31,336 nucleotides of DNA from a virus. Position 1 is the first letter of the stretch. Every line of letters begins with the position of its first letter. The DNA lies in the IMG/VR virus record IMGVR_UViG_3300005589_000080, positions 1-31,336 of that record. One strand, 5' to 3'. Shown here piece by piece: positions 1 to 31,336 of the stretch. The notes under the pieces were generated by a model. The model worked only from the letters and a program-made list of their open reading frames with translations. It was not told the DNA's origin and did no database searches. A program made the translations under genes and the position numbers.

Positions 1-966
1 CTGGAGCTATTCAAGCGCGAGGTATTACCGGGCCTGATCGAGGAGTACGACAGCAAGCATGGGGAGAGCCCGAAGCCACACGAGGACCCTGGGGCGAAGT
101 TGGCCGACCTCGCGGAGTGGTACCTACAGACGCACCTTCCGTACTTGGGCCGCTCAGAGAAGACGATCACGCACTACGCCGCCACCCTGGGGAGCTTCAT
201 CGCCTACTGTCGCGGTCGTCACGTGGCAAGGGCCCAGCAACTGAGCACGCGCATCATCCAGGAGTGGCAGTTACAACGAGCAGAGGATCGAGCGAACGGT
301 ACCGGGCCGAACCGTGACCAAGTGCTACACGTTCGGCGATGGCTGGCTGTCTGCGAAGAGGCGGGCGAAATCAACGAGCTACCACCCATCAAGTGGGACG
401 TACCGAAGAAAGCCAAGTCGAAGCGATTTAAAGCCTACCCGGCGGATGTGGTCGCGACATGGCTGGCGGGGCTCGAATCATGGCGGCCCAAGGTCTGGCA
501 GGTCTGCGCGTGGACCGCCTGTACTGGGTGGCGTATCGGCGACGTGCTCGATCTTCGGTGGGGTGAGGTTGACGAAACCGCTGACGTTATTGACCGGGAC
601 CAGCTCAAGACGTCTGCCGGACTGCTATACCCCATCGGGGCGCGGATGACCAAGCTACTGGAGCACACGAAGAAGGGCCGCAAATCGCCCCAGAGGCTCG
701 AACACGTGTTCCTCGACCACAAGGGCCGACCGTGGGAGTATCAGCGCCTTGTCAAGGTCTTGGCCCACTACCACAAGTCAGCGAGGTGGGATGGTGAGCC
801 GATCAGCTTTCGCGACTTACGCAAGTCATTCGGGAGCCACCGAGCGATGCAAGGGTGTCCACCTAACGTCCTGAAAGAACTCATGGGGCACCAGTCGGTG
901 GAGTTGACCCTTGGCTACTATGTCGATGTGGACCTCTCAAAAATGGCCGAGTGGCTCGATACCTGA
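1..966 (+). CDS. int: Tyrosine recombinase (phage integrase), 5' end missing
   Basis: The open frame runs from base 1 without a stop, so the N-terminus lies outside the window; 321 residues are visible. This family integrates and excises temperate phage DNA by strand exchange between attP and attB. A SAM-like core-binding domain covers roughly residues 35-120 (EWYLQTHLPYLGRSEKTI...). The catalytic half shows the first arginine in TGWRIGDVLDLRW, then FRDLRKSFGS, where the usual HxxR has Arg in the His position (a substitution I recall from other integrases), then LMGHQSVELTLGYYVDVD with the second His and a YY pair holding the Tyr nucleophile. It is on the plus strand, converging on the lysis genes, and the attP-like region follows directly. 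A TTG at 100 could act as an internal start, but the homologous reading continues upstream. Family call is secure. Confidence 0.93.
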   Translation: MELFKREVLPGLIEEYDSKHGESPKPHEDPGAKLADLAEWYLQTHLPYLGRSEKTITHYAATLGSFIAYCRGRHVARAQQLSTRIIQEWQLQRAEDRANGTGPNRDQVLHVRRWLAVCEEAGEINELPPIKWDVPKKAKSKRFKAYPADVVATWLAGLESWRPKVWQVCAWTACTGWRIGDVLDLRWGEVDETADVIDRDQLKTSAGLLYPIGARMTKLLEHTKKGRKSPQRLEHVFLDHKGRPWEYQRLVKVLAHYHKSARWDGEPISFRDLRKSFGSHRAMQGCPPNVLKELMGHQSVELTLGYYVDVDLSKMAEWLDT

Positions 967-981
967 AAAAACAGAGCCCCC

Positions 982-1178
982 GTGTCAGCGCGTGTCAGCA
1001 GGCCGAAAACCCCAAGAAAAGCAGCGAAAGAAGCTAATCCCCTACGGGCTACCATATTTTCATTTCGTCCTTTGTTTATGAGGCCTTCGTGACTGTTCCC
1101 GATTGCTGCTGACACGGGCACTGCGCAGAAATCCACTGAACAAACGGCCTGCTGACGCACCTGCTGACACGCTGACAC
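982..1178. repeat. Candidate integrase arm-type sites (GTGTCAGC repeats)
   Basis: The octamer GTGTCAGC occurs at 982-989 and 992-999 on the plus strand. Its complement GCTGACAC occurs at 1108-1115, 1163-1170 and 1171-1178, with a one-mismatch copy (GCTGACGC) at 1151-1158. Five exact copies and one near copy within 200 bp of non-coding DNA directly after the integrase resemble arm-type binding sites of a lambda-like attP. The two left copies are spaced 10 bp apart, about one helical turn. This is inferred from layout; no binding data are available. Confidence 0.6.
1036..1054 (+). other. attP: Candidate attP core resembling a tRNA 3' end
   Basis: AATCCCCTACGGGCTACCA lies between the left and right arm-type repeats. 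It can be read as the 3' part of a tRNA: end of the T-loop, five T-stem bases (CCCCT), seven acceptor bases (ACGGGCT), discriminator A, then CCA. The bases before it (AAGCT) do not fit a T-loop, so no complete tRNA is present. Tyrosine integrases often use the 3' end of a host tRNA gene as attB, and attP carries the matching segment. A short tRNA-like string can arise by chance, so this remains a hypothesis. Confidence 0.4.
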
Positions 1179-1181
1179 GAC

Positions 1182-1694
1182 CTACTCTTGCGGGGGGTAT
1201 CTCCGCATGATCTCGTTCCATGTCTCGACGGCCAAGCGTTCCAGCTCCGCCATTCGGGCCTGCCGCTCAAGTTCTGCCGCCGCGTCTTCCCGCTCCCCTT
1301 CACGGCCAAGTCGAGCGCGCTCCTGCGTATACAGCTGGTAAGCCGTCCATGCCGTGTCGAGATCGACAGACTGCACTACCCGGCCATCGGGATAGGTTGT
1401 CGTGGCACAGCCAGCAAGCATCCCGAGGGAGAGCAGGCAGAGGATCAGGGGCGCACCATAGTATCGCTTGCCTACCTGCTTGCGCTTGCGACGTCGGGCA
1501 ATAAATCGTGAGATCAAGGGGATGACCACCGACCCGATAACCGTCTGAATCGCGACGTCGCCAGCGGGGCCCCAGGTGATTAGCTCCGGGGCCACTTGTC
1601 GCGCAATGGTCAGCGCAGTGGCTACCGTCCCGATGACGCCACCGCCAGCCAGGGCCACAGTCTTGGTGGTATTCGATTGGGTAATGGGTTTCAT
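1182..1694 (-). CDS. Holin-like membrane protein fused to a lipoprotein (lysis)
   Basis: 170 residues from the ATG preceded by AAGGAG at 6 bases. Two hydrophobic segments (about 12-30 and 44-63) are followed by a strongly basic stretch (RRRKRKQVGKR, 67-77), which is the usual plan of a small holin. A third hydrophobic segment then ends in a lipobox, LAGC, with Cys at residue 96. The remaining 74 residues are charged and probably helical, as in outer-membrane spanin subunits or other small lysis lipoproteins. I saw no ATG, GTG or TTG that would restart translation just before the lipobox, so it appears to be one chain. Signal peptidase II could cleave it into a holin and a lipoprotein. It is the last gene of the minus-strand lysis block. 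The role is inferred from topology and position. Confidence 0.6.
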   Translation of the reverse strand: MKPITQSNTTKTVALAGGGVIGTVATALTIARQVAPELITWGPAGDVAIQTVIGSVVIPLISRFIARRRKRKQVGKRYYGAPLILCLLSLGMLAGCATTTYPDGRVVQSVDLDTAWTAYQLYTQERARLGREGEREDAAAELERQARMAELERLAVETWNEIMRRYPPQE

Positions 1695-1722
1695 TTCATT
1701 CTCCTTGGCCCCGAAGGGCGGT

Positions 1723-1809
1723 TTACAGCCAGAGCCCCAGCACAAAGCCGAGGCCAAAGATCACGGTGATCAGTAGCAGTTCCAGCAGCCAGTCCCTGGC
1801 GAGCTTCAC
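1723..1809 (-). CDS. 28-residue single-span membrane peptide in the lysis block
   Basis: A very short ORF starts at a GTG whose last two bases are the first two of the endolysin stop (GTGA, 4-base overlap), and ends at TAA 28 bases before the next gene. The product begins MKLARDWLLELL, has a hydrophobic run of about 20 residues with a Gly-rich centre, and ends in LGLWL. The overlap is the same coupling used through the whole message, which favours real translation. A single-span peptide beside an endolysin could be a small holin, an antiholin or a holin modulator. No family was recognised. Confidence 0.5.
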   Translation of the reverse strand: MKLARDWLLELLLITVIFGLGFVLGLWL

Positions 1810-2336
1810 AGTAGTGGCTCCACCAGCCGATTCCAATCCTCGATATACTTCTCCGGAGAGCCAGCCCCCAGGTGAGTGTTGTAGTGCTCCTTGTAGTACT
1901 TCGCTTGGTCTTCCAGCGACATCGGGATCGGCTCAGGCCTACGAAAGTAGTGGAGCCGGGCAAACAAGACAGCCAGCGCATCATCTCCGTGGATAACCCG
2001 GAGGACGGCGCGTGGACCCACAGCCAGAAGGCCCGTCAGGTCCTCGTCGCCGCGAGCGAGCCACGTCCCAGCACGACGCCGCAACGCCTTGTTCTTCCTG
2101 AGCTGCTTTACGCCATCCATGACCGAGCCGAGTTCCGTTTGCCAGAGTCCCCACGCGCCTCGGTCCGATTCCATGGAGAAGTGGTGTTGCCTGCGGTGGA
2201 TGAAGAACGATTCCGTGGCCGCCGTCCCGATGAGTAGCCGAGACACCGCGTCGGCGTATCGAGGCGATGGTGCCTTCGTGCCGTAGATGTTTGCCGCACA
2301 CGACCGCGATAGTTCGATTAGTTTCTGTGTGCTCAT
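1806..2336 (-). CDS. Phage endolysin, lysozyme/transglycosylase-like
   Basis: 176 residues, expected to cut peptidoglycan at the end of infection. The segment GTAATESFF (Glu at 42) followed by GAWGLWQ (60-66) matches the catalytic-Glu and GA.G.WQ pattern of the lysozyme-like transglycosylase fold. No signal peptide or membrane anchor is visible, so release should depend on a holin. Its ATG overlaps the stop of the coiled-coil gene upstream (ATGA), and the small membrane ORF overlaps its own stop. The C-terminal part (YYKEHYNTHLGAG) resembles the tail region of other phage hydrolases by my recollection. The specific bond cleaved is not certain. Confidence 0.65.
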   Translation of the reverse strand: MSTQKLIELSRSCAANIYGTKAPSPRYADAVSRLLIGTAATESFFIHRRQHHFSMESDRGAWGLWQTELGSVMDGVKQLRKNKALRRRAGTWLARGDEDLTGLLAVGPRAVLRVIHGDDALAVLFARLHYFRRPEPIPMSLEDQAKYYKEHYNTHLGAGSPEKYIEDWNRLVEPLL

Positions 2337-2635
2337 AGCTTCCGTCCTTGCATCATCGCGAGACCACGGGAGAGACTATCGATTCGGTCAAAGATCTTGG
2401 TGTCTCGATCTCTGGCTTCCTTCTTGTCCTCTCTGATTTCCGCGATGAAGTTATCGACCGTCGTCTCCAGTCGGATGAGTTTGTCGTTTTGCTCTGCCAG
2501 TTCTCTCTTCATTTTCTCCAACTCGGGATCCTTTCCCGGTGATGCCGGTTTTTTGATTTTCAACGCCCCCGCGATGCCAGCGCTCAGACCGCCGAGCGTA
2601 AGGCCGATCTCCTCCCAGTACTCGCCAAAGCTCAT
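2333..2635 (-). CDS. Small protein with one hydrophobic segment and a coiled coil (lysis-associated)
   Basis: 100 residues. A Gly-rich hydrophobic stretch (about 10-26, IGLTLGGLSAGIAGAL) is followed by a long charged helix with heptad character (ELEKMKRELAEQNDKLIRLETTVDNFIAEIREDKK, split here: ELEKMKRELAEQ at about 39, then RLETTVDNFIAE). An N-terminal span plus a coiled coil fits an inner-membrane spanin or an XhlA-like lysis helper, and the gene sits directly before the endolysin. It overlaps the fibre gene upstream by 4 bases (ATGA). It could also be a virion accessory protein, since it is equally next to the fibre genes. The sequence alone does not decide. Confidence 0.45.
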   Translation of the reverse strand: MSFGEYWEEIGLTLGGLSAGIAGALKIKKPASPGKDPELEKMKRELAEQNDKLIRLETTVDNFIAEIREDKKEARDRDTKIFDRIDSLSRGLAMMQGRKL

Positions 2636-4287
2636 GGGCCCACCCCCAGGAATCCCCGCGCCTTGTCGGCTGCTGTTGGCCCACTACCAGCCGGTGTCCA
2701 GTGCACGCGGATCCATGCGGTGTAGATGCGCGCTTCCGCCGTGCTGCCCCCGTCCGATTGCACACGGATGGCTAGGCCCGTGCCGCTGTCCTTCATGTTT
2801 GCGACGGTAGGGGTCAGGCTGTATTTCTCTGTTTCGTCCCCGAAGTCAGTCGTCTGTACGCTACTATCGGTCCATTGCGTCAACGCCCCGCGCGACTGGT
2901 CATCGCCGCTCTGTGTGCCTGCGATTATGGGCTGGACGGTATGGTCGTAGAGTTCCGCCGTCCCGCCGTCCTCGCCGGTGTACGAAATCCTGTACTCCCA
3001 GCCAGCGATAGTCGCGTCACTCGGGATGGCTGACAAATCCGCCCCAGTGAGCTTGAGCGTGTAGCTGGTGTCGCCGTTCGGGATATCAGCAGACGCGTAG
3101 TTGCTGTCATCGGTGAGTGCGTTTGAGGCGTTGGTCCAAGTCGTATTGCCCGGCGTCACGGTCGAGGCAGAGGTGAAGAGTTGCCAGCCCGTATCGCTCG
3201 TGCCCTCGGTCGCTGCCCACGTAAGAAAGTCCGCGTCATGCCATGCGTTTTTTTCGGTGGATACGTAGTCGGCGGAACGGACGACTGAATCAACGCGAGC
3301 GACGGCGACCTCCCCGTCAAGATACGTATCTGCCGCCGAGTCTTTTTTCGCCCCAATGGATATTGTATCCATGGATGCCGCGCCCACAGTGGTTGTCGCA
3401 TCGCTACCAGACACCCCGCCGTCCTTGTAGGCTATCGACGTGCCTGCTGCACCGGTCCCGCTGCGGGTCCCGGTCAGCATCGTCCACGTGCTTGCCGAAA
3501 ATGAGGCAGTGGTTTCCGCAGCAGAAAGCGCACCACTGTCCCCCCAGACGTAGAGAGCGATCCGATCACCTGCGCCACTTGAGCCGCGAAAGATTATTTC
3601 TGCAAAGTTTTTAGAAGCAGATCCGCTGTCGCCTATAAACAAGGCGGCTGCGTTGTCAGTCAGATTGTCTATCGACGCAAGCGCATTTAGCGTAAAAGGC
3701 GCATTCTCAAGAGGCATGGCCCCCGTAAAATAGTGATACTGTGACGTCCCGTTATAAACCGCCGCCGTGATACCCTCGTAATCACTCGCCGCTGTCGTCG
3801 GGCTATTGACCGCAGTTAAGTCGTAGCCATTGCCGGTGATGTCCGTGGTCGTCACGCCCGGCAAGTAAAACGCCTCGATGTCCGTCCCACTGAATACGTC
3901 CGAACCGCTTGACGTACTCGATGCCCCGGCGTTGCCGACGTGGATCCAAAACTCCACATCCGACGCAGCCGACAGGATCGACGATGCGTTGACTAAGAGA
4001 CACCCCGTCCCAGTCGTGCCGCTCTCCGTAAACGTCGAGACAAGGTAGTGAGGCAGGATAGTGCTACCATCGTCCTCAGTGACCCGGATATCTGAGCCAT
4101 CCGATTTGACCGCCGTCCAGAACGCGGTGTCACCCTCACTGAGAAACACCGGGACAACGTGGGTGGCCTCATCAATCAGGGTGGCGTCAGTTGTGACCGG
4201 GACGACGTGAGACCACCCGGACAACGGCGTCGCAGAGAACGCCGCAGAGGGTAGCAGCAATAGCAGGGAGAGCAGTAGTCGCCTCAT
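2632..4287 (-). CDS. Exported DUF2341/LamG-like fibre or surface protein
   Basis: 551 residues. The N-terminus is a clear Sec signal peptide: MRR, then a leucine-rich core, then a PSAAFSA cleavage region. After it, SGWSHVVPVTTDATLID and a following block with FWIHVGNA resemble the DUF2341 module of surface proteins. Residues of about 150-345 look like a concanavalin/LamG fold (GNGYDLTAVN, ASTWTMLTGTRSG, YLDGEVAVARVDS). The C-terminal part is a beta-rich repeat with YTLKLTGADLS and an ending WIRVHW. These folds commonly bind carbohydrate or surfaces. It overlaps the preceding gene by 1 base (TAATG). A signal peptide is unusual for a tail protein, so secretion or periplasmic localisation in the infected cell should be considered. 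Confidence 0.6.
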   Translation of the reverse strand: MRRLLLSLLLLLPSAAFSATPLSGWSHVVPVTTDATLIDEATHVVPVFLSEGDTAFWTAVKSDGSDIRVTEDDGSTILPHYLVSTFTESGTTGTGCLLVNASSILSAASDVEFWIHVGNAGASSTSSGSDVFSGTDIEAFYLPGVTTTDITGNGYDLTAVNSPTTAASDYEGITAAVYNGTSQYHYFTGAMPLENAPFTLNALASIDNLTDNAAALFIGDSGSASKNFAEIIFRGSSGAGDRIALYVWGDSGALSAAETTASFSASTWTMLTGTRSGTGAAGTSIAYKDGGVSGSDATTTVGAASMDTISIGAKKDSAADTYLDGEVAVARVDSVVRSADYVSTEKNAWHDADFLTWAATEGTSDTGWQLFTSASTVTPGNTTWTNASNALTDDSNYASADIPNGDTSYTLKLTGADLSAIPSDATIAGWEYRISYTGEDGGTAELYDHTVQPIIAGTQSGDDQSRGALTQWTDSSVQTTDFGDETEKYSLTPTVANMKDSGTGLAIRVQSDGGSTAEARIYTAWIRVHWTPAGSGPTAADKARGFLGVGP

Positions 4288-4901
4288 TATAGGGCGGCCT
4301 CCACGGTATTGCCCTTGCGCTCGAATTCGATATTGCTGTTACCGATCACTACCGAGCCGTTCGCGTCCACCAGATGGATATACCACTCCTGCCGCTCCCA
4401 CGTTCCAGCCGCCGTGTTGAAGTGCCCCGACACAGCAACGGTGGAGCCATCTACCGCCTGAACCGAAAACCCGCGAATCGGCCGTGGCGTAAAGCCCGGA
4501 GATAGTGCATCAGCCCATGCTGCATTCGCGAAAGTCTCCACCTGTGCCGCCGTAAATGGGGTGTTCCGATCCGTGATGTAAAGCTCCACGGGCGGAGTTC
4601 GTAATGGCTCAGGGATGCCGCCAAGCCAGTACGCCGCCTCGCTCTGGGTCCCCTGATTGACCACAACGAGCGCCTTAGTCTGGGGCTTGATGGTGTCGCC
4701 GTCGATGGCCCAGTATTGGACCTCCGCCCTGTGGACCGTTACCCCGCCTTCTCCGCCATCAAACAGGGGCACAAGGCTCCCCTCCTGGTGGGCACCGATC
4801 ACGTTAGAGGCTCCCTGGAGCGCAGTCAGTCGCTGATTGAAGGTGTCAGCATAAGAGGGGAGCCCGAGGGCCAAGGTGAGCAGTAGAATCGAGAATCGCA
4901 T
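4287..4901 (-). CDS. Exported protein of unknown function in the fibre cluster
   Basis: 204 residues, started at the ATG with AAGGA 8 bases upstream; this lies just after the stop of the long fibre gene. The N-terminus MRFSILLLTLALGLPSYA is a typical signal peptide with cleavage before DTFNQ. The rest is mixed alpha/beta without a family I recognise; it includes YWAIDGDTIKPQTKALVVVN and WERQEWYIHLVD. It is flanked by two other proteins with signal peptides, so the three may work together at the cell surface or on the virion. An earlier in-frame start exists at 4970 but would overlap the fibre gene and hide the signal peptide. Confidence 0.6.
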   Translation of the reverse strand: MRFSILLLTLALGLPSYADTFNQRLTALQGASNVIGAHQEGSLVPLFDGGEGGVTVHRAEVQYWAIDGDTIKPQTKALVVVNQGTQSEAAYWLGGIPEPLRTPPVELYITDRNTPFTAAQVETFANAAWADALSPGFTPRPIRGFSVQAVDGSTVAVSGHFNTAAGTWERQEWYIHLVDANGSVVIGNSNIEFERKGNTVEAAL

Positions 4902-4912
4902 TGTGGTGTTCC

Positions 4913-6742
4913 TTAGTGTTGAGTGTGAGCCAAGAGTTGCCATTTGGAATCGGTTGCGTTGTACATCCACGCGTAGTAGTCCTCATCGCCCGACGTCGTA
5001 GAGACAGCCGGGATCGTGTCGCTGAACGTCTCACCCGCCGAGAACTGCGCGTTCCAGCTCACGGTGTACGGGCCAGCCGCTTGACGGAATCGGAACGTCA
5101 CACGCTGCCCATCGAAAGGAGTGCCACTCGAAGCGGCTACAGTCGTGTTCTCGGTCAATGTGTCGGCGAAAGTAGCCCCGTCGTCCGAGTCCCACGCGGT
5201 CGCGTTCGATGTACTCGAAATCGCCACCGGGGTCTGGAGCATCGTCATCACCTGAAGGATCGTCAGGTCCTGCGGTGTGCCGCCCCCTACGCTACCCTTG
5301 ATGGTCGATGCAGCCATGTCGGCTAGCTTGGCGTTAGTGACCGCCTCATCGACGATTCCCGCCGTAGGCAGTCCCGTAGCGTTGGTCAGCGTCAAGGCCG
5401 AAGGGGTGCCAAGTGCCGGGGTCGTCAGCGTGGGCGATGTACCAAATACCAGCGCCCCAGAGCCGGTCTCGTTAGAGATGACGCCCGCAAGCTCTGCCGA
5501 TGTCGTGGCCGCGAACTGGTCCAGCCCATTCGAGGTGAGTGCATCGCCGCTACCTGCTGGAGTGGCCCATGTACCATCGCCACGCCAGAAGGTTGTGGCA
5601 CTGGCACTGGTCCCACTGTTGAGATTCGCGACAGGCAGATTCCCGGTGATGTCCGTCGCGAGGTCGATCAGGCCAAGGGTGATCGCCTGCGTGGATAGCG
5701 TCAAGTAGTCAGGCGTCCCGGCCAGCGTCACCGCAGCATGGGAAGCCGTGTCGAGCGCGTCAAGGTCCACCGCGCCGGTCACGGTCAGGTAGTCCACCTT
5801 CGCCAACTGTGCCGCCGTGGCAAACTTGTTCGTAGTGGACGAATCGCTCAGATCGTCGGCGTCCAGTACCACCGCCCCTGTCAGGCTATTGACCGAGGCC
5901 ACCGGGGATACGTCCGCCCCATCCTCCACGTTTAGGAAGGTCAGCATGCTGGCCTTGTTCACGCCAAGGGCAATAGTTCCGCTCGTCGTGATAGGCGATC
6001 CGCTGTCCACTTCCAGCCCATCGGAACCCGACACCGCAACGCTTGTAACCGTCCCGGAGCCGCCGAGAAAGTCATCCGCGTCTACCTTTTTCAACGCGTC
6101 ACTGTCCGAGGCGTCCGTGACGATGATGTAATCACCTGTGGCCGCTGTGACCTCAGTCTTCCCGGTAATGTCGCCCGACGACAAAGCCCCGAGAAAGTCA
6201 GCCACATCTACCTTCTTCAGGTTGCCACTGTCTGAGGTGTCCGACATCAGCAGGTAGTCACCACTGACGCCGGTCACTTCCGTCTTGCCCGTGATGTCGG
6301 CCTTGTCGATGGCCCCACCAGCCGTGACGCCTGTCAGGCCCGAGCCGTCCCCGTTCAGCGTGCCGGTAAAAGTGACGTCGCCGGTAGTTGAGCTAATAAT
6401 AAACGGGTAATCCTGAAACGACGACGAGCCGGTATAGCGCAGAATCTTGAAATCGTCGTCCGTGTCGGTCTGGACCACCCAGCGCAGATCGGACCCTTCG
6501 AACATCCGAATACCACGCCGCTGGCCACTCGCAGACATCAGATCGACATACCGCGATCCTGCCGTCGTAGAGGCTCCGATTGTGATCGTCCCGTCCGCAT
6601 CAATCGTGCCGTCCGCCTCAATAGTGGCCCCCGTGTCACCATAGCCCCCGCCCACATCGAGGCTTTCGATCAGCCGTTGTGCCGTGGCCGCGAACATCAC
6701 GACCAGCACCAGCGCCGTTACAATTCCGAGTGTTCTTTTCAT
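4913..6742 (-). CDS. Tail fibre-like protein with an N-terminal signal peptide
   Basis: 609 residues. Residues 1-22 ([21 protein letters not shown]) have the three-part form of a Sec signal peptide with AxA cleavage. The body is rich in Thr, Ser, Gly and Asp with repeated beta-type units, as in trimeric phage fibres. An internal repeat of about 45 residues occurs twice: [20 protein letters not shown]...[10 protein letters not shown] and [20 protein letters not shown]...[10 protein letters not shown]. The segment ending [13 protein letters not shown] is a phrase known from many phage fibres. It follows the tail hub genes. A standard fibre would not be exported, so the leader is the odd point; the N-terminus could alternatively be a buried attachment helix. 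Confidence 0.65.
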
Positions 6743-6751
6743 GCTTTGCTC

Positions 6752-7834
6752 CTAGGCTTGGTCGGTCAGTTCCGACGAAATGTCGTAGTAGACGTCTGCT
6801 TCCGTGATGCGATAGGTGATAGCTCCGGTGTCTTCAGTTCCCACCGGGTCACCGGGATCGAGACTGAGCCCGGAAAAGGGAACGGGTGAAGGCTCCGTAA
6901 ATCCGAGCCCCACAGTGACGGGTGATGTGCCGCGCGTGACCCGGACGTCGCCCCACTCGAAGAACTCCCATCCCGAGCCCCCTGCTGTCGCGGTGTAGGT
7001 GTCCGAGCCTACAGTCATGTTGATATTCGCGCTGGCCTCAGAATCCCAATCGATGCGATAGGATCCACCAGTCACCACGAAACCAGCGGGGATGTGACTG
7101 ATATCCATCTCAAGGGTAGTATCAATATAAAGCTTGGTGTTGTAGATGTCCTTGGTGGTAGCTGGTGGCCCTGGATCGTCGATGATACGCACCAGGGTGG
7201 TTTCCATGCTGACCCTTCCGCCAGCGGAGCCGCTCCCTGTCACTGTGCGGTTGCGCCGGTTGTCCCACGAATCCTGTGCTGTGGTGTATTCGGGATTCGG
7301 TGTCGGAGGGGCGGGGATCGAGGTGTGGCGCGAATAGCCAGCGGTGTCGGGGCTGGCCCCCGCGTCACCGCGCAGATAGATCAGTAGGTCGAGCGCGTCT
7401 TGCATCGCCTGCCAGTACCGCGCCTCGTTCACGCGGATAGGATCATCTTCCAGACTGGTACCAAGTGCCGCCGCCAGACTCGCTCTTGTGTAGGCGACGC
7501 CGCCTGTGGAGGACTCGACGAAGTGGGGAGCCAGCCCGTCAAAATTCCCTGGGGCACCGGCTATCGCGTTTCGAATCTTGACGAGGTTCTGGTAGGCGTA
7601 GTTGTTCGTCCCACTGCACCGCATCCCGAGCAAGTCAGCCATAGTCGGGAACGTCGTCAAGGTCCCATCGGCCTTGTAGAACTGCGTCAGGGTGTAGGTG
7701 GCCGAGAGGCGCGAGTCGTTGATAGCCTGCTCGCGCTCATTGACGGCGCGGCACAGCTCGAACATGGCCACCCGATAGTTCGAGGGACTGCCGGTTGCCC
7801 GCGTGCCTGCGTATGTGGAGATAGACCAGCCCAT
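6752..7834 (-). CDS. Tail tip or fibre protein, function unknown
   Basis: 360 residues without signal peptide. The first half is helical (FELCRAVNEREQAINDSRLS; later ARYWQAMQDALDLLIYLRG), the second half beta-rich (FVVTGGSYRIDWDSEASANI; YRITEADVYYDISSE). It lies between the hub gene and the long fibre with only 4 and 9 bases of spacing. Position and composition suggest a connector between hub and fibre or a receptor-binding part of the tail tip. I do not recognise a named family. Confidence 0.5.
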   Translation of the reverse strand: MGWSISTYAGTRATGSPSNYRVAMFELCRAVNEREQAINDSRLSATYTLTQFYKADGTLTTFPTMADLLGMRCSGTNNYAYQNLVKIRNAIAGAPGNFDGLAPHFVESSTGGVAYTRASLAAALGTSLEDDPIRVNEARYWQAMQDALDLLIYLRGDAGASPDTAGYSRHTSIPAPPTPNPEYTTAQDSWDNRRNRTVTGSGSAGGRVSMETTLVRIIDDPGPPATTKDIYNTKLYIDTTLEMDISHIPAGFVVTGGSYRIDWDSEASANINMTVGSDTYTATAGGSGWEFFEWGDVRVTRGTSPVTVGLGFTEPSPVPFSGLSLDPGDPVGTEDTGAITYRITEADVYYDISSELTDQA

Positions 7835-7838
7835 TGCG

Positions 7839-9707
7839 TCACTCGAAGAAGTTCAGGGCATCCCAGCCCGTACCGGTTGGATTCGGGATACAGAGCATGC
7901 CCTTGTCGTCACCCGCATTGACCCAGCCCCGCGAATTCGGGAACAGGTTCGTAGTCGGCAGCGCGGCCTTCGTCTCGGCCTGCCAGAAGGAATCGACCGG
8001 GAACCACGCGTTATCCTTGATCTTGTAAATCTGCTGGATATCATCCCCGAGCAGCACAAGACCGAGCGTCGTTTCGTCCAGTCCGCTCGCCGAGGGGAGT
8101 GCCGCGTATGTATTCGCCGTGACCCAGATGCCGCCGCCCATGCCTTCCCACGAATCCCCGTCGTACATCTCTGGGCGATTCTCGTCAGTGTTCCACCGGG
8201 TATCTCCACGACGCACGGCGCGAGGCTCGTAGTCGCTATAATTCCGGGTCACTGTCGGGTATCGATCACCGTCTACGTCAAGGGGCTGGTGGAGCGCATC
8301 AATCAGCAGGCCGAACAGATCGCCGAGTCGCTTTTCCTGATTCGTGAGTTCCACCGTCACGGGTAGCGGATTCGCCAGGTCGATGGTCAGCGCCACCACT
8401 TCGACCTCGGTATCGATGCTCTGATCAGGGTCCACCACGCGATAGATACCGCCAATGCGCAAATCGTCCACGTCGGGGAATTCGTCGCTCTTGGCTAAGT
8501 CGAGCGCATTGATCGTGACGTTGATGCGTGGCTCGGCAAAGTCTTCGAGGATACGATTCGCGGCCTGAACGAGGCTGTCTGCATAGCGGTAGCGCCGGTC
8601 GATGTGAATGTGTGGAGACAGGCCGTAGGTCGCGATGCTGTCGGCATCGTCGATGTAGTCTTCCTCCTGCCCTTCCGCGTCCGAGAGCTTGAGCCGGGTG
8701 GCCGGGTCCTCGCCTTCGCCGTAAAAATAGACGCGGTTGACCAGTTGGCTCCAGTCGGTCGTGTGCTCGATGCCCTGGAGGCCGCCACCGATGGGTAAGG
8801 GGTAGGGTTCCGCGTTGCCAAGGGTCACGTTCCAGTTCAGCCGTCGATTGGCGTCCACCCAGAAGTGGCCGGCCACCGCCTTGGGGAGCAATCCTTGCAT
8901 GTGGAGCAGTGCCCGCAGAATGGTGGCATCCTGCACGCGAAAGTAGGTGGTCTGTTCGAGGATCGCTTCGTCGATGTCGCCCAGGGTAATCGGATTATCT
9001 CGCACCTGGAGATCGAGCAGCGCCTGCACGTGGGCACCAACCCCCATGGCCGCACCTTCATAAAGGATTACAGGCTCCTCGCCCAGCTGAGCAATGGCCG
9101 ACTGACAGAACACGTCCTTGTAGGTCGCGTCTCCGTTTCGCCGTCCTGCCGTCTCCTGAATCTGGAAGCTGTCAATATAGAATCCGAAGCGGTCACGGAC
9201 GGTCACGGTGTTAGGGCGCACCAGGTAGGCCGCTGCCGGGTTATCCGCCGCCACAGAAAAGCGCACCTCACTGGCTTCATCAACAGCAAGGCGCAGTTCT
9301 CCATCGTGCCAGGCATCGACACCCGCCAGCCGTTCGCCGTCTGCGTCGTGGATCTCGATTCGATAGGGCCGCTCCTTGCTCTCCCGCAAAACGAACAGCG
9401 CAGGGAACAGGCGTATTTCACCACCACCGCCCCCCGTCCCGGGAGCGACGATATAGTACCCGTAGCTCTCGCCAGTCCAGCCAGAAGGGTCCTCGGTGTA
9501 GTCAGGGCCGACACCGTTCCAGCCGGGAGCCTCAAGGGCCAACGGAGCGCCACCACCTTGCCCGCCGCCTGGATTCCGCTCGGTCGGTCGGTCCCAGTAA
9601 GGCGTGTCGAAAAAGTCCTCGACGCTACTGGCGACTTTAGGCCATAGCGGCTGTATCCCGCATGGGTACGATCCACAGAATCCAGTTATCGGGGCATTGG
9701 TGGGCAT
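7839..9707 (-). CDS. Tail-associated hub protein (Tal/Gp37-like)
   Basis: 622 residues. The central part, about 100-500, follows the layout of siphovirus tail hub proteins: a beta domain (EVRFSVAADNPAAAYLVRPN, then VTVRDRFGFYIDSFQI), a helical insertion with VQALLDLQV, and a return with NRVYFYGEGEDPATRLKL, RYRYADSLVQAANRILEDFA and IGGIYRVVDPDQSI. The family forms the trimeric plug at the end of the tail tube and carries receptor-binding or cell wall-cutting extensions. The C-terminal 140 residues (DTRWNTDENRPEMYDGDSW; then a WV.ANTYAALPS region) look like small adhesive modules. It lies downstream of the distal tail genes, as expected for a hub, and overlaps its neighbour by 1 base. Confidence 0.65.
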   Translation of the reverse strand: MPTNAPITGFCGSYPCGIQPLWPKVASSVEDFFDTPYWDRPTERNPGGGQGGGAPLALEAPGWNGVGPDYTEDPSGWTGESYGYYIVAPGTGGGGGEIRLFPALFVLRESKERPYRIEIHDADGERLAGVDAWHDGELRLAVDEASEVRFSVAADNPAAAYLVRPNTVTVRDRFGFYIDSFQIQETAGRRNGDATYKDVFCQSAIAQLGEEPVILYEGAAMGVGAHVQALLDLQVRDNPITLGDIDEAILEQTTYFRVQDATILRALLHMQGLLPKAVAGHFWVDANRRLNWNVTLGNAEPYPLPIGGGLQGIEHTTDWSQLVNRVYFYGEGEDPATRLKLSDAEGQEEDYIDDADSIATYGLSPHIHIDRRYRYADSLVQAANRILEDFAEPRINVTINALDLAKSDEFPDVDDLRIGGIYRVVDPDQSIDTEVEVVALTIDLANPLPVTVELTNQEKRLGDLFGLLIDALHQPLDVDGDRYPTVTRNYSDYEPRAVRRGDTRWNTDENRPEMYDGDSWEGMGGGIWVTANTYAALPSASGLDETTLGLVLLGDDIQQIYKIKDNAWFPVDSFWQAETKAALPTTNLFPNSRGWVNAGDDKGMLCIPNPTGTGWDALNFFE

Positions 9708-10435
9708 TACAGATAGGTCCGTCCCGTCGTGGTGATGTATCCGTTCGTGGCGTCGTCAGCGTCCTTAATGCTGGTCTCGGCCGTCGTGTGATAGACCTCA
9801 CCCAGCTTGAGGCTCCCGCTCGACACAGCCGGTGCGGTGGGGCTTGCATCCTCGGTGCCCGTGACAGCCGTCACTACGCCGTCGGTGTCCATTTGCAGGG
9901 CGTCGATCCGGGGGTTCGTCGAGGGCGCCGTAAACGTGAGCGTGGCCTCATCGAGCAGGGCAGCCGGTTCGTCGTCAATAATCGCCGCACCAATCTGCAC
10001 CTTGATCGTCATGTCAGGCGTGTCTTGCGCCTTGGGCATCAATTCCGTCTTGGCTGCGCTCCGCTGGATGCCGGTGCCGCGCCCCACGACGCACGCGATC
10101 AGCATCTTGGCCGCTTCCAACTGTGTCGCCATCTCGTTGAGCGTTTCCCGGTAAATGAATTGCAGAAACTTCGTACCGCTGCCATGGCTCACCGCCGTGG
10201 TGCCACCATACCCCCGCTCAATGGTCAGGGTGTCAAGGCCACTGGAAGGGGTGTCGGTCGCGATGGCGGTGACGAGGATCTTTTCAGTCGCGCCCTCCCG
10301 GTGGATCAGGCAAGGGGCAGTCAGTCCAGCCGCGCCGCTCGACGCAAGGACAAGCGAAGTGGCCGAGGCATTGATCGCCGCATTGGATATGGCCCACCAC
10401 CGATCCGCGTTTCGTTTCAGCTTTCGTGTTGCCAT
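9707..10435 (-). CDS. Tail tip structural protein, unnamed family
   Basis: 242 residues. The first half contains AAINASATSLVLASSGAAGL and a segment with TDTPSSGLDTLTIERGYGGT, which resembles a small beta domain found in phage neck or tail tip proteins. The C-terminal half has TKVQ-like strands (IKVQIGAAIIDDEPAALLDE) and DALQMDTDGVVTAVTGTEDA, reminiscent of the upper baseplate or fibre-hub family. It sits between the split distal tail protein and the hub, so a baseplate role is likely. It overlaps the hub gene by 1 base. Confidence 0.5.
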   Translation of the reverse strand: MATRKLKRNADRWWAISNAAINASATSLVLASSGAAGLTAPCLIHREGATEKILVTAIATDTPSSGLDTLTIERGYGGTTAVSHGSGTKFLQFIYRETLNEMATQLEAAKMLIACVVGRGTGIQRSAAKTELMPKAQDTPDMTIKVQIGAAIIDDEPAALLDEATLTFTAPSTNPRIDALQMDTDGVVTAVTGTEDASPTAPAVSSGSLKLGEVYHTTAETSIKDADDATNGYITTTGRTYL

Positions 10436-10437
10436 CG

Positions 10438-10758
10438 TTATCCCATCGCGTAGTAGTTGACGGCGCAGGTGCCTGTGACACCTGTAACCGTGATTGCATT
10501 GTCAATGCCGCCCTGCAGTTGAGGCACCAAGCCAGACATACCACCATTGCTCGGCGTCCATGTGGAGCCGCTATCGTCGCTCACCTCGGCCGTCTGCCCG
10601 TCACTCTTCAGCCGCAGCCAGTCGCCATCGCTGAGGGTGTTATTCCACAGGATGGTTTCGCCCGTGGCCGCGTTGTAAATCTGCACAAAGGTAGCGTCGG
10701 CCCCGCTCGCCTTAACGATGTAGGTCCCGTCCGTTTTCCGCGTCCCGCCAATGTTCAC
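10438..10758 (-). CDS. Probable C-terminal half of a split distal tail protein
   Basis: 106 residues. Content such as VQIYNAATGETILWNNTLSDGD (first part only: VQIYNAATGETILW) and AEVSDDSGSTWTPSNGG resembles the galectin-like C-terminal domain of siphovirus distal tail (Dit) proteins. The gene starts within the stop of the previous ORF (ATGA), which carries the N-terminal Dit-like belt domain. In most phages the two domains are one chain. The split could be real or due to a frameshift; the clean ATGA coupling argues for two polypeptides. Confidence 0.45.
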   Translation of the reverse strand: MNIGGTRKTDGTYIVKASGADATFVQIYNAATGETILWNNTLSDGDWLRLKSDGQTAEVSDDSGSTWTPSNGGMSGLVPQLQGGIDNAITVTGVTGTCAVNYYAMG

Positions 10759-11210
10759 AGCGTGGTCCCTCCCGGACTGACCGATTCGTCATCGCCTTCG
10801 GTCTCGCTCGTAGCGATAGGCCATGGCTGGGCCGCGTAGAACTGGATCGCCACTTCGAGCGTGGTGGCAGTCTCGCTGCCGAAATCGATACTGGTAACCT
10901 TGGCGGTCCACTGCTTCCCGCTCACCGCGTCGAAGGTCAGGGCCTTGCCGCCCGTCTGTCCCGCAGCAAGGGCCGCCTCTACGTTGCGCCGGGCCGTCTG
11001 GAGTGCGCTCAGGTTTGCCGCCGTGATGACGCCCGACACCGTGCCGACACGTGCATCGAACGAAACTCCCTGGCTCGCTTCGCCGTCTCGGTTGGTGAGG
11101 GGCTGACGATTCACCCGGGGTGTCGGGGAAGCAAGCGCAAAACCATTGGACTCCACCACAAATCCGTAATCGGCAAGGTCGATGCTGTTATAGGTCAGGC
11201 TGTCGCTCAC
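10755..11210 (-). CDS. Distal tail (Dit)-like protein, N-terminal domain
   Basis: 151 residues from a GTG that overlaps the tape measure stop (GTGA). The start SLTYNSIDLADYGFVVES and the middle RVGTVSGVITAANLSALQTA (a beta strand then a helix used for ring formation) with LTFDAVSGKQWTAKVTSIDF and LEVAIQFYAAQPWP fit the belt domain of the Sipho_tail family. Dit forms a ring at the tail end and joins tube to hub. Its position directly after the tape measure is the canonical one. It ends with an acidic linker before the next ORF, which probably supplies the missing domain. Confidence 0.65.
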   Translation of the reverse strand: MSDSLTYNSIDLADYGFVVESNGFALASPTPRVNRQPLTNRDGEASQGVSFDARVGTVSGVITAANLSALQTARRNVEAALAAGQTGGKALTFDAVSGKQWTAKVTSIDFGSETATTLEVAIQFYAAQPWPIATSETEGDDESVSPGGTTL

Positions 11211-12553
11211 GTCGCAAACCCTCGCGCCCGTAGCTCACCGCGCAGTGCATCGGCCACCATTCGGGATACGACCCCGGGGTCACCAGCCCCATTGACATTG
11301 ATCGTGATATTCCCCGCACCGAGGAAACCGCCGCCGCCCGTGGGGGCCTGACTCATGGCGGCCGACGTTCCACCAGGGGCCACGAGTGCCGAGGACTGCG
11401 CCTGGGTGGCGGAACCCACGAGGCTCTGGGCCTGCTGCGCCTGGATCTTCGCGTCCATCACCATCCCTTGCAGCTTTTCCCACGCGTAGATAATCGGGGC
11501 AAAGATCAGCTCAAAGGCGGCCGCGATAGATTCCCAGACGCCAATCAGGAGGCCCTTTACCCAGTCCCATTCCTTGTAGATTCCGTAGGCCGCCGCACCA
11601 AGCGCAGCAACCGCGGCCACGACTACCGACACGGGCGCGCCGACAGTGGCAGCCACAAAGACAAAGGCCGCCGCAATCCCCTTGATGGCTACCGCGATGC
11701 CGGGAAGCATCACCAGCAGGGGCCCGAGCACCACCATTATTCCGCCTGCCACAGTGGTCATCTTGATGATGGAATCGACGAGGGGTTCGTTCTCGTCGCG
11801 CCACTGCCGAAAGGTGACCATGATTTCGGTAACCTTCGCCATTAGTTCGGTGAGTGTCGGGATGAGCGACTCCGCGATGTCGAATTTCAGGCTTCGAAGG
11901 GACATCTGTAGCCCAAGCATCGTGTCTTGGTATTTGGCTGCCGAGTTGGCCCCGTCTTGGCTAAAGATAATGCCAAGCCGGTGGGCCTCTGCCGCCATTT
12001 CCTCCATGCCTGCGCGCCCCCCTTCAAACATTGGAAGCAAGTCAGCCCCTGCCCGGCCAAACACCTTCTGTGCAACGGCGGACTGCTCAGAAACAGAGCC
12101 TAAGTCCGCAATAGCCATCGCTACGCGCATGAACTGGTCTTCTGGCTTCAGCCCGGCAAGATCCTCGTAGGTGAGACCCACCTCGCCAAGCGCCTCGGAA
12201 TACGTCACGGTGCCCCGTCCCGCTTCATACACGGTCGTGGCTAGTCGCTTTGATGCCTTTTCCACCGCTCCCAGATTCGTCCCGCTCAATTCGGCGGCAT
12301 GGCTCAACTCGCTGAGCTTCTCGGTAGAAAAGCCGGTACGCTTAGACATCTTGTGGATCTCGTCACCCACTGCCGCGTAGTCCCGAACGCTCGAAACCGC
12401 AAAGCCCGTGATCACAGCGCCCGCCGCCGTCATGGCCGCACCGATAGCCTGACCCGCACGCATCGCGTTGTTGGCCGCACTACCGAGCGTCTGACGCAGC
12501 TTCGAATCGTCGCCGGTAATGTCGAATACTATGTCGCCTGCTTTTGCAGTCAC
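11207..12553 (-). CDS. Tail tape measure protein
   Basis: 448 residues from a GTG one base after the chaperone stop. The N-terminal third is helical (GSAANNAMRAGQAIGAAMTA; LSELSHAAELSGTNLGAVEK), the middle holds several hydrophobic spans (about 280-340, e.g. IMVVLGPLLVMLPGIAVAI), and the C-terminus is Ala/Gly rich with ITINVNGAGDPGVVSRMVAD. This follows the tape measure family, which sets tail length and later helps DNA enter the cell. By the usual figure of about 1.5 Angstrom per residue, the tail would be near 65-70 nm, which is short for a siphovirus. The segment MSKRTGFSTEKLSELSHAAE is typical of the family. Confidence 0.85.
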   Translation of the reverse strand: MTAKAGDIVFDITGDDSKLRQTLGSAANNAMRAGQAIGAAMTAAGAVITGFAVSSVRDYAAVGDEIHKMSKRTGFSTEKLSELSHAAELSGTNLGAVEKASKRLATTVYEAGRGTVTYSEALGEVGLTYEDLAGLKPEDQFMRVAMAIADLGSVSEQSAVAQKVFGRAGADLLPMFEGGRAGMEEMAAEAHRLGIIFSQDGANSAAKYQDTMLGLQMSLRSLKFDIAESLIPTLTELMAKVTEIMVTFRQWRDENEPLVDSIIKMTTVAGGIMVVLGPLLVMLPGIAVAIKGIAAAFVFVAATVGAPVSVVVAAVAALGAAAYGIYKEWDWVKGLLIGVWESIAAAFELIFAPIIYAWEKLQGMVMDAKIQAQQAQSLVGSATQAQSSALVAPGGTSAAMSQAPTGGGGFLGAGNITINVNGAGDPGVVSRMVADALRGELRARGFAT

Positions 12554-12554
12554 A

Positions 12555-13165
12555 TCAGCCCTTCATGAAATCGCTCTTGAGCAATTCCGCTTCGGTAATC
12601 GGCTTCGGTCCGTCTTTCTTCTTGGCCTTGCCCATCGTTGCCTCAAGGCGCTTGGTCATCTTGCGGAGCATCAGCATCGTGATACCGAGGGTCCACTCGT
12701 CTTCCAGTTCAGCCAGCCCCACAGGGTACTGGCTCAAGATCAGGTCGTAGATTTCCGTGACGGCTTCTTCGACGTCCGCCGGGCCTTTCGGTTCCCCTGT
12801 GTCGGTCCCAGCGCGTCCGCCACAGTCACAAAAGGGGCGACAACCGCCTTGTGGATCACAAGCATCGCGGCCATGCGTTCGTCGTCAGTGGCCGTCTCTT
12901 CGATTCGCTCCCAGTCGGCTTCTACTTCCGGGCTGCATTGCGAAATGATCGCGTCGAGCATGACGTCCATAATCTCGGCCTGTTCCGGGGAGTCACCAGG
13001 CACCTGCTTACGCTGTACGTCGTACTCCGCAATAGCCCGACGAATTGACCGGGCGCGCTTGTTGACCATCTCGCGGAAGGGGTATTCCTTGCCGCCCAGG
13101 GTGATGGACGTAACGCCCGGGACTACGCGCTCCATGATCTCGCCGTCTGTTCGTGGTTCAGTCAT
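12555..13165 (-). CDS. Tail assembly chaperone GT, product of a -1 frameshift
   Basis: Predicted 203-residue fusion. Ribosomes read the first 127 codons of the G ORF up to CGA-AAG, slip back one base, and continue for 76 codons (starting GPADVEEAVTEIYDLI) to the stop at 12555, just before the tape measure. The -1 frame is open over the whole extension and has coding character, and no start codon with a ribosome-binding site is needed for it. G and GT proteins of siphophages hold the tape measure during tube assembly. Gene order (tube, G/GT, tape measure) is exactly as expected. Confidence 0.7.
12740..13165 (-). CDS. Tail assembly chaperone G
   Basis: 141 residues, largely helical and charged (EYPFREMVNKRARSIRRAIA; MDVMLDAIISQCSPEVEADW). 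It ends in a basic tail (RTSKKPSRKSTT) when no frameshift occurs. It overlaps the tail tube gene by 1 base and precedes the tape measure. The short form is made most of the time in relatives; the long GT form arises by frameshifting at 12785-12790. Assignment rests on position, size and the frameshift, not on strong similarity. Confidence 0.7.
   Translation of the reverse strand: MTEPRTDGEIMERVVPGVTSITLGGKEYPFREMVNKRARSIRRAIAEYDVQRKQVPGDSPEQAEIMDVMLDAIISQCSPEVEADWERIEETATDDERMAAMLVIHKAVVAPFVTVADALGPTQGNRKARRTSKKPSRKSTT
12785..12790 (-). promoter_or_regulatory. Programmed -1 frameshift site CGA-AAG
   Basis: In the zero frame the G ORF reads AAC CGA AAG GCC. CGA-AAG is a documented -1 slippery hexamer (B. 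subtilis cdd, IS1222). A slip here moves into the open -1 frame that encodes the T domain. A nearby GGGGAAC (zero frame GGG AAC) is a weaker alternative a few bases upstream. Confidence 0.6.
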
Positions 13166-13710
13166 TACGCAGCCGTCCGCTCAAGGATGTTCCACATCCG
13201 CTCGCCAGCCGTGGCCGCTTCCTCGACAAAGGCCCCGAGTTTGAAGGGCATCTTCGCCTCCTCGGCATCATCCACGACCTTGTTGACGTCTTCCGCGCTC
13301 GACATCTTCTTGAAGTGGTAAACGATGTTGTCGGTGACGAAAGCCACCGCCTTATAGCCCAGTTCGCCGGTTCCGCCATCCGGGATTTCATTGCTCGCCA
13401 AGGTGCCGAATCCGAGGGCCAGTTCCAGCGCCTCGACAGTCTCTTCCAGACCGTTGAATTCGATCATGGCCGACTTTTCCGTGACGATCCCCTTCAGTGG
13501 CCCTTCGAAACCCATGGGGCGCACCAGGCGCACCGTCTTGCCGAAGGTGATCGAGACACTTCCCTCGGCATCAACGAAGCCGAGATCGTCCCAGCCGGTC
13601 ATCGTGATGGCGCTGCCCTTGGTCCCGGTAATCGTCGGGAGGGCGGTTGCCACGTCGGCGGTGAAGATGCCTTGTGGCTTAATCGTGATTACATTCGCGT
13701 TTGTGCCCAT
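13165..13710 (-). CDS. Major tail tube protein
   Basis: 181 residues. A beta-sandwich-type sequence with a long inner loop: ITGTKGSAITMTGWDDLGFV, SITFGKTVRLVRPMGFEGPL, then a helix (ETVEALELALGFGTLASNEI) and KAVAFVTDNIVYHFKKMSSA. The length, the position between tail terminator and chaperone, and the pattern fit siphovirus tube subunits. The protein polymerises around the tape measure. A short 3-base gap separates it from the terminator gene. Confidence 0.7.
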   Translation of the reverse strand: MGTNANVITIKPQGIFTADVATALPTITGTKGSAITMTGWDDLGFVDAEGSVSITFGKTVRLVRPMGFEGPLKGIVTEKSAMIEFNGLEETVEALELALGFGTLASNEIPDGGTGELGYKAVAFVTDNIVYHFKKMSSAEDVNKVVDDAEEAKMPFKLGAFVEEAATAGERMWNILERTAA

Positions 13711-13713
13711 CGC

Positions 13714-14130
13714 TTAGGCTCCTCTGAATCGGCCACCCATTCGGGCGACGTAGTAACGAAAACCAAATTCGGGATGCACCACCGGGGTGCCCCGCTGTTC
13801 CATAAATCCGCTCATAAAAACGCCATCATCAACCGCCACGTTCGCCGCATCCACCCAGAGCGCTCGAAGGGCCTCATAGACGGCCTTGCAGCCTGCATAG
13901 CCGCGATCCTCACCGTTCCCGCCGTAGCACTCGAACAGAAAGCTCGCCTCGGCCACGGGGGAACCCCACAGCGAATCGTCGCCACCTTCCGGCCGAAACA
14001 CGAGCCGCGCTTCGGTGTTCTGGAATCGCTCGGGCGTCTCGGCAAAGTCCACACGAGACCCCACGAGGCCGTTCAGGGCCGTGCCGCTCTGGGTCAATAC
14101 CTGGTAGGTGATGGTCTCGATATCGGTCAT
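13714..14130 (-). CDS. Tail terminator-like protein (DUF3168/gp17 type)
   Basis: 138 residues. The start was put at the second ATG, which overlaps the previous stop (ATGA) and lies about 9 bases after AAGG. Features of small tail terminators: N-terminal helix (IETITYQVLTQSGTALNGLV), a strand pair with RLVFRPEGGD and ASFLFECYGG, a helix with CKAVYEALRAL, and a final FRYYVARMGG strand. The family caps the tube and joins it to the head. Placement before the tube gene agrees. Confidence 0.6.
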   Translation of the reverse strand: MTDIETITYQVLTQSGTALNGLVGSRVDFAETPERFQNTEARLVFRPEGGDDSLWGSPVAEASFLFECYGGNGEDRGYAGCKAVYEALRALWVDAANVAVDDGVFMSGFMEQRGTPVVHPEFGFRYYVARMGGRFRGA

Positions 14131-14477
14131 AGCCATTTACCTTGAGAAAGAAAACGGCGCTTACTGAATCGATACGCAGGCCATAACACGGGCTGCTTGC
14201 CCTTGATGTACTGGGTCCCAAGCTCGATATACGACAGGTAGCCCGAGCTACTTGCGATGCGAAAGGTTTTCAGCCCCACACGACGCGCAGCAATCTTGCT
14301 GGCGAGTTCACCCGTGCTGTCCTTGAAGTTCTGCCGGTGCGCGTAGTCCCGTGCTTTCTGGGCGATCTCCTGGGCGAAGATCCCCATTTTCTTAGTGGTC
14401 AATCCGCTGATACGAGAGACCACCGCCTTGGTGTTGTTGTTCTTCATCACCACACTGGTCTTGATGGAGACAGCCAT
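14127..14477 (-). CDS. HK97 gp10-like neck or tail completion protein
   Basis: 116 residues; the ATG at 14477 is preferred because it is preceded by GGAGG and overlaps the previous stop (TGATG). The pattern AQKARDYAHRQNFKDSTGEL, LASKIAARRV and YIELGTQYIKGKQPVLWPAY is the signature of the HK97 gp10 family (a helix, a G.L..S-like turn, and EFGT..m...PfL). These small proteins complete the head-tail joint. The next gene is the tail terminator. Confidence 0.7.
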   Translation of the reverse strand: MAVSIKTSVVMKNNNTKAVVSRISGLTTKKMGIFAQEIAQKARDYAHRQNFKDSTGELASKIAARRVGLKTFRIASSSGYLSYIELGTQYIKGKQPVLWPAYRFSKRRFLSQGKWL

Positions 14478-14797
14478 CACCGCACCTCCCGCATCATGAT
14501 CACCGTGAATCGCCCGGCGCTTGCCATGTCGGGGTCCACGTCGAGCACCTCGTAGGTCACACCGTCGAGCACCACTTGATCGCTCGATACGATGTCGGTG
14601 CCGTAGTCACACCAAAGGCGATGGGTAATCGGGTACCCACTCGCGCCGAGTCCGTTGGTCTCTTCGCCGCCCATCTGTTGACGACGACACCGAACGCCGC
14701 TCAGGTGCGCGGCCATGGTCCGTGTGTTGCCACCGAAACCGCTCTTACCTTCCGTCGTCCGTTTCGTGCTGCATGTCTTGTTCAGGAGCATGGTCAT
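14477..14797 (-). CDS. Head-closure (head-tail adaptor) protein
   Basis: 106 residues overlapping the connector gene by 4 bases (ATGA). The second half SSDQVVLDGVTYEVLDVDPD then AGRFTVIMMREVR matches the small beta-barrel of head-closure proteins (D.V..dg..Y.V..v.d....... .v.l.r). These seal the portal channel after packaging. Identification comes from this strand pattern and its place between connector and gp10-like genes. Confidence 0.6.
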   Translation of the reverse strand: MTMLLNKTCSTKRTTEGKSGFGGNTRTMAAHLSGVRCRRQQMGGEETNGLGASGYPITHRLWCDYGTDIVSSDQVVLDGVTYEVLDVDPDMASAGRFTVIMMREVR

Positions 14798-15603
14798 AGC
14801 GGCTTTACCAATCCGGACAAGGCCCGTACGAGGAAGTTGTTTTCCTCCTGCTCACTCATGAGGGTGTACTGATAGTCGCCAATCCGCTCGCTTTTGTAGG
14901 GGCCGTGTTGGGCCCGAGACAGGAGCCCCATGGCCACGTGAGCCACAGCGCGGGTCACATCCACGGGGTATTGCGCCGTACTGATGGCTGCCGTGGAGTG
15001 CGCTGCCGCCGTGGTGCCATTGACGCCGCGCTTCACGGTAGCCACGCCTGTCGATACCGCCGAGACGTAAAGTTGCTCGGTGCCTATCTTCAGGGTGTGC
15101 CCCGGGGCAATGATGTCGTCCGCGCTCAGGGTCAGGGTGGTGCCGGTCGTGGTGGCCACCGTTCCCGTCACGGTCGTGGCCTCCCACGGGTCCGCGCTCA
15201 GTCCGTCGCCATAACCCCACGTGCCGGTCAGCTTGACGTAGCGTGCGTAGCCGTTCCACGAGTACCGGCCATTGACGATCTCGGCAAGCCCCTGCTTGGG
15301 CCACGAGTTATCAGGCCACAGCGAGTAGTCCGTGTCTTCGGTCCACACTTCGCCATCGAAGGTGTTGTCGAGCTGGCTATCGGTGGCTACTTCGGTGAGG
15401 GCCAGAAAGTCATCGGTGTACAGCACACGACCACAACGCCCGTCAAAGTAGCGGGTGGCGTCTTCGGTGAAGAACACGCGCCCACAGTGACGATCGATGT
15501 GACGGCTCGCGTCTTCCAGGTGCAACAGCAACGCCGCATCATCCGCCGTGGTGGTGATGCCGAGTGCCGTTTTGGCCTGGTCGAGTGTGCTGTACAGGTT
15601 CAT
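14794..15603 (-). CDS. Head-tail connector (gp6-like), with an internal beta insertion
   Basis: 269 residues. The N-terminus YSTLDQAKTALGITTTADDA, LLLHLEDASRHIDRHCGRVF and the C-terminal DVTRAVAHVAMGLLSRAQHG are the helices of the gp6-like adaptor that docks under the portal. Between them is a beta insertion rich in Thr (VTGTVATTTGTTLTLSADDI; IGTEQLYVSAVSTGVATVKR), so the protein is longer than many relatives. It overlaps the upstream gene by 1 base (TGATG). Confidence 0.7.
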   Translation of the reverse strand: MNLYSTLDQAKTALGITTTADDAALLLHLEDASRHIDRHCGRVFFTEDATRYFDGRCGRVLYTDDFLALTEVATDSQLDNTFDGEVWTEDTDYSLWPDNSWPKQGLAEIVNGRYSWNGYARYVKLTGTWGYGDGLSADPWEATTVTGTVATTTGTTLTLSADDIIAPGHTLKIGTEQLYVSAVSTGVATVKRGVNGTTAAAHSTAAISTAQYPVDVTRAVAHVAMGLLSRAQHGPYKSERIGDYQYTLMSEQEENNFLVRALSGLVKPL

Positions 15604-16025
15604 CAGGAGACCATCTTCACCACGAGGAAGCCGATAATGAAGGTGCCATCAAACGCCGCGCTCGCGTGGCGATTCTCCAGCAGGACAGTAAATGACCCAG
15701 CGCCCGCCGTTGCCAGCATCACTTCGGTGCCCTCGTCACTGGTACCACCCTGGCGTGTCAAGAGGATGATATCGCCTGCAGCCACTTTGCTGTTGGTAAT
15801 GGTCAGCGTGGCCGCCGCCCCCGCTGCCGTCGAGAGCGCCTCCGTTGTGATACGACCGGCGATAGCGTTAATCTCACCTGTGTTACTTTCCAGCGTCACA
15901 GCGCCCGCATCGGCGGAAAGTGTACCGCCTGCCTCAATCAGCAGATCTCCCCCGCTTGCGATTACCTGCTGATCTGCGCCCTGCTTCATGTAGACCTTTG
16001 CGTTAACGCCCATGATTCCTGTCAT
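15603..16025 (-). CDS. Head fibre-like structural protein
   Basis: 140 residues with no long helix. The C-terminal part (LTITNSKVAAGDIILLTRQG, ATAGAGSFTVLLENRHASAA) resembles the beta domain found at the end of head fibres or spikes in several phages, with the typical T.TN..V...d.v......g......v. pattern. The middle has repetitive short strands (GGDLLIEAGGTLSADAGAVT). It overlaps the preceding gene by 4 bases (ATGA). A capsid-attached spike is the likely role, but this is inferred. Confidence 0.5.
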   Translation of the reverse strand: MTGIMGVNAKVYMKQGADQQVIASGGDLLIEAGGTLSADAGAVTLESNTGEINAIAGRITTEALSTAAGAAATLTITNSKVAAGDIILLTRQGGTSDEGTEVMLATAGAGSFTVLLENRHASAAFDGTFIIGFLVVKMVS

Positions 16026-16240
16026 CCTTTCGACGCCTTGCGGCGCCCTTTAATCTCGCGAGCCTCTGCCGTCTCGCGGGATTCCACAGCGACGGCGGGA
16101 ACAGACCCGCCATCTGCGTAAGCAGCAAGCCCTTGCTCGACCCACAGCGCAGCCTCTTTGTCATCCATCCGCATCCTACTCTTGGGGGGAAAGCTACCCT
16201 GGACGCCGGTGTATCGCTTTCTGATAATTACCTGTCGCAC
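16022..16240 (-). CDS. Small basic protein of the head region, unknown
   Basis: 72 residues from a GTG 7 bases after AAGGA. A TTG two codons earlier would leave no space for the ribosome-binding site. The sequence has a KRYTGVQGSFPPKSRMRM start, one helix with EAALWVEQGLAAYAD, and a charged C-terminus (ETAEAREIKGRRKASKG). The short helix resembles small head-tail proteins that pair with a connector. It follows the palindrome after the decoration candidate, so it may be expressed at a lower level than the capsid genes. Confidence 0.45.
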   Translation of the reverse strand: MRQVIIRKRYTGVQGSFPPKSRMRMDDKEAALWVEQGLAAYADGGSVPAVAVESRETAEAREIKGRRKASKG

Positions 16241-16257
16241 AGACAAATCCTTTCCAG

Positions 16258-16287
16258 CCTGGGGCCACCACGCGTGGTGGCCCCAGG
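16258..16287. terminator. 30-bp perfect palindrome, partial terminator or processing hairpin
   Basis: Two 15-base arms (CCTGGGGCCACCACG and its exact complement) meet with no spacer, so RNA would form a stem with a small loop cut from the centre. It lies between the stop of the decoration candidate and the next start on the minus strand. A U-run does not follow (CTGGAAAGG), so full termination is unlikely. An attenuator or RNA end-protection structure after the highly expressed capsid genes is plausible. Confidence 0.6.
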
Positions 16288-16293
16288 AGTTCG

Positions 16294-16719
16294 TTACTTG
16301 GTGCCTTCAATACCACCGATGTGGAGCTCACCGATAATGGTGCCACTGATGTTGTTGTCAGCCGGCCCCTTGCGAGCCCCATAGCGGAGGGCCCAAATTC
16401 GACTAACCACCGTACTGGTGCCGCGAGCCACTTCGCATCGGACGTAGCGATCGCGGGGGTCGTAGTGGTCCACCCAGACGATTTCGCTGGTACCACTAAC
16501 TACTCCGCTGTTTTCGATATCATCGAAATCAGAATCGTTGGCGCTCTGCGCGATATTCACGATGTTGTCCGTCGCGGGGGTTTCCAGCTCCACCAGGAAG
16601 AGAACCCCCCGGTAGTCCTGCATATCGACACTGTCGCTCTCGATTGCTGTGGTTCCGTCGGACGTTACGCCCTTCACCTTGTCAATCTTTGCGATATTGC
16701 TCAATTCGTGGAAGTCCAT
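16294..16719 (-). CDS. Capsid-associated (decoration-type) protein candidate
   Basis: 141 residues. The pattern TTAIESDSVDMQDYRGVLFL, ANDSDFDDIENSGV and DPRDRYVRCEVARGT, then a C-terminal GELHIGG segment, is shared by small proteins found immediately after the major capsid in many siphophages, by my recollection. They are uncharacterised and are thought to be head decoration or completion proteins. It follows the capsid gene with a 19-base gap. Confidence 0.55.
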   Translation of the reverse strand: MDFHELSNIAKIDKVKGVTSDGTTAIESDSVDMQDYRGVLFLVELETPATDNIVNIAQSANDSDFDDIENSGVVSGTSEIVWVDHYDPRDRYVRCEVARGTSTVVSRIWALRYGARKGPADNNISGTIIGELHIGGIEGTK

Positions 16720-16738
16720 GACTTTCCCTTTCTCTTGC

Positions 16739-17992
16739 TTAGGCCGCCGCCAGCTTCATGCGACTAAACGCTTCCGCCAACACGGGCATGCCGTCGATCT
16801 CGGCGTTCGCCATAAATCCGATCTCGTTGGTGCTCGCATATTTCTCGACCAGCTTCTGGATGGTCATACTCAGCGCCTCGGCGATGTAGTAGTACTCCCA
16901 AGCTGCCAGCATCCCGACATACTGACCAGCGGTGAAGGTGGATGGCGCGAAGCGACTGGAGTCACAAGGCAATCCGTAAAGCTCGTCGTTGCCGTTACCG
17001 CCGCGAGGCCTCCAGAGTGGAATCCCCTCACCGTCTTTCAGTAGGGCCAGTTGGCGCTTGGCTTGGCGGTGGAAGAGCCAGCGAGCATCGTTGATGTACT
17101 CTTCTTCCAGGTTGAAGTAACACTCGATAACGCCGTCATACGTGATGGCGGTCGTGGTGTTGCCCGTACTAATGTCACGACTCGCTGGGATGCCGTTGTC
17201 GCTGGCAGTAAATACGCCAAGGCTCTTGCCTGCGCCGTTGCCCGTCATGAAGTCTTCTTCCTGCTGATGAGCAAAGCGGTAGGCGATACGCTTCTGGAGA
17301 AAATTCCAGATCTTGGGGTGTTTGCGAAGAAGCGTCTTACTGATCTTGAACTCTTCGCCCATATGGCGAGGATTCAGTTCGCGCTTGCCAAACGCGAGAT
17401 CGGTGCCAGCTGGACGCGTTTCAATTTCACCGACATGCGTGGGGTCACTGGCGTCTGTGTCTAGGCTGATCACACCAAGGTTGGCGGCATCAGTCAGCTG
17501 CAACACCGTGGCGTGTTGGCGCATAAAAACCCGCTTATCCACGTTCATGATGATGCCATCGACCGTTCGGGATGGCAGGAAGATGCCACCACTAGAGGAG
17601 TTGTCAGCCTGGGCTGCCCGAGTTTCGGAGTACTGCCGAAGCTCCTCAGAAACCACCGCCTGATTAGAGGCGAGGTAGTTAGTACAAGCCTCCTCTAGCC
17701 GTTGCTCAAGTTCCGCTTGTCCGCGCTCGCCATACCCTTCGCGATACTCGCCTTCCGAGTTCCTGTCAAGGTACTCGTCAGCCACCGCGTTGGCTTCCGC
17801 CTCCTTGGCGCCAAGGCGCTCTTCGCGCTTGATGCTCTCTTCTGCCTTGTCCGATTCCGCCAGAAACGCGTCAAAGCGCTGTTCTTCCTCGGGCGTCATG
17901 TCCCGGGATTCTTTTTCGGCAACATCAGCGATGGCGCGAGCCTCCGCGATCCCCCGATTGTATGTGTCTTGCAGTTTTTTGAGCCTGCTCAT
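16739..17992 (-). CDS. Major capsid protein, HK97 fold with delta-like region
   Basis: 417 residues. The first ~100 residues are a highly charged coiled coil (MSRLKKLQDTYNRGIAEA; MTPEEEQRFDAFLAESDKAE), as in the HK97 delta domain that acts as internal scaffold and is removed by the protease. The rest has typical capsid features: SSSGGIFLPSRTVDGIIMNV, EIETRPAGTDLAFGKRELNP, KISKTLLRKHPKIWNFLQKR, and a C-terminal EIGFMANAEIDGMPVLAEAF. It overlaps the protease gene by 4 bases (ATGA). Cleavage between residues of about 95 and 120 would be expected. Confidence 0.9.
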   Translation of the reverse strand: MSRLKKLQDTYNRGIAEARAIADVAEKESRDMTPEEEQRFDAFLAESDKAEESIKREERLGAKEAEANAVADEYLDRNSEGEYREGYGERGQAELEQRLEEACTNYLASNQAVVSEELRQYSETRAAQADNSSSGGIFLPSRTVDGIIMNVDKRVFMRQHATVLQLTDAANLGVISLDTDASDPTHVGEIETRPAGTDLAFGKRELNPRHMGEEFKISKTLLRKHPKIWNFLQKRIAYRFAHQQEEDFMTGNGAGKSLGVFTASDNGIPASRDISTGNTTTAITYDGVIECYFNLEEEYINDARWLFHRQAKRQLALLKDGEGIPLWRPRGGNGNDELYGLPCDSSRFAPSTFTAGQYVGMLAAWEYYYIAEALSMTIQKLVEKYASTNEIGFMANAEIDGMPVLAEAFSRMKLAAA

Positions 17993-18678
17993 AGCAAGGT
18001 CCTTTCCTTCAGTAATAACTTCGCTTTTCGGTAGGACATACCTCTGCGCTGTTCGTCCGGCTCTGGAGTGGGATCACTGGTCCCGGCGTCCTGAGTGGTG
18101 CGACCTTCGTCGCTGTCCCGGTCTTCTAATTGCTCCTCGACAACCGTGTCGGCGAGCTTTCCCGAGGCTTTCCAATGGTCCACCAACTGGGTGGCCCGTG
18201 CCTCGATTTCAGTGCCTTCGTAAGCGGGGAAGGTCACGGGGCTGACTTCAAATAGTCGAATCTCCGTGATTTCCCGTAGAATCATTTCGTCGCCTTCGCC
18301 CCGCTGGATGTTCTCCTTGATGACTTCAAATCCGAAGCTCATAGAGTCCACCTCGCCCCGCTGGATGTTCTCGACAAACCCCGAATAGGGCGCCTGTTTC
18401 GGTGGGTCGATTTCGGTCTCAAGGCCTCGTGTGCTCTGCTCCAGCACAAGAGTGCCGCGCTCCGTATCGCCCATGGGGTATATGGTCTGGTGATTCCACA
18501 GAGCCTTAACCCTTCGCTCTTGAAGCGTCTTCGTGAAGGCTCCGGGCTTGATGACCTCCCGGAAAGAACCGCCGATCACGGCCTCCTGGTTGAAGACGGC
18601 AGCCAGACCGCGCAGCTTGCCATCACTCTCGGCGCGCACCTCGAAGGGGTACTCTCTGCGCTCGATTAAGCCTTTCAT
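17989..18678 (-). CDS. Prohead maturation protease, S78 family
   Basis: 229 residues from the ATG with AAGG at 7 bases; an upstream in-frame start would overlap the portal. The S78 fold is shown by LRGLAAVFNQEAVIGGSFRE, KALWNHQ with His63, and DSMSFGFEV with Ser114, followed by EVSPVTFPAYEGTEI. The enzyme removes the capsid delta region during maturation. The short sequence ENIQRGE occurs twice, 19 codons apart (103-109 and 122-128), because of a 20-bp exact DNA repeat; the second copy lies in the loop after the catalytic Ser. The C-terminal 60 residues are charged and low in structure. Confidence 0.9.
   Translation of the reverse strand: MKGLIERREYPFEVRAESDGKLRGLAAVFNQEAVIGGSFREVIKPGAFTKTLQERRVKALWNHQTIYPMGDTERGTLVLEQSTRGLETEIDPPKQAPYSGFVENIQRGEVDSMSFGFEVIKENIQRGEGDEMILREITEIRLFEVSPVTFPAYEGTEIEARATQLVDHWKASGKLADTVVEEQLEDRDSDEGRTTQDAGTSDPTPEPDEQRRGMSYRKAKLLLKERTLL
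18296..18372. repeat. 20-bp exact direct repeat inside the protease gene
   Basis: TCGCCCCGCTGGATGTTCTC occurs at 18296-18315 and 18353-18372. The offset is 57 bp, a multiple of three, so both copies encode ENIQRGE on the minus strand. This indicates an in-frame duplication or slippage event in the protease. Confidence 0.85.
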
Positions 18679-18691
18679 GTCGTCGCCTTTC

Positions 18692-20818
18692 TCATGCCGC
18701 AGCCAGCATGCACTCGCAGCCACCGTGTAGGGGCGGGTGATTGATGTTGCCTCGGGCTTTCAGGGGCACAATGTTGTCGTCACCGGGATCGACTTCTTCC
18801 GATGCCTCGACAAAGGTTTCTTCCACGCCGACAATCTGCCCGTCGAGTTCTTCGCAGAGAGGGCAGGCTTCCGCATTGGCCACCCAGGCGAGGCGGGTCA
18901 CACCGAGGGCCACGAAGGCCGTCCGGGCTACCGCGTCGCCGAGTTTTACGGCCTCGGTACTTGCAATTTTCTCGGCCTGGTTCTTCCGCTTGCCGTCCTC
19001 GCGGCCTTCTTCCCATTCAGTCAGCCGTTGCTCGATGGCTTCGGCCAGCTTGTCGGGGTCGATGCTCTCGATCAGCTGGCGCATTTGGCCGGCAAAGGAG
19101 CCGCCCTTGCGCTTGATAAAGGCCTCGATGTAGTTCTGTACGAAGTCCGAAAGGTCGGGGGCGTCGGATTCTTGTTCGCGGGCCACCGCCGAAATCATCG
19201 CTTCGGCGTAGGTCTCGAAAATGGGACCGAGAATCTTTTCTACCGCCGCGCGGAAACCACCTTGCGATTCAAAGTACTCGGAAACAGCATTGCCAAAGTC
19301 GCTCGCGTCCCGCTGGGTCAGGTGTTTCGCGGAGAGCTTCCGCATTTCGCGGTTAACGCCCTTCATGAGCCGATCACTGTCCCGCTGGATCTGCTTACGG
19401 AAGGCACCACGAAGGGAGCGCCGTTCCCGGGTCACGTCCCGCAATTCCGCCCGGCGTTCCACGCTTACGCGCTCGCCGATCTCGCGGGTTTCCCGGGTAT
19501 CACAGGTGCCACAGCCACACGCCTTGTCCCGTGTGCCGGAATCACCGTCCTGTTTCGGGGCTTCGTCGGGGGCCTCGTCGGTCAGGTCGGGATTACCGCC
19601 CGGATTGCCCATATTCAGGGGCTTGGCGATGTCGTCGTAACCGTCTACGGGGTCCATATTGAGCTTGTCGCGGCCCTCATTGACGGACATAAACGGCTGA
19701 CCTACGGCAATACGAAGGGCTTCGAAGCGCGTCTTGATGTCGGTACGGAGCAGGGCATCAACCATAAATTCGATGTAGTAGGTCTTGCGCTCTTCTGCTT
19801 CGAGCAGCACCTTCTCCATGCGCTGTTCGATGTTCGTCATCCAAGGGCCAAGGGTTAGCTGGATGAACTGGATCATCTGGTGTTCGATGTTCGAGAACGT
19901 GGCCTTGCTTAATTCCATGAGCAGGTGGGGCGGGATACCGAAGATCCGGGCCACTTCCTGGACCTGGAAGGTCATGCCCTCGATCATCTGGGCTTCTTGC
20001 GCGGTAATGCCCACAGTGCGAAACTTCATGCCGTTATCAAATACAGCGACCTTATGCGAGTTGCTCACCCCTCCATAAGTGTCTGACAGCTTGTCAGCAA
20101 ATGCCTGCTTGTCTTCTTTTGTTTTGAACTGGTGCTCAGTCTCGACCACGGAGCCAGGGGACATGCCTGTCTTGAAGACTCGCGCCCCAAACTCGTCCAT
20201 CGCGCCCATCTTGCCGAACGTCGTCGCAGCGCGCTGGGCCATGGCGTACCCCAGAAAGCCCTTATCTGTAAAGCCTTTAAGGTGCAAGATATCGCGTTTT
20301 TTGTTGGTAAGGGTGGTGATCTTCCCGGCGCCGTCACGATAGTCGTAATATAGCCAGCCGTTGACGCGTCGGGTTTCTTCCATTTGGCAGGTCAGGAGGG
20401 GCCAGATCTCTTGGACATGGCCGGAGAGAGGGCTACGAACGACCTGCGCGTAGCTATCGCCCCGCAGCAAGGCATTAGCTATAAGCTCCGTCTTGAATTC
20501 GAAGGGGGTCTGTTCCCGGTTGGGTTCTTTTTCGAGGACCCACCAGAGCGGGTGCTCTTCCGCTGCCCTGATCTTTGTGGTCCCGCCCTTCACCTTTTCG
20601 TAGAGAGGGGAGGGGAGCATAGCCAAGGACCACGCAATTATGCGCGATGCCTGAAGTACAGCGGGAAGGCTAAGGACCTCATCGGATGTGAGGTGTTTGC
20701 CTGTAGCATCCGCCGAAATGGCTTGCCCCAGGAACCAATTCTCTTGCTCTAGCGAATTCGCGGCAAGATTAGTACTGACCCGATTTCGCCGCTCCATCAC
20801 GCGAGAGAGGAAGCCCAT
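18692..20818 (-). CDS. Portal protein fused to a Mu-F/SPP1 gp7-like domain
   Basis: 708 residues against about 400-450 for a usual HK97 portal. Residues 1-410 are portal (HPLWWVLEKEPNREQTPFEF; FQVQEVARIFGIPPHLLMEL; FMSVNEGRDKLNMDPVDGYD). A linker with Cys pairs (CGCGTCDT, about 437-445) leads to a helical domain and a C-terminal head morphogenesis module: NAEACPLCEELDGQIVGVEE and NHPPLHGGCECML. In many phages that module is a separate minor head protein bound to the portal. Fusion would fix one copy per portal subunit. The portal is the DNA entry and exit ring at the head vertex. It follows a 51-codon ORF with 1-base overlap. Confidence 0.92.
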   Translation of the reverse strand: MGFLSRVMERRNRVSTNLAANSLEQENWFLGQAISADATGKHLTSDEVLSLPAVLQASRIIAWSLAMLPSPLYEKVKGGTTKIRAAEEHPLWWVLEKEPNREQTPFEFKTELIANALLRGDSYAQVVRSPLSGHVQEIWPLLTCQMEETRRVNGWLYYDYRDGAGKITTLTNKKRDILHLKGFTDKGFLGYAMAQRAATTFGKMGAMDEFGARVFKTGMSPGSVVETEHQFKTKEDKQAFADKLSDTYGGVSNSHKVAVFDNGMKFRTVGITAQEAQMIEGMTFQVQEVARIFGIPPHLLMELSKATFSNIEHQMIQFIQLTLGPWMTNIEQRMEKVLLEAEERKTYYIEFMVDALLRTDIKTRFEALRIAVGQPFMSVNEGRDKLNMDPVDGYDDIAKPLNMGNPGGNPDLTDEAPDEAPKQDGDSGTRDKACGCGTCDTRETREIGERVSVERRAELRDVTRERRSLRGAFRKQIQRDSDRLMKGVNREMRKLSAKHLTQRDASDFGNAVSEYFESQGGFRAAVEKILGPIFETYAEAMISAVAREQESDAPDLSDFVQNYIEAFIKRKGGSFAGQMRQLIESIDPDKLAEAIEQRLTEWEEGREDGKRKNQAEKIASTEAVKLGDAVARTAFVALGVTRLAWVANAEACPLCEELDGQIVGVEETFVEASEEVDPGDDNIVPLKARGNINHPPLHGGCECMLAAA

Positions 20819-20989
20819 CAGCCGCGCCTCCCGGTATCCAGGTTCAGCCCGTCAAGAAAGCGAATAGGTATCCCATACATGCGCGCTATTTCTTCCGGCG
20901 GAATAGGGGTAGGGGCAATATTAAGCGGGGGCGGGTCTACGCAGAAGACGAGGCGGGGTTTCGTGTCGCCCATCAGCCACGCCTCCCGG
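20814..20989. repeat. 21-bp near-exact direct repeat at two gene junctions
   Basis: A 21-base segment, CCCATCAGCC followed by R-CGCCTCCCGG, occurs at 20814-20834 and 20969-20989 with one difference, 155 bp apart. Each copy contains the stop of one gene and the start of the next (GGCTGATGGGC on the minus strand), and each upstream product ends in GRRG. It frames the 51-codon ORF. Confidence 0.8.
20818..20973 (-). CDS. 51-residue protein with a portal-like motif
   Basis: The ORF starts with ATG overlapping the previous stop by 1 base (TGATG) and ends overlapping the portal start by 1 base. The product begins MGDTKPRLVFCVDPPP and ends DTGRRG. Its segment EIARMYGIPIRFLDGL aligns with EVARIFGIPPHLLMEL of the portal next door (8 of 16 identical, several others conservative). 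It may be a decayed or regulatory duplicate of a portal helix-loop, or an unrelated small protein. The perfect junction spacing favours translation. Confidence 0.5.
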   Translation of the reverse strand: MGDTKPRLVFCVDPPPLNIAPTPIPPEEIARMYGIPIRFLDGLNLDTGRRG

Positions 20990-21188
20990 GAATCTTCGGC
21001 TCAGGCCCAATCGCGACCCACACCAGGAGCATCCCAAGCAGAAACAGCAGCGCACCACCGCACAGGATCGCCCACCAGATCGACGCGAGCTTCGTCAGAC
21101 CGGCCATAATCATGACCAATCCAAGCAAAGTGACTGTCTCTTCCGGTTCCAGCAATCCATCAGCCTCGTGTTGCGTTTGTTGCGTCAA
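20973..21188 (-). CDS. Small protein with two membrane segments
   Basis: 71 residues if started at the TTG at 21188; no clear ribosome-binding site precedes it, and internal starts such as the ATG in LVMIMAGL (21113 or 21107) are possible. Two hydrophobic stretches (about 19-35, 38-60) flank SIWWAIL and end before a polar tail (PEPKIPGRRG). It is the first minus-strand gene after the divergent control region. Membrane proteins near portal genes are uncommon; function unknown. Confidence 0.45.
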   Translation of the reverse strand: MTQQTQHEADGLLEPEETVTLLGLVMIMAGLTKLASIWWAILCGGALLFLLGMLLVWVAIGPEPKIPGRRG

Positions 21189-21230
21189 TCCACAACAAAC
21201 CTAACACGGACCAGCCCCGAAGACTACCCC

Positions 21231-21251
21231 CTAGTTTCTAGAACCTAGAAA
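21231..21251. promoter_or_regulatory. Candidate operator: CTAG triplet array with a perfect inverted repeat
   Basis: TTTCTAG (21235-21241) and CTAGAAA (21245-21251) form a perfect inverted repeat with a 3-base spacer. CTAG recurs at 21231, 21238 and 21245, that is, with 7-bp period. It lies 15 bases before the -35 box of the plus-strand promoter and between divergent genes, a good place for a repressor. The RHH protein at 21693 is an obvious candidate ligand. Confidence 0.5.
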
Positions 21252-21266
21252 AAATTACGAAAGTGC

Positions 21267-21295
21267 TTGACATCCGCTATTGTGTCGGCTACAAT
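21267..21295 (+). promoter_or_regulatory. Strong sigma-70 promoter
   Basis: TTGACA (21267-21272), 17-base spacer, TACAAT (21290-21295). Both boxes are at or near consensus and the spacing is optimal. Expected start of transcription is near 21302, leaving a leader of about 46 bases before AGGAG and the first ATG. Confidence 0.8.
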
Positions 21296-21347
21296 AAAGA
21301 CAGTTAAGGCAAACGGCAACCCGAAGGGGCCAAACAGGAGACACGAC

Positions 21348-21464
21348 ATGATTGAAGGTAAGCACAACGAAGCACGCAGGACGGGCGGCTTGATATGCTC
21401 AAACGCTGGTGCAAATACTTTGGTGTCGAACTGGAGGATGCATGATGAACGACCAGCATCATGA
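21348..21464 (+). CDS. 38-residue leader ORF of the inverted unit
   Basis: ATG with AGGAG at 7 bases, the first start after the strong promoter. The product (MIEGKHNEARRTGGLICSNA...) has no recognised motif and overlaps the next gene by 20 bases in another frame. It may be a translated leader that couples expression of the genes downstream. The strong ribosome-binding site supports translation, but not function. Confidence 0.4.
   Translation: MIEGKHNEARRTGGLICSNAGANTLVSNWRMHDERPAS
21395..21445 (+). CDS. 16-residue ORF ending in the next start
   Basis: ATG CTC AAA gives a 16-residue peptide (MLKRWCKYFGVELEDA) whose stop overlaps the start of the 83-residue gene (TGATG). The peptide is compact and the GGAGG for the next gene lies in its 3' end. 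No good ribosome-binding site precedes it, so it may be chance. Confidence 0.2.
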   Translation: MLKRWCKYFGVELEDA

Positions 21465-21696
21465 GGGTGGTGAGTACTACCCGGTAGACGTCGTGCCCAA
21501 TTCGTACAAGGCGGATTTCAAGCGCCACGTCGCGTGCTACACGCTCGATCCTGGCTCCCCAGACAGGGACACCTACCGGTGGATACTGATAATCGAGGGC
21601 GAGCGCTGCACACACGAATCGCGTCACGAGTCGCCGGAACAGTGCGAACGAGTCGCTGAAATCGTTATTGCGGCCATACGGGGGCAAGACCAATGA
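21445..21696 (+). CDS. 83-residue protein of unknown function in the inverted unit
   Basis: Start with GGAGG 7 bases upstream. The sequence has an acidic N-terminus (MNDQHHEGGEYYPVDVV), a strand with YRWILIIEGERCTHE, and a C-terminal helix (QCERVAEIVIAAIRG). It shares a stop/start overlap (ATGA) with the RHH gene, so the two are probably co-expressed. An alpha/beta fold is likely; no family recognised. Plus-strand orientation is opposite to every structural gene around it. Confidence 0.6.
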   Translation: MNDQHHEGGEYYPVDVVPNSYKADFKRHVACYTLDPGSPDRDTYRWILIIEGERCTHESRHESPEQCERVAEIVIAAIRGQDQ

Positions 21697-21872
21697 CCGA
21701 CGCCCCCCGAAAGCGCGCCCCGGGTGGTGGAGCCAAGCCCCTGTACGGTGAACGAATGACGAAGTGTACCGTCAGACTCCCACCGGTCCAGGTGGCACGG
21801 CTCAAGGCCCTCGGCAACGGCAACCTGAGCAAAGGGCTACACAAGGCCCTCGGCATCGACCGCGACAAGTAG
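21693..21872 (+). CDS. Ribbon-helix-helix regulator (Arc/CopG-like)
   Basis: 59 residues, ATGA overlap with the previous gene. After a basic start (PRKRAPGGGAKPLYG) comes the RHH pattern: strand MTKCTVRLPP, helix VQVARLKALG, turn with GN, helix LSKGLHKALG. RHH proteins bind as dimers of dimers to short repeats, such as the CTAG array upstream of the same unit. An autoregulatory repressor is the simplest model. The target is inferred. Confidence 0.6.
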   Translation: MTDAPRKRAPGGGAKPLYGERMTKCTVRLPPVQVARLKALGNGNLSKGLHKALGIDRDK

Positions 21873-21876
21873 ACCG

Positions 21877-21904
21877 CAGGCCCCGATCACGCGACCGGGG
21901 CCTG
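21877..21904. terminator. Stem-loop terminator between converging genes
   Basis: CAGGCCCCG (21877-21885) pairs exactly with CGGGGCCTG (21896-21904) around a 10-base loop. It starts 4 bases after the RHH stop and lies before the end of the minus-strand gene at 21913. A weak T-rich stretch follows on the plus strand. The symmetry allows use from both sides. Confidence 0.65.
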
Positions 21905-21912
21905 TGCTGTGT

Positions 21913-22197
21913 CTATCCGCTGCTCTGTGCCAATTCGCAAGCACGCCCCACCGCTACTAGTGCCTCGTTCAAGTCCTGTATGGTATCGCCCTTACCCCGA
22001 ATCCCAGCACAGAGGAGCTTCTTTATCGCATGCTGCCGGGCGGGACACGTCACCCCGAAGGCCACCAGTACCGCGTAGACATCCACGGAAGTGAATCCGA
22101 CATCAGGATACCCATCGACACCACGGATACGCCTGATATACTTCGAACGTCCGTGCTCTTCCGCCTCTTCATTCTCACTTCTCAATTCACTCTTCAC
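21913..22197 (-). CDS. Conserved-looking phage protein of unknown function
   Basis: 94 residues from a GTG inside the 3' end of the zinc-ribbon gene. The first 11 residues (MKSELRSENEE) derive from a dispersed DNA repeat. The remainder has a distinct pattern, TSVDVYAVLVAFGVTCPARQ then HAIKKLLCAGIRGKGD and TIQDLNEALVAVGRACELAQ, that I recall from other phage genomes without a named function. It is the last gene of the terminase message and meets the inverted unit head-on at the hairpin. Confidence 0.6.
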   Translation of the reverse strand: MKSELRSENEEAEEHGRSKYIRRIRGVDGYPDVGFTSVDVYAVLVAFGVTCPARQHAIKKLLCAGIRGKGDTIQDLNEALVAVGRACELAQSSG

Positions 22198-22384
22198 TAT
22201 TCACCAACCTTTCTACAGTTTTGCCATGCCACCCACACCGGCACCGATGGAAGCGCACTCGGCATCCACCACCGGGAGGCATCGTCCGGGTCACAGGCGC
22301 ATTTTCCCCACACACGAGACACACGCAACCCGCTGGGCGAGGGGGCTTCCATACCGGGGCCTCGTTTCCTTGCTCATCCGTCAT
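22187..22384 (-). CDS. Small zinc-ribbon protein
   Basis: 65 residues; ATGA overlap with the 30-residue membrane ORF. Two Cys groups, CVCLVC (about 21-26) and HRCRC (about 46-50), spaced as in zinc ribbons, flank a basic loop with TRTMPPGGGCRVRF. Such proteins in phages are often DNA- or RNA polymerase-binding regulators. The end (LVNSEE) lies in the dispersed repeat. Function not known. Confidence 0.5.
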   Translation of the reverse strand: MTDEQGNEAPVWKPPRPAGCVCLVCGENAPVTRTMPPGGGCRVRFHRCRCGWHGKTVERLVNSEE

Positions 22385-22473
22385 TTACTCAATCTCCAAA
22401 TCGCGGCCATCAATCCCAGCCCAACCAGCAGGCCGAGCAGTGCACCACAGCCAAAATCGTCCAGATACCTCAC
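22381..22473 (-). CDS. 30-residue single-span membrane peptide
   Basis: GTG start overlaps the previous stop by 4 bases (GTGA), and its TGA overlaps the next start (ATGA). The product MRYLDDFGCGALLG... has one Gly/Leu-rich span (about 9-25) and a basic end (WRLSK), a classic N-out/C-in small membrane protein. Coupling on both sides is strong evidence for translation. Function unknown; its place in a terminase operon is unexpected. Confidence 0.5.
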   Translation of the reverse strand: MRYLDDFGCGALLGLLVGLGLMAAIWRLSK

Positions 22474-22850
22474 GGGGCAGGGTTGGCCAGGCTGACACCA
22501 GCGTGTACTGCCGTGGCCATGCCGTTGACCCATTGACCCCGATGCAAGGCCGAGGAATCCCGCCGTTCACCCGCCCCGGCCAAAGTCTTCGCGCGCTTCA
22601 CGGGGTCTTGGTGCTCCGAAACTACCCGCTGCACCTGCTCCATGCTCGTGGCCAGCGCGTTGACTCGTTCCGCCTTCGCAAGATCACGGGCCATCGCCTT
22701 CCGCTGCTGATACTCCCTGCCGCTTGTGCGATGCGCGCATTTGTTGGTGCAAAACTTTCGCCGGCCACTCCCCCGCGGGATCGGTCCGCCACACTCGTGG
22801 CACTCCTTCAACCCGCCGACACCCTTCTCACTTCTCAATTCACCATTCAC
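22470..22850 (-). CDS. Zinc-finger protein with helical tail
   Basis: 126 residues from GTG (a TTG at 22868 inside the terminase end is an alternative). Near the N-terminus, CHECGGPIPRG and FCTNKCAH form a CxxC...CxxxC zinc site, as in small phage HNH-like or treble-clef proteins without the catalytic residues. A basic helix follows (REYQQRKAMARDLAKAERVN). The N-terminal VNGELRSEK comes from the dispersed repeat. It follows the large terminase by 7 bases. A nucleic-acid contact is likely, the exact role is open. Confidence 0.55.
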   Translation of the reverse strand: MNGELRSEKGVGGLKECHECGGPIPRGSGRRKFCTNKCAHRTSGREYQQRKAMARDLAKAERVNALATSMEQVQRVVSEHQDPVKRAKTLAGAGERRDSSALHRGQWVNGMATAVHAGVSLANPAP

Positions 22851-22857
22851 TATTCCC

Positions 22858-24699
22858 TTAGCCTCCAATCGTTAAGCTATCTGCGGTTAATACCCGGGGT
22901 GCCGGGTCACGTAGCGCCCCATCCAATGCCATGACAGCCGCCACAGGGCCGTCCACCTTCATCCTGATCTGCTTCTTCGACTTGATGATCTTCTTCCGGT
23001 CTTCACTGTCCCGGTCGAACTGGCAATTACCGATCATCCACCCCATGACCGGGTGCCCCGCGTGCCGAATGTCGTGCTCGATCAGCAGGTTTTCAAACTC
23101 GCTGGTGGGCCCGTTCATCCAGCCAAAACCCTGCCCGAATTCCACCATGGTGAAGCCGTCCTCCTCGATCAGATCCGTGACCAGCCCGACAGCGGACCAC
23201 TTGTCGTAGCGCCAGTTCACCGGGTCGAATCGCTCGCGAAAGGACACAAGATCCTTGCGCACTTGCTTGAGGTCCACCACGTTCCCCGGGGTGAGGTTCA
23301 GCCAGCCGTCACGGGCCCACGTCGTATAAGGTGCCTTGGCCTTCCGCTCCAATTCGAGGATGTTTCCCTCGGGGAGCCAGAACCATTCGAGGATATAGTG
23401 CGGATCGTCTTCCGCTTCCGGTGGGAACCACAGCACGAAGGCGGTCAAGTCCGACGAGGCCGAGAGATCCAGTCCCGCAAAACACTTTCGGCCCTCCAGA
23501 AATTCGGCCAGCTCGTCACGGCTTCGCGCACCGGTGCAGGCCTGCCAATCGGACGCCTTGAAGGCCGCTTCCGCAGCCATCACCCACACGTTCACCTTGT
23601 ACCGCTTGAAACTGTTCTGCTTGCTGGGCACTTCGGAGGCCTGCTTGGCTTCCTGCTCGAATTTCTCGAACGGAATCGCCACACCCAGGGACGGATTCGC
23701 CCGGTACCACCAGTAGGGGTCGAGCCAGTTCTCCGTTTCGCCTTCGCCCTCCACGCAACAGCGGATATAGGCGAAAAATGTGGAGTCCTCACCGGGTCCG
23801 GGCCCACCTTCGAGCACACGCCGGGCATATTCGTGCTGCTCCCAGCCGATGGACGTCGGATCGTAGACGCCCGCAGTGGTAATCGCGACGAATAAGGGCT
23901 CGGTCCGGGCCGCACCACCATAGATTAGGGTGTCGAACAGGTCCCGATTCCGTTGTGCGTGGAGCTCGTCAAAGACCAGGGCCGAGATGTTCATCCCTTC
24001 CTTGGTCCCCACATCGCTGGAAAGCGCCTCGTATTCGCCGTTCTGCTCGTCGAAGTCGATATGCTTGATGGAATCCCGATATCTGAGCCGGTTTTTGATG
24101 TACGGGCACGCCTTCGCCATCCGCATAGCCTCACGAAATACGATGGTGGCCTGCTTCTTGTCCGCCGCCACGTTGTAGACCTCGGCCCCGGCTTCCCCAT
24201 CCGCGATCAGCATGTACAACGAGATGCCAGAACACAGCGTGCTTTTGCCGTTTTTCTTGGGAATCTCGATGTACCCATGCCCGAATCGGCGGAGATCCGC
24301 GCCCCCTTCGCCCTGCCGACGCCACCCGAAGAGCGGCATAACCACGTCGAATCGCTGCCAGGGGAGCAGCACGAACGGTTTGCCGGCGAAATCCCCCTTC
24401 GTGTGCCGCAACAGCCGAAAGAACGCCACGGCATGGTCCGCCCGGTCCACATCGAACCAGCACCCACGCTTGACGGCTTCCACATCGGCCCACGTGCGCA
24501 TCCATATCGGATCCCAACGCAGCCCCACGGCATTACGACCGCACCGGGCATCCTGCACCGCCTCGTCGTAGTACTCGTGTTCCGTGGCCGTCCGTGCGTG
24601 CTCCGAATGCCACTGGTGAGCGTGAACATCCCACAACTGATCGCGATCCATCCGGAGATCACCACGCTGTACCGCGTCTGGGAAAACTGGCTTACTCAT
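22858..24699 (-). CDS. terL: Terminase large subunit
   Basis: 613 residues. ATPase: Walker A IPKKNGKS at 146-153, adenine-binding segment around FVLLPWQRF (109-117), Walker B ALVFDE at 240-245, and a coupling motif near FVAITTAG. Nuclease: first acidic residue in FAGLDLSASSDLTAF (Asp411), with a further one in RYDKWSA near 500 and later a conserved acidic end (ALDGALRD). The protein pumps DNA into the prohead and cuts it. The N-terminal ~100 residues are longer than average. It overlaps a membrane-protein gene by 1 base (TAATG). Next to an HNH gene and a P27-type small subunit, as in HK97-like cos phages. Confidence 0.94.
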   Translation of the reverse strand: MSKPVFPDAVQRGDLRMDRDQLWDVHAHQWHSEHARTATEHEYYDEAVQDARCGRNAVGLRWDPIWMRTWADVEAVKRGCWFDVDRADHAVAFFRLLRHTKGDFAGKPFVLLPWQRFDVVMPLFGWRRQGEGGADLRRFGHGYIEIPKKNGKSTLCSGISLYMLIADGEAGAEVYNVAADKKQATIVFREAMRMAKACPYIKNRLRYRDSIKHIDFDEQNGEYEALSSDVGTKEGMNISALVFDELHAQRNRDLFDTLIYGGAARTEPLFVAITTAGVYDPTSIGWEQHEYARRVLEGGPGPGEDSTFFAYIRCCVEGEGETENWLDPYWWYRANPSLGVAIPFEKFEQEAKQASEVPSKQNSFKRYKVNVWVMAAEAAFKASDWQACTGARSRDELAEFLEGRKCFAGLDLSASSDLTAFVLWFPPEAEDDPHYILEWFWLPEGNILELERKAKAPYTTWARDGWLNLTPGNVVDLKQVRKDLVSFRERFDPVNWRYDKWSAVGLVTDLIEEDGFTMVEFGQGFGWMNGPTSEFENLLIEHDIRHAGHPVMGWMIGNCQFDRDSEDRKKIIKSKKQIRMKVDGPVAAVMALDGALRDPAPRVLTADSLTIGG

Positions 24700-24914
24700 T
24701 AGTCGTCAATCCAGACGCATTTGAGCATGGACCACAGGCAAAGGGGGATAACGATCGGCCAAAACAGCCCCGTTAGCTTAGGGTGTCTCTGGCTAAACCC
24801 CACCTCCCCCTCAACGTCTCGCCAAAGCTTCCTGTCAACCGCGACGGCTTTAGCCACCATGAGATATGCAAAGGCCACCATCCCCGCAATTACCAACTTT
24901 TCAACCATGTCCAT
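24699..24914 (-). CDS. Small two-span membrane protein
   Basis: 71 residues from the ATG one base after the previous stop; a second ATG two codons later is possible. Hydrophobic segments at about 7-22 (VIAGMVAFAYLMVAKA) and 48-63 (LFWPIVIPLCLWSML) flank a charged loop (DRKLWRDVEGEVGFSQRHPK). It lies between the terminase subunits' accessory gene and terL. Function not recognisable; a superinfection-exclusion or envelope role could be tested. Confidence 0.5.
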   Translation of the reverse strand: MDMVEKLVIAGMVAFAYLMVAKAVAVDRKLWRDVEGEVGFSQRHPKLTGLFWPIVIPLCLWSMLKCVWIDD

Positions 24915-24915
24915 A

Positions 24916-25185
24916 TCAATCAATTCCTTTCTCGTTTCGTCCATCACCAAACTCATACCAACCCCACGGCTTGCAGGTCTCGCCTGTCTCGGCTTCCAGG
25001 TCCGCACCATGGAGCGCCCACGCACGTTCCGCCTCGGCCCGCGACTTGAACGGCGCCCCGGTGGCCTCCGACTCCCCGCGAAGGAAATCGAAGGCCACCC
25101 CCGTCAGCAGATACGCCCGCCGGAAATCCGACAACACGCCCACCTTGACCTTGCCTGCCCGTGGGTTTTTACGCCGTCGCGTCAT
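24916..25185 (-). CDS. Small basic protein between terminase genes
   Basis: 89 residues; the start at 25185 overlaps the small terminase stop by 4 bases (ATGA). Basic N-terminus (MTRRRKNPRAGKVKVG), then a helix with SDFRRAYLLTGVAFDFLRGE and an aromatic end (CKPWGWYEFGDG). The segment FKSRAEAERAWALHGADL looks like a short helical hairpin. Unknown family; a packaging accessory is a fair guess only from the location. Confidence 0.45.
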   Translation of the reverse strand: MTRRRKNPRAGKVKVGVLSDFRRAYLLTGVAFDFLRGESEATGAPFKSRAEAERAWALHGADLEAETGETCKPWGWYEFGDGRNEKGID

Positions 25186-25493
25186 GCAGCGATCTCGTTG
25201 TCCAGATCGAGCCCAAGCGCCTTGTAGCCCGCGATGATGGCCGCCCGACAATCGCGCTCCACCGTCACGAGCGGGTGTGCCTTCTTCTGGCCGAACCGGT
25301 CCGTGACCAGCAAGCTGCCGTCCTTCTTGATTTGCGCCTGGGCCTGCTTCATGCGGTCGTAGGCCTCCAGGGTCCCCTGGAGAACGAACAACTGGGAATC
25401 GTCCAGCCCGTCACACTCCACCAGGATCTTCTTCCACCAGGCCTTTGCGCTCACGCTCAGATGCTTGGGGGCTATGGGGTATTTGCTCGCCAT
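25182..25493 (-). CDS. terS: Terminase small subunit, P27 family
   Basis: 103 residues. Sequence layout matches the P27 family: PKHLSVSAKAWWKKILVECD, LDDSQLFVLQGTLEAYDRMK, then KDGSLLVTDRFGQKKAHPLV, then a closing helix with RAAIIAGYKALGLD. The protein recognises the packaging site and brings TerL to it. AAAGG 8-9 bases before ATG. About 100 bases without a gene precede it (25494-25595), which is where a cos or pac site might lie; I saw no diagnostic structure there. Confidence 0.85.
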   Translation of the reverse strand: MASKYPIAPKHLSVSAKAWWKKILVECDGLDDSQLFVLQGTLEAYDRMKQAQAQIKKDGSLLVTDRFGQKKAHPLVTVERDCRAAIIAGYKALGLDLDNEIAA

Positions 25494-25595
25494 ATCACGT
25501 TACCTTTCGTCGGTCAGAATTTTTCAAAGCAGATCCCGGCTCACACCCCCGCAACACAGACAGGCGCGGTCTCCAAGAAGCGGGCAGAGAGATTT

Positions 25596-25877
25596 TCACC
25601 CCCCTGCCCCGTTTTTATGGCCGTTCAATTTTTGCGCTTTTGGGTTTTCGTCCATCTCCACGCGGATTGCCTGTGCTCTCCGGATCGCCACGGTTGCCAC
25701 GTCGAGCAGCTCTTCGTACGTCTGCTCCACATCACGGGCTTGCATGGCTTCCTTCACCTCGTCGTATTCCAGGGCGAGTGCACCGAGGGCTATGTAGTTG
25801 TCAGCCATCGGTGGGTGCATCTTGTCGGCGTACCTAATCCGGTTAGAGATTCCGTCTGTAATCTGCTGGTCAATCAT
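25596..25877 (-). CDS. Small MazG-like nucleotide pyrophosphatase candidate
   Basis: 93 residues; start chosen at the ATG that overlaps the previous stop (ATGA). The core has EYDEVKEAM, then EELLDVATVAIRRAQAI, fitting the ExxE-(12-28)-ExxD metal site of all-alpha NTP pyrophosphatases. These hydrolyse NTPs to NMP and PPi and are common in phages. The chain is shorter than a full MazG domain, so a dimer or partner is needed. The C-terminus is Gly/Asn rich. Confidence 0.55.
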   Translation of the reverse strand: MIDQQITDGISNRIRYADKMHPPMADNYIALGALALEYDEVKEAMQARDVEQTYEELLDVATVAIRRAQAIRVEMDENPKAQKLNGHKNGAGG

Positions 25878-27544
25878 ACCCTTGCCTCTAGTTGCTTGAT
25901 TGCGGATTCGAGGGCGGTGCATAGCGCACTGACCTTGTCGCGAGCCAGAGTGATGCCATTGCCGTTGTGCGCATGCCACGCTTCCGCCCTTACTAGTGTT
26001 TCGCGCATCTCGTCGAGTGTGATGGTCGGGGTGGTCGGCAGCGTGATTCCGAGGTAGTCGAGGATGGCGGCGGCATCCGCACCAAATCCTGTTTCACTGT
26101 CGTGAAAATCATCCAGCATTGCCACCAGCCCTTCCAGTGTCACACCTTCGGGCGGCTGATACGGAAGGCGCGGAAGCTCGCGGGCTACGGCGCGGATGGC
26201 GGCGCGGATGGAATCGACACCACTTGATGTAAGGCGATCTAAACTGCAAAGCCGGGGATGCGCCTCGCAGTACACCTCACACAGCCGCTCCACCTCGTCG
26301 TCGGTCGGCTCGGTCGTGCTGTGCTCGGCAAGCTCCTTACGTACTGAATCGAGCGTTGTGCTAAGCACTACTGTTTCATCAATCAGTTTTTCGAGACAGT
26401 GTTTGTCGCCGGCAATACGCTCAATACACGCCTCCCCCACATCGTTGACATTGCTCCACTGACTCTCCTCTTCTGACAGATTTAACGCTAATGCAATCCG
26501 GTCAACGCGGTCTTGCATCTGGTCGCGTTCCTCCGCAATCTGTTCATTTGGATCTATTTTCTCTTCTAGTTGCTCCTCAAGCCTGCACTCAGCAACATAG
26601 GACATTTCAAGGTCCTTCATGGCCTCTTCTAGCGTGGATGGAGTTTTTCTACTTACTGCGCTTTTCACTATTTCTGTAATCGCGTCTTCACTTAAAGGCT
26701 CTTCGGGGCTTTCGTTAACTAGTTTTTCAGCCTCTTCTAAAGTAATACGCTCAGGGCAATTTTCTGCCTGTCTGGCCTCTAGCACAGAAACACGCTTAAC
26801 TAGACGCCGGACGTTAGATTGCAGTCTTTCAACAACAGGTTTGTAAGCATTAGCAACGCCATCGCACCGCTCAATAATACTTTCAGTTTGGTTGAAGTTT
26901 TCTTGGCACTTTTCTTCGTACTCTTCGGTTAAACGGGCATAGGCTTTTTGTACCATTTCGGTTTCCCGCCTCGCCTCGGCAAGCTCCACCTTGAGCCGGT
27001 CTATTTCGGCTTTCATCTCTGCTGTTGCTTTTGCCAACGGGTGCTCTGGGCAATCAGCCACATGATCTTGAATTCGTTGGAGGTCGCCCTCGCCACCATT
27101 CGATATTGACTCTCCGCAAAAGGCGCATGAGCAAGATTCTAAGCGTGCCTCGTCACGTTCCGCTCCTAGCCTGTTCATCTCCGCCTTCTGCGTCACTATC
27201 ATCAGCACATCGTCTTCCATCTCGCCTTGCGTCCGCCCGGTGAACAGCTTCAGCATGGCCTCGGATTGGGCTCGCTCGATAGGGCCAATTGCCTCCCATG
27301 TAGGGGATGGGATGAGTCTATATACTTCGCGCACTACATTAGCCACCTCCAGACGGTCAGGCATCGGGCGCAGGTCGGCAAGCACCGCCTCACGCACGGC
27401 GCGGATACCGGCGCGGATGCTGTCTTGCGTTGAGGTGGAATAGTCTCGCCAATACTGACACTCGTTAGTGTTCGCGTTATATCGCGCATCGCAATATGCG
27501 ATACACAGCCGTTCTATCGTCTCGTCAGTCTCGTCAGTTCTCAC
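25874..27544 (-). CDS. Long coiled-coil protein with a C2HC zinc finger and duplicated ends
   Basis: 556 residues, mostly charged helix (MKAEIDRLKVELAEARRETE; LEEAMKDLEMSYVAECRLEE). CAFC (140-143) with DHVADC (161-165) forms a likely zinc site. The N-terminal ETIERLCIAYCDARY...DSIRAGIRAVREAV is repeated near the C-terminus as DEVERLCEVYCEAHP...DSIRAAIRAVAREL, so the two ends are a duplication around the coil. The middle, about 26.5-27.0 kb, looks lower in GC than the flanks, suggesting a recent insertion or mosaic. It is coupled to HNH (ATGA) and to the MazG-like gene (ATGA). A structural, scaffold or DNA-associated role is possible; no family recognised. Confidence 0.5.
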   Translation of the reverse strand: MRTDETDETIERLCIAYCDARYNANTNECQYWRDYSTSTQDSIRAGIRAVREAVLADLRPMPDRLEVANVVREVYRLIPSPTWEAIGPIERAQSEAMLKLFTGRTQGEMEDDVLMIVTQKAEMNRLGAERDEARLESCSCAFCGESISNGGEGDLQRIQDHVADCPEHPLAKATAEMKAEIDRLKVELAEARRETEMVQKAYARLTEEYEEKCQENFNQTESIIERCDGVANAYKPVVERLQSNVRRLVKRVSVLEARQAENCPERITLEEAEKLVNESPEEPLSEDAITEIVKSAVSRKTPSTLEEAMKDLEMSYVAECRLEEQLEEKIDPNEQIAEERDQMQDRVDRIALALNLSEEESQWSNVNDVGEACIERIAGDKHCLEKLIDETVVLSTTLDSVRKELAEHSTTEPTDDEVERLCEVYCEAHPRLCSLDRLTSSGVDSIRAAIRAVARELPRLPYQPPEGVTLEGLVAMLDDFHDSETGFGADAAAILDYLGITLPTTPTITLDEMRETLVRAEAWHAHNGNGITLARDKVSALCTALESAIKQLEARV

Positions 27545-27876
27545 AGTCCTTCTCCTGTCTTTCGGTCATGGCATCGCTTACACAGCGGTTGCCAGTTGTC
27601 TACGTTCCAGAACTTGTCGTAATCCCCTCGGTGGGGGTCGATGTGGTCCACTACATTGGCCGGGCCATTGCAGTGGTTGCAGTACGGGTGATCCAGCAAA
27701 TAGGCCTGTGACGCTCGCCTCCATCGCCGTGTGTAGCCTCGTTGGTGCGCAGAGCCACGGCGCTGATCCTGATCTCGATATCGATCTCTGGTGTGCAGTG
27801 GGCAATACGAGCGGCCACGTTCCACGAGATTCGGGCACAGTTGCTTACGGCACGGGCGTTTCGCTGCTCTCGGCAT
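27541..27876 (-). CDS. HNH endonuclease of the packaging region
   Basis: 111 residues from the ATG at 27876, which has AGGAGG 8 bases upstream; a GTG three codons earlier overlaps that site. Zinc Cys pair CNHCNG, then VVDHIDPHRG, DNWQPLCKRCHDRKTG with the His-Asn-His core and second Cys pair. In HK97-like phages such a nuclease beside the terminase is needed with TerL for cos cutting. A basic N-terminus includes a second Cys/His group (LCPNLVERGRSYCPLH). Overlaps the RHH-like gene by 32 bases. Confidence 0.88.
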   Translation of the reverse strand: MPRAAKRPCRKQLCPNLVERGRSYCPLHTRDRYRDQDQRRGSAHQRGYTRRWRRASQAYLLDHPYCNHCNGPANVVDHIDPHRGDYDKFWNVDNWQPLCKRCHDRKTGEGL

Positions 27877-28090
27877 CCTTGTCACCTCCTATCAGTTTCA
27901 CGGTTTCGGTTGTGCCGGGTTTCACGGCGTGTACCTCGGTGTAGCCAAGCGCCCGTAGCGACCGTAGAGCGTTTAACCACATCAGGGCACCCCCTACCAT
28001 GGCCGAGAGCGACTTATGGCCTCCTCGGGCCTGTAGCGCTCGAATTAGGCGCAATGTCTCGGGATCTACGTGGATCGTTACGGGCTCCAT
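27845..28090 (-). CDS. Small ribbon-helix-helix-like protein
   Basis: 81 residues. The start MEPVTIHVDPETLRLIRAL resembles the strand and first helix of a ribbon-helix-helix protein, followed by a second helix with KSLSAMVGGALMWLNALRSL. The last 35 residues are acidic and probably unstructured. It could regulate the early operon or act as a nucleoid-type accessory. No confident family; its end overlaps the HNH gene. Confidence 0.4.
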   Translation of the reverse strand: MEPVTIHVDPETLRLIRALQARGGHKSLSAMVGGALMWLNALRSLRALGYTEVHAVKPGTTETVKLIGGDKDAESSETPVP

Positions 28091-28093
28091 GGG

Positions 28094-28477
28094 TTAAGCC
28101 GCCACAACTTCGAGCCGGTCGGCAAAATGGGTCACGGCAGCGGGCAGGGTGAAGAAGGCAGGGATGCGCTCCTTGCCAGCAATCGCGATCTCTTCCTGGG
28201 TGCCTTTCGAATCTTCCCAGCCAGGGAGTATGAGCAAGGCATCACACCGGAGCATCACGGTGATGTCGGCCCGGACGAATACCGACTCAGGGAGCCAGCC
28301 GTAAGCGTGCCGAAAATTGGAATGGGGACAGTGGACCGCGAAGCCAGCTTTGACGGCCTGCATGGATAGATCTTCGGCGGCCGCGATGTTCTTGTGACGG
28401 TCCCACGCGTTCGCGGCGGAGTACGGCCCGGCGATGTAAATCAGGGGCTGTTTTTGTTTCTGCTCGAATTGCTTCAT
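28094..28477 (-). CDS. DUF4406 protein (deoxyribosyltransferase-like)
   Basis: 127 residues. IYIAGPYSAANAWDRHKNIA at the start, then LSMQAVKAGFAVHCPHSNFR, RADITVMLRCDALLILPGWE and SKGTQEEIAIAGKERIPAFF: these are the strands, helices and final E of the DUF4406 family, related to nucleoside 2-deoxyribosyltransferases. Such proteins may act on nucleosides; activity for this family is not well established. It is preceded by a GGAA-type site and sits in the replication block. Confidence 0.75.
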   Translation of the reverse strand: MKQFEQKQKQPLIYIAGPYSAANAWDRHKNIAAAEDLSMQAVKAGFAVHCPHSNFRHAYGWLPESVFVRADITVMLRCDALLILPGWEDSKGTQEEIAIAGKERIPAFFTLPAAVTHFADRLEVVAA

Positions 28478-28479
28478 GT

Positions 28480-28809
28480 CTAACGGTTCCTCTTGTTTTG
28501 GTTTCGGTTTCCCTGGGCACTAGAAGCGGGGGTCAACGTCGGGCTTGCTCCTGGTAGCGTAGCGTCTAGCCAGGAGTGTTTCGTGTGGTGAGGCACGAAC
28601 CCACAAACACCCGTAAGTTGACCTCCCTCGTGTGCCCCGCGCAGATGGGTGTAGGGATCAGGGATCAATTCCCCCTTTAGGGGGGGTAAAAATTGATCCC
28701 TTGATCCCCCCCCGATCAGGGGATCAAAAACACGGTTTTTGATCCCATTGATCCCCCCGATCAAAGGGATCAGTTTCTGCGTTTTTTGATCCCTTGATCC
28801 CCCCCTCAT
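28480..28809 (-). CDS. 109-codon ORF across the GATC repeat tract
   Basis: The frame starts within the RusA stop (ATGA) and ends 2 bases before the DUF4406 start, the same packing as real genes here. The first ~50 residues are the repetitive translation of GATC-rich repeats (LIPLIGGINGIKNRVFDPLI, GGGSRDQ). The rest (GQLTGVCGFVPHHTKHSWLD) has no recognised domain. It could be a poorly constrained gene or merely an open frame carrying ribosomes across the repeat. Not certain to be a functional protein. Confidence 0.3.
   Translation of the reverse strand: MRGGSRDQKTQKLIPLIGGINGIKNRVFDPLIGGGSRDQFLPPLKGELIPDPYTHLRGAHEGGQLTGVCGFVPHHTKHSWLDATLPGASPTLTPASSAQGNRNQNKRNR
28656..28799. repeat. GATC-rich repeats with a 12-bp hairpin, candidate origin of replication
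   Basis: Twelve GATC sites lie in 144 bp (28656, 28663, 28695, 28703, 28714, 28722, 28741, 28750, 28759, 28768, 28788, 28796); below one would be expected by chance. Most form TTGATCCC or its complement GGGATCAA. GGGATCAAAAAC (28720-28731) and its exact complement (28735-28746) make a hairpin with a 3-base loop. The tract is between RusA and DUF4406, beside the primase-helicase. Iterons and Dam-type sites suggest a replication start or a methylation-sensitive control region. Confidence 0.6.
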
Positions 28810-29186
28810 AACTGCTCGATCTGGACAAAGATGCCCGGTTTTGCGTCCGTGAATTTCTCGATTATCTCACTACATACTTGGGCGTCATCACCCCAGAATC
28901 CGAGCTTCGTGCAGATGTCCTTGAACGATTTCTGCAAATTATCGGTGTCGGGTTTCGTCGGTTTGTATTTCGCATCAGGCCCCGGCCATATCCATTTCAC
29001 CGTCAATCGCAGTGGGCCGGCCATGGGTTTTTCGGGCTTGTGCTGGGCCAGGTGCGCCGTTAATTTAGCTTTCATCTGTTCCACTGCGGGCGGGTCGTAG
29101 AAGACAGGCTTGCCCTTCCTGACGGCCACCTTCCGCATCTGAGCTGTCGTCTTCGGCGGTATCATCGGCATGAAAAACTGCATCAT
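28806..29186 (-). CDS. rusA: RusA-family Holliday junction resolvase
   Basis: 126 residues. Characteristic RusA acidic cluster: KPDTDNLQKSFKDICTKLGF (Asp80, Asp82, Asn83, Asp90) followed by WGDDAQV (Asp100/101), which hold the metal and cut four-way DNA junctions. The start PMIPPKTT and the strand LRLTVKWIW before it also fit. RusA helps resolve recombination or branched replication intermediates before packaging. It overlaps the primase stop by 4 bases (ATGA). Confidence 0.9.
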   Translation of the reverse strand: MMQFFMPMIPPKTTAQMRKVAVRKGKPVFYDPPAVEQMKAKLTAHLAQHKPEKPMAGPLRLTVKWIWPGPDAKYKPTKPDTDNLQKSFKDICTKLGFWGDDAQVCSEIIEKFTDAKPGIFVQIEQL

Positions 29187-31261
29187 TCGGCCCCTTCCAG
29201 ACGGGTGATCTTGCCGTCGTTTCGCTCGTATCCTGGGTGCTTGTCTATGTATTTTCGGGCTGTGTTTAGCTCTACCTTGAGGGCCTTTGTAACGTCGGCT
29301 ATTCGGGCGATTCCATCCTCATTCATACACTTCTCGATAGTCTCACTGGTCTTGAATGTCAGGGCATCCGCCTTGGTCCGAATCGCGTCATCCGAGCACA
29401 GCGCCAAGCCCTTGCATCCCTTGAGCCAGTTCTTGATCTGTGCCTCTGTAGCGCCCATTGACTCGGCCAATTCGCCCAGCATGGCGGTTCCGTTGTCGAA
29501 GGCCAGGATGTTGAAAGCGCTCGTGACCCGGCTGGCGTTCGTCTCTTTCTTGGGTCCACTTGCCCCCCCTTTTGACCATGGGGCCTCTTCTCCGTCAGCT
29601 TTGCAGTCCTTTAGGAACTCGTCTCCCTCGGTCGTGTGGTAGGGGTGTCGGAACCAGAATTCCCGGGGCTTCATCGGGGCAAATTCCCGGAGCGTGCCTT
29701 CCATTCTCCAGCCGGTCGCCCCTTGCAGGGCCTCTTCTTGCCCTCCCCATTGGGACCATGCCGCGTGCGTTGTACCGAGAATTTCGCGTGCTTTCTCAGT
29801 CACCACCGAGGCAGAGAGCGCGTCATCTTGGCTCAATCCGTGGTTGTCGCCCATGGCCGCAATGAGCGCCTTACACTTGGCCGCGTCGATCATGGCCTTG
29901 CGTGCCGATTCCGGGATCGAGAGCTCGATAATGTCGAGAATCGCGTCAGGGTCCCGGGCGAACACACCACTCCCCGACGAGCGATCACGGGCTGATTTCT
30001 GGCCCTGTGCCCCCTTGCTGTGGTGGTGGCAGTAGATGACGGCCGCGCCCAGGTCCTTGGCTATCCGGTCGAACTGGTTGCAGAAGTGAGCCATCTTGTC
30101 AGCCGCGTTTTCGTCCCCGGTGATGACCTTGTATATGGGGTCGATAATCACGGCCTTGTACCGTCGCTTGATGGCCCTTCTAATGAGTTTCGGTGCCAAC
30201 AGGTCAAGAGGAACAGCCGCCCCGCGAAGATTCCACAGGTCGATGTTTTGCAGGTTGTCCGGGGTCCAGCCCTTTTGCTGATACAGGTCCCGAATCCGGT
30301 GCACGCAGCTCCGAGGGTCCAATTCCAGATTTACATAGAGCACGGGCCCTTGGGTGCACTGCCAGCCGAGCCAGTCCCGCCCCTCCGCAATCGCAAGGGT
30401 GAGCTGAAGCAGCATAAACGACTTCCCGGCCTTCGAAGGGCCCGTGAGCAACCCTTTGTGGCCCTCACGGAGAACGCCCTGAATCAGCTCATTCGCAAGT
30501 GGTAGATCTTGGTTGAACACATCAGACAAGGGCTCGAAGTCCGGCAGGCTGTCGTTGGCCTCCTCGATGAAGTCCTTCCACGCTTCGAAGGACTCACGCC
30601 CTTGGTTGGTGGCGATGATGTACTGCTTTTGCCCATCGCGCCATATCCCCGGCATTCGAGACAGTCGCGATGGGTCCTTCGTCTGGGGGTCGATGTCCAG
30701 CCCGTTGCTCTTGCACACCTTATGCAGGTAATTGACCCGATCCCGGTATTCCTCCATCGTGGCAGCCCCGATTCGCACGATTGCATGGGCTGAGCGCTTG
30801 CCGCTGTGGACCATCACGACGATAGGCAATTCGAGCTCTTCGTACATGGCGATCTGCTTGCCGATCTCCACGCTGTCGCATTCGACCAGTGCGTATTTCA
30901 GGGATGTGACATTGCTCCCCTTTACGCCCTTGCCGTCCAGCGGGTTAAATCGAATCCACGCCCCTACTTTCGGGTCGTAGTCGCCAAGGGCCTTCGAGAG
31001 GTTGCCTTTATATCGGTTGATGTCCTCGATTATCTCCCCGGATGTCCGGGAGTAGGTACCCCGCTTCGGGAGGTCTCGGCCATCGTCGCCTTTATACGAT
31101 TCCAGCACGTATCCCACGTGGTCCGAGGACTCGAATAGCGCCGTCAGGTACTGGGTCAATTCCTCGGCTGGGTTCCATGTCGCATCGGTCGGAGGCTCTA
31201 CATCGGCAGCACTGACAAAGCCAGAGTCCACAAGGGGCTTCTCACTGGGATTCCGGATCAT
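29183..31261 (-). CDS. Replicative primase-helicase (primpol-like plus RepA/AAA ATPase)
   Basis: 692 residues. The N-terminal part has primase/polymerase-type motifs: LKYALVECDSVE (Asp129, acidic pair), VHSGKRSAHAIVRI (152-164, the SxH site) and DPSRLSRMPG (196-205). Next is a RecA-like helicase: Walker A GPSKAGKS (274-281), Walker B AVIID (370-374), then IYCHHHSKG (409-417) and a RSSGSGVFARDPDA loop. The C-terminal ~150 residues include helix-turn-helix-like segments (MLGELAESMGATEAQIKNWL; ADVTKALKVELNTARKYI). The enzyme would prime and unwind DNA at the phage origin. RusA is coupled to it. The RBS before the ATG is weak. Confidence 0.85.
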   Translation of the reverse strand: MIRNPSEKPLVDSGFVSAADVEPPTDATWNPAEELTQYLTALFESSDHVGYVLESYKGDDGRDLPKRGTYSRTSGEIIEDINRYKGNLSKALGDYDPKVGAWIRFNPLDGKGVKGSNVTSLKYALVECDSVEIGKQIAMYEELELPIVVMVHSGKRSAHAIVRIGAATMEEYRDRVNYLHKVCKSNGLDIDPQTKDPSRLSRMPGIWRDGQKQYIIATNQGRESFEAWKDFIEEANDSLPDFEPLSDVFNQDLPLANELIQGVLREGHKGLLTGPSKAGKSFMLLQLTLAIAEGRDWLGWQCTQGPVLYVNLELDPRSCVHRIRDLYQQKGWTPDNLQNIDLWNLRGAAVPLDLLAPKLIRRAIKRRYKAVIIDPIYKVITGDENAADKMAHFCNQFDRIAKDLGAAVIYCHHHSKGAQGQKSARDRSSGSGVFARDPDAILDIIELSIPESARKAMIDAAKCKALIAAMGDNHGLSQDDALSASVVTEKAREILGTTHAAWSQWGGQEEALQGATGWRMEGTLREFAPMKPREFWFRHPYHTTEGDEFLKDCKADGEEAPWSKGGASGPKKETNASRVTSAFNILAFDNGTAMLGELAESMGATEAQIKNWLKGCKGLALCSDDAIRTKADALTFKTSETIEKCMNEDGIARIADVTKALKVELNTARKYIDKHPGYERNDGKITRLEGAE

Positions 31262-31267
31262 GCTATC

Positions 31268-31336
31268 TTAGTCGTAGACCTCGCAATTTCCGCTGGCCGA
31301 TGGAGACCACCCGTGCTGTTGTGCCAGTGCCACCAG
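31268..31336 (-). CDS. C-terminal end of an upstream gene, cut by the window
   Basis: A frame open from the right edge ends at TAA 6 bases before the primase start. It gives 22 residues (LVALAQQHGWSPSASGNCEV and two more). The short spacing is typical of the operon, so this is probably the end of the next early gene. Too short to identify. Confidence 0.4.
   Translation of the reverse strand: MVALAQQHGWSPSASGNCEVYD

Follow-up and report, generated by a model that had tools for sequence, protein, structure and literature searches.

Predicted Sec-type signal sequences are conserved as a property of fibre-region proteins in a temperate siphophage lineage

The window analyzed here, i.e., the whole stretch of DNA under study, is a 31,336-base virus record (G+C 59%) whose gene content, including an integrase, terminase, portal, head protease, capsid, tape measure, Dit, and Prophage_tail/Tal-like protein, points to a temperate siphophage. 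After the Tal-like gene, the minus strand successively encodes a 360-aa protein, three proteins designated P1 (609 aa), P2 (204 aa), and P3 (551 aa), and the lysis region. The open reading frames of this trio were found exactly where the first-pass annotation had placed them, all on the minus strand. The features of the locus are as follows.

7839–9707, minus strand: Tal-like tail protein (Prophage_tail) with no signal, used as synteny anchor
6752–7834, minus strand: signal-less 360-aa tail protein ending in DQA; putative virion adaptor or receptor-binding protein
4913–6742, minus strand: P1, fibre-repeat protein with an N-terminal Sec signal (signal scorer, IMG/VR matches, syntenic relatives with signals)
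6680–6742, minus strand: 21-residue signal peptide of P1, predicted to be cut between ATA and QR (scorer)
4916–5245, minus strand: C-terminal domain of P1, where the protein is best conserved (alignments)
4287–4901, minus strand: P2, Sec signal, no fold recognised (signal scorer, relatives, weak model)
4848–4901, minus strand: P2 signal peptide, 18 residues, predicted cut between SYA and DT (scorer; SYG before DT in relative L003)
2632–4287, minus strand: P3, DUF2341 protein with a Sec signal (Pfam, signal scorer, relatives)
4234–4287, minus strand: P3 signal peptide, 18 residues, predicted cut between AFS and AT (scorer)
3889–4101, minus strand: DUF2341 domain of P3, residues 63–133 (Pfam PF10102, E = 5.5e-7)
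2647–3204, minus strand: P3 C-terminal domain, residues 362–547, a separate signal-bearing protein in relatives L101 and L107 (blastp E = 3e-11 and 4e-8)
2333–2635, minus strand: 100-aa membrane/coiled-coil protein of the lysis region in a spanin- or XhlA-like position (weak Rz-like match)
1806–2336, minus strand: likely endolysin position, phrog_3108, a family without assigned function (relatives have a GH108 or SLT endolysin here)

Shine–Dalgarno-like sequences precede the ATG of P1 (AGGAG) and of P2 (AAGGA), the P3 ATG overlaps the P2 stop, and the gene after P3 overlaps P3 in turn. A promoter and terminator scan of positions 1000–10500 returned counts not above chance, and no minus-strand terminators. 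Given these overlapping or near-touching genes and no promoter or terminator found for the trio itself, P1–P3 look like part of a late tail-to-lysis transcript. An artefact of start-codon choice was also considered, and judged unlikely because of the Shine–Dalgarno-like sequences (P1, P2) or start–stop overlap (P3) at these ATGs.

Next, we evaluated the N-termini with our own signal scorer, which combines a von Heijne prokaryotic weight matrix with a hydrophobic-core test and the n-region charge. Sec-type signals had been proposed for all three proteins, and all three passed, versus 0 of the 31 other genes in the window. According to this scorer, each displays the features expected for Sec and signal peptidase I, i.e., a basic n-region, an uncharged hydrophobic core, and small residues at −3/−1. 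Cleavage scores and best 9-residue Kyte–Doolittle means were 10.0 and 3.33 for P1, 8.8 and 2.69 for P2 (MRFSILLLTLALGLPSYA, followed by DT), and 11.3 and 3.29 for P3 (MRRLLLSLLLLLPSAAFS, followed by AT), and the P1 residues just past the predicted cut resemble those of its relatives (AQRMIESLDIGGG). For P1 and P2, the predicted cuts coincide with the ATA and PSYA ends suggested in the first-pass annotation; for P3, a cut between FSA and T had been suggested, but the best site lies one residue earlier, between A-F-S and A, since F is disfavoured at −3. The scorer flagged no lipobox in P1–P3, and no conserved Tat motif was seen by eye.

All 12 known exported E. coli proteins used as controls passed the scorer, as did 6/6 exported proteins of a 49-kb E. 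coli stretch versus 3/36 others (two N-terminal membrane proteins and one weak match). At a tighter setting, 5 of 2395 internal-Met decoys passed. That the scorer also passes some N-terminal membrane anchors counts against the export reading.

Phage-fibre repeats were detected in one member of the trio, P1, and all three genes occupy a tail-region position. DUF2341 and LamG-like modules had both been claimed: the former holds for P3 (30.4 bits versus a curated cut-off of 23.4), whereas LamG gave no match in the window's own proteins. DUF2341 (PF10102) was undetected in the L003 homologue of P3. Pfam and PHROGs provided no fibre family for P1–P3 and no significant family at all for P2, tblastn against INPHARED with P2, P3, and their L003 versions yielded no matches, and PDB profile searches with P2 and P3 yielded none at E ≤ 1. 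The P3 model was unusable (pLDDT 32.5), and the P2 model was of low confidence (pLDDT 61), with no significant match among PDB structures; as a side observation, the latter suggests two tandem helix-plus-four-strand units, NTF2- or cystatin-like. A need for disulphides as the reason for P1 export was rejected, because mature P1 contains no cysteine in any of the five lineages described below.

A similarity scan with P1 matched 584 IMG/VR stretches, of which the best 80 were kept. These included a divergent syntenic phage (L003) encoding the same trio, all with signals; as L083/L084 show, the same virus is present on a second contig, identical over 11 kb. A scan with a Tal profile provided three more relatives, and Tal identity to the window's protein was 43% for L003, 54% for L101, 45% for L106, and 40% for L107. 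The search for the trio in other phages, proposed as a check in the first-pass annotation, thus recovered four independent IMG/VR relatives with signal-bearing genes at this position. Overall, 13/13 trio-position proteins from five lineages passed the scorer, versus 6/129 other ORFs of at least 100 aa (Fisher P = 3e-14, a value that overstates independence given shared ancestry). All 13 have a plausible signal-peptidase site after the core, and their uncharged stretches are mostly 15–19 residues long. Pairwise identity among these proteins ranged from 9 to 54% for the mature parts and from 11 to 61% for the signal sequences; since the latter diverge to this extent, it is the property that was kept and not the letters.

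The 13 proteins reflect some variation in gene content. L101 has no third gene in the trio position, and the third-position gene of L107 (L107:13713–14231, 172 aa, with a weak EF-hand match) has a hydrophobic start without basic residue, fails the scorer, and was left out of the 13. In both L101 and L107, the second gene is not a P2: it matches residues 362–547 and 352–514 of P3, respectively (E = 3e-11 and 4e-8), and has a signal of its own. Export hence appears to go with the gene position despite the change of protein. Two Manatee Spring phages have a similar domain at the N-terminus of a signal-less protein annotated as tail tubular protein.

Just upstream of the trio, all five lineages encode a signal-less protein of 325–360 aa (longer in L107) that ends in DQA. 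For the window protein at 6752–7834 and its equivalents, the N-terminal end is better conserved, and the middle and C-terminal part more variable; this type of protein looks like an adaptor or receptor-binding protein.

We then considered how widespread such signals are across 68 non-redundant IMG/VR loci retrieved by P1 similarity. Signal-bearing fibre ORFs were found in 6 of these (9%, L003 lineage included), while the P1-family fibres in the other 62 share repeats and modules with P1, but lack a signal and look like ordinary virion fibres. L005, a partial ORF, and the weak L061 were candidates for signal-bearing fibre ORFs that we took to be false positives. L028/L045, which begin MKIFALLLLLPSICLGQ, did not pass the scorer and are likely a further signal-bearing case. 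Signals were also clustered: 11/57 other same-strand ORFs carried one in loci with signal-bearing fibres versus 10/534 (Fisher 4e-7), although the strictest version of this comparison, demanding a Shine–Dalgarno sequence, missed likely cases. In L060, the genes directly after the baseplate genes encode a fibre and a pectate-lyase/tailspike-like (EPS-depolymerase-like) protein, both with signals. In L025, a signal-bearing fibre is accompanied by three more signal-bearing ORFs, one with LamG, after gpJ-like and fibre genes. L080, a contig with a weakly portal-like gene, encodes LamG and G8/CEMIP beta-helix proteins with signals. These three unrelated loci repeat the pattern, so that the trait appears in several phage backgrounds and may have arisen independently in each. 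The G8 plus CEMIP beta-helix protein (L080:11326–13761) is an observation in its own right, i.e., a signal-bearing protein in a phage contig made of modules better known from secreted cellular proteins.

Genome scans for a host assignment gave no relative. The host is probably diderm, based on the GH108 or SLT endolysins of the relatives, lipobox-bearing lysis-region genes, and short signals (18–27 residues), each only suggestive.

By the usual view, both the production and the attachment of tailed-phage fibres take place in the cytoplasm, and to our knowledge none is exported from it. Other phage proteins are: the T5 Llp-type exclusion lipoproteins are Sec-exported and protect progeny from their receptor, but Llp is a small lipoprotein, and the trio has no lipobox. 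Lambda Lom, encoded between tail spike and fibre genes, is likewise exported with a signal peptide (PMC12309495), and resembles the trio in coming from the tail-fibre region, but is an outer-membrane beta-barrel made in the lysogen and neither fibre- nor lectin-like. Likened to the trio through its published description, XepA of the Bacillus subtilis prophage PBSX is a late protein encoded in the lysis region that is exported and reportedly missing from mature particles (PMC6834076); unlike the trio, it is pentameric, comes from a Gram-positive prophage, and has a different fold and no fibre repeats. WceF of Pantoea stewartii is a tailspike-fold trimer with an export signal (PMC7949094), but it is a bacterial enzyme exported by Tat, a carrier of folded proteins. 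In the literature searched (few subscription-journal papers, no preprints), we found no earlier description of signal-bearing or exported fibre-type sets, even though exported phage proteins such as Lom, Llp, and XepA are already known.

Taken together, the claim of an exported set is well supported, with signals conserved across five lineages, and we consider it very probable that the trio proteins are exported. This assessment builds on features read from the sequence, namely signals that are predicted, kept as a property across lineages, and retained through domain swaps, together with the position of the genes in the operon. What the proteins do once exported is more tentative. As the best overall explanation, for which we see about an even chance, P1–P3 would be Sec-exported late fibre/lectin-like proteins, freed at lysis and acting as non-virion adhesins. 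Specifically, this temperate siphophage lineage would encode two or three late proteins with fibre/lectin-like modules between tail-tip and lysis genes, each with a cleavable Sec signal. The host Sec machinery would carry P1–P3 into the periplasm, perhaps using SRP given the very hydrophobic signal cores, signal peptidase I would cut off the signals, and the mature proteins would fold in the periplasm. When the lysis proteins act, P1–P3 would be freed alongside the progeny. Their most likely role from then on would be that of non-virion adhesins that bind glycans on the envelope, on cell debris, or in the surroundings; by masking receptors on debris, for example, they could keep progeny from being trapped. 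A mainly non-virion role, taken by itself, is a reasonable but somewhat doubtful proposition. We favour it since the signal-less protein at 6752–7834 could serve as receptor binder of the virion, and since XepA is a precedent for exported late proteins outside the virion. Counting against it, the P1 family is signal-less and ordinary-fibre-like in 62/68 loci, and lysis would strongly dilute soluble adhesins.

Dilution at lysis also counts against the leading alternative, i.e., that P1–P3 are true virion fibres reaching the particle by an unusual route: after export and periplasmic folding, they would join the tails once lysis has brought the contents of periplasm and cytoplasm together. The trio does occupy a tail-fibre gene position, P1 is built of phage-fibre repeats, and the signal-bearing genes of L060 and L025 are placed directly after baseplate genes and after gpJ-like and fibre genes, respectively. 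T4 fibres and P22 tailspikes can also attach to particles in lysates, which is consistent with such late completion. Yet no dedicated tail-attachment domain was recognised past the cleavage site, and with a signal-less candidate next to the trio we regard virion fibres as an unlikely, if serious, explanation. Slightly less probable still is the broader proposal that a recurrent class of tailed phages exports receptor-binding fibres through host Sec and has its virions completed or dressed somewhere other than in the usual assembly compartment.

Two further alternatives were considered. The very hydrophobic cores, and the two E. coli N-terminal membrane proteins that passed the scorer, would fit N-termini left uncleaved as inner-membrane anchors or as a hydrophobic plug for tail docking, but the plausible signal-peptidase site past the core in 13/13 proteins and uncharged stretches of mostly 15–19 residues make this improbable. 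Lysogenic-conversion (moron) proteins of the lambda Lom or T5 Llp kind, which would change the lysogen surface and shut out other phages, are more improbable again: Sec-exported phage proteins of this kind exist, and Lom sits between tail spike and fibre genes (PMC12309495), but start–stop overlaps tie the trio to tail and lysis genes, the scan found it no separate promoter or terminator, and no lipobox was flagged in P1–P3. Along the same lines, among the three functions offered in the first-pass annotation (coating the host surface, blocking superinfection, and joining virions after export), a superinfection block from the lysogen is the least likely, because the genes belong to a late tail–lysis operon with no promoter of their own found and have no PADLOC match to known defence-system families.

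Whether P1–P3 act as adhesins or on virions, a conserved and recurrent exported fibre/lectin-like set would imply either a class of secreted phage adhesins or a second site of virion completion, and either would change fibre-gene annotation as well as views of receptor binding, debris trapping, and phage-derived glycan enzymes. Virion completion after export, if true, would break with the rule of an entirely cytoplasmic assembly of tailed-phage particles. For expression work, such proteins should be made without their first 18–27 residues, or in the periplasm.

Two minor observations concern other parts of these genomes. Between portal and terminase, the window has ~2 kb without a clear main-strand gene (20818–22858). 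In the lysis region, three ORFs (window 1182–1757, minus strand; L101:14985–15806; L003:12528–12842) combine a holin-like, hydrophobic N-terminal part with a lipobox in mid-protein (MLAGC, VASGC, and LAGC). Such an ORF may be a holin/outer-spanin-like fusion, or the lipoprotein may be released from an internal start; in the window ORF, the Val codon tried as internal start is GTA, not GTG.
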